NCBI GenBank assembly: GCA_030867875.1
Contig: JAOWCC010000019.1
Span: 77,094,861-77,158,860 of the forward strand
DNA: 64,000 bases
Reading direction: 5' to 3'
From: Actinernus sp. WN-2022
Taxonomy: Eukaryota > Cnidaria > Anthozoa > Actiniaria > Actinernidae
Of the stretch, positions 1 through 64,000 are shown in pieces (within the stretch, counting starts at the first letter, position 1; every line of letters starts with the position of its first letter). A program made the position numbers and the translations under genes. Below the pieces are notes generated by a model, which saw nothing but the letters and a program-made list of their open reading frames with translations, made no database searches and was not told where the DNA came from.

Positions 1-3000
1 GGGCTGACGACTTCAGGATCGATGGTTGTTGATGACTCGCGTAAGTCGATGGATCTGTGGCACATCTTGCATATCTCGGCGCCTTCTTCGTTGCCGTACG
101 TACAAAAACCACACTTATGGCTCCCAGAAGGAGGGAATGCCATTTCCTTTACACCACGAGATGTTGCACAAACTACACAAATGTTATGCTCGGGCAGGTT
201 TTTAAATGTGCAACGCTCACACGACCATGGGGTCACGCTCCCATCTGTGGACTTTGTCTTGTGACTCTCTTTCCCTGCGAAATCAACGAAATCGTGATTT
301 CGCTTGTCGACGTCGCAGAGGTCGGTCTGGAAAATCTTTTGGATTGGGCTGACGACTTCAGGATCGATGGTTGTTGATGACTCGCGTAAGTCGATGGATT
401 TGTGGCACATCTTGCATATCTCGGCGCCTTCTTCGTTGCCGTACGTACAAAAACCACACTTACGGCTCCCTGAAGGAGGGAATGCCATTTCCTTTACACC
501 ACGAGATGTTGCACAAACTACACAAATGTTATGCTCGGGCAGGTTTTTAAATGTGCAACCCTCGCACGACCATGGGGTCTCGCTCCCATCTGTGGACTTT
601 GTCTTGTCACTCTTTTTCCCTGCTCAATCAGCGAAATTGAGATTTCCCTTGACGACTTCAGGATCGATGGTTGTTGATGACTCGCGTAAGTCGATGGATC
701 TGTGGCACATCTTGCATATCTCAGCGCCTTCTTCGTTGCCGTACGTACAAAAACCACACTTACGGCTCCCAGAAGGAGGGAATGCCATTTCCTTTACACC
801 ACGAGATGTTGCACAAACTACACAAATGTTATGCTCGGGCAGGTTTTTAAATGTGCAACGCTCGCACGACCATGGGGTCTCGCTCCCATCTGTGGACTTT
901 GTCTTGTCACTCTTTTTCCCTGCTAAATCAACGAAATCGTGATTTCCCTTGTCGACGTCGCAGAGGTCGGTCTGGAAAATCTTTTGGATTGGGCTGACGA
1001 CTTCAGGATCGATGGTTGTTGATGACTCGCGTAAGTCGATGGATCTGTGGCACATCTTGCATATCTCGGCGCCTTCTTCGTTGCCGTACGTACAAAAACC
1101 ACACTTATGGCTCCCAGAAGGAGGGAATGCCATTTCCTTTACACCACGAGATGTTGCACAAACTACACAAATGTTATGCTCGGGCAGGTTTTTAAATGTG
1201 CAACGCTCGCACGACCATGGGGTCTCGCTCCCATCTGTGGACTTTGTCTTGTCACTCTTTTTCCCTGCTAAATCAGCGAAATCGAGATTTCCCTTGACGA
1301 CTTCAGGATCGATGGTTGTTGATGACTCGCGTAAGTCGATGGATCTGTGGCACATCTTGCATATCCCGGCGCCTTCTTCGTTGCCGTACGTACAAAAACC
1401 ACACTTACGGCTCCCAGAAGGAGGGAATGCCATTTCCTTTACACCACGAGATGTTGCACAAACTACACAAATGTTATGCTCGGGCAGGTTTTGAAATGTG
1501 CAACGCTCGCACGACCATGGGGTCTCGCTCCCATCTGTGGACTTTGTCTTGTCACTCTTTTTCCCTGCTAAATCAGCGAAATCCAGATTTCCCTTGACGA
1601 CTTCAGGATCGATGGTTGTTGATGACTCGCGTAAGTCGATGGATCTGTGGCACATCTTGCATATCTCGGCGCCTTCTTCGTTGCCGTACGTACAAAAACC
1701 ACACTTACGGCTCCCAGAAGGAGGGAATGCCATTTCCTTTACACCACGAGATGTTGCACAAACTACACAAATGTTATGCTCGGGCAGGTTTTGAAATGTG
1801 CAACGGTGGCACGACCATGGGGTCTCGCTCCCACCTGTGGACTTTGTCTTGTCACTCTTTTCCCCTGCTAAATCAACGAAATCGTGATTTCCCTTGTCGA
1901 CGTCGCAGAGGTCGGTCTGGAAAATCTTTTGGATTGGGCTGACGACTTCAGGATCGATGGTTGTTGATGACTCGCGTAAGTCGATGGATCTGTGGCACAT
2001 CTTGCATATCTCGGCGCCTTCTTCGTTGCCGTACGTACAAAAACCACACTTACGGCTCCCAGAAGGAGGGAATGCCATTTCCTTTACACCACGAGATGTT
2101 GCACAAACTATACAAATGTTATGCTCGGGCAGGTTTTTAAATGTGCAACGCTCGCACGACCATGGGGTCTCGCTCCCATCTGTGGACTTTGTCTTGTCAC
2201 TCTTTTCCCCTGCTAAATCAACGAAATCGTGATTTCCCTTGTCGATGTCGCAGAGGTCGGTCTGGAAAATCTTTTGGATTGGGCTGACGACTTCAGGATC
2301 GATGGTTGTTGACGACTCGCGTAAGTCGATGGATCTGTGGCACATCTTGCATATCTCGGCGCCTTCTTCGTTGCCGTACGTACAAAAACCACACTTACGG
2401 CTCCAAGAAGGAGGGAATGCCATTTCCTTTACACCACGAGATGTTGCACAAACTACACAAATGTTATGCTCGGGCAGGTTTTGAAATGTGCAACGCTCGC
2501 ACGACCATGGGGTCTCGCTCCCATCTGTGGACTTTGTCTTGTCACTCTTTTTCCCTGCTAAATCAGCGAAATCGAGATTTCCCTTGACGACTTCAGGATC
2601 GATGGTTGTTGATGACTCGCGTAAGTCGATGGATCTGTGGCACATCTTGCATATCTCGGCGCCTTCTTCGTTGCCGTACGTACAAAAACCACACTTACGG
2701 CTCCCAGAAGGAGGGAATGCCATTTCCTTTACACCACGAGATGTTGCACAAACTATACAAATGTTATGCTCGGGCAGGTTTTTAAATGTGCAACGCTCGC
2801 ACGACCATGGGGTCTCGCTCCCATCTGTGGACTTTGTCTTGTCACTCTTTTCCCCTGCTAAATCAACGAAATCGTGATTTCCCTTGTCGATGTCGCAGAG
2901 GTCGGTCTGGAAAATCTTTTGGATTGGGCTGACGACTTCAGGATCGATGGTTGTTGACGACTCGCGTAAGTCGATGGATCTGTGTCACATCTTGCATATC

Positions 3001-3710
3001 TCGGCGCCTTCTTCGTTGCCGTACGTACAAAAACCACACTTACGGCTCCAAGAAGGAGGGAATGCCATTTCCTTTACACCACGAGATGTTGCACAAACTA
3101 CACAAATGTTATGCTCGGGCAGGTTTTGAAATGTGCAACGCTCGCACGACCATGGGGTCTCGCTCCCATCTGTGGACTTTGTCTTGTCACTCTTTTTCCC
3201 TGCTAAATCAGCGAAATCGAGATTTCCCTTGACGACTTCAGGATCGATGGTTGTTGATGACTCGCGTAAGTCGATGGATCTGTGGCACATCTTGCATATC
3301 TCGGCGCCTTCTTCGTTGCCGTACGTACAAAAACCACACTTACGGCTCCCAGAAGGAGGGAATGCCATTTCCTTTACACCACGAGATGTTGCACAAACTA
3401 TACAAATGTTATGCTCGGGCAGGTTTTTAAATGTGCAACGCTCGCACGACCATGGGGTCTCGCTCCCATCTGTGGACTTTGTCTTGTCACTCTTTTCCCC
3501 TGCTAAATCAACGAAATCGTGATTTCCCTTGTCGACGTCGCAGAGGTCGGTCTGGAAAATCTTTAGGCAGACCTTACAGGAAAGCTTGAAACAATCTTTG
3601 CACATAAAGGCCCCAGGCAGCCCGCAGAAGTCACAAAGGATCTTTTGGATTGGGCTGACGACTCGCGTAAGTCGATATGAACTAACGAACCTCTCGGCCA
3701 TGTGGGATTC
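1..3710 (-). pseudogene. Tandem-amplified NZF zinc-finger gene fragment, SPATA2/tamozhennic C-terminal family, with two premature stops
   Basis: Reading leftward from a Met at 3701, the frame first encodes a SPATA2-type C-terminal finger (CDFCGLPGAFMCKDC, then SCKVC). It then encodes repeated pairs of C4 fingers: one of RanBP2/NZF type (W-x-C-x2-C-T-F ... C-x-V-C) and one CTY finger (C-x2-C-T-Y ... C-K-M-C). Eleven pairs are visible and the array leaves the window at base 1. The first finger retains the T-F/hydrophobic signature used by NZF domains to bind ubiquitin. TGA at 2985-2987 replaces a zinc-ligand Cys codon, and TGA at 624-626 replaces a Leu codon. The frame is otherwise the same on both sides (326 codons between Met 3701 and Met 2723). 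The HEPN, PUB and most of the B-box regions found in the gene at 39.7-57.8 kb are absent, because a stop (TAA at 3711-3713) lies four codons upstream of the Met. It is probably a duplicated, truncated terminal exon. Stop readthrough, expression or assembly error cannot be judged here. Confidence 0.75.
6..3655 (-). repeat. Coding tandem repeat with 300-bp and 345-bp units
   Basis: The unit landmark GACGACTTCAGGATCG occurs at 6, 351, 651, 996, 1296, 1596, 1941, 2286, 2586, 2931 and 3231. Intervals are 345, 300, 345, 300, 300, 345, 345, 300, 345 and 300 bp. Both lengths are multiples of three, so the reading frame is kept. The long unit carries 15 extra codons in the inter-pair linker, encoding the segment SPIQKIFQTDLCD, which derives from the tail of the SPATA2-type finger. 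Units differ by only a few bases each, so homogenisation is recent. Confidence 0.95.
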
Positions 3711-3719
3711 TTAAGATGC

Positions 3720-3960
3720 AAATATGCAAAAATATGCAAATAAGCAAATATGCAAAATTAACTAACATACAGTCTCCAGGAAAATATTGAAAATCCTTTC
3801 AATTGAGGAAGGGAACTATAACTATTTGTATCCAATTATCAGCCACCAACCTAGCGATTACTCGATACATGCGCAGTAACATGACATAACCCCTTTAAGT
3901 AATCTTGCTAGGCGACTGGATTAGTTAAAACAGCCTCCCGGATTCGTCTTGATAAACATT
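3720..3960. other. AT-rich non-coding spacer
   Basis: Begins with irregular repeats of ATGCAAA/ATGCAAAT (3716-3756), directly upstream of the zinc-finger array on its coding strand. The rest shows no coding potential or repeat structure that I recognise. Confidence 0.5.
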
Positions 3961-4326
3961 TCACCTGTATTTTCTCGCTTTTACCAAAGAAAGCGATGAA
4001 TAGGTCAGTGCAAGACGTGATCGATGAGATAGATCCGTGCCAACATTACAACCAGTGGACGTTTGTGCCAAAATGCTTAAAACTAGCTCATTTAAATCAC
4101 ACGGCCCTGATGGTATCCCCAACTGTATCATCAGAGATTTTGCATATGAATTAGCTATCCCTGTCACTAACATCTCTCGTTATCTTCAGAGATAGTACCG
4201 TCAATTTGGAAAGACGCTTATATCATCCCTGTACCAAAGTCTAAGCCCGTAACTTGTGAAGACGAACTAAGTCCAATTGCTTTAACACCTTGCCTGTCTA
4301 AAATACTCGAGGACTTCGTTGTGAAG

Positions 4327-4397
4327 TAGCCTGCGTCGCATCCGAACTGAACCCCGGTTAACTTAACCGGGGTTCAGTTCGGATGCGACGCAGGCTA
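4327..4397. mobile_element. 71-bp perfect-palindrome MITE with 8-bp target-site duplication
   Basis: Two 35-bp arms starting TAGCCTGCGTCGCATCC are exact reverse complements around a single central C. The element is flanked by TTGTGAAG at 4319-4326 and again at 4398-4405. Removing the element and one copy of the duplication restores the LINE frame (…DFV-VKW…). An 8-bp duplication fits hAT-like transposases; the superfamily is inferred. Confidence 0.9.
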
Positions 4398-4482
4398 TTG
4401 TGAAGTGGATGTTAGACGACGTTAGTGATAAAATAGATCCTCAGCAATTCGGTTCTCTCAAGGGCTCTTCAACTACTCTCTG

Positions 4483-4813
4483 CCCCCGGGGGGTGGGGGG
4501 GGGGGTACTTACATGAAAAATGGGTATGTATGTGAGGCCAAGAGGCTTAAACCCTGACCCTGTTTGACCCAAAATCCGAGCTCCAAAACCCTGATTGCCC
4601 CCTTTTTGGGAAAAAAAACCCTGATGCCTAAAAAATACTGAACCCCGACCCTGACTACACCCACATTAAACGCAAATCCCGACCCTGATCTGCCCAAATC
4701 AGGTCAAAACCCTGACCCTACCTGCCCAAACTGAGCTCAAAACCCTGACCCACCCCCGCGGCACATGCACAATACGTCACAAACAGGAGTACCCCCCCCC
4801 CCCCCCCCCCCGG
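4483..4813. mobile_element. MITE with G-tract/C-tract terminal inverted repeats
   Basis: The left end is CCCCCGGGGGGTG then a G-tract then TACTTAC. The right end is AGTAC then a long C-tract then GGG. The interior has short degenerate repeats of AACCCTGACCC. It splits the LINE reverse transcriptase. The C-tracts make the exact ends uncertain. A sequence at 36733-37040 ends in a similar CCCGGG context. Confidence 0.65.
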
Positions 4814-5324
4814 GCTTTCTACCTTCTGGACATGCTCAATAATTGGCTGTTGGTCCTTGATACACCCTCACAGTTCCTTAGAGTTTGTTTCCTCGATTTT
4901 AGTAAGGCCTTTGACCGTATCAATGTCCCGAAGCTCATCACACTTGGAGTTAGAAGATGCTTAATTCTATGGATCTGCAACTTTCTTTGTGACCGCCGGT
5001 AATCTGTGAAACTTGGCAGCCGTCAACTCTTATTGGGGGACCGTCAGTGCAAGTGTACCTCAAGGCACCAAACTTGCACCAATTAATTCTTTTCTTGATT
5101 ATGGTCAACGATCTTTCATTAAAATCGCCGCACACGAGTCATTGGAAACATGTTGATGACATTACGAAATCGGAATCTTTAACAGCGAACGGTAATTCCA
5201 CTCTTCAATCTGACCTGGTCGAAATATCTCGTTGGGCGAAATGTAATGATATGAAACTTAATCCTAAGAAATGTAAAGAGATGTCCATTAGTTTCCTCCG
5301 TCAGCAACCTGACGGCACTTATAA

Positions 5325-7037
5325 CTCGGGCTGCCTGTGGCAGCACCAAGTCTTAAAATGCAAGTCGTCATATATTTTTTTGATTTGGGTGTCGCAAAAT
5401 TTCTGCGCATGCGTTAAAGGTCAAATTCACACCAATCAGATTGCACTGTGCTGGTCACGCAACAATCGCCAGGTTAATTTATTTACATAATTTAATACAG
5501 TAAAGCAAGATGGCGGAAGACCCGTGAGGAACTTTCTCTCTAATTTGGAGTCTCATCTCTCAAATGTAAGCCAGTTTAATGTTTTATTTAACTTCACTCG
5601 TGCGAAAGCCTTCCAACAGGCTCAGGATATTTCAACTGGCGCTATTGTCGGAGCCGAAGGACCGCGTTTTTTACCCAGATGGCCAGTGATTTTATATACG
5701 ACACGTACGACGACCTGAAGCCAGTGAGTGAACTGGGGCCAGGATCCGGAAAGCTAAAATTCGAAGAAATAGATATTGGAATCTATAAGCCATCGGCTCA
5801 CTGTGCTGCATTTAAAACATCCGAGGAAAACATATTATTTTGGGTGAAGGCACTTCAAGACCAATATTACGAGTCTCTTAAAAACTGTCAGAGATTTAAA
5901 TTTACCGTAAGTTGGATCAGAGAGTATTGACATCAAGTTATTTCGTTCCAGCGAGGATATTGACCTAGCGGAAACGGTACAAGCTGTCGAAGGATTTTAC
6001 TTATAATCATCCACGTCTACTTAACAACAGGAATAGTTATGTGCCAAGGCATGGGCAAAGATTGAGTTTCCCAGATTACAGATGAAAGTAGAGAACTTAA
6101 TGAATGAAGAAACAGAGGTCACGCGCGACATGCTTGAGAACATGTTCAACACTTTATGTTATACTAAGAAAACAAAACAAATTACAGAGCCTGCAAGTTC
6201 ACAAGTCAATGAAAAACCCCAAGAGCCTGTAGTTTTGGATCAACATATCCTTGAAACTCCAAAAGCAACATACACATGAGTCAAATTCAAACCGGAAGAT
6301 ACATAATTATTTAGATTCTTCACGAGGATTGTTAGCCCGCAATAAGAACTCTCTCGCTGCTTTAATGACCTTGATTTGTAACATGGAGGCTGACCTAACT
6401 GATATGCGTAATGAATTCTTACTCTCGTCACATGAAAACGAAACTCAGTCATTTGGAAGACAAATTAGTGCAGCAAGATAATACATACAAGACCGAAATC
6501 AAGATGCTGTCATCGCGTATTATCACAGGAAACCCAAGCTCTGTTTGTGTTTTAAATTATAAGGGTTTGTATGAGATTTTTAACGAGTATTTGGTTGTAT
6601 CCGTTAGGCCAGAAATACTGAAATAAAATCAATGAAAACTTACCTGGAGTCTTTATCTGTTCTTCATTGGGTTCTGTATGCAATTTCAGCGAATTCTGTT
6701 GAATTTTTACCCCTCGCCCTCTCCAACTAAGAAAGATGGCAAGGACGGACGCAACCGCCATTTCTCGACCCCAATCACTCGAACATCGCGCTCGAATTTT
6801 CATCCAAAATCAATGCCAACCGCAACTAGACCTCAAATAATAGCACAACAGTATCTATTCCAAGAGCCTCAAATAAATTAACCTGGCGATTGTTGCGTGA
6901 CCAGCACAGTGCAATCTGATTGGTGTGAATTTGACCTTTAACGCATGCGCAGAAATTTTGCGACACCCAACGAAAAAAAAAAAAAAAAAAAAAACGACTT
7001 GCATTTTAAGACTCGGTGCTGCCACAGGCAGCCCGAG
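5325..7037. mobile_element. 1.71 kb TIR transposon with ~160-bp inverted repeats and TAA target duplication
   Basis: Inverted repeats at 5325-5483 and 6879-7037 begin CTCGGGCTGCCTGTGGCAGC and share the segment TTTCTGCGCATGCGTTAAAG. TAA flanks both sides (5322-5324 and 7038-7040), as in PIF/Harbinger elements. The interior has small unrecognised reading frames: 5679-5930 (83 codons, starting MASDFIYDTYDD), 6082-6279 and 6411-6626. No transposase motif is visible, so it may be non-autonomous or carry captured sequence. A related end occurs at about 49440-49785, and the terminal hairpin also at 18620-18657. Confidence 0.8.
5679..5930 (+). CDS. Unrecognised 83-codon ORF inside the TIR transposon
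   Basis: An ATG-initiated frame of mixed composition rich in acidic and aromatic residues (MASDFIYDTYDDLKPVSELG at its start). I recognise no family. A good 5' splice-site string (GTAAGT) lies within it at about 5908, so it could be an exon rather than a complete ORF. The neighbouring frames 6082-6279 and 6251-6481 overlap in different frames and look like pieces of the same broken gene. It has no support beyond openness. Confidence 0.3.
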   Translation: MASDFIYDTYDDLKPVSELGPGSGKLKFEEIDIGIYKPSAHCAAFKTSEENILFWVKALQDQYYESLKNCQRFKFTVSWIREY

Positions 7038-7040
7038 TAA

Positions 7041-7160
7041 TAATATTAGCTTAACTTATTGTAAGATATTTTAACTTAGCTTGTAGGACACAGTAATATA
7101 TTATTTGTAAACCGGATCCAGTCCCCCGGTATAAGTTATAGGTATGATTGTAAGTGCCAG
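7041..7160. other. Short AT-rich spacer between transposon fragments
   Basis: Lies between the TIR element and the next LINE fragment. No feature seen. Confidence 0.4.
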
Positions 7161-7164
7161 TTTC

Positions 7165-7740
7165 CCATGTTTATACCGAAAACTTCTTTGGTTGACGCAT
7201 GCATGCGTGACATTAACAACTGGATGATGGTAAACAGACTAAAGCTGCATAATGATAAAACTGAGTTGCTTGTTCTTGACGATCGCCACCGTCCACTACC
7301 TCCCATTGATTCTATTTATGCTGGCACCGAACTCATCCACGCATCCAAGTCTGCTAAAAACATTGGAGTTTTGGTTCGATAACGTTTTTTTCCATGGACA
7401 AACAAGTCAATTCAATCTGCAAAGTTGCTTTCTATCATTTAAGGAATAACGCTAAAATTAGGAGGTTTTTATCGTTTCAACATTGCGAGATTTTAATTCA
7501 TGCATTCATAACTTCAAAATTAGATTACTGTAACTCACTATCCCCATATACACCTTTAAGGTCTTTACGCTCTTCTAATCAGAACTTACTGGTCATTCAG
7601 TAATAGATCCGTCTATGGGCATTTTCTGTCGCTGCCCCTATGCTCTGGAACAGTTTACCCTACTAATTTTAGTTTTAGCGCTGTTGCATGGTCTTCTAGT
7701 GGTAACAGCGCTCTATAAATTAATATTATTATTATCACAG
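7165..7740 (+). pseudogene. 3' end of a CR1/L2-like LINE ORF2
   Basis: Frames encode the segment after the reverse transcriptase active site: INNWMMVNRLKLHNDKTELL, ASKSAKNIGVLVR, and in another frame VNSICKVAFYHLRNNAKIRR and ITSKLDYCNSL. These are the conserved C-terminal motifs of CR1/L2-like ORF2 proteins. At least one frameshift (about 7380) breaks it. It ends near 7710-7735 in AACAGCGCTCTATAAAT followed by TTATTATTATTA, a microsatellite-type LINE tail. Confidence 0.8.
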
Positions 7741-7812
7741 AGGAGGCTTTTGTCCTCAAAAGTAAAACTATGTGCTTCATCTTCAGTTTTACCAAAACAG
7801 ATTATATACTGA

Positions 7813-9640
7813 TATTTTATTGCCAATTCTTATGAAAACCTAACTCGCTAACTGACGACTGGAACAAAACCAACATTTAGCCAAACATAAGGGCAATATC
7901 TGATTTCAAGTTTCTTGGAAATACGCCGGAAGCATTTCAAAGAATACAACGGCGTAAATGAAACATCTCAGTGCAAATCTGAGATATATGATTTGGAAAT
8001 CGGAACTCCACTTATTGTGGTTATCTCTGTAGTTCTCGAGTCGAAATAATAATGATAGAAATTTATATCGGGAAACTATTAAACTCTACTAGCTAGTGGC
8101 AGTCCTGTCTGCTTCGAGGAACATTTTCAGTAACTGAGCCAGTATTAAACTAGTATTAAACGGCCAGTAACCTTCCAGTATTGAGTATGGAATCAATAAA
8201 GGTTACTGAACCATTCTATGGCAGCTTAGACTAAATGGCTAGAAAAACGTAGCTTTATCAACAGTTTATATTTTAAGTACAGTGATAGTGAAACGTTGCA
8301 TTTCGGATAGAGTTTGTTACCGATGGATGACTGCACACCAGCGTTTCACGGTCAATCGTGTAAAAATACTAGTAATGTATTGTATCTTACCTTACTCGTT
8401 TGATTTTCCTCAACTACATTTGAAGATAACGATTTTTATGCCTCCCTTGATTTTACAAGTTATAAACATTACATATTTTCTTGGGGAAATCAAGAAATAT
8501 TCTCGCTAGCTTGATATTCTGCACAGGTTCTCTCATTCTCGGCCCTCGTTTTCTATTGCGAAAGGTCTGGGTCGAGAACGGGGGATCATATGATTGACGA
8601 TCTGTAAATCTGCTGAAGAAAACATAATTTGGCGGTTAGTCATATATCGGCTTCCCAGCTGATTTAACCCAGAGTAAAATTCTATAATAGATGATTAGGT
8701 TCTCAGTTGCTGCAAACACGATCGATTCAGCATTGAATGCGCTGTGTCATGCATGGTTCTGCGCATGTCTGGAATCAATGTTCGATTGGTGGCTGTTAAT
8801 TGACTTCAAACAGTTAAAGTCCCCTCCCTTAATTTCAACGGATCTCTTGTGGTAGAGATGCTATGCATTAGACGTCACTCGTAGTGCTTGAGAAGAGAAG
8901 ACTGAGGCCATCGATGCATCTACATTATTTGAAATATTATATGCAAAGTTTCATTGGCTCGGTAAAGGTTAATTTTGTGAGGTAAAGTTCATCATTTGGC
9001 TAGGAATAGAGGACACTGAGCAACTCCGTTTCATTGACCGTACAGCGGACTGATGCAAGTTCAAATAAGTCATGAATTTTAAACTACAGGGCCAGTACTA
9101 CGTAAAAGTATAGGGTTGGCACTTTATCTTTGATGAGGTCCAAATGAGTGTAAGAAAAGTTCTGAGGTGAATCACAGGCAGCCCCGCAAGCTCTAATTGC
9201 CAGTTGTTGGTGTGTTTATATGTCAGTATATATAGGCTTTGTATGGGAACTCAGTGCTATAAACGGGGAAAAAGACAAATTTTACCATTATTACTATGTT
9301 AACACCAAATGAAATAAACGTACCCTAAGAACTGAAATGAAAGTACCTCCTCAGTGAGCCTGCTCGGTTGGGAAGATCTGAGAAGATCGAGAGACAGGCT
9401 ATCCGAAAGGTCATGCAGAAGCGCTACCCTACCACAGAGAGAAGACCGGCGTGATACTCGGAGCGTAGAACATTTTATATCCAAATAGGTATAGTGGTCA
9501 ACACAAAAGCTTCCTTTATTGTTTATTAATCTTTCTTTTTTAACATGACATTGCTGCAATGTAAATTTAAACCTACTAGTGTAGAATAAAACGTACTGCA
9601 TTGTCTAGAACAGGATCATTACATCATTACTGACGAGGGA
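7813..9640. other. Unassigned AT-rich DNA
   Basis: No coding region is supported. Around 8120-8220 there are short repeats of CCAGTATTAAACTAG and GGTTACTG. A minus-strand frame at 9299-9601 is open for 100 codons but matches nothing that I recognise and contains no motif. Confidence 0.4.
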
Positions 9641-9664
9641 AGGAAAGCAGAACAACTAATAAGG

Positions 9665-9960
9665 GAGTGGCTGTCTGCATTGTTGTCGGAGTTATCTATC
9701 ACCCGCCTCAGGCTAACAACAACGATTTACAGGACTACTTGATTTCATCGGTGGATAATTTACTTAGTAATAATCCAAATGGTGGTCATGCTGATGGGCG
9801 ATTTCAATTATTTCGACTGCAGACACGCTTCTCTCAAACAAATCACGGAACTGCACTCCTGGACTGAATGTTGACAAACTTAAAAAAAACTGGTACAAAC
9901 GAACCTGAGGTTCTTCCTGCCGTTGGTGTGTTAGACCATCAGTTTGTTCTCACCACTCCC
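9665..9960 (+). pseudogene. LINE apurinic endonuclease fragment
   Basis: Encodes VGVIYHPPQANNNDLQDYL, the G-x-x-Y-R/H-P-P motif of the AP-endonuclease domain of CR1/L2-like LINEs. The next conserved block (…GDFN) appears in a shifted frame around 9787-9810. It breaks into stops within 100 codons. It is probably the 5' part of the element whose reverse transcriptase pieces lie at 10565-11220. Confidence 0.65.
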
Positions 9961-9971
9961 TCACACCTTAC

Positions 9972-10015
9972 GACGACGACGACCACGACAACAACAACAA
10001 CAACAATAATAATAT
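9972..10015. repeat. Trinucleotide repeat (ACG/ACA/ATA)n
   Basis: A run of ACGACGACGACCACGACAACAACAACAATAATAATA, directly after the endonuclease fragment. Confidence 0.8.
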
Positions 10016-10189
10016 TTTGACAGGGTGCTCTCGTCACCGAAGTATTTTTCAGAGAGGCCCTGTAAAAAGAAAAGCTAACTAAATGGAATACATGGAATAC
10101 TAAGTAAGCATAAAAGTTACAAATATAGTATAGATAATTTGTTATTTGTCTTATAGAGGGAAAATCAGTTTAACACTTTGTCTTTAACA

Positions 10190-10535
10190 TGGTATGGAAA
10201 TTTTAGTTTTTTTGTCTTAAACAGGAACGACTTACCACTGGAACTTAGGAAGTCGTCATCGATTTTACTTTTTAAAAAGACCCTCAAGACATACCTATTC
10301 AAAGCTGCATATAATCTATAGTCTGTATGTATGTATATATATATATATTATTTTATCATATAAAATATATATTTATATATTTTTAGAATTTTTAGAATTT
10401 TATTCCGCGTATTATGTAATTTTTATATAGTTGTAATTGTATAGCCATAACTTACTCTTGTAAAGCGCTTAGGACAATTAATGGAATCAGCGCTATATAA
10501 ATAGTTATTATTATTATTATTATTATTATTTAAGG
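10190..10535 (+). pseudogene. LINE 3' terminus with TTA microsatellite tail
   Basis: The last codons of an ORF2 are visible (LNRNDLPLELRKSSS, then KKTLKTYLFKAAYNL and a stop). An AT-rich 3' UTR follows, with the tail TAAAGCGCTTAGGAC…CAGCGCTATATAAAT and (TTA)n at 10503-10530. The tail is the same type as at 7710. Confidence 0.8.
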
Positions 10536-10549
10536 GTTTCAGAGCCCCA

Positions 10550-10577
10550 GCGGCACCCCCCCCCCCCCCCCCCCCAA
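10550..10577. repeat. Poly-C tract
   Basis: About 20 consecutive C bases adjoining a LINE fragment. It could mark another G/C-tract MITE end or simple expansion. Confidence 0.7.
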
Positions 10578-10579
10578 TT

Positions 10580-11220
10580 GGGTCCTGAAGAACTTTTCTG
10601 TCGAGCGCTTCTATTTCAATGCTTCTATCAGTCAAGCACATGTCCCCATTCAATGGAAAGAGGCAGATATCATCCCTATTACTAAGACATCTCCTGTTGC
10701 AGACATCAACTCGGACCTCAGCCGCCCAATATCCGGCTTTTTGCCACTCTATATCCAAGATTCTAGAGTCCTTCCCTGCCGCGTGGAATTTGAACGCTAT
10801 CTACTCCAAAACTAGATCCAAAACAATTTGCCGGGTCGCAAAAAGGCTCCTCTAGCTACGATAATGGTAAAAACCCTGGTCATTTAGCAAAGCGTTCGAT
10901 AGATCCTCGTGTGAAAGATGCGGCAACTTGATATTGCATGATAAGCCTATTGTAAACTGGATGATTGAACCCAGTCAACGGGAGCGTACTCCAAGGACTG
11001 TACTTGGGTCACTGTTATTCCTTATCATGATCAACGATTTGGCCACCCATCATGATCGAAGGTGGAAATATATTGACGATATAACTGTGTCTGAGATCAT
11101 TGATAAAGGCAACCAAGGAAAACTGCAATCTCTTGTCAACTTGATCGACTGCTGGTGTTACGATAACGACATGAAACTGAACCGTCAGTTCCAAGTGCAA
11201 ATACATCTCATTTGCTAAGG
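10580..11220 (+). pseudogene. CR1/L2-like LINE reverse transcriptase fragment
   Basis: Encodes HVPIQWKEADIIPITKTSP (the V-P-x-x-W-K-x-A-D-I-x-P block), then in another frame TVLGSLLFLIMINDLATHH and KYIDDITVSE, the Y-x-D-D catalytic block, then CWCYDNDMKLN. Several stops and frameshifts make it non-functional. Motif wording is close to the fragment at 3990-5320, so they are probably the same family. Confidence 0.8.
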
Positions 11221-12160
11221 AAAAACCACAGCTTCATCTATTGCCGTATCCAGGACTAGATATATTCAGTTGTCTAACTTAGTTTTCTTTGAGAGGCAGG
11301 AGCAGCAATTAAACTATAGAAAAAACGCTACCCGAATTGCGGGATTGATTCATCTTGTGATGTTACAATGAAAACCTACTGCATTTTATTGTACTAGTTT
11401 TCTCTAGGGAGCGAGTTGATTAATCTTATGACGTCACAGGATCCATGAAAAGTAACCAAAATTAGGGATTAAATGCAAGAAATGTTACAAAATTTGCTAG
11501 ATTAATACCTTTTTATGAGAAACAAACACAATAGTACAATATTTTTTTATTTTTTTTGACATGATACTTGCACTTTAAGTGGAACTTGCACATTTGCCAC
11601 ATTGTAGCCAAGGCATCAAAGCGGTTTTTTTTTTTTTCATTTACTCAAACGCGTTGGGGTTGACCTCCATTCACTCATCAGGCTGTACAACTTGCCACCG
11701 ACCTGTTCCTGAATGTGTCTGCCAAGTGTGGAATTATGATGCACCAATTAAACTTTCTGGGGACCTGAGAAAGGATCCAGGAACGAGCTCTCCGTACGAT
11801 CTTCCCCAACCACTCAAGATTATGAAGAAGCCTTGCCGGGCCGTCACTGCCTTACCGTTACTCAGTTAACGACGAAATGACTTGTGTATGTGCTAATTCA
11901 AGAAGCTTTTACATGCTGATCATAACTGACTGAACCAAGAACTAATTCCAACAAAGCGCAATGAATCGTGCAGTATCCACTACGTAATGATAGTCACAAT
12001 AATCGCATTGTTGGTAAAGACCTCTCGCTTTCATAATAGCTTCATTCCGTCTAGCGTGGCAATTTTCAATAACTCATGCATGACACTTTTATCGAACACG
12101 ATTTGATATTTTAATCTTGATATTTTCATCTTTATTTAAATAGACTGACTTAACTTAAGT
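11221..12160. other. Unassigned DNA
   Basis: Contains an open frame at 11579-11869 (+, 96 codons) with a cysteine-rich start (SGCTTCHRPVPECVCQ) that I cannot assign. No other structure seen. Confidence 0.35.
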
Positions 12161-12337
12161 TAGACTGTGAACAGTCCCTTTATTTTTCTTGGTCTCTAGT
12201 CACGAAAAACTCGGAAAACGATGTTTTGGCCGAGCGCGGATTGGGCGCAAACGAACTCCCTGGAGAGTTGGACGGCCAAAACATCGTTTTTCGAGTTTTT
12301 TGTGACCAAGAAAAATAAAAGGACTGTTCGCAGTCTA
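12161..12337. mobile_element. Foldback MITE
   Basis: Arms begin TAGACTGTGAACAGTCC on the left and end with its near-exact reverse complement on the right. Pairing continues through CCAAGAAAAATAAA and the CGATGTTTTGGCC segments, leaving a short GC-rich loop at about 12225-12255. No clear target duplication. Confidence 0.8.
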
Positions 12338-12399
12338 AACTGACTTAAATCTACAGACATTTTCATGTATTTCATACATATACCTAGATAGATTTAACG

Positions 12400-12620
12400 C
12401 AATTTACAATGATTTTATCGTTTTTTTTTTTTTAATGCGCTCTGGGTTTTTTTCCTGGGTGTCTCAAGTGGTAAATTGCATAGTAGGTACATTACTGTGT
12501 TATCGATGTGGGATAAACGAGTTTATCAGATTACACGGCTACTGTGCCGACGCATCAGACTTTGATATGCGATATTCTATTTACCTTTTAATTTCTTCCC
12601 AACTTATGATACTTGTAAAA
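12400..12620. repeat. Dispersed repeat, first copy
   Basis: The stretch with CTCAAGTGGTAAATTGCATA and CTACTGTGCCGACGCATCAG is related to 29660-29830 (CACAAGTGGAAAATTGCATA, GTACTGTGCCGATGTGTCAG). Both follow a poly-T tract. Family unknown. Confidence 0.65.
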
Positions 12621-13480
12621 TAACTTTTATTGACCCAAAAAACATGAATATTTTCATAATTTGCTGCAATTCTTGCTTTTTAAGAAGTGTGTTATCAACG
12701 TTAAAAAAACGTTATACATTCAAACAGCTAGCTAGTGATAACTCTGTGCCCAGCATATCAGGAAACTTAGACAAAGTACATCATCGGAATATAACAAGGT
12801 CAGACCTTTCAGGTGATAAGGCCTTTAGATGTAATGTTGAAAAAACATTAGCGTACTATGCAAGGTTAACCCTTGTCCTGCCAAATCAAGAGTTTTAACA
12901 ATACTTGTAAAATTCATGAATAATTAATGCCGTGAAAACCAATCCAAGCTCAGTATTCAGATCACATGCACAGTGCTGTAAATCCCAATAAAATTATTAA
13001 TGAGTAAATTAACTTTTGATAAAGATTTCGTACTCAGCTAATAAGTATGCATAACTTTTGATAAAGATCTGTAACTCCTATGGGACATACATGGTCATTC
13101 AAGTTCCATAATTAAAATAACACAGAATTACATAACAAATAATGTGCATTCCAATTATTGTTTCATTTCACAAGCACGAAGCGGCTCGCCATTGTAAATG
13201 ACCATAAAGATCGTCCGCTCATATTTTATCTACCACAAAACTAACCGACCACTGAGAACGATAGCACCAACGGCAAAGGAATGCACATGAAACATTACTT
13301 AAAAGACTTCTAAAGGCATTAAAGAAAAAATGCTTAGAAAGAGAATGAATTAAGTATTGTAGCTTAGACAAACACGTATCCCATGTGCTGGATATTAACT
13401 CTAATTCTATAAAGGCGATGGCTTTTCTCAGATTCATAATGATATTTCAAGTTTAAAGGGAGGTCTCCTGAGACAGCTGT
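12620..13480. other. Unassigned AT-rich DNA
   Basis: Open frames of 60-85 codons occur (12644-12898 + and 13219-13437 -) but none shows a family motif. Short direct repeats of AACTTTTGATAAAGAT at about 13010 and 13052. Confidence 0.35.
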
Positions 13481-13719
13481 TAGTCATGATTCACCATGGA
13501 AGGCTTGCTCTGATAGGATTAATATCACATGATGTTGGTGGATCTGGTGCCATTGTTTCTTTAAGTCAGTTTCACAGCAACTCTATAGGACTGCAGTTTG
13601 CTTTGACATTCGTATGGCTGGATGGCCCAGAATTATGTATTGAAAGCATTTCTAATGATCACTGGGCAAACTGTGTTCAACAAATGTCACTACCAGGCAC
13701 ATGGTGTGATAATATTATC

Positions 13720-14081
13720 AGAGGGTCCTGAAGGGTAAAATGGGAGCTGGGATTTGCCTCTTTTGGGGCTGGGAAAATGGGATTCGTGCACTGGGACAGG
13801 GATTTTACCACTGGGAATGGGACAAACACTTTGGAAAATGGGAATGGGATTTCTCTTCTTTGTGAGACTTGCTAGTCTCTGACTCTATAATTTCACACAA
13901 ATACTCGAATTAGCCCACTTTGATGACACAAATACTCGAATTAGCCCACTTTGATGACACAAATACTCGAATTAGCCCACTTTGATGACACAAATACTCG
14001 AATTAGCCCACTTTGATGACTGGGATTTGGACCAAAATTGGGCTGGGAACTGGGATTTAGGACCCCCCTTCAGGACCCTCT
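13720..14081. mobile_element. 362-bp MITE inserted in the OTU fragment
   Basis: TIRs AGAGGGTCCTGAAGGG on the left and CCTTCAGGACCCTCT on the right, flanked by TATC at 13716-13719 and 14082-14085. The interior is rich in GGGAATGGGAT-like repeats and holds a 31-bp tandem repeat. Confidence 0.85.
13895..14018. repeat. 31-bp tandem repeat, four copies
   Basis: Four consecutive copies of a 31-bp unit starting ACACAAATACTCGAATTAGC, with no visible differences, inside the MITE. Confidence 0.95.
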
Positions 14082-14155
14082 TATCATTATGAAAGCTGTG
14101 GCTTATGCATTCAATTGTGTAATTCATATCGCTAAGTCTCATATCAATTCACCTT

Positions 14156-16400
14156 GAAGCCTTCGGCTTCGGCAAATCAGTAACACAGACCTCTGTCATC
14201 GGCTCAACCTCATCCAATAAATTGCTTATTATTATTTTTATTATTATTATTATACAGTGAATGACGACTAGATCTCAGCTATATAAGGTACGATCTGTTC
14301 ATTTCCAGTATCTAACAACTCCAAACAACTTCGGAGTTTGATGGTCCATAAGACAAATCCCAATGGTTACATTTCCTGTTCAACGAAACTAATTTCACTC
14401 ACGCTCCAAGGCTGGACTTTCGTCATGTTTTCGTTTACAACAGAAATTAGTTCGACCTCATGAGCTGAGCTGACAGGAATCAATGTTGCAACACGATTGG
14501 CTACTACTAATTGGCGGGAAGATCATGTTAACGGCGAAGACCCAATATATGGTACTATGGCCTGACGGGTCTTCCCCTCGCAGAGTTGAGGTCGCATATT
14601 CAATCCGGGTTTGTACCGGTTAAGAGGAAGATATTTTCATAGTAGCGACTCGTACTTTCCCTTTTTCTATTAAAATACCCCGCTAGCAGAGGTTTCTCAT
14701 ATTTTCTCGTCCTTTTACCCGGGGACATTTCGCCGTATGACTTTCGTTGTACCGTTCGAGAAGCGACAAGAACAGCGAAACGGCTAGTAGGGTCAAGCCT
14801 GATTGACTTCTCAGTGCCTGTGCTGAGTACCGGAAACTATCCGAAACATTAAAGCTGAAGCTATGACAAGTAATCAATTCTAGAATATTCGATTATAAAA
14901 AGTAAAGTAATTAATTAGTTCCCTAGGTTCCGTTGTGTGTTTAATATTCCGAGCAGTATGTGTAGGAAATCACGATGGTTTCGAGTGCAATTCGGGATAA
15001 ATTGGAACGAGTGATCATGAGTTTTCAAAGAGTATCGAAATTGCACGAGCCCGCAGGAATTTACCCAGAATCGTATGATTTATTGTTCAACAAATTTACT
15101 TGAATCTTCGGACAATCTTCGGACAATCTTCGCAAATATCGGAAAAATTGAAACACGGTTAAAATAAGTAATGCTCTTGGTAATGCTACATCATCTGAAA
15201 TGTTAATGTTTAGTACTCTAAAATGAATTTACAGGGTTAAAATTGTTTTTGCTGTAACCACAGTGCAGCATAATCAGTTTTAACCTTTCGAAAATTTTCG
15301 GAAACACTTCGGAATTTTTCGGGAAATCTTCGGAAAAATTCCTTTAACAAATGTACTTCAATCTGGAGCTTTTGTTTTCGATGTATAGATAGTCAATTTC
15401 CTGATTTTGAGTGTAATTACAACCAAACAGTGCAATTTGGGATAAATTGCACTCCTCACAGCCAATCCGAATCGATAAATTTTGTCGAGTGTATGATTAG
15501 CGGGGGAAAACCACTTCAAGCTGAGTCTCTGCATTCTATGTTATACGAATCAGATCCGAAAATTCCGGTATTACGAAAGGGTATAACCGCCCACATGTCA
15601 TTCACGTGATATTAAAATAAGTGGAGTGGGCCTGGGGCAGACAAGGACGACAAGGACATACAAAAGATTAAAGAAACTCAAGGCGAGAGTTTGCTTATAT
15701 TTCTTTATTTCTACAAGAAAATACATAATTTTTGATAACCTTCTATATCTAAGGGGCATGACAGACACTGTTGTCAAAATGTAGTTGAGAAATATCAAGC
15801 GAAAAAGGTAAGAGAATATCATTTTTACAGTTGACCGTGAAAGTTATGTTGACGCCACAGTCACCTCGGCATCGCTTCACCCTGAGAAGAACTCAGCTCT
15901 CAACATTGTTTATAATTTGTGATAAAGCCATGTTTTTGTGGTGTTAACGTGCCACACATGTGTGTAATACACTTTAGGATCGAGTGATGCGGACGAAGGA
16001 ATGCAGACGAAATGACCGAGTGTTGTAACACTGGACCATTTTAAACTCGTCAGTCGTCTGTAGAGTGTAGCTAGGTTGATAACGACTAAATACATACGTG
16101 TAACTTGGAGCCCATAACTTACATGTATGGAGAAAATGAATAACTAAACTAAAGGCTACGAAAAGAAACCACATTTCGTGTTTTGTAACCAGAACATATG
16201 ATGAATTTCAGTATTTACTCGTGGGCCTTGCCCTTCTAAAATATACTAAATACAATTTATTTTATATTTAATTTTAGATCGATCGCACAATATCGATCGT
16301 TTTTATCGTAAACAAAAACTGACGCTTTTATATTTGAAGAATAACCCTAAACCATGGTTCTATACGTGTATTGTGATATGAGAAAAACAAAGCTTAGCTA
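14156..16400. other. Unassigned DNA with short repeats
   Basis: Contains (TTA)n-type sequence at about 14226-14256 that may be a LINE or MITE tail, and clusters of TTCGG/TTCGGAAAA at 15100-15350. The short segment GTGCAATTCGGGATAAATTG at about 14988 recurs near 15431 as GTGCAATTTGGGATAAATTG. No gene supported. Confidence 0.4.
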
Positions 16401-16409
16401 AGGGAGTTG

Positions 16410-17170
16410 AGTAATTCCATTTTTGCAATCATGCAAAATTTAGTCAGCATAAACCGGAAGTTGAATGTTGGTCGTTATTATGCCTGCCTACCTTGATTAA
16501 TACTTAATTATAATGTTTTTATTATGGTTATCATTTCGTAAAAATTATGGGGGATAGTCATTGTTAACAAAGTTTTCATTTTCATTTGCCCAATAGCAAA
16601 TCATCGCAGATTTTGCAGATGTTTTCCGTTGCATTTTCTTGGAAATGCCGGCACATTTCCAGGAAATATCTTTTGAGACTACAGTATGCTCTATGTTTAT
16701 ATGAAGTTTGGTTTCTTTGCAAACATTGAATTAATCTCTTTGGTATCTCCTATGCTTTCGTAAGAGTTAGAAATGAAACTATCAAAATAGTAATTCATGA
16801 GTAAATCCATTTTTGCAATCAAAATTTCCTTTCAGTTTTCACTGAAGTATGTGTACACAGTACACCACCATTATAAACCAGAAGTTGAATGGTTGCTAGT
16901 ATGTGAAGATTAATACTTAATTACTATTTTTCTATATAATAATTAAGAAAGTTTTCATTTTCATTTTTCTCAATAGAAAATCGTCACATTACATGTATTT
17001 TGCAGATATTTTCTTTGTAGTTTCTTGGAAGTTATCAACAACCACATTTCCAAGAATCTTGAATTTGAATACGTAAATCTACAATGGGCTCTATGCTTGT
17101 ATGTAGTTGGTTTCTTTGCAAATTCTGAATTCATTTCTTGGTATCTCATGCTTTCATAAGAGTTAAAAAT
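16410..17170. repeat. Diverged tandem duplication of ~380 bp
   Basis: Copy 1 (about 16410-16790) and copy 2 (about 16795-17170) share in the same order CCATTTTTGCAATCA, AAACCRGAAGTTGAATG, AAGTTTTCATTTTCATTT, CAATAGMAAATC, GGTTTCTTTGCAAA and a final AAGAGTTARAAATGAAAC. Indels separate the blocks. Confidence 0.8.
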
Positions 17171-18142
17171 GAAACACCTATAATAAAATGTAAATGTTCT
17201 AGATGGAAAAGGAACATCAAAAACTGATGAAAACAATAACTTCCTTTATAATATAAGACATGCTTTGACCTGAAAGCTTGCTAGCTATGTCCTGTCACAC
17301 AGTCAAACTGTCTGGCTTAAAATAAACAAACCAAATGATAAGAATATACTGACCAGCAGTCAAGTTAGAATATTTTATTAATCCCCTAAACATTTTTCTT
17401 GATGTCCTACATGCATATACAGTAAGGAACTTAAAGTTGAACGTATACTTTTATGGTACAATGGTGAATGTAGAAAGGGTTATTGACACAGAGAACGAGG
17501 AAGTTCAAAGATCTACCCAGTCATAAGGAAGTACTGATCATTCTCTTTGAATGTTTTTCAATGGATTTGCATATGAATAAATGTTTGAATTCCTCATTTA
17601 GGTTTAATTATAATAAATTTATTATCATTGATATCAAAGTGCATGTGCACTTACTGTAGCTGAACTTGTGTGTGCTATACAAATGTAGCTGTTGAACACT
17701 AAGAAAGTGAAGTAGTTTGATTCATAATTTGTCAGAAAATGTTTTTATTGGCAATACACTGTACATGTGTAATGCTTCTGGTGCAAGTCCTACGCACAAT
17801 GTGAAGTTTTTGTAATTTCTAGGTACATATGCATGTACTGACTGCTATTTTTGAGTACTTTGCTTTTATCAGTGAAACAACTCAGCAATTCATGGTTAAT
17901 ATCAAACCCATTTATACTTGTTGAGGAGTTCAAGTGTTACTAACATATTCTAATTTATTCAGAATTTTATTTGTTTCTTAGCCCTTTGTTGGGAAATATT
18001 TCAATGTTTCTAAAAGCAAAACATAATACTTTTGGGGTTTATAAGAAACAAAAACCCAAATCAAATTTGAAGTTAGCCACAGAAGCTACATTGTAGGAAG
18101 TCAGAATTTACATGCATTGAACAAAGCTTAAATTGTGAAATA
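17171..18142. other. Unassigned AT-rich DNA
   Basis: No open frame, motif or long repeat that I can support. Confidence 0.4.
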
Positions 18143-18657
18143 AACAAGAGCCCATCTGGGCTTTCACTCGGGCCACATGAGATTGAAGATGAAATACACT
18201 TTCATTTGAAATCCTCTTAGTAATATTAACCAAAGAGAATAATTATTAGCTGAATTTAGCAGTCTTTAGGAGTGGCCGGTAGCGCGGTGACTTTCATTCT
18301 CTGCTCCCCAAGCATATATATGTAATTTAATATTTTTGTTTTTCTTGTATGTTGACCTTTTAATTTAAACACTACTTATTCATGTAACACACGTTTACAA
18401 TTTAGTCTGCTGTTCTATTATACTGCAGGTTCCGAGTATGTATTATGTCCGAGAGTAAAATGAAATGTGGCATAAAACCTACGAAACGTACCCCAAACAA
18501 GCTGATAGCGTCCGCAGAATCTTAAGATGGCGACTGGACTTGAGATAAATCTATTAGCGGCAATAATTAATGCATAATTTAACGCATGCGCAGATTTTTT
18601 TTTTGCACAGAACAAAACCTGCAGATTAAGACTCGTGCCTGCCACAGGCAGCCCGAG
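18143..18657. mobile_element. 515-bp non-autonomous element with hairpin ends
   Basis: The left end is AACAAGAGCCCATCTGGGC followed by TTTCACTCGGGCC. The right end is CTGCCACAGGCAGCCCGAG followed by TAA. It shares both ends, plus TTTAGGAGTGGCCGGTAGCG and CTACGAAACGTACCCC, with the 2.18 kb element at 47604-49785, so it is probably a deletion derivative. Confidence 0.7.
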
Positions 18658-18748
18658 TAATTAATATATGTCTATGTAAATATGATAATAACTGAGACAA
18701 AAGGTCAAACTTAAGGAAGCATCCAGCATTCAACTGTGGAATCTGAAG

Positions 18749-20628
18749 CATACTGTAAAACCTGGACTGGACTAGCTGGACTCAGAAAACCCAGACTGGA
18801 TTAAAAAACCTGGACTGGGCTCAGCAAACCCGGAAATCACATTACAACCTTATTTTTATGAATACGATATATAAATACAGTTGTATGATATTCTGACAGT
18901 AAAATCATAGGGTCATTTTTAATTATAAAACATACAACTGTTGAAACATATTATACTCTATAGCCCCCCTTTTCCCTCTGCTCAATGTTGAAGCTCAAGA
19001 AGTGGATGGGGGAAAGGGGTGTTCCAACTAATTTTGTTAAAGATTGTATAACACATGAAGGTCATGTTTCTTTAACTACATTAGTCATTAACCCAAGAAA
19101 GAAAGTTCCTTGTTTAAGTTTTAATGTAAGTAATGTTGACTCACTTAGCCAGCTCGATTCAAGGGTCAAATTTCTGTTCCTGTTCCCGTGTTATTTTCTT
19201 TTCGATCATTTCTGTATTTATCTATGAGTATGCTCTCTTCCAGTCCTGTTAAGCATTAGAAAACTAGACAGTGTAAAAGCTGATTTTATTGGTTGCTCAG
19301 CTGCTTGTAATAACAAGCATGTATGCAGAGATATATTTAGAGCATATACCTCATGAGTGTGACAGTGCTGTTACCAGATCAGTACAGTGGCCACTATCAC
19401 ATGGGCCACTATCACATTGTGCTACTAACAAGTAGTGTTGATTTCATGAAATTGACCAGTGAAATCGAAGACGAAATTTACGATATTTTTACACGAGGGT
19501 GTGATCACAATTTTAGCAGGCACAAATGATTCCTTATCATCAGACAATTGTTTCAAGGTGTAACTTGTACTTAATTGCTAAAATCATACTATGAGCTACG
19601 GGGAGTAGAATGACTGCAGAAAAAATATTTTTTTTGGCCAAAAAGTGATCATCTTGTTCATCTTATTTATTTTTTTACTCTTTAATGCCAATAGGTATAA
19701 ATGAATGTCATACATCAAAATTATCCCCTCTGACAGGTTTCCTAATTTTTGTTGTCATATTTGTAATCGGACCCTTGCATCAAAATCACGTAAATTTCAT
19801 TCCTGACTTTTGTTGTCAATTTCTTGAAACTGACATTTATTGTTAGGAATGAAATGTAGCGCTTCTCGTCAAGAATACAATACAATCTTCAACCTGTTAT
19901 TAGGAACACCATTGTAGGAATTATTTAACTTGAATGTCATCCGGGCCCTTTTTGCCTAACGCGGCCCACATAATATTGATCTTTCTTGTTTATGGTTTAT
20001 TCAAAGCAATAAACCTAGTAGATTTGGCAACTATATATACTGGTAATACATTTTAACTAACTGGTGGACATTACCCACTCAGCAACTAGAAATAATTTCT
20101 GTAAAAAAACCTCTCAACAATAGCTAACTTTGATATTAAATAGACTTTACACAAGCTAACACTTCCTGTGCATTAAGGTTCTCCGCCTAGTGTGGTTTCA
20201 TAAGTTGAAGTTTTAATATTTCACTGCACATTTCAAAACAGCTAAAATTTCAGCCTATCCCAAGTCTTGACTAAAAGATTGAGTGCAGTTATCAGTTGTT
20301 GTTGCTTGATCAGTATTTTGCTTCTGGTGATCAATAAGAATTTGCTTTCATTACTAAAAAAAAATGTGCAACGGTCTCAGGTATCACTATTCCAGGGAAA
20401 CATTTGCCTAACTCAAAGCTTTATACATAAAGAAATAAAACAATATTATACGGTTTTCTTTTCTTCTTACTGTGAAAACTTGGCAACAGGGCATTGTAGA
20501 GTTCAATTATGATTTTACTGTTATAAGATCATATTTATCTTTAAAATAAGGTTGTGATTTGATTGCTGGATTTTCTGAGCCCTGTCCAGGTTTCCTTAGT
20601 CCAGTCCAGTCCATGTTTTACAGTATGC
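18749..20628. mobile_element. TIR element, ~1.88 kb
   Basis: The left terminus GCATACTGTAAAACCTGGAC and the right terminus GTCCATGTTTTACAGTATGC are inverted. Subterminal TGGACTGGACT and TCCAGTCCAGTCC repeats occur on both sides. Internal segments (GCTCTCTTCCAGTCCTGTTA at about 19228, CTTTACACAAGCTAACACTT at about 20144) recur at 35720-36330. The ORF at 18985-19227 (80 codons) shows no recognised motif. Confidence 0.6.
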
Positions 20629-22365
20629 CATGCACTGGTTAATAGATCAAGAGCATTAACATTATTTTTCTCAAGATGACGTGCTGTGCAGGAGTTCGCC
20701 TTTATAATGAGCTTATTACATATGTACCATTCAATCACCTCCAATGTAAGGTGATTTTTGGATTGAATCTTAATCTAAGAAAAGAAGTGATGTGGAAGTG
20801 TGCTCAAGATATGCAGTGAAGTTGTTTTCCTAGTTAATGCTTGAAGGTACATTAGTTGTGTGAATATCAAGTTTCATTTAGCTTTTGTAAAGCTAAAATG
20901 CTCTGTTTGGTGTACATGTAAGACAAAAACTACTTTGGAACACGTGATATGTCATTTTCATGTACAATAGTGCATTACTTACCTTGGTTTTGCAATGTGA
21001 TGTACATGTACAGTCATGTAGATTGTGAAAGAATGGTATGCTTGAGTGACTCCACTAATGGAATGGTCACCAAAACATTAGATCTGTATTCACCAAGTGT
21101 ATTCTGTACATTGACAATGACTGTATACATACATACATTGACAGATGTGCACACATACATGTACATGTACATGTTGCACATAATGCATGTATACACATAA
21201 CAATTACATACGTACATATATCTTTTAAATTTCCTTTTGATTATCATTAGCAATTAGCCCAAGCATGCAATGTATTAGCATGGCTCAGTTGTTTTATTTT
21301 CAGGATATTGTAGCTACTTTTTGGTTACTAAGAGAGCGCAGCTCGTTATGTGGACCGGTGCTGACTGACATTCAAGACAAATTGTAGAAAGATAATTGTA
21401 GAAAGATAATTGTAGAAAGGAAAGCTGGTTGCAGAGGAGTAGACTTGTTTCTTGTTGAAATTATAGACTATTGCATATGGCTCTCAGGTTATAGTTGCTG
21501 GCAGACTTGTTTTCTTGTAGTTTTACTACTTCCACTGGACTGCATCGAGGATCGAGGCTTGTGCTTGATTCTCGTGTGAACACTCATCAGAACAGAGCTT
21601 TATTGAGTCTTCATGATTGTTCAGTTATTTTGCTGTTGGGGTGTTTGATTCCTGCATTACCTGATGCCATGTTCTAATTTCGTTTCTACTGAGTGGAGAC
21701 TTCATGTGACATCGTTGTTTGGAACATTGAACTCTGCTAGACAGTGATTTCTGAAACTTTGTAGAACCTGACAGGACATCTATCTTGCCTCTGTAGCATT
21801 GACCTTTGGATGGAATTGTATTTCGACTAGTTCTTGAAATCCTGTCCTTATCTGGTTGACTTTGTGTACATGAATTTTTGACAACAAATGGTCAAGTTTG
21901 CTTTGTAATTATATTTACAGGGCTTTCTCCCTTTTAAAAACTGTATTATTATGTTTGTGCTCTTAAATTGCATCACTAAGTGCCTAGTTAATTATCTCTA
22001 TTTTACCTCGATTTTAGTTTTCAATTTCCTGATCTTCACATAGACAAAAATATGCAAATTATGGCCGTTATCATGGTAACGGTCTGTACGGCAAAATGCT
22101 GACCAATCACAAGCCAATCAAAACACTTGATTTGACATTGACAGTGGCTTGCCATATAATATAATATATATTACAATGTATATATATTGTAGTTTCTCTT
22201 ATAGACAGTTATTGTCATTAGATTATACAATGTAGATACATTTTTAGATTATTATTATAATATGTTTAGATTTAACTTATTGTACCTAATATTTTAGCAT
22301 GTCGCTCAGGAAGAGCACTTTTGTGATGACATTTTCATGGATAAGTAAAGATATCTATTCTATTA
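20629..22365. other. Unassigned DNA with simple repeats
   Basis: ACATGTACATGTACATG repeats at about 21155-21185, a triplicated AGAAAGATAATTGT at about 21385-21415, and AT-rich TATATTACAATGTATATATTG near 22165-22190. No gene supported. Confidence 0.4.
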
Positions 22366-22512
22366 ATTAGGGGTGTTTTTTTTTTTTGGGGGGGGGGGGG
22401 GGGGTATGCTGGTGGAAATGAAAAATGCCATGCTTAATTTTTTATGATCCCTTCCCCCCAAATTCCCCCTCTAGATTACTATAACCCAGCCCACCCACCC
22501 CTAATTGCTGCA
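22366..22512. mobile_element. Short MITE with poly-T/poly-G left end
   Basis: The left end ATTAGGGGTG, then T- and G-tracts, opposes CACCCCTAAT at the right. The interior is low complexity. Ends are approximate. Confidence 0.5.
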
Positions 22513-22582
22513 TGAAAATTGGTGACCATCCCCCATTTTGCACCAGCCCTCTCCCTTCTAATTAATGATTGGTGCCTTAAAG

Positions 22583-22665
22583 TGGATCGCCTATCACCTC
22601 TGTGGCCTGGGATTCAATACCAATAGCAGCACCATATTTGAGTTGAGTTTGTTGGTACAGTCCCG
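22583..22665 (+). repeat. tRNA-like SINE remnant
   Basis: Contains GTGGCCTGGGATTCAATACC, which resembles a polymerase III B-box (GGTTCRANNCC) with one mismatch, followed by TTTGAGTTGAGTTTGTTGGT. It is truncated and of low certainty. Confidence 0.4.
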
Positions 22666-22674
22666 CTCAAAAAC

Positions 22675-22915
22675 TTTGCAACCACCACTAAACGCCAAAC
22701 GGCGCTAACGGCTTTTAGCGGCGCTAGTGCCACTAACTTTTACCGTTAGTGCCACCAAACCACTAAACGTCTAGCGCCGTCGACGGCTAGCCACCAAACG
22801 TCTAGCGCCGTCGACGCCTAGCCACCAAAAGTTCTGAGCCACCAACGGCTAGCCACCAAAACCTCTGAGCCACCAACGGCTAGCCACTAAATCGTTGAGC
22901 CGCCGACGTTTCAAG
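22675..22915. repeat. Short-period repeats built on CCACCAAACGTCTAGCGCCG
   Basis: Variants of GCCACCAAACGTCTAGCGCC, GAGCCACCAACGGCTA and GTCGACGGCTAG recur about every 20-40 bp. The composition is GC-rich and CpG-rich compared with its surroundings. Confidence 0.75.
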
Positions 22916-24042
22916 AAGTTTATTTTGAAGCCTTTTATGCGCTGACTTGAAGTATTTTGCATTTTGAGAAGTTTAATTATTTTGAAATGTTCGTCAAGGC
23001 CGAGTTTTGAGAAATTTCTTTTGAAACGTTTGTTTTATTAGTCAGTTCATCGGTTTCCGTGGCAGTACTGAAGGAAGAAGTATTCAACTAAAATAAATTT
23101 ACCATCTAGTGTTAGCAGCCGAGTTTTGAAACTTTTACGTCTACTAGTCAGCCGACATGTATAAGTTCGATTCATCGACTCTCACGAGTCACAGCGCACG
23201 GCCCTGAATGTAGAAGTTCACTGAACTTCAACTAAGCTTTACCGTCCCATTACGGCTAGAAAATTATTGTTTATGTTCTAGACCACCGTAGAATGCCATG
23301 TATAGTTCCTAATGGGGTATTTTATTAACTCATGAAGTTAAAAACTCCAGAAGATTTGATACAGTGTGATCTCACGGCAATTAACATTCATTTGACAACA
23401 AATTGGAAAACAGCCAAAACTTCTCACTGCAGTTAGGCAGAGATCGACTCAAAGCATTTCCCGCATCAGGTGAAACTGTTCAGACACGAAATGAAAATGA
23501 AATAAAAACTTACAAAACATTTTATTCTGAAGGTAGAAAATGTCTGGTGCGATCCAGGCGATTTTAAAGCCAAACACTGACGGCCTATAAATACGATGAT
23601 TATTCAAATCAGTTCGTGGAAAATGTCACGCTTCACGGCCGTGTCGTAGAATTCTTGAGACCTTTGAAAAACGCATCCTCCACATTAATAAAAGAACTCC
23701 AGAATATTTTAGTGGACATCTTTTTCATTTTCCATAAAGGTTGAGTCCATGTAGTTGTGTGGTGAATTAAACTACAGTCACACTTCCCGCGAAGTTCACG
23801 GCGTGACACTCCAGTGTTGTTGTGTCAACTGGTGAACCAGACAATGTCAGCGCAGCAAAGCGGTTTGAAGCAACACGTGAAAGTTAGCTGTTCGCTGTTC
23901 GAGTTTTTTGAAGTGATTTTCTTTAGTTATTCCAGGGAAAATCTGTGAAGTTCCCAAAAAATGTTTTCAATTCTGTAAGACACGATGCGACTACAATTAT
24001 TGTTAATATGCTAATTTTCGACTTCAGTTTGTTTACATTCAC
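22916..24042. other. Unassigned DNA
   Basis: No coding or repeat structure supported, apart from several diverged TTTTGAAR…GTTT strings at 22910-23035. Confidence 0.4.
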
Positions 24043-25625
24043 CACAGGCTAACCATCCTCCCATTTTGTGTATTTGTCACTGATTTATTAGCAAATTGTG
24101 AAATAAAATACCTTTTGACTTGATTCTGCTGTTGTGTGTTGATTTAGCGCACGCTCGTAATACAGCTCGGGTTTCCTGTGGCTCAGGTTTGTTTACATAT
24201 AGCTCGGGCTTCCTGTGGCTCATCTCTCGCCAACTACATAAAAATACACAAGGCAGGCAACTAAATTCATCGCCGACAAGCGAGGCGCGCGAGAATTTTG
24301 CCGAAAAACGAAAACTTCCAGGTTCCTGCTCCCTCTCTAACATTCAAAATATCGAAGAACAGTAAATGAGCTACGTTTTTGGTGCTAATTCACGGCGATA
24401 TCGAGTGTTACACACTCGTAAAAGCTTCTTAGAAAGCGTCAAACTGGTCCAGATTTTCGGCGATTTTTTTTTCTCCCTATGATCGGGACAGATATGAGCC
24501 ATCATAAGGATTTATAACGGTCATCACATTCAAATTTTTTTAATCAATCTGTCGAATGATCTCCCGTCTAGAGTCTCCAGCGAAGAAATGGACAGCTGAC
24601 ATATTTCCCCTAATCTCCCTCGTATGGGCTGTTTTGCAACTTGACACACCACCCCGATGAAGTAGTTTTTTGGCAGCTTCCGATAAACGAACCGGAAGAA
24701 AAATATCTTGAAGACTTCGCGGGAGTTTGTTTACAAAAATATATATGTCGCACGACCGCTAAACTCTAGTACTATTATGATTTCAGACCAAATTTTACTC
24801 CACTCTACTAGTATTACCATCAGTAAATTCAGCACAAATACAGTTTATCACATCATAAAATTATCTTTAACTAGCAAATTACCGTGTTTGTAGTGAGCTT
24901 GCTCGTTCCAAGAGTGCCAGGATCTTTGAAATTTCTAGTCGAGAGTGTGAAGAAGAAGTTCCACTTTCTTCCGATTTGAAGTAGTCTGAAGCTGCCAAAA
25001 AACTACTTCATCGGGGTGGTGTGTCAAGTTGCAAAACAGCCCATACGAGGGAGATTAGGGGAAATATGTCAGCTGTCCATTTCTTCGCTGGAGACTCTAG
25101 ACGGGAGATCATTCGACAGATTGATTAAAAAAATTTGAATGTGATGACCGTTATAAATCCTTATGATGGCTCATATCTGTCCCGATCATAGGGAGAAAAA
25201 AAAATCGCCGAAAATCTGGACCAGTTTGACGCTTTCTAAGAAGCTTTTACGAGTGTGTAACACTCGATATCGCCGTGAATTAGCACCAAAAACGTAGCTC
25301 ATTTACTGTTCTTCGATATTTTGAATGTTAGAGAGGGAGCAGGAACCTGGAAGTTTTCGTTTTTCGGCAAAATTCTCGCGCGCCTCGCTTGTCGGCGATG
25401 AATTTAGTTGCCTGCCTTGTGTATTTTTATGTAGTTGGCGAGAGATGAGCCACAGGAAGCCCGAGCTATATGTAAACAAACCTGAGCCACAGGAAACCCG
25501 AGCTGTATTACGAGCGTGCGCTAAATCAACACACAACAGCAGAATCAAGTCAAAAGGTATTTTATTTCACAATTTGCTAATAAATCAGTGACAAATACAC
25601 AAAATGGGAGGATGGTTAGCCTGTG
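24043..25625. mobile_element. 1.58 kb foldback element with ~640-bp near-identical arms
   Basis: Sequence from 24043 to about 24680 is repeated as its reverse complement at about 24990-25625, with only a ~300-bp unique centre. The termini are CACAGGCTAACCATCC. CATTCAC flanks both ends (24036-24042 and 25626-25632). The arms carry the same 81- and 88-codon open frames (24120-24365 + mirrored at 25303-25548 -; 24077-24343 - mirrored at 25325-25591 +), which follows from the palindrome and is not evidence of genes. Confidence 0.9.
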
Positions 25626-27754
25626 CATTCACCATGCATTCACTCACACCGCAGCACAGTGAAAACTTTTTCAATCGTGTTTTAGCTGGGTCCTGACTTT
25701 GACAGCCCCAACATGTCCCATTGAATTTTTTAAAATGTTTTTATCAGGTTTGAAATTTTCCCAACATAATAAATTATTTATATAGCATATATTCTTAGCT
25801 TGATATCCTTGGAAAGGTAAAGCACTGGTAGTCTATTAGTAGTATGTGACACCTAATTACTGTACTTTAATGTAATGGGGTTGCATTTGAACCTTTAGTC
25901 TTGAGTACAAACACTGTGTTATATGCAAAGACATTTCCCTTATGAAATTCAAGTATACTACAAGTATACTTGAACTAACCTAAAAAGTGTGCTTTCCTGA
26001 CAAACAAAAAGTGTACTTATATGATACTTTTTTGCACCAGAAGTTGGAACACATCAAAGTATACTTTTTCCCAGAGAAAGTATACTTTAAGTACACTTCC
26101 ATCAATATTATTTTGTTATAGATTTCTTCTCAGTTAAAAGTATACTTAAAGTATACTTCCATCAATAATTGTCTAAATATTGGTTTTCCCAAGGAAAAGT
26201 ATACTTGAAGTATACTTCAGTCAATAATGTATTAAACTAAGAGCTCAAGTGACATCAATTATTTATTTAAACCAACTTCATTGTCAAATTAACAAATTAT
26301 TTATTGAATATCTCGATCTCTACATTCAACATTCTTAACAACATTTGATGAAAAAAAAGCTGTGTTGCTTGTCAGTTTACTTGAATATAAAAAAACACCG
26401 GGCAGGTCATCCACAGTAAGCTAGGAGTACAAAGTGAATTGGCATCAGAAGTGCCGGGCAAAGAGCAAAATGAGCCAAACTCTCTGATAAATGTTATTAT
26501 GTCCCTCTACTGCAATTCCTCTATTTTTCTTTGTTTTATTATTTTCTCTTATTCCTTTTCCTCGGTTCCTTTTTCGTTCTTTTTCAGCCAAGGCTTGTTT
26601 TCTTTCTGCATCTTTTTCATCGTTATTTTTTGTCGGTCGCATTCCTTTTTTTACGGGCTATCCTCTTTGTTTATCTACTTCTTCTTCAATTCTTCTTCTT
26701 TGGTCAGCCACTGGGTTTTGTCCAGGTGATTGTATCTTGGTTTTATTCAGAGTGTGCAGATCTTTTTGAAGCCTAATCACTGTTGGTTCCAATTAGTAGC
26801 GCATCCAGCACTCCCCTTTCTTCAAAAGCATTATTTTGTCAGCTGTTGATAATATTTATTGTAAAATTAGTTAACAGCAGACTAAACTGCTGTCAAGAAC
26901 ATTTTATTCTTTGGCATGCATGCATGCCCCGAGTCAGGATTTCTAAAAAAATCAGTATAATTATCACATACAAAGGGGGCTCGCTCGTTAAATAAGTAAA
27001 ACGATACAAGCGAAACAGAAGAAACATATGGCAAATTAAACGGCACGAAAACGCGACCTAAAGTAAAGCGTCGTATAAATTATGTTTCAAAAATAAAATA
27101 AAGTAGTAGAAAAAAAACAGTAGGACTGATTCGCTTTCTGTGCGCCGTTTACTAGGCGGAAAAATGCTTAAAATTACTAAAAACTCAAATTTCATTCATA
27201 ACGAAAGTTAAACAGGGAAAAGCCTCAGTAAAATATAACGCCGAGAAAAGTTAAGAAACTTAATTGCTGGCAGCATCATTGTAAGGAGTATGTGTCGCTT
27301 TCTAAATGCTTTTTCGGCCAGTGCATGCAGCTCCACACAATTCCCCTTTGTTGAGCGAGAACTTTGAAGAAGGCTTAAACAGCCCTGTCTACGCGATACA
27401 GTTTTCATTTGAAAACTCCGAATTTCTACTCTGACTTTCTACTGAACGAGATCTGAAAAGGCAACCATGTAGTTGAAAAGGCAAACAGTTGGAAAAACAT
27501 TAATTTGGACGGGGCATCTGTCCTTGTCTCTTAGATTTAAAATAAATTGTAAGTACATGTAGATTGGGACAGCGTTTTCAAAAGTTTGCGTTTTCAGTAA
27601 ATTTGACCCTCTACGTAAACGATAGCGTTACGTTTTCAAAAAATTCCGCTTCGGAAACCGCTTTTAAAATATTGCGTTTTCATCATCGCGTGTTAAATTA
27701 GAGCTCTTGCAATGGCATGCCAAATTGTAGCTGAACTCTTCAAAATTTAGCCGC

Positions 27755-27935
27755 CACCCCCACCGGTCTGTCGTGCGAGAGGTTCGCAGATTCAAAACCC
27801 TCTGGCCGGACCAACACTTGAGGTCTTAAAATAACTGACTAGAAGGTGCTGCCTTTGTGAAACAATCTCGTTCTCGAACTGCAAATGGTTAGACCTTCAC
27901 CGAGTCTTCTCGGATAAGGACGATAATCGCAGGAG
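27755..27935 (+). repeat. tRNA-derived SINE, + copy
   Basis: A tRNA-like head with GAGAGGTTCGCAGATTCAAA (B-box-like) is followed by a body with AAGGTGCTGCCTTTG and CTGCAAATGGTTAGACCTTC. The same body segments occur in reverse orientation at 47360-47535, which defines a family. Confidence 0.7.
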
Positions 27936-28156
27936 ACCATTAAACATAACTTACATACAGCCTTTTCATTTCATTTGTGTTTTTGTATATTTATTTGACG
28001 ATCGAGTCGATTTTGCATGTGACCGGATAATCTATACATGAAAGTACGTAAATACATGGCCACCGTTAACGGCTTACAACGTCAATAAAAATATTGCCGC
28101 CATAAGTTTGAGCGCCAAAAATAACGTCTATACGTTATCTTCGTAATTAAAATACT

Positions 28157-28348
28157 ATGTACCCTGGTATTTGTAGTTTCGCTTCTAAACGAACATGTAC
28201 ATTTGAAGTGAATAATCAAAACGATTATGAAACTGAAATTAGCACCCGAATTATGGCGAATAGTGAAATCATATCACTTGAAGACCTGCCTCTGAGTTTG
28301 ATTCGGGATGCAATCATAGGTATATCCCACCTCCACCGGAACCGCTAG
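28157..28348 (+). CDS. Unrecognised 63-codon ORF inside the AAGTATACTT element
   Basis: An open ATG frame with no family motif that I know. It could be part of a transposon-encoded exon. Included only because it is the least biased frame within that element. Confidence 0.2.
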   Translation: MYPGICSFASKRTCTFEVNNQNDYETEISTRIMANSEIISLEDLPLSLIRDAIIGISHLHRNR

Positions 28349-29659
28349 CTGCGTACATATACCGGCCTTCGCGCAAGTTGTACGTTTATCTATATATACA
28401 ACAACTGAAATAACCTACCTTTGTCAGGAAATGGTGCAGGCTTTGACTTGGGTTTTGAAGAAGCTATGACTTTGTTTCAGTTAAAAGATACGTTTGGTTA
28501 AATGTACGTTGCTTCGGTTCTCAAACTGGGCTGCTTAACGCTTACTGATTCAGATATGGTCATGACGTGACCTTTGAGTGTCAGCTTTCATGGATCGCAT
28601 GATCTTAACTTGTATACCTTAGATGGGATGATACCACACACATGCAACATACCGTAACCACTAGTTCCAGTCTAAATTAGGCTAGCACAGTGTGAGTACA
28701 AAAGCAAACAAAGAAATCCTGTAAAAAACAATTTAGAAAAAAAAACTTGGGTGAAATGGTTTTTCATGCAAAGAAAAAATGTGCACATCACATCTCTAAT
28801 AGTGCTTCCCTAATGGCTGCTTGCATGTAGTTTTCGTTTGTGTTAGGCTGTGAATGGAACGGTTTTAAAGGTAGATTTTTGTCAGTACTTGATATCGAAA
28901 TTTAATAAGATTTTTTTTTGGAAGAAAGATATATATTTATGTCATTCAATACCCATTGATGTTTGTTTCCCTGTAATTAATTGAAGGAGCAGCAATTCCA
29001 TACAAAAAAAAACGCTTTTTTGTTCCAGAGCTAGATCTAGAGATTGGAGTTACCATATCAACTTTTAAGTCATCTATCCGCTAATGTAATATCAGAACAT
29101 CAGATTCCAAGCTTGTCTATATTTTATTCCATACATGTTAAGTACATGTACATGTAGTACCTAATTTAAATTATAAACTTTTTTTTCTCAACATGATTTT
29201 ATTCCACCTACAATTTTGAAAAGTATACTTTTAATGTACTTTTTGATATTTACGATTATGCTTGCATGTTCCTGAATCTGCTCTTATATGATGGATGAAG
29301 TGATACTTTTTGAAATGTTGGTAAAAAGTACACTTCCGATAAATGTTATGAGAGAAGTATACTTTTAGCAACCAGCTCTAAATTGATGAAATGACCAAAG
29401 TAGCATAAAAGTGTACTTTTTGGATAGCAGGCAGTAATAAAGTTCGAAAAAAGTATACTTCAAATAGGATAAAAGTCTACTTTAGTGTACTTGAATTTGA
29501 TAAGGGTTACATCACTTTTTAATGAAATCCTTATAAAAACAAAAACTTTTCAGTTAACTGTCGTATAATTTGCAACACGAAAAATTATCAAAGTTTTGAC
29601 CACATTATACATTATTAGTTGGGTTGGGAGTACCCAAGTCTTAAATTTGGCTCTGTATA

Positions 29660-29830
29660 TATATATTCTTATTCTTTTTTTTTGGTGTCACAAGTGGAAA
29701 ATTGCATAACAGATCCATAACCACACTATTGATGTTGGATGAATTAGTTTGTCAGAGTACTGTGCCGATGTGTCAGACTTAGATACTCTATCTATTCTAC
29801 TCTCTATCTCTAGCTATTTACCATTTTACT
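29660..29830. repeat. Dispersed repeat, second copy
   Basis: Diverged relative of 12400-12620, in the same orientation and also preceded by a T-tract. Confidence 0.6.
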
Positions 29831-30284
29831 CCTGTGATAATCCAAAAGAATTAGAGACTGCACAGTAATAAACAAATAATTTTAACATTTGTTAGGTTAT
29901 TGTGCTGCTAACAAATGAGATAAACTAAGTCCTGAGTTAGGATCCGAGTTAGGACAGACGGACATTTTATTTGGAGTTGTATACAAATGTAGTATGACTT
30001 GACTGTAAACCAAATAATTAATTACATGATAATAGTGTCACACTAGAGAACTATGCTAAATAATAATTTCATAAATTTATTGACAACAAATTCATAAAAC
30101 ATTTAATTATTTTGATTAAGAAACGGATAGAAATTAATGTATCCCATATCATTGCCATATTTTCCTTACAATCTGTAACAGGTTTCATATGATACTAATA
30201 AAGTCTCTATGTTGATTTTTTCAAGTCTGAGTAGCATACATTCATATATATATGTACATGTGTTTGGCTATTAATTTCTGAGTT
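29831..30284. other. Unassigned AT-rich DNA
   Basis: No coding frame or repeat structure that I can support. Confidence 0.4.
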
Positions 30285-30328
30285 AACAAGAGGCCCTGAA
30301 TGGCCTTAACTCGGGACACCTAGGAATA
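30285..30328 (+). repeat. Hairpin-end motif of the AACAAGAG element family
   Basis: AACAAGAGGCCCTGAATGGCC then TTAACTCGGG. The same plan (AACAAGAG, stem-loop, TTTACTCGGG) is seen at 18143, 45862 and 47604 with different stem sequences. Confidence 0.6.
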
Positions 30329-30720
30329 GGCGAATACTTGCTGACGTCATTGTTTACATTTTTGCCTCATTAGCATAAATTAAACTTCAAGCTACAAAGA
30401 AACAGACTACATGTATATCAGTTGAAAGAGAATTTTAAACTGAGTAACCACCGAAAATTTGAGATTGATATGTTAAATATTTACGGAGAAATTGACTTTT
30501 CAAAACTATAAAATGGGTTGCTGACAGCCATACATTCATTGTAAATTTTGAGCTTTTTAAACGCTCATTCCTCAAAATATATTTATCATATCACTCTCAA
30601 ATTTTCGGTGATTATCAAGTGTGACAATCTCTTTCGATTTATGGACTCTGTTTGTTTGTATGTACGTTGCTTGAAGTTTGATGTATGCTAATGAGGAAAA
30701 AACGTAAACAAGGATTCGCC
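30329..30720. mobile_element. 392-bp palindromic MITE, copy 1
   Basis: Termini GGCGAATACTTG and its inverse GGATTCGCC, flanked by TA on both sides. Arms include GCCTCATTAGCATA, AACTTCAAGC and CGAAAATTTGAGA paired with their complements. Same length and sequence family as 46348-46739. Confidence 0.85.
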
Positions 30721-30818
30721 TATAGGTGAATGCATGTACATGTAGTTCATGGAGTTCTAGCATATTTTTGTGTCATACATGTACATGGTTTGTGCTAGGG
30801 AAGCCAGATAATAGATGT

Positions 30819-31004
30819 CAGCTTGCCTGTTTGTAATTGCCCCATTTCAGACCACGTGATAATTCTCCAGAAGATTCAGTGCTTTGTTTTTCAATTATAT
30901 AAATTAAAAATTGGTACATTTCCTCTTGGGATACAGAAAAATAAAAAAGCATTACTCAAGGGAAAAGTCAGGTGGTCTGAAATGGGACAACAAACAGGCA
31001 AGCT
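30819..31004. mobile_element. Short foldback MITE
   Basis: GTCAGCTTGCCTGTTTGT at the left pairs with ACAAACAGGCAAGCTGAC at the right, and CCCATTTCAGACCAC with GTGGTCTGAAATGGG just inside. Confidence 0.85.
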
Positions 31005-31032
31005 GACTAGGCCTATTGATTCACTATTCATG

Positions 31033-31345
31033 CTCATTAACAATTAGACCCACAGCCCAAATGGGCTATGAGTCAATAGCCCATGAGGCGCAGCCGAATG
31101 GGCTATTTAACTCGTAGCCCATGAGGACGAGAGGTCTAATTGTTTTAGTATAAACAAACTAGTAGGACAGTAGAAAATAATAGAAATAAACAAATTGAAG
31201 TTGAAAACATGTTATTATTTTGTGAAAATGTGTTCAGTTTTTCTCTACCATGGGCTATCACAAATAGACCTATAGTAGTGTAGCCAATCAGAATGCAGGA
31301 TTTGTAATACGGTAGTCCACTAGTTGGTTTATACTAATGATCATT
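31033..31345. mobile_element. Two adjacent inverted-repeat segments (foldback)
   Basis: AACAATTAGACC (about 31036) pairs with GGTCTAATTGTT (about 31132). TTAGTATAAACAAACTAGTA (about 31146) pairs with CTAGTTGGTTTATACTAAT near 31320-31338. The first segment contains repeated GCCCATGAGG and TGGGCTAT. Probably one or two nested MITEs. Confidence 0.65.
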
Positions 31346-32215
31346 ATATATTGGAATTGCCTTTTGTAGGAATGCAATCACATGGTTATACTAGATGGCA
31401 AACAAATCTTAATTCATAATTATATATAAAGGCACTTGTATGAGATTGGTAGTGTTTTTAGCGAAACCTGTTTGTAAATGCTATTTTCCACCTCCAATCA
31501 ATTGTCGATCGACTTTGTACACAGCGTTTTTAAAGATAGCTTGCCATCCAGCATCCATGGTAACGTCTTTCCCATGGCCGGAGGTCACAAGCTCAATTCA
31601 TTTGTTCACAAAGTATTATACCAGCACATGACTGTTTCCTGCAAAAGGCCTATCACAACTGCTCCCAGTAATTATACTAAATCAACTTCACATATCCATA
31701 ACACTCTCTCTGAACTACATTTGTAACTTGCTCAAAATATTACAAATATTAATTTAGTTTTTTTTGTATTTTAGAAAACAATTCTTTTTAGCAGGGTTTA
31801 ACCAACCCATACTTTTCAACATTCTTAGAAATCAATGCTTTTCAGTAGGATTATTGGACTGATAATATTATTTCTAACTTCACTGTCCAAGCACAGGTGC
31901 TATTATATTGTGGCATACATGTAAAACTTTTCCTTTAGCTAATAGCTATATCCCTGACCCTTGTGAATATTTAGGGATGGTCATTCTAAATGTGAAATAA
32001 AGTCATCTATCTAGATCTGCATGCAGTTTCATTTTCGAGTAGAGTGGTGACTTGTCCAATATTAGGGCGTAGTGTTCATTTTCTACATCTTGCAGGAGGC
32101 TGAAATTTATAACGAAACGTACATAATTTCCACTTGTTTTCTTCAATCACTCGGCTTTCCCGAATTCTCACTACATGTATGTCATGAAGTGACCGAGTGA
32201 AAATACCGACGATAC
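31346..32215. other. Unassigned DNA
   Basis: Short open frames near 31440-31726 (63-82 codons) have no motif. No other structure supported. Confidence 0.35.
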
Positions 32216-32219
32216 TGAT

Positions 32220-35042
32220 TATAATAATAATAAATAAATAATAAAAGCTGTAGAAATAAATAATAAAAGCTGTAGAAATAAATAATAAAAGCTGTAGAAA
32301 TAAATAATAAAAGCTAAAGCTGTAGAAATAAATAATAAAAGCTGTAGAAGCTGTAGAAATAAATAATAAAAGCTGTAGAAATGAATAATAAAAGCTGTAG
32401 AAATAATTAATGAAAGCTGTAGTAATAATTAATGAAAGCTACAGTAGTAATAATTAATAAAAGCTACAGTAGTAATAATTAATAAAAGCTACAGTAGTAA
32501 TAATTAATAAAAGCTACAGTAGTAATATTTAATAAAAGCTACAGTAGTAATAATACATTGTATTTAATAAAAGCTACAGTTTTATGTAGTAATAATTAAT
32601 AAAAGCTACAGTAGTAATAATTAATAAAAGCTACAGAAGTAATATTTAATAAAAGCTACAGTAGTAATATTTAATAAAAGCTACAGTAGTAATAATACAT
32701 TGTATTTAATAAAAGCTACAGTTTTATGTAGTAATATTTAATAAAAGCTACAGTAGTAATATTTAATAAAAGCTACAGTAGTAATATTTAATAAAAGCTA
32801 CAGTAGTAATAATACATTGTATTTAATAAAAGCTACAGTTTTATGTAGTAATATTTAATAAAAGCTACAGTAGTAATATTTAATAAAAGCTACAGTAGTA
32901 ATATTTAATAAAAGCTACAGAAGTAATATTTAATAAAAGCTACAGTAGTAATATTTAATAAAAGCTACAGTAGTAATATTTAATAAAAGCTACAGTAGTA
33001 ATATTTAATAAAAGCTACAGTAGTAATATTTAATAAAAGCTACAGTAGTAATAATACATTGTATTTAATAAAAGCTACAGTTTTATGTAGTAATATTTAA
33101 TAAAAGCTACAGTAGTAATATTTAATAAAAGCTACAGTAGTAATATTTAATAAAAGCTACAGTAGTAATAATACATTGTATTTAATAAAAGCTACAGTTT
33201 TATGTAGTAATATTTAATAAAAGCTACAGTAGTAATATTTAATAAAAGCTACAGTAGTAATATTTAATAAAAGCTACAGTAGTAATAATACATTGTATTT
33301 AATAAAAGCTACAGTTTTATGTAGTAATATTTAATAAAAGCTACAGTAGTAATATTTAATAAAAGCTACAGTAGTAATATTTAATAAAAGCTACAGTAGT
33401 AATAATACATTGTATTTTATAAAAGCTACAGTTTTATGTAGTAATATTTAATAAAAGCTACAGTAGTAATATTTAATAAAAGCTACAGTAGTAATATTTA
33501 ATAAAAGCTACAGTAGTAATAATACATTGTATTTAATAAAAGCTACAGTTTTATGTAGTAATATTTAATAATAGCTACAGTAGTAATATTTAATAAAAGC
33601 TACAGTAGTAATATTTAATAAAAGCTACAGTAGTAATAATACATTGTATTTAATAAAAGCTACAGTTTTATGTAGTAATATTTAATAAAAGCTACAGTAG
33701 TAATAATTAATAAAAGCTACAGTAGTAATATTTAATAAAAGCTACAGTAGTAATAATACATTGTATTTAATAAAAGCTACAGTAGTAATATTTAATAAAA
33801 GCTACAGTAGTAATATTTAATAAAAGCTACAGTAGTAATAATACATTGTATTTAATAAAAGCTACAGTTTTATGTAGTAATATTTAATAAAAGCTACAGT
33901 AGTAATATTTAATAAAAGCTACAGTAGTAATATTTAATAAAAGCTACAGTAGTAATATTTAATAAAAGCTACAGTAGTAATATTTAATAAAAGCTACAGT
34001 AGTAATATTTAATAAAAGCTACAGTAGTAATAATACATTGTATTTAATAAAAGCTACAGTTTTATGTAGTAATATTTAATAAAAGCTACAGTAGTAATAT
34101 TTAATAAAAGCTACAGTAGTAATATTTAATAAAAGCTACAGTAGTAATAATACATTGTATTTAATAAAAGCTACAGTTTTATGTAGTAATATTTAATAAA
34201 AGCTACAGTAGTAATATTTAATAAAAGCTACAGTAGTAATATTTAATAAAAGCTACAGTAGTAATAATACATTGTATTTAATAAAAGCTACAGTTTTATG
34301 TAGTAATATTTAATAAAAGCTACAGTAGTAATATTTAATAAAAGCTACAGTAGTAATATTTAATAAAAGCTACAGTAGTAATAATACATTGTATTTTATA
34401 AAAGCTACAGTTTTATGTAGTAATATTTAATAAAAGCTACAGTAGTAATATTTAATAAAAGCTACAGTAGTAATATTTAATAAAAGCTACAGTAGTAATA
34501 TTTAATAAAAGCTACAGTAGTAATATTTAATAAAAGCTACAGTAGTAATATTTAATAAAAGCTACAGTAGTAATAATACATTGTATTTAATAAAAGCTAC
34601 AGTTTTATGTAGTAATATTTAATAAAAGCTACAGTAGTAATATTTAATAAAAGCTACAGTAGTAATATTTAATAAAAGCTACAGTAGTAATAATACATTG
34701 TATTTAATAAAAGCTACAGTTTTATGTAGTAATATTTAATAAAAGCTACAGTAGTAATATTTAATAAAAGCTACAGTAGTAATATTTAATAAAAGCTACA
34801 GTAGTAATAATACATTGTATTTAATAAAAGCTACAGTTTTATGTAGTAATATTTAATAAAAGCTACAGTAGTAATATTTAATAAAAGCTACAGTAGTAAT
34901 ATTTAATAAAAGCTACAGTAGTAATAATACATTGTATTTTATAAAAGCTACAGTTTTATGTAGTAATATTTAATAAAAGCTACAGTAGTAATATTTAATA
35001 AAAGCTACAGTAGTAATATTTAATAAAAGCTACAGTAATATT
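32220..35042. repeat. 2.8 kb hierarchical minisatellite (25 bp in 117 bp in 543 bp)
   Basis: The basic unit is 25 bp, of the form TAATATTTAATAAAAGCTAC plus AGTAG. After every three units a 42-bp variant containing ACATTGTATTT and AGTTTTATGTAG is inserted, giving a 117-bp period. ACATTG occurs at 33056, 33173, 33290, 33407, 33524, 33641 and 33758, and again in regular series to 34929. Extended blocks of 192 bp contain three extra 25-mers. The left end (32220-32420) uses an older, shorter variant with GCTGTAGAAATAAATAATAA. No coding potential. Confidence 0.95.
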
Positions 35043-35049
35043 AAATATA

Positions 35050-36440
35050 ATATTAATATTAAATAATTTTAAAAGTTATACAAATCAACTATTTGGCATT
35101 TTACTTCCTTGTTTTTAAGATTCTAAACTTCTAGCTTTTGAGAAATCTATAGGGTATTTTGTGGCAAGAAAAGTTTCCTGACAGACGTTTACATGACCAA
35201 GCAAAAATCAATTACATGTAGTTTAAGGATCACCAAGGTAGGCCAGGAGTGGGTAGTGCTGCTAATTAGCATGAGTGGAGTCTGCTTATCGATCAAACGG
35301 ACCGGCAGGTTCTTGTTGCAAGCACAACATCAAGAACAACATATTTGTATCCCTATCTCCGACTCAGTTTTAACAATAGTACTCCCTATTCAATGCATCA
35401 ATTAATAAAATGGTTTATTTTAAAAAGGGTGAGGATTCGGTTTGGCTGAAACCCCTATAAAATACACTGATATCTTCTGAAAGCCTAATAAACACAGAAA
35501 ACAACAATTTTCCTTATTATGAAATACGCTTTTAGTTATTGTTTTTATCCAGTTTTCAAGACCATACCTAACAGTGCAGGAGTATGTTAGTTCTGTTAGA
35601 ATATTGAGCAATGTAAAAGCTGATTTAATTGGTTTCTCATTTGCCTGTGACAAAGCCAAATTTAAACTTAGCTTTTAGATCAATTTATGTACGTGTGCTT
35701 ATCGATAAAGATTGGCCCTTCTCTATTCATCAATGCTCTCTTCCAATCCTGTTAGACGTTACAAAATTGCAATTGTACTAAGCAATGCAAGTGACTTGAT
35801 CTCATTTGCTTGTAATAACAGATTTAGATCATATACCTCATGAATGCTTGCTTTTTACCACTTCAGATAGACCATATCATGTTTAGAGACATAATCTGAC
35901 ATAATACACGTTCTGTTAAAGTTTGCATTTTTAAGTATAGTTTTTCAGGTCTTCAATTGGTTTACCATGTCGAGCTCCCTTTAATTTGTGAACCAGTGAA
36001 TATTGCATCCTTTTCTTTCTCTGCATGCTGACATGTTCTTTTGGGGGGCTGGCTGTTCTAACCTTGTCGAAATTCCCAAAATGTAATCACTGGTAATAGG
36101 AAGTGTACTTTTGATTTACAATGTACATCAAACTTATACATGTAGTTTGACAGCTCTCAGCATGTTATTTGCACTGCAGCATCTCCTCTTTATACAGTTC
36201 ATAGAAACCAAATCTAACAGATTCGGCAACTACAAAGAGAGTATGAGTATGTAGATCTAGAAATCCTCCATAAAAACCGCTCAACATGAGGTGAATACGG
36301 TGCTGAGACTTTACACAAGCTAACACTTTTTGTGCGCCGACCAGTTCTCTTCACTACACGTAATATAAAGCACTGACCATCACTTCAAAACAGCCAAAAA
36401 TTAGCTTAATTACTGTATATCCTGAATATAGCATACTCCC
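35050..36440. repeat. Diverged copy related to the interior of the element at 18749-20628
   Basis: The strings GCTCTCTTCCAATCCTGTTA (about 35727), GCTTGTAATAACA (about 35808), ATATACCTCATGA (about 35831) and ACTTTACACAAGCTAACACT (about 36307) appear in the same order as at 19228-20165. A second partial match (TTAGTTCTGTTAGAATATTG…AAAGCTGATTTAATTGG) lies at 35586-35636. No gene supported. Confidence 0.6.
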
Positions 36441-36444
36441 TTAT

Positions 36445-36735
36445 ATGGCCTATACTAGAAAGGCAATTGACTATAAAGATCTGAGAGAACATAACAACCT
36501 CAAATTTCAACACCTAACTGCTGACAAACAATTTAGGCTACTTATAAATCCACCAAGAAAATTAATGAAAACTATTTCGAAATATATTTATGATTCAGTG
36601 CTTCCAAAAGAGAAAAAAGGCACTGCCTTAAATAGCTAGCTTTCCGTTTTTTTATCCAGTCTATTATTATTATTGGAGTCATGTAAAAGTCTTTTTACAA
36701 AGTGCCAATAAACAATCGCTGTCTGTCTGTCTACG
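36445..36735 (+). other. Short ORF followed by a retroelement-like tail
   Basis: A 64-codon frame (36445-36639; start MAYTRKAIDYKDLREHNNLK) ends just before TATTATTATTGGAGTC and a CTGTCTGTCTGTC microsatellite at 36720-36733. The tail arrangement resembles a LINE or SINE 3' end. I do not recognise the protein. Confidence 0.35.
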
Positions 36736-37040
36736 GGTATGTGCCGTGGGATAGGGTATGGTTTTTGAGCTGCCGTGGTCTGGGATAGGTTATCCTTTTT
36801 ACGGTTTTGATCTGGGAAAGGGTATGAATTTTGATATACTTGTCGTTGGCGCCATGCTTAGCACTCTATCGGCCACACTACAGCTTAAAATACCATTATA
36901 TTAAAACAAAAATATATTTTTTGCTTCAAGTCTGGGATAAGATATGGTAAACAACATTTTTAGGTCTGGGATATGGTCAGGGGTTTGAGGTCTCTGCGGC
37001 ACACCCCTATCCAAAAATCTTCTGAGTCCCTCCTCCCGGG
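36733..37040. mobile_element. Probable MITE ending in CTCCCGGG
   Basis: GTGCCGTGGGATAGGGTATG near the left opposes GCGGCACACCCCTATCC at the right. Repeats of GGGATAGGxTATxxTTTT occur inside. The right terminus CTGAGTCCCTCCTCCCGGG resembles the ends of the 4483-4813 element. Confidence 0.5.
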
Positions 37041-37499
37041 CTTTAATTGCTACTGAACGCTGATCCATTTACCAAATTGAAATCTTGCTAGCGGCCGGCT
37101 GGGCCATCTAATTTACTACAAGAACACCATTTCAAATCGCTTGACATTACAAAAATTGTTTATGATTTTGAAAATAAGATTCCGGTGAATTTCGGTTTCC
37201 TAGGCCAACATTTATATGCAACTTGTACCGGCCATCTAGCTAGATGACCAGATGAGGATGCATAAATAAAATTAATTCAAGTAGTTCTACTACATTACTA
37301 CAGACTTCTCACTTGAAATTCAGTGAAGGAAATGTGCATTTTAGCTGTTTATCGCTAGTAATATAACCTGCATGATCCCAATTTGATCTTTAATGACATA
37401 TTAATAGCAACGAGAAATAGCATTCCTATAGTTCCCTCGAGTCCCTGAAATATACCACAGCAACACTTTGCAGTGACGGGTCCAGGCCCACAACCTCCC

Positions 37500-37530
<31 letters not shown>

Positions 37531-38645
37531 CCATCATCATATCCATAGTTACACACTTGACTTAAGTACTTACTTAAAGTATTTACGCAAGGGATCAAGC
37601 CCCTAACATCATCATAAGTAATATAATTATGCATGCATGAACATGTATAATAACTGATGTGAAATACATCTGAGATGAATAAATACACTTGAATATTTAA
37701 CTGGACTTGCCTACATGTAGTTATTTATATAGTAAAATAATTGTCATAAAATTAAACACTGAACTGTTTGTGAGCCAGAACCACAATGAACTGACTCTGT
37801 CTCTTGACAGTTTATATAACCCTAATTATCATAATACTGGCCCTCCAGGCCCTCTCGTCCACATAGGAACTTATTTCTCGTTGCACTACCAATTCATTGA
37901 ATTCATTGTCCATTACAAGAGAAACACATTTTCTGGTTTTGGCCAGTTGAATACATAAATGGTTTTCCTATATCATTATGTCTTGCTGGGTTTGCAAAAA
38001 AATATTGTGGGATTTTTTAGAATTGAAAACAAAAAACTTTTTTTTTTATGGCAGCAGACTAATGCCCTGAGATATATGAAGACTGCAGGGATGAAACTCT
38101 CTGTTTGTTACCTTTAACTGCTACACAGGCATTCAGCGAAACTAATCTCGTCACACACTACACAAATATATGCTCTGCCAACAACGTCCACGAATACAAC
38201 ACAACATAGCTCACTGACCATGCGCGAGTTGCCCTTAGGGCCCCTATGTTTATATCTGCATTGTACTGCGAACCAACTTGACCAAATCATTGTGTTACTA
38301 TACAAGCTACAGTGTATAACCTCCACTTTACAGTTTTAAGGGAAAATTATTTAACATTACATAACTATATATATATACACAAAAATTGATGTAAAAGAAA
38401 ATTTCAAATGTAAAAACAATTTTCTAGCCTGTGTACAGCCGGCCGTCTCCCCTCAAAACTCGGGAAGGTACGTCTGTGCTATGCTGTCCTTAATCGTGTT
38501 CCAGCATAATTTTGCATAAAAGTTAGAACTCTCCACACACCCCGACGGTTGCCCTGTATCTCGATTTCCATTGGCCGAGAAAAACGAGATGATAAACATA
38601 TTTGTAGATTTCAGATTCTTGATTTCCTATTGTTAATGTTAATGC
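37041..38645. other. Unassigned DNA with a (TTA)n microsatellite
   Basis: (ATT)n lies at 37500-37527 and CCACCATCATCAT at 37529-37541. The minus-strand frames across it (37355-37546, 37401-37688) are repeat artefacts. At 38428 TAGCCTGTGTACAGCCGGCC resembles the TIR of the next element. Confidence 0.45.
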
Positions 38646-39287
38646 TAGCCTGTACACAGACCTCCGTAATCCCTTCATAGGAAGGGATTTGGAGATCTTT
38701 CTTTCCTCAAGGGAGTTGAAGATTGGCTGAACTCGTGAGTTTGAGAATCATGTTAGCTAGAGGGTTAACTGGAAGTCGCGCTCGTAGCCACTCTCTTTTC
38801 TTTTTGAAGAACTAGACGATATATGAAGAAGAGTTTTGTTTGTTTCCTGCAAATTCTTTATAAGCGCTCTTCTCTTCAAAATTCCTAGGCACTTCCTGCA
38901 TCTATATTGGCCCCACTTTTCATTTGGAATGAGAGAGAAATAATTTCTTCCCAGGCTTTAAATGCAGTAGTTCCTTGAACAAGATTCTTATCAATTTTTT
39001 CTCGATTTAACCCGAGCACAGGCTCAAAATGACATCGCAATTCGTCATAATACAATTCCAAACCGCAGGAAAATCCGAGCTCAAAGGTCAACATAACTGC
39101 TAAGCCAATCAGCACATGCTATGAGCACCAGCCAATCAGCACATGCTATGAGCACCAGCCAATCAGCGACTGGTTACAACATTCCTGTAACTATCCACGT
39201 GATCTAGAACACGATTAACGAATCCATAGTACAGACGTCCTAGTTTCCTTCCTTATGAAGGGATTACGGAGGTCTGTGTACAGGCTA
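38646..39287. mobile_element. 642-bp MITE with 40-bp TIRs
   Basis: The left TIR begins TAGCCTGTACACAGACCTCC and the right TIR is its reverse complement with a single indel over ~40 bp. Inside is a direct repeat of CCAATCAGCACATGCTATGA (two full copies plus a partial, 39110-39168). No matching target duplication was found. The element ends about 410 bp upstream of the HEPN-PUB-NZF start codon. Confidence 0.8.
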
Positions 39288-39698
39288 CAATTTTCCTGAC
39301 TCAAAATAACCACCTTTTGTGCGACAGATTCTAAGGGGCCTGGAACACAATTGTGATGCGTGCAAAGGTATTTACGTCACAGGCCTTATTTACATGTTTC
39401 TGACCGAGCGAAATTTGTCGCATGAATTTTGCCATATTTGACTGAGCTTTTGCGGTTTTGGAGGGTAGGATATTCAGTTCTAACAACAGAAGTCGATAAC
39501 TTAAATCTTGTTTCATAATATTAAGTCAAAACAATTTTTGTTTCATTTTAAACTTTCATAAGGTCCGAGTACAGGCTGTGCACAGCCTCTTGTTTTTTTT
39601 AATTATGAAGCAACCTCATCCTGCGAGTAGTCGAAACAAACTCTTAAATCATTATTTCATGTTCATATTTGCAGCATATTTTCCTGATTCTACTTGCA
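39288..39698 (+). promoter_or_regulatory. Upstream region and likely 5' UTR of the HEPN-PUB-NZF gene
   Basis: No TATA box is evident. TTCATATTTGCAG at 39661-39673 is a good 3' splice-site candidate 25 bp before the ATG at 39699, so the coding exon may be preceded by a non-coding exon further upstream. The frame is open back to 39669, but no earlier ATG occurs in it. Confidence 0.4.
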
Positions 39699-40649
39699 AT
39701 GGCTACTACCACTTTAGAAGACAGTGTAGAGAGGACTAACAAGGTTACAAGGTTATGCCAGCTGCTGGTCGATGTTGGTGCTGACGCTCTACGAGGTGTC
39801 TTTGATCAATTGCAACCACCTTCCACTCTTGCTTCCTCCCTTAACAGTTACAAGCATTTGTTGGAAAATCTCCGACACAAACATGTCTTTTATTGGGACT
39901 TATTGTTTCCCACTGAACATGGTACCCTGCACTACCCAGATTCTTATTACTTTGACATTGCACTGCTGTCAGTGCTCTTGAAAACCATCTGTGGTTTGAA
40001 GCCACCAACTAGTAGCTGGGACAAACTGCCATCTGAACAAGATAACTCACTGGAGGCAAACCTGGCAAGGCTTATGTACTACAGAAATGAAGTTTACAGT
40101 TGCATAACTACTGGAGTTTACACAGCCAAGTTTGATTGCTATTGGCTTGAGATATCTTCTACATTGGAGAATCTTGGGATTGACAGAGTGGGCATTGCAG
40201 AATTGCTTGAGACTTCACCACTTGAAGTAGGAAAAAGTTGTTACGAGGGGCTTATCCACTGGGTATCCATGGACCAGCAGTTAAATGATGCCATTCCAGT
40301 CCTATTGGAAGAACAGAAAGACTCCAAACAAGAGATAAAAGTGTGGCCAAGAGAGGTTCTTTTGGATTATTACAAGATAATTCACATGCGAAGCAAAAGT
40401 CAACCTGAAATTATTGAGCAAAGATTAAAGCAGCTGAGCTATGAAGCCAGGCATTATCTGAGTTCAGTAAAATTCTCCAAAAAGTTCTTTATTGTCAAAT
40501 TTGACGTTTTCATGAAGGAAGCTCTTAGAAAGGAAGGTGATGGCAATGCAAAGACACTCAAGAAAATGCAAACTGGTTTTCAAAATCTAGAAAAGTTTGG
40601 AGTAAACCTTATGAAGTTTCCTTGGCAGCGTGAGTTCTATACGATTAAG
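39699..40649 (+). CDS. HEPN-PUB-NZF protein (SPATA2/tamozhennic-like), coding exon A: HEPN domain and first half of PUB
   Basis: Encodes residues 1-317 of a predicted 1083-aa protein. Residues ~15-190 resemble the DZIP3-type HEPN domain: TRLCQLLVDVGADALRGVFD, then a WDLLFP block, FDIALLSVLLKTICGL, the SW-KLP segment, LARLMYYRNEVYS and a W..IS...L.NLGI helix. The usual R-N-x-x-Y-x-H motif of HEPN ribonucleases reads R129-N-E-V-Y-S-C135, so the His is replaced by Cys and catalysis is doubtful. Residues ~217-317 match the N-terminal half of the SPATA2 PUB domain, ending in GVNLMKFPWQREFYTIK. The exon ends at AAG with GTAAGC as donor, phase 0. The ATG at 39699 is the first in frame. Exon B at 55520 supplies the rest of PUB. 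The joining and the HEPN call come from recognised family patterns, not from transcript data. Confidence 0.85.
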
Positions 40650-40832
40650 GTAAGCTAGTGTAGAGTCTTAATATTCTGTATTATGCACAATAACGCTACA
40701 GGCGCTATAGAGGACCGGACCGGAAGTAATAAAATGTCAGATCCCAAAGCCCCGGCTAAACTATCGACCATTGTTGGATACTCGATTCAACTACGTTGGA
40801 TGAAAATGTCGGGTGGTGGCAAAACAAAAGAA

Positions 40833-41137
40833 TAGAGCAGGTTTCAATTGCCTGTAGTAAAACCAAAATTAAAGCAATTACAACGAACCAATCACGAACT
40901 AAAATGAATACCGATTGGTTTCACTGGCATGAGAAAGCAACCAATCAGGAGGAAAAGTAAACGCAATCGGGGATTGATGGCGTGACGGACCAAAACCACG
41001 ATTGGTTTTACTCTGGAATTTGATTCGCTGACTGATTACAAAACATTTTCACAGCCAATAGAAAAGCTAAGTAAACGCAAAACCAAAGCAATCACCGCGG
41101 AAAACTTAATACGACACTCAATTGAAACCAGCTCTAG
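40833..41137. mobile_element. Foldback MITE
   Basis: TAGAGCAGGTTTCAATTG at the left pairs with CAATTGAAACCAGCTCTA at the right. AACCAATC/GATTGGTT motifs recur inside. No clear target duplication. Confidence 0.75.
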
Positions 41138-41163
41138 TTCTGTTCTATTTTACTATGTTCAGC

Positions 41164-41444
41164 CATAGTTAATAGAGTGGAATGGTTATGAAACCCAGCG
41201 ACCTTCTTTGTTATATGTCTGTCAGCTTTTCTCAACCACTACCCTGCACAAAACACAATAGAAATTCCATTGTGTTAATCAATCAGCCAATAGAAACGTG
41301 TGAGTTCAGTCGTTCAGGCGACGCTGATGAACTATGACCCTGCACAATCTTTTGTCTTGCCCCCTTCCAACATAAATCGCAGCGCCTTTGTTAGCCCCTT
41401 TGAAGTTTGCCGGGTTTCATAACCATTCCACTCTATAAACTATG
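41164..41444. mobile_element. 281-bp MITE with 7-bp target duplication
   Basis: CATAGTTAATAGAGTGGAAT opposes ATTCCACTCTATAAACTATG. GTTCAGC flanks both sides (41157-41163 and 41445-41451). Pairing continues through GGTTATGAAACCC. Confidence 0.85.
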
Positions 41445-41479
41445 GTTCAGCCGATTAGAAAACATTTCTATTTATAAGC

Positions 41480-42057
41480 AATGAGAACACAATGATGTGG
41501 AGGGTAGCCGTCCAGCACGCATTTATTAATATACATGTAGGAATGGTCAAGTTACAAGCTATCACTAGGGTGAACACCGTGTACGTACACGTGTATCAGT
41601 GATAACAGTAAGATTGGTCTGTAAAGTATCATATAATTTAGTATAATAATTCAGTAGTGCTTTAGTGGGAAGGCTGCCGGACACAAAAAAAACGGTGGGA
41701 AATTACCCTTGCTGCAAGAAAAAACCTGGAAACGTGTTCTCCAACCCAGTGCATATGTGGGAAACGGGTCTTGTTGCCCAGCTCAGTAATTCCACACTTC
41801 ACTTTGTTTCAGATTTCACGCTTTAATTCCCTTTGTTTCAGTTCTCTCAGGTCCTCTCGCTAGTTCACAACAACTTAGACTTGACTATAATAAAAGCTAC
41901 TAACCTAGTTACTTGATTCTATCTAACTAATAATATTATTAGTTTTGTTCGTCAATCAATCTGAGAGTCAATCTCTACTATTTTTAATACTTATCTCTCA
42001 CGTCACCCCTCACTTCCTCTCACTTGTCAACAACATTATTTAACAATTTCTAACACA
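41480..42057 (-). repeat. Putative 3' LTR of the BEL/Pao element
   Basis: On the minus strand a purine-rich tract (CCGGAGAAAAACAGGGGAG) directly precedes TGTGTTAGAAATTG, the expected polypurine tract and LTR start. The far end near 41480 is approximate. No second LTR is present because the 5' part of the element is missing. Confidence 0.5.
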
Positions 42058-42156
42058 CTCCCCTGTTTTTCTCCGGAGGAGACAAACACAGGATTTGGGA
42101 GTTCATTCGCAACGTTCAGCGTTTATATGATAAAAAACAAAGTTCAGTTCCAAAGT

Positions 42157-44500
42157 TCAGTGTCCCAGTTCATCTTGTGCAACATCTCTGATCCTTTCTC
42201 TTGCGGCGACCGCAGCATCTCGTTTGGGCCTGAATGTGGGCGCGTCGGGGTTGAGCGGAGTCTGGGTGTTGGGAGACGTCCTGTCACAGGACAATTCCAA
42301 TGGATAGAGGTGCTGAACCGCACGTTCTAAGAAACTCTTACCCGCTCGTAACTTGGCGGCCCGTACAATTCCGTCGCGTCCTACAATCAGGTTTTCTATG
42401 ATTCCAAGCTTCCATCTATTGCGATTGCGTTGATCATCCTTGATGATGACGACCTCCCCCTTGGCTAAAGGGGAGTCTTGTCCCTTGTGCTTGAGGTGAT
42501 GTCGTTCGCGTAAGGCTCGCAAGTACTCTTTTGACCATCTGCTCCACATAGCGTCCTTGCAGCTCATCAGATATCTAGCCCTCTTGCGCAGATCTTTATC
42601 CTCCAAGTAGTGTGGATCCCGCTCCGGGAGGAGATTGGAACCCAAGAACAGTAGTGAGTTTGGCGTCAGAGTCGGCAATTGTGCGTCGTCTTCCACGTAA
42701 CTCAAAGGGCGATTGTTGAGAGTGATTTCGACATCGAGGAGGACTTCGCACAACTCCGTCCAGGTCAGCAAGCCGTGACCGATGGTCTTGTGTAGTGCTG
42801 ATTTCACAAGGCCAATGAGGCGCTTGGGGCGCGGCTTAGGTTAAACTGCCACGTAATATCTAGATGGGCAACGAAATCGTTGAGCTTGTCGTCGTTACGC
42901 GTTACGCACGGTCTTTAACCACTTGGCGGCAGCCACAAAGGTCTTACCGTTATCAGAGTAGACCTTTATTGGTCGGCCTCGCCTCGCGATGAGTCGTTTC
43001 ATACTTCTTAGGAATTTTTGAGTCTCCAGTGTCTGCAACAACTCCATGTAGATACCTCTCGTCAGGCTGCAGGAATACAACACCACGTACGCTTTGCCCT
43101 CTGTTTTGGGCTTGGCGCGGTATTTTATCGGACCGGCAAAGTCCACGCCTATGACCTGGAACGGCATGTTGCCCTCTGTACGATCTGTGGGCAACAGCCC
43201 TGGGGGCGGACTGGCCACGGCAATCGCTTGTAATCTCCTGCATCCCCAGCAACGTTTCAACACTTGTTTCACTAGTTTCCTGAGGCGTGGTACCCACAGT
43301 TTTTCGCGCACTTTCGCCATCGTCAGACTCACTCCCCCGTGGAGGGTAGTCACGTGGGCTCGTTGCACGATTTTGGCGGTGAAAACAGCTGAGTCAGGTA
43401 GATAGATAGGGTATTGGCCTTGGATTCTGCCCCAACACTCCAACACACCCTCTGCGTTCTCCTGCACGTTTAGTTGTAGTTTATCCTCTCAAAAGCTTGG
43501 GTTGCGCATTCCCTCTTTCTGTGCTCGCTTGATCCAGAAGAACTTCTGTGCTGCAATCTTCTCTGTCGTTAGGGGGCCCCGCACTCTCTCTGCCTTTGGG
43601 GCTCTTGCATTGCGCAAGAATCTAGCTATCCAGGCGCACGTGCGCAGCACCCGCCAAAGGTCACACTTGCCCAGTAAATCGTCAGGTACATCAGGTTCGC
43701 TTGCCTCGGCAGCAAGCGCAACAACCTCACGAGTGGCCTTGGCCTCTGCATTGCTCTCTTTCGTCGCTTGTGTTGCGATATCTGGAGGCCAGCGTTCTGG
43801 TTCGCTGAGCTACTCCGGCCCGTGCCACCATAATTTCAAGTTTAGATAAACTTCGCCTCCTCTGCTTGCAAGGTCTGCCGAGTTTTCCAGTCGTTCTCAC
43901 GTACGTGACGCCAGATTATCTCAGGGTGATTCTGTATTTTCTGCACACAGTTGGCGACAAACTGCTTGTAGTTCCCTCCACCCTTTAACCAGTGGAGGGC
44001 AACTGTACTGTCCAGCCAACCGTGTAGACTGGACACCGGAAATCCGTCTATGGTGTCACGCACGTTGAGTAGCAGGTTCATGGCCATGTGTGCTGATATG
44101 AGTTCCAGGCGGGGAATTGACAGACCCTGTTTAGCGAGTCTGAACTTGGCTGCTACTAGTCTTTGAGTGACAACTGAGTCTTGAGTGACAACCGCATAGA
44201 CGGCGGCTCCCACCCCATGACCACTGGCATCACCAAAGGCGTGTAGCGGAATCGCTTCGATAGGTTCTCTGTAAGTCGCCAAACTTCAGGGAGCAGAGAT
44301 AAACTCGGGTAGGCCACTCTCCCACTTTCTCCGACGAGTAGAAATGGATCATGGTAACGGCGCATCCCACGCCAACTTCGTCTCGCATGCTTCTCTATAG
44401 ATAAGCTTGCCCCCCAGGGTTACGGTTACGGGTTACGGGTGACACCAGCCCTAGGGGGTCATAGATTTTGGCAAGATTAGCCAAAATTCCAAGAGTGTCG
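42157..44500 (-). pseudogene. BEL/Pao retrotransposon pol remnant, antisense in the intron
   Basis: On the minus strand, from 44500 leftward: the Pao block after reverse transcriptase (LAKIYDPLGLVSP, then GGKLIYREACETKLAWD); an RNase H-like segment (HAFGDASGHGVGAAVYAVV, RLELISAHMA, WLDSTVALHWL); an integrase zinc-binding region (HVTTLHGGVSLTMAKVREKL…CWGC); integrase core motifs (FQVIGVDFAGPI and KVYSDNGKTF); and a DUF5641-like C-terminus (LAKGEVVIIKDDQRNRNRWK). Stops and frameshifts occur near 43820, 43494 and 42895. A deletion around 42830 joins NLSRAP to RLIGLVK and removes the W-W-G-G…E segment with the third catalytic residue. The capsid, protease and most of the reverse transcriptase are missing, so the copy is dead. 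Confidence 0.85.
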
Positions 44501-44771
44501 CTTTTATTTAAATGTCTCAAAAATCACTAATCCATTTACAGAGAACTGTTTGTCATTTATCAAAGGTGGGACGAATAACAACGCCACATGTCACATATTG
44601 TGACAACCCCACCAGAAGCCGCGGGCACGTACAGTTGGCGATTCAATGGTTCATTCTCAATGTAAGAAACCCGAATTTTCCGCCAGTGTAATTTGTAAGA
44701 CTCCCCAAAGTTTCTATCTCGTTCTTAAAGAGACTATTCCTGGATCGATATTCCTCTTTGCCAAAGACGCT

Positions 44772-45010
44772 AAGGACAGCATAGGTATTCCAACCTCAAT
44801 GTTTATTCCTCTAGGGGAGCTAGGACACTAGGACAGCACAGGTAGTCCAACCTCAATGTTTATTCCTCTAGGACAGCACAGGTAGTCCAACCTCAACGTT
44901 TATTCCTCTAGGAAAGCACAGGTAGTCCAACCGCACTGTTTACTCCGCTCGGACAGCCAGGGGCCAAGGACAGCACAGGTTGTGCAACCTCAATGTTTAT
45001 TCCTTTAAGA
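44772..45010. repeat. 40-bp tandem repeat, about five degenerate copies
   Basis: The unit begins AGGACAGCACAGGTAGTCCA and continues ACCTCAATGTTTATTCCTCT. Starts at 44830, 44870 and 44910 are exactly 40 bp apart, with more diverged copies before and after. Confidence 0.85.
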
Positions 45011-45259
45011 CAGCTAGGACACTAGGACTGCAACACAACTGTTAAAAACAAAAAAAAGCATAAGTGCTGCTTACCGGCGGGGAAGACCGCGACTGAGTAC
45101 TCTGAATACAGTAGCCAAAAAACGCAACAAATTGGAAGCTTCTTGGCATTCCAACTAGAAGCGAAGAGGGTTTGGATGTTCAGTAGAGTTCACGAAACAA
45201 ATTGCAACTTTTCAAGTGATATTATCAACAGCATTACGAAAAAGTATATACAGTATCTA

Positions 45260-45855
45260 CGGCATAGAAACGAGACTGAAATTATATGAACCGACCGGAC
45301 TACGAAACGTTAGATAAAACTAACAAAACAATCTCATGAACTCAAACACGATAGCCTTGTGAGCAATCGACATACATATGAAGCTATAGAAGTTGTTATC
45401 GACTATGTAAGAGTCAAAACATCGAACTGCTATGAAACCGCTTAAGTCAGTTTATGCACTTTCGTGACAAGCGAACGTTTCTACTTTCGACACACGGTCG
45501 CTACACTGTACGAAATCTCCAAGAATAAATCCCTAATGTCAAAAATAACCGGGGGATCCGAAAAAGGATAGTCTTGTGATCAATAGACATTCGTATGAAG
45601 CTCTAAAAGTTATTATCCTTTGCATGAAAATTCCGAGAACAAACACTATGAAACCGATAGTCACTTTACGCACTTCTGTGACAAGCGAACTTATCTAGTT
45701 TCGACATATGCTCGCTAAAGTGTACGAAATCTTCGCGAATAAATCCCTAATGTCCAAACTAACCGGGAAAACTGAGAGTGGATCCTTGTGACCAATCGAC
45801 ATACATATGAAGCTCCAGAAGTAATTATTGAATACATGAGAACCATAGAGCAAAC
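45260..45855. repeat. ~215-bp tandem repeat, 2-3 diverged copies
   Basis: CCTTGTGAGCAATCGACATA (about 45355), TCTTGTGATCAATAGACATT (about 45571) and CCTTGTGACCAATCGACATA (about 45784), each followed by ATGAAGCTMTARAAGTTRTTAT-like sequence. GTGACAAGCGAACGT and TAAATCCCTAATGTC recur once per unit. Confidence 0.85.
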
Positions 45856-45861
45856 AATAAT

Positions 45862-45900
45862 AACAAGAGGCTGTACCAGCCTTTACTCGGGCCATATGGA
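45862..45900 (+). repeat. Hairpin-end motif of the AACAAGAG family
   Basis: AACAAGAGGCTGTACCAGCC then TTTACTCGGGCC. The stem GGCTG/CAGCC differs from other copies but keeps base pairing. Confidence 0.6.
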
Positions 45901-46347
45901 ATTTCAACAAGGAATAGTTGGTATTCTTTGCAGGTTTGATTAAAAAAGTATTTTAAACTTGCAATTGTTTTAGCCTTTGGGAGAATAATAAATTATTTTG
46001 AATTCTTTTTACAAGAGTTACGTATATAAATCCTTTTTAAGAAGAATTGTAATTCTGTCTCCAGAGAAGCCATATAATAAAAATATTATATTAGTTATGT
46101 AAAAATAATCCTATTTTAGAGTGCCTGGGGTGATAACTGCCATGGAAAACAGAAAGCAAATTGCAGCCATGTTTATAACAGTAGCTACATATGTTTGAGA
46201 CAATATTATATATGTAGCAACACAAGACCAGTTATAATAATATAGTGAACACGAATGGTTAATTCTGTCCTGCTCTGCTGAGACTTACAACTCTTTATCA
46301 AACAAGTTTGATTTCACATGGTTTCGCATGGTTTTCAGGGAAGAATA
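45901..46347. other. Unassigned AT-rich DNA
   Basis: May be the body of the element whose end is at 45862. No gene supported. Confidence 0.35.
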
Positions 46348-46739
46348 GGCGAATCCTTGCTGACGTCATTGTTTACATTTTTGCCTCATTATCATAAATT
46401 AAACTTCAAGCTACAAACAAACAGAGTACATCAGTTGAAAGAGACTTTTAAACTTAGTAATCACCGAAAATGTAAGATTGATATGTTAAATATTTACAGA
46501 GAAATTGACTTTTCAAAGGGCTGGGGGGCAAAAGTTGCTGACAGCCATAGATTCTTTGTACATTTTGCTATTTTTAAATACTTTTCCTCAAAATAAACTT
46601 ATTTTATCATTCTAAAATTTTCGGTGATTAATATCAAGTGTGTCAATCTCTTTCGATTTATGGACTCTGTTTGTTTATATGTACGTCGCTTGAAGTTTGA
46701 TGTATACTAATAAGGAAAAAACGTAAACGAGGATTCGCC
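46348..46739. mobile_element. 392-bp palindromic MITE, copy 2
   Basis: Same termini (GGCGAATCCTTG…GGATTCGCC), same TA flanks and same length as 30329-30720. The ORF spanning 46318-46596 is a by-product of the arm sequence. Confidence 0.85.
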
Positions 46740-47355
46740 TATACAAGAGGCCAAGTAAAACCTCAACAACAAGTCTTTAAAATAACACATGCAATGTTCC
46801 TTTGAACTTCCTTCCAGTAATTTAGCATTCAGTTTTGCACTGTATCAGTAGCTTTGCATATTTACTGGCAGCTACTACACCAGGGGTCAACCCCCAGGTA
46901 CCCTGGGGATTTGCACAAATACCCAATCAAACTCGTTGTATCATATCCCCTGGTATGGGGCACAGCAATTAGTAAAAATTCATACAAGGTTCCTGATCTA
47001 TGAACCAAAGTGAGCTTTTCCCCCTCACCGATGGGCAACAAACAATTAATTCTGACAGGTTCCCATGGATCCACCCCTGGGTGCCGAAGCTGTTAATACA
47101 TGCATTATTTACCCATCCATATGATTATATATGTAATCTACTAGATTTAGCCTGTATATTAATATATAAAATGTACATAGTGGCAACAAGGGAACTAGTA
47201 CTACTACTACTAACAGAGGAGAATGTCAATGTATTTAGCATCATGGTATTGCTAACTGGGGACAAACTCATTTACTCTATGTATACAACTATATCCACTA
47301 CACTTGAGGGTGGTCACTACCAGAGATTTGGTTGCATTCTCAGTGTCGGCCTACA
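46740..47355. other. Unassigned DNA
   Basis: Starts with ACAAGAGGCCAAG, a weak AACAAGAG-family end. The frame at 47000-47392 (+, 130 codons) is open but low in coding character and matches nothing that I recognise. Confidence 0.3.
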
Positions 47356-47359
47356 ATTT

Positions 47360-47535
47360 AACATTCTGATCCAAGAAGACATGAAGATCTAACCATTTGC
47401 AGATGTCAGAGCAAAGGCAGTACCAGTTCTCCCACTTATTTGAAGGTCTCACCAGGATTTGAACCCACTGCCTCCTGCACAACAGACTGACACTTAACCA
47501 CTGCGCTTACTGGAATGCAGTTTAAGCAAACTGGA
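47360..47535 (-). repeat. tRNA-derived SINE, - copy
   Basis: On the minus strand GCGCAGTGGTTAAGTGTC (A-box-like) and GTGGGTTCAAATCC (good B-box) are followed by GGTACTGCCTTTG and CTGCAAATGGTTAGATCTTC, the same body as 27755-27935. Confidence 0.8.
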
Positions 47536-47603
47536 GGCTTAACCATCTTTCTGTTATAGGCCCAAACTTAGTTAAGATAAAATTAATCCAATAATTGTAA
47601 TGA

Positions 47604-49785
47604 AACAAGAGCCCATCTGGGCTTTCACTCGGGCCACATGAGATTGAAGATGAAATTACACTTTCATTTGAAATCCTCTAGGGAAGAATTATTAGCTGAA
47701 TTTAGCAGTCTTTAGGAGTGGCTGGTAGCGCGGTGACATTCATTCTCTGCTCCCCTAGTATATATATATATGTAATTTAATATTTTTGTTTTTCTCGTGT
47801 ATGTAAATTAAAGAAGTTGACCTCTACTTTAATATTCATGTTCATATTACGCACGCTTATAGCAGAGCGCGGTAATTACGTCACAAGTCTAGACCCCCCG
47901 CCAAGACTCAGACAAACAAACCGCTTTTCTTGTATCAACTTACAAGAATTGACTAGCACTTCAGTTCGTCCTCTGTCTATTCTACCAGAAATGACTGCTT
48001 TCCTGGACCATATTTTGAAAGGGAACCTGATGATTATACTGTCGAACAGCTTAAACTTTGGCTGAAATACAGAGGATTGAAACAAAGCGACAAACGTTGA
48101 TCTTGTCAAGCGAGTTTTGCATCTTCGCTGGCCAACCAACGAGACATGCTTACTATATAGACTGTCAAGTCCTATTTAAACTGTATCCCAAACTCATCTT
48201 TTCCCATGCAATATCGTTGTAAGACTTCACCTAAACATTGAAAAGTTACAAAGGTCAGGTTTTCCTGTATTAAGGCAAAAACAAAAGAATGTAGCCGCAT
48301 GCCGAGTGCAATCATCTTCTTCAATAAAACTCATCTGAGACCAAAGCTGTTATGGCTGGAAGAGCATATACATTAAAACTATGAACTGATAGAATCCTAA
48401 AATTCGGCAATCTTGCTTATGTTGGTGTGCTCTTTCAAACCATTATGTTATTGTTTGCATTTATCGAGTTTTCAAATTTAATACCTGCAGCTCCGAAAGA
48501 AATTAACTTCATTTGTGCTCAGAAAATAAATCAAAGCATTGTAGATGTAGGCTTTGCTTCCAAAATTTATTTAGAATCCACTGATAAATTCAAGTAAACT
48601 TAATGGTTGAACAGTAGTTCCTTCTCATTGTTTACTGGTGGACACATAGTCAGGGTTTCAGTAATTTATAGCCACTTACGTTTTATTGCCAGACCTAGTC
48701 TCGTTGTTCTGTGCTTTTAAGGTCTCTTGTACAAACATTTATCCAATGCTGACATTTCTCACTGAATTTGCTGTAAAGGTTTTGGAACAGAAAAGCTCCT
48801 CCTGTGAGTGATCAAAAAGGCCGAGAAAAGATGAGAAACCTGATCTACTAGCGGTGTACTGATCGATGCTTCATTCTCCGAGACATATCTCTTTGAGCGC
48901 CGGATTCACTCCTACATCTCCCCCAGCAACAATGCTTGGTATAGTCACCATTACTGATATGACAAGGAATCTTACTGAAGCAGCTGAAGGCATTGATTCT
49001 TTTTTTTTATCGAAAAAAATACGAATTCGGTCCTAATTTAGTCTGCTGTTCTGCAGGTTCAGAGTACTAATAGATGAGTGTCTCAAATTTATGTTTATAT
49101 TTGTCCCATATTATAAGTTGTATCCTGTCCACCTATGATGGAGCTATCACTGTATTTCTCTACTGTTCTTTCTACTCTGCGGTTCTTTGATCGCGTCCAT
49201 ATCTGTATTCGTTGGACTAAAGATTATTAACTGAAATGCCCGTTTTGTTTATGTACTGTTTAAAAGCTTTTACCCTCCTTCCCAAAACTGCAGTCTGCTC
49301 ATTATATTACAGAACTATAAAGGGAACTGTTGGAAGCCTTTAATTTCTCGAACCAAAATCTCGGCCGTGAGAGGAGTCTTGTTTACCGTGAGAGTTGAAT
49401 AACTGCTTCGGTCATCATAAATTATTCTGTGCCGAGTGTTTATTACCTACGAAACGTACCCCCAACAAGAGCGCCAGTTGAAATATCCTGAGCCTGTTGG
49501 AAGGCTTTCGCACGAGTGAACTTAAATAAAACAGCTTACATTTGAGAGATGGGACTCCAAATTTGAGAGAAAATTCCTCGCGCCGTCGTCCACCATCTTG
49601 ATTTACTGTATTTAATTATGTAAATACATTAACCTGGCGATTGTTGCGTGACCAGCACAGTGCAATCTGATTGGTGTGAATTTGACCTTTAACACATGCG
49701 CAGAAATTTTGCTACATGAAACAAAAAAACAAAAAATAATAACGGCTTGCATTTTTAGACTCGGCGCTGCCACAGGCAGCCCGAG
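47604..49785. mobile_element. 2.18 kb transposon with hairpin ends and a SAP-domain remnant
   Basis: The left end is AACAAGAGCCCATCTGGGC. The right end is CTGCCACAGGCAGCCCGAG followed by TAA. It is related at both ends to 18143-18657, and from about 49440 it is the reverse complement of the left part of the TIR element at 5325. Inside, at about 48000-48150 (+), is a frameshifted SAP-like helix-extended-helix segment. It is likely a decayed, once-autonomous member. Confidence 0.6.
48000..48150 (+). pseudogene. SAP-like DNA-binding motif fragment with frameshift
   Basis: Encodes DDYTVEQLKLWLKYRGLKQS then DKR. In the +1 frame it continues VDLVKRVLHLRWPTNE, so a single-base change breaks it. The helix-turn-helix pattern L-K-x-W-L-K-x-R-G-L…K-x-x-L-V-K-R-V is that of SAP domains, which bind AT-rich DNA. 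Confidence 0.65.
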
Positions 49786-49984
49786 TAATTATAAATACAT
49801 ATAATAGATGATGTAACTTTTAAATATAGAATAATTATTAGTTCTCAAATAAGGTATAGACTGCATGAGTCCATTTCAGAAATAAACATGCGATTTCCAC
49901 TCGGTTTTTGGATTATTGGAGTCATCTGTCTTCACACCAAATAATTAATTACAGTTGTAGATCTTCCGGCCGATCCGTATATTT
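49786..49984. other. Short AT-rich spacer
   Basis: Lies between two transposons. No feature seen. Confidence 0.4.
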
Positions 49985-50001
49985 CCGGCACCAACAAAAC
50001 C

Positions 50002-50108
50002 TGGATCGGATCGGATCGGATCGGATCGGACCGGATCGGACCGGATCGGATCGGATCGGATCGGATCGGATCGGATCGATCCGGATCGGATCGGATCACG
50101 GATCGGAT
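50002..50108. repeat. (ATCGG)n simple repeat
   Basis: About twenty 5-bp units with occasional CGG→CCG interruptions, contiguous with the left TIR of the surrounding element. Confidence 0.95.
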
Positions 50109-50330
50109 CACATATATTATGATTTCTCACCAAAAAATCACAGGGCCGTTTAATTTGCTCGAGGGTTTACCTATCCTTCAAGTCAAGATTTAAAGTCGGG
50201 ATTTCGAGTCAGGCTTTAGGGTTTAAGTGTACTCGCATATACTGTCGTGGAGATTTATGTCCCATCACCTACAATAGATCACCGACCGACAAAAGAAGTG
50301 GTTCGATCGTGAAGATGCATAAACGAAACC

Positions 50331-50426
50331 TACCCTGGTGCCAGAGGTTCTAGGTTTTGGTTCTAGGTTTTGTCTAGGTTAGGTGAAGGCGCGAAAAAAA
50401 ACCTAGAACCTCTGGCAACCAGGGTA
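50331..50426. mobile_element. 96-bp MITE with 10-bp target duplication
   Basis: TACCCTGGTGCCAGAGGTTC at the left opposes GAACCTCTGGCAACCAGGGTA at the right. AAACGAAACC flanks both sides (50321-50330 and 50427-50436). A 9-11-bp duplication is typical of Mutator-like elements. Confidence 0.85.
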
Positions 50427-51179
50427 AAACGAAACCCGGCCATAAATCAATTAAAGTGTATCATGGACATGGCGAAACGGATCAGTGTACCAGCAGACAT
50501 TCGGATACATTTTAAGCTTCGATGATAATTTGACAGGAATTTTTACAATGTGAGTTACAGTTTAACTTTCTAAATGTTTATTTTTTCTCCACGTTAGGGG
50601 AATCGATCCAGGAGTGTTAACAGCGCGACTGGTCTAGACAGCAAAAGCGCGGAGGTTGTATTCAAACGAGTACTCGAGTTTAGCAGGGCTAGGCAACGGA
50701 CAAACAAAAAGGGAACCAGTTCAGGGAAGACAATATTGTGTATTATCCATGATTGTCTCTTTTTTGTGTGGAACAATTAAACTGTTTGGAGTCCTTTCAT
50801 AGCCTTCGAAAAATGTTTAGGTCGCATTTTTGTGTCAATGAAATCGACACGCCGGACTAAGCTTCATAGAATTGAACTACTGACTCACACCACGAAAGGT
50901 TTCACTTGAAATTCGGGGGAAATGCCGGAGGAAATGACTGTCAAAGGGCAAAATATAAAGATAAACATACGTATTTTATACTTAGCTGTCAAAGCAAAAA
51001 AATAAAACGTGATATATAAACGAAACGGGTCGTAATTGTTGTGGCGGGAAAAATATAATTCAACCGTAAATGTGATCCGTACCGATCCGTGATCCGATCC
51101 GATCCAGGTTTTGTTGGTGCTGGTATATTTCCTATTTTACCGAAAGAACTGATAAATTGGCCCATTTTCTAGTCTATTA

Positions 51180-52375
51180 GAAGCCATTTAAACTTCCTAG
51201 AATTGAACTACTAAACAAGGCCCTTCAAGAACTGTACTTATGGTGTCTTAATAACAAATTAACACCACACCCAGGCAAAAGCGAGGCGATGCTGTTCAGC
51301 AGGGGGACCTTTGTTGGTTCAGCCCCTCCAGTGTTCTTGGGGAACTCAACCCTTAAGTGGGTTACGGAAACGCGTCTGCTAGGAATGACTGTGGACCATA
51401 AACTGAGTTGGGTACCACATTCATTAGATCTTAAGAAGAGTTTTGCCACAAAATTAAACTTATTAAAACGTTCTAGGTTTTTATCTAAGAAAATTCTACA
51501 GGATTTCTATTTTAAGGTCATTTTGCCTTCTGTAAAATATGGCATAATCTTGTGGGGTGCGTGTTGTAATAAGGAAGGTTCTTAACTCTATAGAAAGGAT
51601 GCATTGTAGAGCGGCTAGGATTATATTTAATTTACCAAAGGACATGCCTTCTACTGATGTCTTAGAGCACGCCCAATGGTCAACTCTTTTCTTTCAATAT
51701 AAATTAGTTATCTTTAAACTGTTTTATAAGGCTTACGATGAACGTCTACCGAATATTTTAATTAAGGCGATTGTATTGAAACGGAAAAACGGTTATGCCT
51801 TAAGGGCATGCGATTCGCTCCCGACCTCTCGATTTATAACTAGATACATGAAGGATTCATTAACATATCGAGTTGCGGTGCTATGGAACACTATCTGTAG
51901 AGACTATGACGTTAAAAGTACTGGTCTTAAAGAAACAATATCCCGTCTTAGCTGCTCGAAATCATTTGGGAATTTTAGTTTTGATATCACTTCAGCTACT
52001 ACTACGAACTTTAGAGTTGAAGGATTTATATATTACTAACTTTAGAGATCAAATATAAAAGTTTTATTACTTATTATTAACTATATAGATTGTAAATTAT
52101 ACACAAAGAATTGATTAATCTGAGCTTTGAGCAGGCGTTGGGCTTTTCATGGGGTGGGCGCCGTTACGGTGTTCGTCGCGTGGGGAGTCCGGCGTTGGCC
52201 CTAAAGCATTATTGATATTGATATTGATATTATAAACAGTATATAGATGTATATACATACGTCTCAATTTGATAGTGTTTTTATTTAATTTTATATACAT
52301 TTTTTTTACACGACCCCACAAGCTTTCAGCTTTTACATTAATCGTGTTTAAATAAAGGTTATCTATCTATCTATC
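51180..52375 (+). pseudogene. 3' half of a CR1/L2-like LINE ORF2 with tail
   Basis: Frames at 51189-51585 and 51557-52039 encode CLNNKLTPHPGKSEAMLFSR, WVTETRLLGMTVDHKLSW, VILPSVKYGIILWG, then IERMHCRAARIIFNLP, FFQYKLVIFKLFYKAYDERL and the YRVAVLWNTI block. These are conserved LINE ORF2 C-terminal motifs. A single frameshift near 51570 breaks an otherwise well-kept frame, so the copy is relatively young. The 3' UTR ends in AAATAAAGGTTATCTATC plus ATCTATCTATC, a microsatellite tail. Confidence 0.85.
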
Positions 52376-52379
52376 TTGA

Positions 52380-53018
52380 ATATGCCTTAAGTGCTTTAGG
52401 AGGTGTCTACAGTCCAAACTACATCAGTATTGTTTATGCTATTGGCTCTTTTTTCTGTGAAAACTCAGAGAAGCCACCATCCAGCAAATGGGATATAGAG
52501 AAAACAAAAGATTTTTCAATCGCAAATTTGAGAACTTTCCCCACACATGATATTCTTCGAAATTAAACCATATTAGTTTGATCAAAAATAAATTCAAACC
52601 ACAAAAAAATATAGAATGAAAATGCATTATTTTGATGGGTTTCTATTGAATTTATAGTAATCGACCAATGAAATTACGAGAAAGAATAATAGAAAATTAA
52701 CAACTTTTACCATTCCTTTTTTACAGCAGAGAACTGTGTTATTAAAGAAATAAAAAATAGAAATAAAAAAATTGTGCTATTTGGAGAATTATTTCATCAA
52801 TCATGGCAGCTGTACATTTGACCACAATTCCTTGCGAACCTAACACGGTCAAAATAATACGTAGAAATCATCTATTCTCTTCAGCAACAGTGTATTGGCA
52901 ACAGCATTTGTACTGGCTTGTTTTTAAGATTTAAAACCTCTACCGCGATTTTATAACGGATTTAAAGGTTTTCGCGCGCAAAGGATTGTGGGTAAAAGTA
53001 CAAGCCGCCATCTTTTTC
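52380..53018. other. Unassigned AT-rich DNA
   Basis: No coding frame or repeat structure supported. Confidence 0.4.
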
Positions 53019-53716
53019 GGTATATACTTCATGGTAGTGTTTCGTTCCATATACCTTATTATAGGAAATTAACAATGCACTTTATTAACGCGATTTTACA
53101 AAATTCGCGTTAATTTAATGTATCTTAATTAATGTCGATGTAAATTTAATGCACGCTATTTTACAACATTGTTATTTTAAAGCACCTTTATTTCATTTCA
53201 AAACCTTATTAGTTCATGACTCCTCTATTGGCTCTTCAGAGTCACTATTGCGGTTTGGTTTCCGTCAATCAAACGAGTGAGCAGCTCTTGGTGATTTCAC
53301 CGTGAGGCTTTGAAATATCTTTTGAATTGATAGGGTCTAGTTAGGCTTCAAACCCAAATTTTCGGCTTTAAAAAAAACTTAGAAACATCCGTGCACTTGT
53401 CTTGGAAGGTTTTATTGACGGAAGCCAAAACGCAGTTTGGCGTTCAGAAATGTAAAGTGCGAGTTTGCAGAATTATGAAAATCGCAGTAAATAAAGCAAG
53501 ATGCTTATCGGAAAATTCGCGTTAATTTAATGCATGTAAACCTAACTTTTGAAAAATTCGCGTTAATTTAGTGTAACGTAAATTTTCTTCGCGTTGTCAA
53601 CGTGCATTGTTAATTTCCTATAATAAGGTAGTCTCCCTACATAATACTGTAAAACAGTAGAGAAAATCATTATGCAGGGAGACTATGGAATGAAAGACTA
53701 CCATGAAGTATATACC
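53019..53716. mobile_element. Palindromic MITE split by a second MITE
   Basis: GGTATATACTTCATGGTAGT at 53019 opposes ACTACCATGAAGTATATACC ending at 53716. The sequence between is interrupted by the element at 53054-53628. Without it the outer element is about 121 bp, and the GGGAGACTATGG arm pairs with the CCATA…GTCTCCC halves on either side of the insertion. Confidence 0.8.
53054..53628. mobile_element. 575-bp MITE nested in an arm of another MITE, TA target duplication
   Basis: CCTTATTATAGGAAATTAAC at the left opposes GTTAATTTCCTATAATAAGG at the right, with TA on each side. Inside, AAATTCGCGTTAATTTAATG repeats several times. Tc1/mariner-type by its TA duplication. Confidence 0.85.
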
Positions 53717-53919
53717 AGTATAAGGCACAACAGCGTGAACAGCTCGTGTCAACTGTCCAATATGTAGCTGTTCTGCATGGCAAAATATTGGACTGCCACG
53801 TGTCCCTAATTACGAACAATGGTGGATCGCGCAAAGCTGGATCGTTGATTCTCAAACTCATGAATAATTAATGAGAATATTACAAAGAAAATCACAAGCG
53901 TGAAGGAGTTTGGATATGT

Positions 53920-54130
53920 GATGAAACACTTGCATAAATTATCCAAACTTTCTTCTTCAATGGTAAATTCGTTGGAGAAGCCATATACAACACTGTCAGC
54001 CGTGTTTCATCACATATCCAAACACCTCGAACTGAGTTTAAAAAAACTCCGCTTCGCGTCATTTTTCAAGTTCAGTTCTCAGTGTTTGGATATGTTATAC
54101 AACACGGCTGACAGTGTTGTATATATTACA
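53920..54130. repeat. Compound inverted-repeat segment
   Basis: GGATATGTGATGAAACAC recurs as GTGTTTCATCACATATCC, and ATACAACACTGTCAGCCGTG as CACGGCTGACAGTGTTGTAT. Probably a rearranged foldback element. Confidence 0.7.
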
Positions 54131-54584
54131 TCCAACATTGTTCGATAGTTTGGTAGGGGGTTTACTTACACAATGTAGTCGAGAAGTAGTCTGGAACGTA
54201 TTCCATGTGAATGAGAACACAACTTTGAAAGAGGCATCGTTATCATGGCAACAGCACGCCTCGGTCTCTCCAGCATTGTCAATGCATGTGAACACATCCT
54301 TGGTATACTCGTGGTCATGACCGTGAGAATGGGGTCGTCATATAACTGCTAGTGTGCAGTTTGTGTGAATGTGCACACGATGGGTTTGTTGTTTCCGAAA
54401 GACTAAATTTTTGGTTGCGATGCGACTACTGAAACCGGGGCCACCTAGACAACAAGAACTAAACTTATCGCAAAACGAAAATAAGGCTTTCCAAAATGCA
54501 AATGCTTGCATATTCACGCGATTTTCTTCAACCAAGACTTCAGAACGAGTCCACAAAATTTACCAGATCGAAGCTCGAGCAAGT

Positions 54585-55430
54585 TGAAATGCTATTGTCT
54601 TGTACTCTATACTGATTGGCTCAAATAACCATAAGTTGAAATGCTTTGTCTTGTACTCAATACTGATTGGCTCAAATAACCATATGTTGAAATGCTATTG
54701 TCTTGTACTCGATACTGATTGTGATTGGCTCAAATAACCATAAGTTGAAATGCTTTGTCTCGTACTCAATACTGATTGGCTCAAATAACCATAAGTTGAA
54801 ATGCTTTGTCTTGTACTCAATACTGATTGGCTCAAATAACCATAAGTTGAAATGCTATTGTCTTGTACTCGATACTGATTGTGATTGGCTCAAATAACCA
54901 TAAGTTGAAATGCTTTGTCTTGTACTAGATACTGATTGGCTCAAGTAACCATAAGTTGAAATACTTTGTCTTGTACTTGATACTGATTGGCTCAAATAAC
55001 CATAAGTTGAAATGCTTTGTCTTGTACTTGATACTGATTGGCTCAAATAACCATAAGTTGAAATGCTATTGTCTTGTACTCGATACTGATTGGCTCAAAT
55101 AACCATAAGTTGAAATGCTTTGTCTTGTACTTGATACTGATTGGCTCAAGTAACCATAAGTTGAAATGCTTTGTCTTGTACTTGATACTGATTGGCTCAA
55201 ATAACCATAAGTTGAAATGCTTTGTCTTGTACTTGATACTGATTGGCTCAAATAACCATATAAGTTGAAATGCTTTGTCTTGTACTTGATACTGATTGGC
55301 TCAAATAACCATAAGTTGAAATGCTTTGTCTTGTACTTGATACTGATTGGCTCAAGTAACCATAAGTTGAAATGCTATTGTCTTGTACCTGATACTGATT
55401 GGCTCAAATAACCATAAGTTGAAATCCTTT
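54585..55430. repeat. 51-bp minisatellite just upstream of exon B
   Basis: About 16 copies of a 51-bp unit containing ACTGATTGGCTCAAATAACC and ATAAGTTGAAATGCTTTGTC. A few units are lengthened by a GATTGT insertion or one or two bases. Because 51 is a multiple of three, frames stay open on both strands (for example repeated LIGSNNHKLKCF); these are not genes. The array ends about 90 bp before the splice acceptor at 55519. Each unit has an inverted CCAAT sequence (GATTGG). Confidence 0.95.
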
Positions 55431-55519
55431 GTTTTTGTTCTGCAATGTGAGTGGTTCTCATTGTCTAAGTGGCCCCCTGCTGTAGGTTTTTGCTTATATT
55501 CTTCCCATTTTCTCCACAG

Positions 55520-57820
55520 CTCTACACTTGTTTTTACAAAGACGGCATAGAATCGAAGGTTTCATTTGGTCCAGCAGTACTGGAATTGTACGGATACAAA
55601 TCCAAGTCTAACGAACTTGCTGTGTTACAAGAGCCTCTTAATATTGAAGATATAGCCGCGACGTCTTTTGAGTTATTCCTCTCTGCAATTGAACTCGAAG
55701 TGATGTTGGATATTCTTCACAAAGTGTCTGACCAAACGGATTCATTCTCGTTAGAGGAGATCTTTAAAGCGAGAGTAAAAACTATTGGGGATCTCAACGA
55801 AGCTGTGTCGTATTTCAACGAGAAAAAAAACCCGAGTATGATGCATAAGCGGTTTAAGTTAGATAAGGATCAAGATGGTTCAAGAGATTCGCCAAAACAT
55901 GCAAAAGAAAGTACGGATGACATACTGAGAAAGTCCAAGGAGTCATATGCAATGCTAGGTCATGAAAAGACGACGAGAGATACCAAATACCCACCTGGAA
56001 TCGCAACATCCATGCAGACAGGTGCGTCAATTCACTTGGATAACGCTCCGATGATACCCTACGATGCCACACACCAAGTACCTGTAAAGTATGTGCCGCC
56101 AGCAGTTGGTGGTAAAAGTAGAATGGCATCATCGACCTACATGCACGGAGAGTCGACCTTGGCAGCCTTCGATTGTTTAACTGATGCTGAACTATATGGG
56201 CAAGTAAACGGTCATGCGCCCAATGCGCTGGTCACGCAAAAGCATGCCCAGTCGAATACTTCACATGAAGGCATACGGGCAGTGCATTTACAAGGCCAAC
56301 TTACGGGCGCTGTGGCACATCTAAACGATTACCCTTCTGCATTGCATCATCTCGGAGCCGATCCAAGGAACCAAAAACGGGTGTACAGCGAAAATTCAGA
56401 TAGTTATTATGAAAACATCTGGGAAGGCCATACTGATCCCATTTACGAAAATGTGTCAACCCGCCCTGGACGTACTACTGTTCAGCCACCTTGTCCCCCA
56501 GCGGGTATCCCACCCCCATCATACAGTCATGCCCTCACTCGTGATTCACCCAAACCCCAAGAGCTGCACGAGCAAGACGGGTTCGTCGTGATAGACAAAG
56601 GTACAAATGCAATAGAAAGACGGCATGAAACCGTGAGGGGTGACGAAACGAGACTCGTCCCTCGTATGGGCGAGATCAGCCTCGGTAGCAATGTTAACCA
56701 TCCGCCTATCACAGACTCTAGAAGAACGCATAGAGATTCATCAGTCATTACGAGGAGCAGCAGCCCTGGTGTGCATAGAAGGGGATTGAGAGATGTCAGT
56801 AAAGTCACTGATGCATATCCTGGAGTAGCTGTTACAGCTAAGGCATTCGATCATCCGTCGGGATCTCCTAAAGTCTACCACGTCTGTTCGTGCCAAGCTG
56901 ATGAAATACGTGCCGCCTCATTCCCCGCGGTCTTCAGTAGAGTGAAGGGATCTAATATTGCTTCGTTTTTTCCAGTTGGATCTACCAGTGTGGGATCACT
57001 ACACACAGATGAGACCGAGCTGGAAAAGGAATCCACTGAGGTAGCTGTACCAAGGTCAGTCACTGAATCTGGACGCGTGACACGAAGCAAGACGCGAGAT
57101 GTTTCGCTCGGAAAGGAGACGGACATAAGTACTTTTAAAGATGTAACGATAGAACAGCAGAGGACAGAAGTCCCTTCATCTTCAGTAAGAGTTAATAGAT
57201 CCAGAGAAGGTGCTTCCACTTCACGGCACAAGGACGGTTGTGACGTCTGCGGAAGTTATGGCACACATGAATGTAAACTCTGTTCAAAAGTTTATTGTGA
57301 TAATCATGTTAAGATCTTTGACGGCCTGCTTTGTAAAAATTCTACTGAGCACCACATATTTGTACAACGTCGTCCCGAGTCAACAACCATCGATCCTGAA
57401 GTCGTCAATCCAAACAAAAAGACCATCTGTGACTTCTGCGGGCTGCCTGGGGCCTTCATGTGCAAAGGTTGTTTCAAGCTTTCCTGTAAGGAGTGCCTAA
57501 AGATTTTCCAGACCGACCTCTGCGGGGTCAACAAGGGAAATCACGATTTCGTTGACTTAGCAGGGAAAAAGAGTGACAAGACAAAGTCCACAGATGGGAG
57601 CGAGACCCCATGGTCGTGCGAGCGTTGCACATTTAAAAACCTGCCCGAGCATAACATTTGTGTAGTTTGTGCAACATCTCGCGGTGTAAAGGAAATAAGT
57701 ATCCCTCCTTCTGGGAGCCGTAAGTGTGGTGTTTGTACGTACGGCAACGAAGAAGGCGCCAGGATATGCAAGATGTGCCACAATTATATCGACTTGGAGA
57801 GACCCGAGTCTTACATTTAA
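55520..57820 (+). CDS. HEPN-PUB-NZF protein, terminal coding exon B: second half of PUB, disordered linker, B-box-like, SPATA2-type and two NZF-type zinc fingers
   Basis: Encodes residues 318-1083 and a TAA stop. Residues ~318-400 complete the PUB domain (LNIEDIAATSFELFLSAIEL), which in SPATA2 binds CYLD. Residues ~420-880 are low-complexity and polar, with YYENI (Y614) and IYENV (Y626), both of pYxN type as used by Grb2-like SH2 domains, and PPSY (649-652), a PPxY motif for WW domains. Then follow a B-box-like finger (C891, C894, C902, C905, C910, H913, C922, H928/H929), the SPATA2 C-terminal finger (C954, C957, C965, C968, C973, C976, C985, H992), an NZF (W1015, C1017, C1020, T1021-F1022, C1031, C1034) and a CTY finger (C1053, C1056, C1067, C1070). 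Drosophila Tamozhennic also carries a RanBP2-type finger. In SPATA2 the family role is bridging CYLD to HOIP; here it is inferred. The in-frame sequence 55469-55519 upstream is intronic. Confidence 0.88.
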   Translation, partial: LYTCFYKDGIESKVSFGPAVLELYGYKSKSNELAVLQEPLNIEDIAATSFELFLSAIELEVMLDILHKVSDQTDSFSLEEIFKARVKTIGDLNEAVSYFNEKKNPSMMHKRFKLDKDQDGSRDSPKHAKESTDDILRKSKESYAMLGHEKTTRDTKYPPGIATSMQTGASIHLDNAPMIPYDATHQVPVKYVPPAVGGKSRMASSTYMHGESTLAAFDCLTDAELYGQVNGHAPNALVTQKHAQSNTSHEGIRAVHLQGQLTGAVAHLNDYPSALHHLGADPRNQKRVYSENSDSYYENIWEGHTDPIYENVSTRPGRTTVQPPCPPAGIPPPSYSHALTRDSPKPQELHEQDGFVVIDKGTNAIERRHETVRGDETRLVPRMGEISLGSNVNHPPITDSRRTHRDSSVITRSSSPGVHRRGLRDVSKVTDAYPGVAVTAKAFDHPSGSPKVYHVCSCQADEIRAASFPAVFSRVKGSNIASFFPVGSTSVGSLHTDETELEKESTEVAVPRSVTESGRVTRSKTRDVSLGKETDISTFKDVTIEQQRTEVPSSSVRVNRSREGASTSRHKDGCDVCGSYGTHECKLCSKVYCDNHVKIFDGLLCKNSTEHHIFVQRRPESTTIDPEVVNPNKKTICDFCGLPGAFMCKGCFKLSCKECLKIFQTDLCGVNKGNHDFVDLAGKKSDKTKSTDGSETPWSCERCTFKNLPEHNICVVCATSRGVKEISIPPSGSRKCGVCTYGNEEGARICKMCHNYIDLERPESYI

Positions 57821-58232
57821 GATGTGTATATAGTGCAGAGGACTTGTATAATTACTCATGTAAAACCGTTAGTGCGACTTTCTCCCTCACTGGTACTTAT
57901 CATCCCGTTATCATCCCGTTATCATCCCGAAAAGGAATGATTTGTCGATCGGACGCGTTTTGAGAAGAGCACATCGGATATTTCCTTCTTTGCGAGAAGT
58001 CGGGGTTCGACTTTAGATTAGGTACATGATGGTTTGCAAGGATGCCGACGTTGATCTAACGGAGTGGGCAAATGATTGAACATATTTACACATCTCTAAA
58101 TTAGCATGGTTTACTTTTAGGAACAATAACTGTCAATAACAGATGGCACAGATGTAGATAGTCCGCATCCTTTGGAAAAGGGGAAGGTAAATTCAGAAGA
58201 AACTAGCTTGTGACGTGCTATGGGGCGACATT
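57821..58232. other. 3' UTR/flank of the HEPN-PUB-NZF gene
   Basis: No AATAAA signal is obvious. TCATCCCGTT is repeated in tandem at about 57899-57930. No other feature. Confidence 0.35.
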
Positions 58233-58605
58233 AGGGAGCTTAAGCAACCAGGGCGACGACGGCTGTGACGCCGGAACATAGGAAAGTCTTTTGTCACGAA
58301 ATTTGGAGTTTACTATTTCCTTTAGTTGCCTTTAGGTGCCTTTTATAACGATGCATATTTTCGAAAAATGTGATCAGGATAGAGTTCCGTTCAGGCCGAA
58401 CGATAAACGGTGTGATTTACTTTCTTACGTTCGCGTTCTCTTTTGAACGTAAAATTTGGAGTTTTTACGTTCTGTTTTTTAAGAAAACGGTCAAAATGTG
58501 GTCACTGCGTGCATTTTCATGTGGCTGCATTTATTGTATTTTGTAATTAAGACTTGTTTTATACCGTCGTCCTAGACGTCGTCGTCGTGGTTGCTTAAGA
58601 TCCCT
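58233..58605. mobile_element. 373-bp MITE
   Basis: AGGGAGCTTAAGCAACCAGG at the left opposes GGTTGCTTAAGATCCCT at the right, with CGACGACG/CGTCGTCG inside both arms. ATT flanks both ends. Confidence 0.8.
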
Positions 58606-58674
58606 ATTGATAAGCAGCCCGAACTCTGTTCGAAATTAAGACATAAGTTTCATCGCAAGTTATAAATATTGTAG

Positions 58675-58813
58675 AAGTAGTGTTTCAAGGCCGACAATGA
58701 GGACTGGACGGGATTTCAAAGTCCGCGCAATTAGTTTCAGTTCGAGGTGCAGCCGATGACTGAAACCCCGTCCAGTCCGAATTGGAGGCCTTGAAACGAC
58801 ATCAAACACTACT
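58675..58813. mobile_element. ~139-bp foldback MITE
   Basis: AAGTAGTGTTTCAAGGCC at the left and GGCCTTGAAAC…AAACACTACTT at the right. GGACTGGACGGG pairs with CCCGTCCAGTCC inside. Confidence 0.75.
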
Positions 58814-58946
58814 TAATAATTTCATGCTTGTTTGGTGGTTGTGGGATAAAGAACAAAATGATTTTAACACTTCATGCATTTAGAGTTTCGATGTTTTAAG
58901 CTTGTAGGTTGTACTTGCGTATTTACATATCGTTGCTTTGCTTGAC

Positions 58947-59311
58947 TAGCCAGTTATCTTTGATATCGATTGTACATGTCTACGAGATATAAGGTTTATA
59001 TTTCCAATATGCTAATGATGTGATGTCATCACCGACACACTTATTATACAAAAGCATGCTGGTAGAGACAAATTACCTATTATTATCAAAGTGATTTTAC
59101 AAAAAAAATTCTAAATTAGAAAATAGCTTAATTCACAAGCACAAAAAAATTCAGCAAATGTCGGTGATGACATCACACATTAGCATATTGGAAATATAAA
59201 CCTTTACATCTCGTAGACGCAACACCCAGAACAAGAAATATTCTACCGTTGGACTATCCACTTGTACAATCGATATCAAAGATAACTGGCTGGGGCTTAT
59301 ATGCACTTTAA
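58947..59311. mobile_element. Foldback MITE, CTAGCCAGTTATCTTTGAT family, copy 1
   Basis: TAGCCAGTTATCTTTGATAT at the left is inverted at about 59265-59295. CATCTCGTAGAC and ATTTCCAATATGCTAATG pair inside. The right end continues into GGGGCTTATATGCACTTTAA, like the end of 63444-63850. Confidence 0.8.
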
Positions 59312-59760
59312 GTAATCAAACGTCCATTGTTAAAGAAAAGATGGAATGTTAACAATTATGCGCTTGTTCTCGTGACATTTGATGAAAACATAGTTTGGCA
59401 CTATAGATGGCGTCACGGACATGAGCAGTGTCGGGGCAGTGTGCAAAAAAACAGGTCCCACATTGGAGACGCATCAAGACCGGTATTATTGTACCTTCAC
59501 ACTTTTTACCGCTTGGGGAAGTCTGGTCAATTGTGAGACCTCTTCGTTCAAGGTATTTGCTTACAGTACTTTTTATGAATATTAATAGTTCAAAGTCCTT
59601 GGACTTAGAAAAGGATTTCAAAGTACTGCACGTGGTACAAATCGAGACCTCTGGTTGGCTACTTACCTCGTGAATTATTAAGTAGTTTTTTATCCATATT
59701 TCTCTCTGGCAATTCTATTTCTGGGTTCTTCGATCAGCGGTTGTTACCCGGTCCGGCTTA
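59312..59760. other. Unassigned DNA
   Basis: Overlapping open frames on both strands (59327-59673) have no recognised motif. Confidence 0.35.
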
Positions 59761-60042
59761 ACCCACACAGCGGTCAAACGTCTGCGCGTGCGTATTACGG
59801 TCAGATTTCCCGCGCAAAATTAGCTTAAAACGTATTACAGTGAACTTCTACCCCCAAAAGTTAAGAAAAATACGTGAAATCGACGGGAAATTGAACAAAC
59901 TTCAAACTGAGTTTACCAAAGAAGTTCTCAAGGTTTGAAAGCGGGTTTGTGAACAGTGACGGCCGCCGGCTCGCTTTGAATTTGATTTGGAAACGTTGTT
60001 GCAAGACTTAACGCATGCGCAGACGCTTGACCGCTGTGTGGG
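59761..60042. mobile_element. 282-bp foldback MITE
   Basis: ACCCACACAGCGGTCAAACG at the left opposes GCTTGACCGCTGTGTGGGCT at the right, followed inward by GTCTGCGC and GCGCAGAC. No clear target duplication. Confidence 0.8.
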
Positions 60043-60364
60043 CTGCTGTGCTAAATGAGTAACTTGGGTGCCAGAGGAGCGAAGAGATAAACCCAAAGCG
60101 ACGAAGAGGCCAGAGAAGAAAAAAGAAAAGCCCGGTACAAATGGAAGAGCTTGGCCTGTGCTATAACACTGCAAATGTGACAACTCGCCCAATAGTCATG
60201 GTATTGATGGCGCAATAGAACTAAATTGACCGACAGGCATCAGTGTTACTAGGAAAACTAGATAATTAGTTGAATTTGCGATATAACTGTTATTTTGAAG
60301 TCCCAAGATAAAGGATTTGCTGTGTTTTGTTGTCAAACACACTGGTCTTATCCTTTGAAAATTT

Positions 60365-60498
60365 CACTTCCATGCGCTGGGTTAATATCAAGAAAACGTC
60401 AAACCATCCAGCCCTCACGGTTGCGCCTGGTAATGAGTAGATTATCCAATCAGATGAGGTTTAAATTCTGAATCTATATAATGTTCGCATGGAAGTGA
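60365..60498. mobile_element. ~134-bp MITE
   Basis: CACTTCCATGCG at the left opposes CGCATGGAAGTG at the right. Only the terminal 12 bp pair well. Confidence 0.55.
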
Positions 60499-60697
60499 GA
60501 TTCTTAACCGGTAACACCAGAGGTTCGTATTTTTCTCCTCTCTCTCGCCTCACGGTTTAGATTAGATATTCATATCGTAGGCCAAAGTATGTTACAACTT
60601 TTATGATTCAAGTTTTATTGCACTCGGTTGAATATAGCTACATGTACGGTAAAGTCCCAGCGAAAAGCAATATGCCTTACAAGTAGCTCCGCAGCTA

Positions 60698-60894
60698 GAG
60701 CGGATTTCGTATGAGTGAGACAAAACGAACATGGCCTGTCTTACGGTACTGTAAGTTCCTTACCATAACTCTGTAATTTGATCGGATCAGAAAGAGAGAC
60801 AATGGGGAGAAACCATTTTGATGTCACGGCATGCCGTACAGCAACCGTGCCGTAAGTCATTGTCGTGACATGCCTACTCGTACGAAATCCGCTC
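60698..60894. mobile_element. 197-bp MITE with TA target duplication
   Basis: GAGCGGATTTCGTA at the left opposes TACGAAATCCGCTC at the right, with TA on both sides. CTTACGGTACTGTA and GGCATGCCGTACAG segments lie inside. Confidence 0.8.
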
Positions 60895-60947
60895 TATACG
60901 AATATCGTTAATCCCGATCAAGACAACGCGATATTTATGGTACAATA

Positions 60948-61880
60948 GGCCTTTGCATCATCAATTGATCACGTGATGATTTCCCCATAGCAACGCCTGT
61001 GTGGAGGGCAAGCCATTCTAACATTCCTTGACAACAGAGAGAGCGTGAGAGACGCGAGCGTAAAACCTCGAGTTCTGCCAGTTCCTTTGTTATTCGTTTT
61101 CAGCCCAAATTTATCATAACTATTTAGCTTTAAATCGTCCTTACGTTCTAGAAAAATTGTGATGACAGGAGATGTATCTATTTATCTATTACTCTACCGT
61201 AGCCGAGGAGACGCTGGTGTTGTGTGCCACGATGCAGTGGTGATCACGGCACGCTACAACGACGGAGTTTTCTTTCATCGCAGAAATTCCCCAGTAAAGA
61301 CATGGGATTAAGGTCTCGGTGGATCACCAAAATTCGAAGTAACGAGGGGCTTTATTTCAAGATTACACACTCTAGTGTTGCTGGTGACCTAGAAAAACTA
61401 GCTACTCAACCTAATTATCAGTTATTCGTACTTCATTTATCCGCGTTCCAGTTCATAAACCACCAGCGTGTCCTAGCGTCTCCTAGGTTATGGTAGAGTA
61501 ATAGATACATCTCCTGTCATCACATATTTTTTCTAGAACATAAAGACTATTTAAAGCGTGGAAGGAAATTACATTTCCGAAGTCAGCTTTTTTGTACCTG
61601 TCGTCTGTTGAGGCCGCCATCATGTTGCGATTAACTCGCAGAGTCTGGTTTTGGCTTCAGGAAGATATTTCTGATCGTCTAACGGCTCTTAAAATCCTCT
61701 AACACTGAAATTTAAGATTTAAAACTAAATAGTTCTGATAAATTTGGGCTGAAAACGAATAACAGGAACCGACAGACCTTCAAGTATTGAGGTTTCACGC
61801 TCGCGTCTCTCACGCTTTTCCTCCGGCACACAGGCGTTGCTGTGGGAAAATCGTCACGTGACCAATTGATGCAAAAGGCC
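60948..61880. mobile_element. 933-bp long-palindrome MITE with TA target duplication
   Basis: GGCCTTTGCATCATCAATTG at the left opposes CAATTGATGCAAAAGGCC at the right, with TA on both sides. Pairing extends inward through GCAACGCCTGTGTG, CGAGCGT…, AGTTCCTTTGTTATTCG-like and AGGAGATGTATCTATT segments, so most of the element folds back. The 90-codon ORF at 61224-61496 spans the loop and one arm and has no motif. Confidence 0.85.
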
Positions 61881-61883
61881 TAT

Positions 61884-62898
61884 TACATCTGCATCGACAA
61901 ACGTGAGAAAATAGTCTTCAATTAGTGCTCTGTCTACCCTAGTCCTTATGCACACGGCGATTTTCAAGAAAGATGGCTAGAAAAAGCTCGACGCGAATTA
62001 CACACAGGAAAATGCTGTTTGCGCATCGTTCTAGACCCCGACCCTTCTTATTTCTTACTTACGGATGTTTGAGCATGCGCAAGAAATAAAGGATGGCTCG
62101 CGCATTATTTTGGTTGCATTTCACTCTAAATTTGGTCTTCAAAGCATTTCAGAAAACAACAATAGCGATACTTACTGTGACGTCACACAGACCAGTCACG
62201 CCACATTTGTTGCTTTCTGTGGTTGGCAGAAACGAAGCGTGAACCCAGTCAGATGCTTATAAAATATCACAGGTCGGTGCTTATTCATCGCCAAATTACT
62301 TTCTTGTTCTTCCAAAATGCAAGCAAGCCCTTTCATCGAAGCTTATATGCTCTTAACTTATATGTCTTATAAAGGAATTAAGATTTGGAATCAGAATTGA
62401 GACTTTAGATGTATTTTGCGAGGCCTAAATCGCTAGTTCCCATACAAGTCATACAAACACGCAGGTTTTTTTGCCAACCACATTATATATGCAAATATAT
62501 AAATGACGTCAGTGTTTACAAACAGTAAGTATCGCTATAGCCTCGATTTTTAAGTGCTCATGAACCAGTCCAAATTTCATTGGCTCGATGACTAAACTAA
62601 TCAAACTCTTGCGATTTTCCTATTAATCCCCGGTCTTTTTTGCGATGTGTCGAGTTTTTAAACTAACCATTTAGGAGCATTGAGAACTGCTATCGCTGAC
62701 TGAACAACATGCGCAGCATTTTGCAGACCTGTCATGTGCGCTACCAAGCTGTACAGAGCCCACGAGTCGAGCAATGCGAAAATTATCCGTCCACCAAACT
62801 CGAGCTCTGCACTACTTTGTCTCGGGAGAAGTACATTGCTGTACTCTCGCCTTGTGAGAAAGGGGGAGGAATCTGTCTAGCAGGGTAACACCTCAATA
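61884..62898. other. Unassigned DNA
   Basis: ATAGCGATACTTACTGTGACG (about 62161) and CAGTAAGTATCGCTATAGC (about 62523) form a loose inverted pair, suggesting a ~370-bp MITE between them. No gene supported. Confidence 0.4.
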
Positions 62899-63129
62899 GA
62901 GTACCGAAGTGTGACGTCACAAATTTGCAAAATTTAGATGTAGAATTTTTGGACCACCGATTCGGAAAGAGCAATATAAGAGCATTACATACCAAAAATG
63001 AGGTGAATACGATGAAAAGCGGCCGAGATATGGGCATTGGAACATATAATTTTCTTTAACAAATCACTGAATTTTGTCCTGGCTCATAAACTTAGGACAA
63101 TTATTTATGACGTCATCACTTCGGTACTC
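62899..63129. mobile_element. 231-bp MITE with TA target duplication
   Basis: GAGTACCGAAGTGTGACGTCA at the left opposes TGACGTCATCACTTCGGTACTC at the right, with TA on both sides. Confidence 0.85.
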
Positions 63130-63269
63130 TATACAAAGCATCAGATTTACACTATTTAAAACAATTGTAATCCTTACCTCGCACTCAATAAGAGCTACAG
63201 CTATCCATGAATACACCAAGACTGCGGTCATGTTGTAAGGTGCAGGGGCGAAGAGGTACTGAAAATTTG

Positions 63270-63308
63270 GGGGAACGTTTTTTTTTGGGGGGGGGGGGGG
63301 GGGGGGTG
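63270..63308. repeat. Poly-T/poly-G tract
   Basis: A T-run followed by about 20 consecutive G bases. It creates a spurious proline-rich minus-strand frame. Confidence 0.85.
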
Positions 63309-63443
63309 ATGAATTCAGGGACATTTTCATTGATGACTTCTGTCAATCTCTTGTGATTACCCCGCTCCTTACGCCACTGCTAAGGTATTATTTAGATCTA
63401 TACAGCATGTATTCGCCAGAAAAAAATATTTGTAAGTATTTGG

Positions 63444-63850
63444 TTAAAGTGCCTATAAGCCCTAGCCAGTTATCTTTGATTTAAAAGTCAAACTGGAAAA
63501 CAAAATGACCTAAATTTCAATGACGTCATTTTAGGGATAACCTAATTATAGTTCATTTTGCTCTGTTTTTGTGTCAGCTCCACTTATTAACATATCATTC
63601 CCTATGATTGTAAGTATCAGACGTCTGACAACTTAAAAACAACTGTAAAAATGAAGAAATTCAATGTTATAGCTCAATGCATTTTCAACTCATTTGCATA
63701 ACGGCCTTAAATGACGTCATTTCAAGGATTTGTAATGCTTTTTATAGCAATACTACGACCATAAATCGCCCAAAAATGGTTGAACAAGATGTAAAACACT
63801 TTACTGCGCCCAAATAAATTATTTCTGGCTAGGGCTTATAGCCACTTTAA
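63444..63850. mobile_element. 407-bp MITE, related to 58947-59311
   Basis: TTAAAGTGCCTATAAGCCCT at the left opposes AGGGCTTATAGCCACTTTAA at the right. It contains the CTAGCCAGTTATCTTTGAT string shared with the copy at 58947, and AATGACGTCATTT repeated inside. Confidence 0.8.
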
Positions 63851-64000
63851 ATATTAGGGTGAATTGTTATATATGAAATTGCAATAAAAAAAAAAGACTA
63901 CAAACCTGTAACTGTGACTTCCCTGCTTCGTCTCCTGGCGTCTGTCTGTGCGTCCAAGCGGCGTCCAAGTCTTGATCTGTCTGTCAAAGCGAGCGCAAGG

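Follow-up and report, generated by a model that had tools for sequence, protein, structure and literature searches.

Vertebrate SPATA2 (about 520 aa in humans) combines a PUB domain, in which a Tyr-Thr pair contacts CYLD, with a long linker and a C-terminal zinc finger. Drosophila Tamozhennic carries a PUB domain and RanBP2/NZF-type fingers and is not known to have a HEPN domain. Mutation of SPATA2 Tyr114/Thr115 (lower wall) lowers CYLD binding, according to the available sections of PMC5031558. For the HEPN_DZIP3 family, Table 1 in the accessible part of PMC3710099 gives the Rx4-6H RNase motif as mostly conserved; the HEPN partners there are TPR, Zn-ribbon, RING, Ankyrin, CARD, NACHT, DEATH and LRR, and PUB is absent. 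HEPN-NACHT receptors form a large class in anthozoans, with 17 to 83 proteins per species (PMC8260672, in excerpt). Here we describe a gene of Actinernus sp. WN-2022 in which, very probably, a HEPN domain, a SPATA2-type PUB domain and zinc fingers are joined.

The gene lies on the + strand of a window of 64,000 nucleotides (the whole stretch of DNA that was analysed) from contig JAOWCC010000019.1. Exon A (39699..40649, 317 codons) encodes the start Met, the HEPN module and the first PUB half and ends at the donor AAG/GTAAGC. Exon B (55520..57820, 766 aa plus stop) opens behind the acceptor CTCCACAG/CTC and encodes the second PUB half, a linker, four zinc-finger cysteine sets and the stop. The phase-0 intron between them (40650..55519, 14.87 kb) contains, on the - strand, fragments of BEL/Pao retrotransposons and, ahead of the acceptor, a roughly 51-bp tandem array. 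Joined in phase 0, the exons give a predicted protein of 1083 aa with 1083 open codons, and both splice sites are consensus in form. The protein shares with human SPATA2 (5ljm) the PUB domain with the CYLD-contacting Tyr-Thr and the long linker; it differs in its N-terminal HEPN, a second finger copy, two C-terminal NZFs, the lack of a clear Asp-Leu-Tyr PIM, and its length (1083 aa versus about 520).

The first PUB half (40443..40649, residues 249-317) was placed by Pfam and by alignment with 5ljm, and the second half occupies 55520..55744 (residues 318-392). Against the Pfam SPATA2_PUB-like profile (cut-off 27 bits) exon A alone scores 31.6 bits (profile positions 32-98) and exon B alone 18.1 bits, below the cut-off (120-175), while the joined protein reaches 61.5 bits (33-175) in a match that spans the junction. 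The joined domain aligns with the human SPATA2 PUB (5ljm) at 6e-12 with no gap at the junction, and Tyr319-Thr320 align with SPATA2 Tyr114-Thr115, so that the CYLD-contacting pair is retained. An assignment as a HOIP PUB was rejected on the scores (48.9 bits for 5ljm versus 18.9 for HOIP) and on the presence of a separate HOIP PUB elsewhere in the genome; the PUB fold and the pocket Asn, by alignment Asn303 here, are common to the HOIP/RNF31 domain.

The junction was also examined with 120 AG acceptors downstream of exon A, each followed by a phase-0 frame of at least 60 aa; these were scored against the PUB second half with a SPATA2 query. The acceptor at 55520 scored 34.3 bits and the best outside exon B 18.9; only 55520 and four AGs nested within exon B exceeded 19 bits. 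A genome-wide search of the 1.39-Gb source genome for the SPATA2 PUB gave three matches at E up to 1, namely exon A, exon B (weak by itself, 20.3 bits, E 0.245) and the PUB of a HOIP/RNF31 gene (L047, at C888:105955027; RNF31 match 6e-23). A chance meeting of two PUB halves was rejected on the 5ljm alignment, gapless at the junction, the acceptor scan and this genome-wide search.

A faulty gene model, with exon A and exon B in separate transcripts or a HEPN placed on a broken SPATA2, would find some support in the 14.9-kb intron with its retrotransposon pieces, in the weak PUB match of exon B by itself and in a junction predicted from the DNA sequence. We consider it very improbable: at E up to 1 the genome offers no candidate for the missing PUB half other than exon B and the HOIP PUB, the 1083 codons are open between consensus-form splice sites, and exon A alone carries HEPN and the first PUB half, whose linkage is thus independent of splicing. 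The initial annotation had proposed an architecture of HEPN, PUB and four fingers, a PUB of SPATA2 type and its completion by a phase-0 junction, and all three are supported by these scores, by the HEPN match given below and by the four cysteine sets.

Because the genome-wide PUB matches comprise the two exons and the HOIP PUB, with no second SPATA2 PUB at E up to 1, the gene looks like the single SPATA2 of the species, with HEPN built in. A DNA search of the source genome with 57200-57820 matched only itself; it missed an existing array of 92-94% identity and is hence uninformative on uniqueness. The retained Tyr-Thr and the presence of a HOIP PUB gene make a CYLD/LUBAC link of the protein plausible.

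In the linker, a weak candidate PIM-like peptide, Glu-Leu-Tyr-Gly, was found at 56189..56200 (residues 541-544); the same tetrapeptide recurs inside the PUB domain (residues 339-342), and the chance of [DE][LM]Y in a shuffled linker is 0.11. The PIM of SPATA2 for the HOIP PUB is Asp-Leu-Tyr-Thr, and no Asp-Leu-Tyr occurs in the protein. Zinc finger 1 (57239..57364, residues 891-932) and zinc finger 2 (57428..57553, residues 954-995) are 35% and 40% identical, each over 43 columns, to the C-terminal finger of human SPATA2. NZF1 (57611..57679, residues 1015-1037; WSCERCTFKN...CVVC) and NZF2 (57719..57784, residues 1051-1072; RKCGVCTYGN...CKMC) both have the C-x2-C-T-[FY]-x-N ... C-x2-C cysteine sets with the Thr-Phe or Thr-Tyr pair. 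The Pfam RanBP finger scores 15.3 bits, under the cut-off of 27, on NZF1 (the third finger) and does not match the other three fingers, NZF2 included. Weak PDB matches of NZF1 are YAF2 (0.036), TAB3 (0.058), NPL4 (0.18) and ZRANB1/TRABID (0.2-0.31).

The HEPN module with its trailing helix covers 39699..40310 (residues 1-204; AlphaFold2 pLDDT 82.5, pTM 0.81). A profile search of this N-terminal region, which the initial annotation had named as a check that could refute its reading, identified HEPN: Pfam HEPN_DZIP3 (PF18738) matches 39819-40208 (residues 41-170) at 1.9e-31, with 109.2 bits where the cut-off is 27. By sequence the domain is a member of the family; by its motif it is not a predicted RNase. 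The N-terminus of exon A is similar to that of a homologue (P0006), and the helix after HEPN (residues 171-204) is weakly similar to that of the homologues. Of 20 HEPN relatives, 4 are named, and these come from anthozoans. With DZIP3/hRUL138-type animal HEPN proteins, above all HEPN-NACHT, the protein shares the HEPN family, its N-terminal position and a similar start; it differs in lacking NACHT or repeats, in the loss of the catalytic His and in the fused PUB. With a limit of E 0.001, Foldseek matched neither the exon A model nor the HEPN model to any structure, and gave nothing among viral models. No HEPN structure stood out in the second-look fold searches; the matches of the HEPN model there (Csm6 6tug 5.9, a designed protein 5.4, Csm6 5yjc 4.9, Roquin 4.8) all lie in the "common" range of the tool.

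Of the 52 columns in which 19 or all 20 of the homologues agree, 44 are retained; among the 8 that differ are the two conserved His and the two conserved Lys, a grouping picked after the data were seen. These near-invariant basic positions of the external-homologue alignment (H39, K126, H135, K170) are all lost. The degenerate RNase motif, RNEVYSC, lies at 40083..40103; R129, N130 and Y133 are retained, and the column of the catalytic His, which is present in 20/20 external homologues, holds Cys (TGC). One sequencing error is not enough to account for the Cys, because TGC and either His codon are two base changes apart. RNA cleavage by this HEPN is unlikely because the catalytic His is replaced, and RNA cleavage or processing, the latter suggested in the initial annotation, is not supported, given this Cys and the four lost His/Lys positions. 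That the domain still acts as an RNase through another residue, coupling RNA cleavage to ubiquitin signalling, would have precedents in AbiV and AF0298, HEPN families reported to use an alternative His (PMC3710099, available sections), and the motif keeps its Arg and Asn. We hold this very unlikely, since the other near-invariant His is also gone (position 39 is Gln here and His in 19/20 homologues) and one sequencing error would not suffice.

In the source genome 39 other HEPN loci were found, 37 of them with a residue in the catalytic column. His occupies this column in 30 and the preceding residue in four (L020, L021, L022, L037), so that an Arg-x4-5-His motif is left in 34/37; three (L034, L035, L038) have His at neither place. 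The other lost basic columns vary within the genome (Lys126 in 26/37, Lys170 in 31/35 and His39 in 30/34 rows). All five long HEPN frames sampled (5/5) contain a P-loop ATPase of the NPHP3_N/NACHT/NB-ARC kind, as in HEPN-ATPase receptor-like genes. A dead HEPN of the same domain type, with 44 of the 52 conserved columns and without its His, might act as a dominant negative, pairing with catalytic HEPN-NACHT proteins and silencing their RNase while the SPATA2 part adds ubiquitin-dependent control. The motif left in most of the other loci would suit such a role; HEPN pairing is hypothetical, however, and a mostly SPATA2-like protein argues for use as an adaptor, so we rate silencing as improbable.

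That the domain binds RNA without cleaving it is about as probable as docking to receptors. A non-catalytic HEPN might itself bind RNA and bring CYLD/HOIP to RNA complexes, receptors being uninvolved. Motif-less HEPN domains have been proposed as nucleic-acid binders (PMC3710099, as excerpted), and R129, N130 and Y133 are kept, but the loss of the four residues that are basic in the external homologues disfavours RNA contacts. We regard RNA sensing of this kind as rather unlikely. The HEPN forms a long branch whose position in the tree is unsure (0.94), and it could have drifted into another role.

A protein joining HEPN to PUB was found neither in the open-licence literature nor in protein searches, neither of which was exhaustive. 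The whole-protein search scored 8000 candidates and gave 13 matches, none PUB-labelled; exon A gave seven, likewise none PUB-labelled, and prokaryote genome contigs contained no relative. The PUB region (residues 215-450), scored against 917 candidates, had no match with an E of 10 or lower; as proteins of about 520 aa, the size of vertebrate SPATA2, fall outside the length window of that search (0.55-1.75 of 1083 aa), the lack of HEPN+PUB proteins there is weak evidence. By title and start of abstract, no open-licence article matched a SPATA2 with HEPN or a cnidarian SPATA2, and none at all came up for HEPN with a PUB domain or for an invertebrate SPATA2-CYLD orthologue.

Our preferred reading, which we take to be somewhat less likely than not, is a SPATA2 orthologue whose pseudo-RNase HEPN serves for docking (or RNA binding) and brings CYLD/LUBAC-type ubiquitin editing to HEPN receptors. 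The PUB would engage a CYLD-type deubiquitinase and activate it, a PIM for HOIP may lie in the linker, and the two SPATA2-like fingers and two NZFs would hold ubiquitin chains. The pseudo-RNase HEPN may pair with the HEPNs of the HEPN-NACHT/STAND receptors that this genome encodes, or bind RNA; CYLD/LUBAC-type editing would then be recruited to activated receptors, as by death-fold adaptors elsewhere. The docking step, from HEPN to HEPN-bearing receptors, is a little more uncertain than the reading as a whole. A wider generalization, which we offer as rather unlikely, is that HEPN is a homotypic adaptor domain of animal innate immunity: the pseudo-RNase HEPN on the only SPATA2 would pair with the expanded HEPN-NACHT receptors and link them directly to CYLD/LUBAC editing, as CARD and death domains do in vertebrates.

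HEPN-NACHT receptors are usually taken as RNases, and we know of no established downstream partner for them. Should an animal with such receptors have a SPATA2 that bears a catalytically dead HEPN from their family, this would offer a concrete and testable path by which they could reach linear/K63 ubiquitin signalling, and would argue that HEPN can serve as a signalling adaptor and not as a nuclease only. The fusion to SPATA2 of an RNA-enzyme-like domain without its key catalytic residue suggests how a large, little-understood family of immune receptors might be connected to ubiquitin control.

The gene consists of exon A (39699-40649, + strand), with 317 open codons from its ATG and the donor AAG/GTAAGC, and exon B (55520-57820, + strand), which is preceded by the acceptor sequence CTCCACAG and terminates in a stop codon; the two join in phase 0 to give a product of 1083 aa. 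The N-terminal residues of exon A are alike to the start of P0006, a HEPN homologue from the protein searches, and Pfam places HEPN_DZIP3 at residues 41-170 (1.9e-31), bearing out the HEPN module assigned to about residues 15-190 in the initial annotation. Exon A alone carries the first half of a SPATA2_PUB-like domain (residues 248-317) and exon B alone the second half close to its start (0.002, under the cut-off); with the exons joined, the PUB becomes one continuous Pfam match over residues 249-392 (61.5 bits, 1.1e-16). The joined domain aligns to human SPATA2 (5ljm) over residues 261-394 (6e-12), gap-free at the exon junction, so that the proposed completion of the PUB by a phase-0 junction holds; HOIP is a far weaker match (0.0075). 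Because HEPN and half of the PUB lie in the same exon, the HEPN-PUB fusion is independent of the intron. We are highly confident that the HEPN-SPATA2 fusion is real.

Among 120 downstream AGs followed by an open phase-0 frame (minimum length 60 aa) and scored against the second PUB half, only the acceptor at 55520 and four AGs within exon B exceeded 19 bits. The intron contains pieces of a BEL/Pao retrotransposon (Peptidase_A17, integrase, DUF5641; 42157-44285, - strand), and a tandem array of ~51-bp units, detected by self-matches, lies directly before the exon B acceptor (54581-55435). Elsewhere in the window are a weak reverse-transcriptase match (RVT_1, 4993-5487, + strand, 20.1 bits, under the cut-off) and an inverted repeat (24080-24362 / 25306-25588, ~0.9 kb apart), recognized, at the protein level, by identical translations of the same reading frames in opposite orientations.

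The SPATA2 PUB profile, run at E up to 1 against a six-frame translation of the whole 1.39-Gb assembly, in which intron-split domains may escape, matched three places: exon A (33.2 bits, E 2.6e-5), C888:105955027 (22.5 bits, E 0.05) and, as a weak match by itself, exon B (20.3 bits, E 0.245). The second of these was rejected as another SPATA2-type PUB, since RNF31 (6e-23) and Pfam PUB (43.7 bits) identify it as a HOIP PUB. The gene is therefore the sole SPATA2-type gene found in its genome and, judged from sequence, probably the single SPATA2 orthologue of the species. The HOIP/RNF31-type PUB exon (L047, G000:C888:105955027) lies on the same contig, 28.8 Mb from the gene, near a frame with a B-box-like finger under the cut-off.

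Mutation of Tyr114/Thr115 in the SPATA2 PUB is described to reduce CYLD binding (PMC5031558), for which SPATA2 residues 1-116 are stated to suffice (PMC5009064). With the 5ljm numbering deduced from residues 94, 98, 114 and 115 as named in PMC5031558, their aligned counterparts are Lys299, Asn303, Tyr319 and Thr320, the CYLD-critical pair being kept as the second and third residues past the exon junction. The SPATA2 PIM is Asp-Leu-Tyr-Thr (residues 336-339), and PIM peptides are, in a passage of the same paper, not bound by the SPATA2 PUB itself (PMC5031558). The linker contains a single [DE][LM]Y, Glu-Leu-Tyr-Gly at 541, a weak PIM candidate because the same four residues recur at 339, within the PUB. 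Two fingers in the C-terminal part appear to resemble the one at the C-terminus of human SPATA2, with approximate identities of 40% and 35% in alignments of 43 columns; two further ones are NZF-like with a Thr-Phe / Thr-Tyr pair, the ubiquitin contact of NZFs. Tandem NZFs are reported to bind ubiquitinated proteins (PMC12805371).

An array of 300/345-bp units copying the gene's NZF-pair segment occupies the left end of the window (5-3663, - strand) and runs left to G000:C888:77085082. The 11 units in the window share 91.7-93.7% DNA identity with the segment; including the adjacent 9.9 kb, 41 NZF1 and 39 NZF2 motifs extend over ~13.4 kb. The array terminates like the gene itself (ESYI, stop). 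Two stop codons in frame and a single frame change interrupt it; the reading frame of the distal 23 units is open. Since dN ~ dS in the 11 window units and the sequence flanking the array within the window shows no HEPN or PUB match, we interpret the array as a duplicate of part of the gene that has been amplified, without evident constraint.

Two protein searches delivered 20 external HEPN homologues (7 + 13), four of them organism-named (Dendronephthya, two; Paramuricea; Montipora); 17 carry ATPase labels besides HEPN and three the HEPN label alone. R129, N130, Y133 and H135 are present in all 20, and the motif of this gene reads RNEVYSC, with Cys (codon TGC) in the H135 column. The homologues agree at 52 columns (19 or all 20 sequences sharing the residue), of which 44 are kept here, the eight departures being H39Q, one deleted Q, G74H, G106S, K126M, H135C, K170L and L199I. 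In its own genome HEPN_DZIP3 matched 40 places, this gene's included; all 39 others, some of them identical copies, were retrieved, and the 37 with a residue in the His column comprise 30 with His, four with His one residue earlier (Rx4H) and three without (L034 and L035, which are alike, and the very divergent L038). The other lost basic columns are looser there (Lys126 in 26/37 rows, Lys170 in 31/35, His39 in 30/34). Copies with an altered or shifted RNase motif are L034/L035, L020-L022, L037 and L038. The His is described as essential in RNase L, RloC and PrrC in a superfamily review (PMC3710099). Residues 1-204 gave a good AlphaFold2 model (pLDDT 82.5, pTM 0.81); structure searches with this model yielded no informative match. 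From its sequence, the HEPN is very probably a pseudo-RNase.

Most likely, in our view, the protein is a working SPATA2 with HEPN as a docking module: the PUB would bind CYLD, the fingers ubiquitin and the linker PIM perhaps HOIP, and the dead HEPN would dock onto receptor HEPNs. HEPN RNases work as dimers with composite sites, and an inactive HEPN whose core is retained would therefore be a natural partner for receptor HEPNs; such docking is proposed tentatively, at clearly below an even chance. The main rival is that this HEPN binds RNA instead, and motif-less HEPNs are regarded in the superfamily review as likely nucleic-acid binders without cleavage (PMC3710099). For the docking reading, the same genome encodes possible partners. 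From the 39 other matches, five were picked for the length of their HEPN frames (983-1166 aa), and each has a P-loop ATPase over the cut-off C-terminal to the HEPN: NPHP3_N matches all five, NACHT exceeds the cut-off in one and NB-ARC matches one. HEPN-NACHT expansions in anthozoans have already been published (PMC8260672). As a HOIP PUB gene is present as well, some pieces for a receptor-to-LUBAC route exist in this genome.
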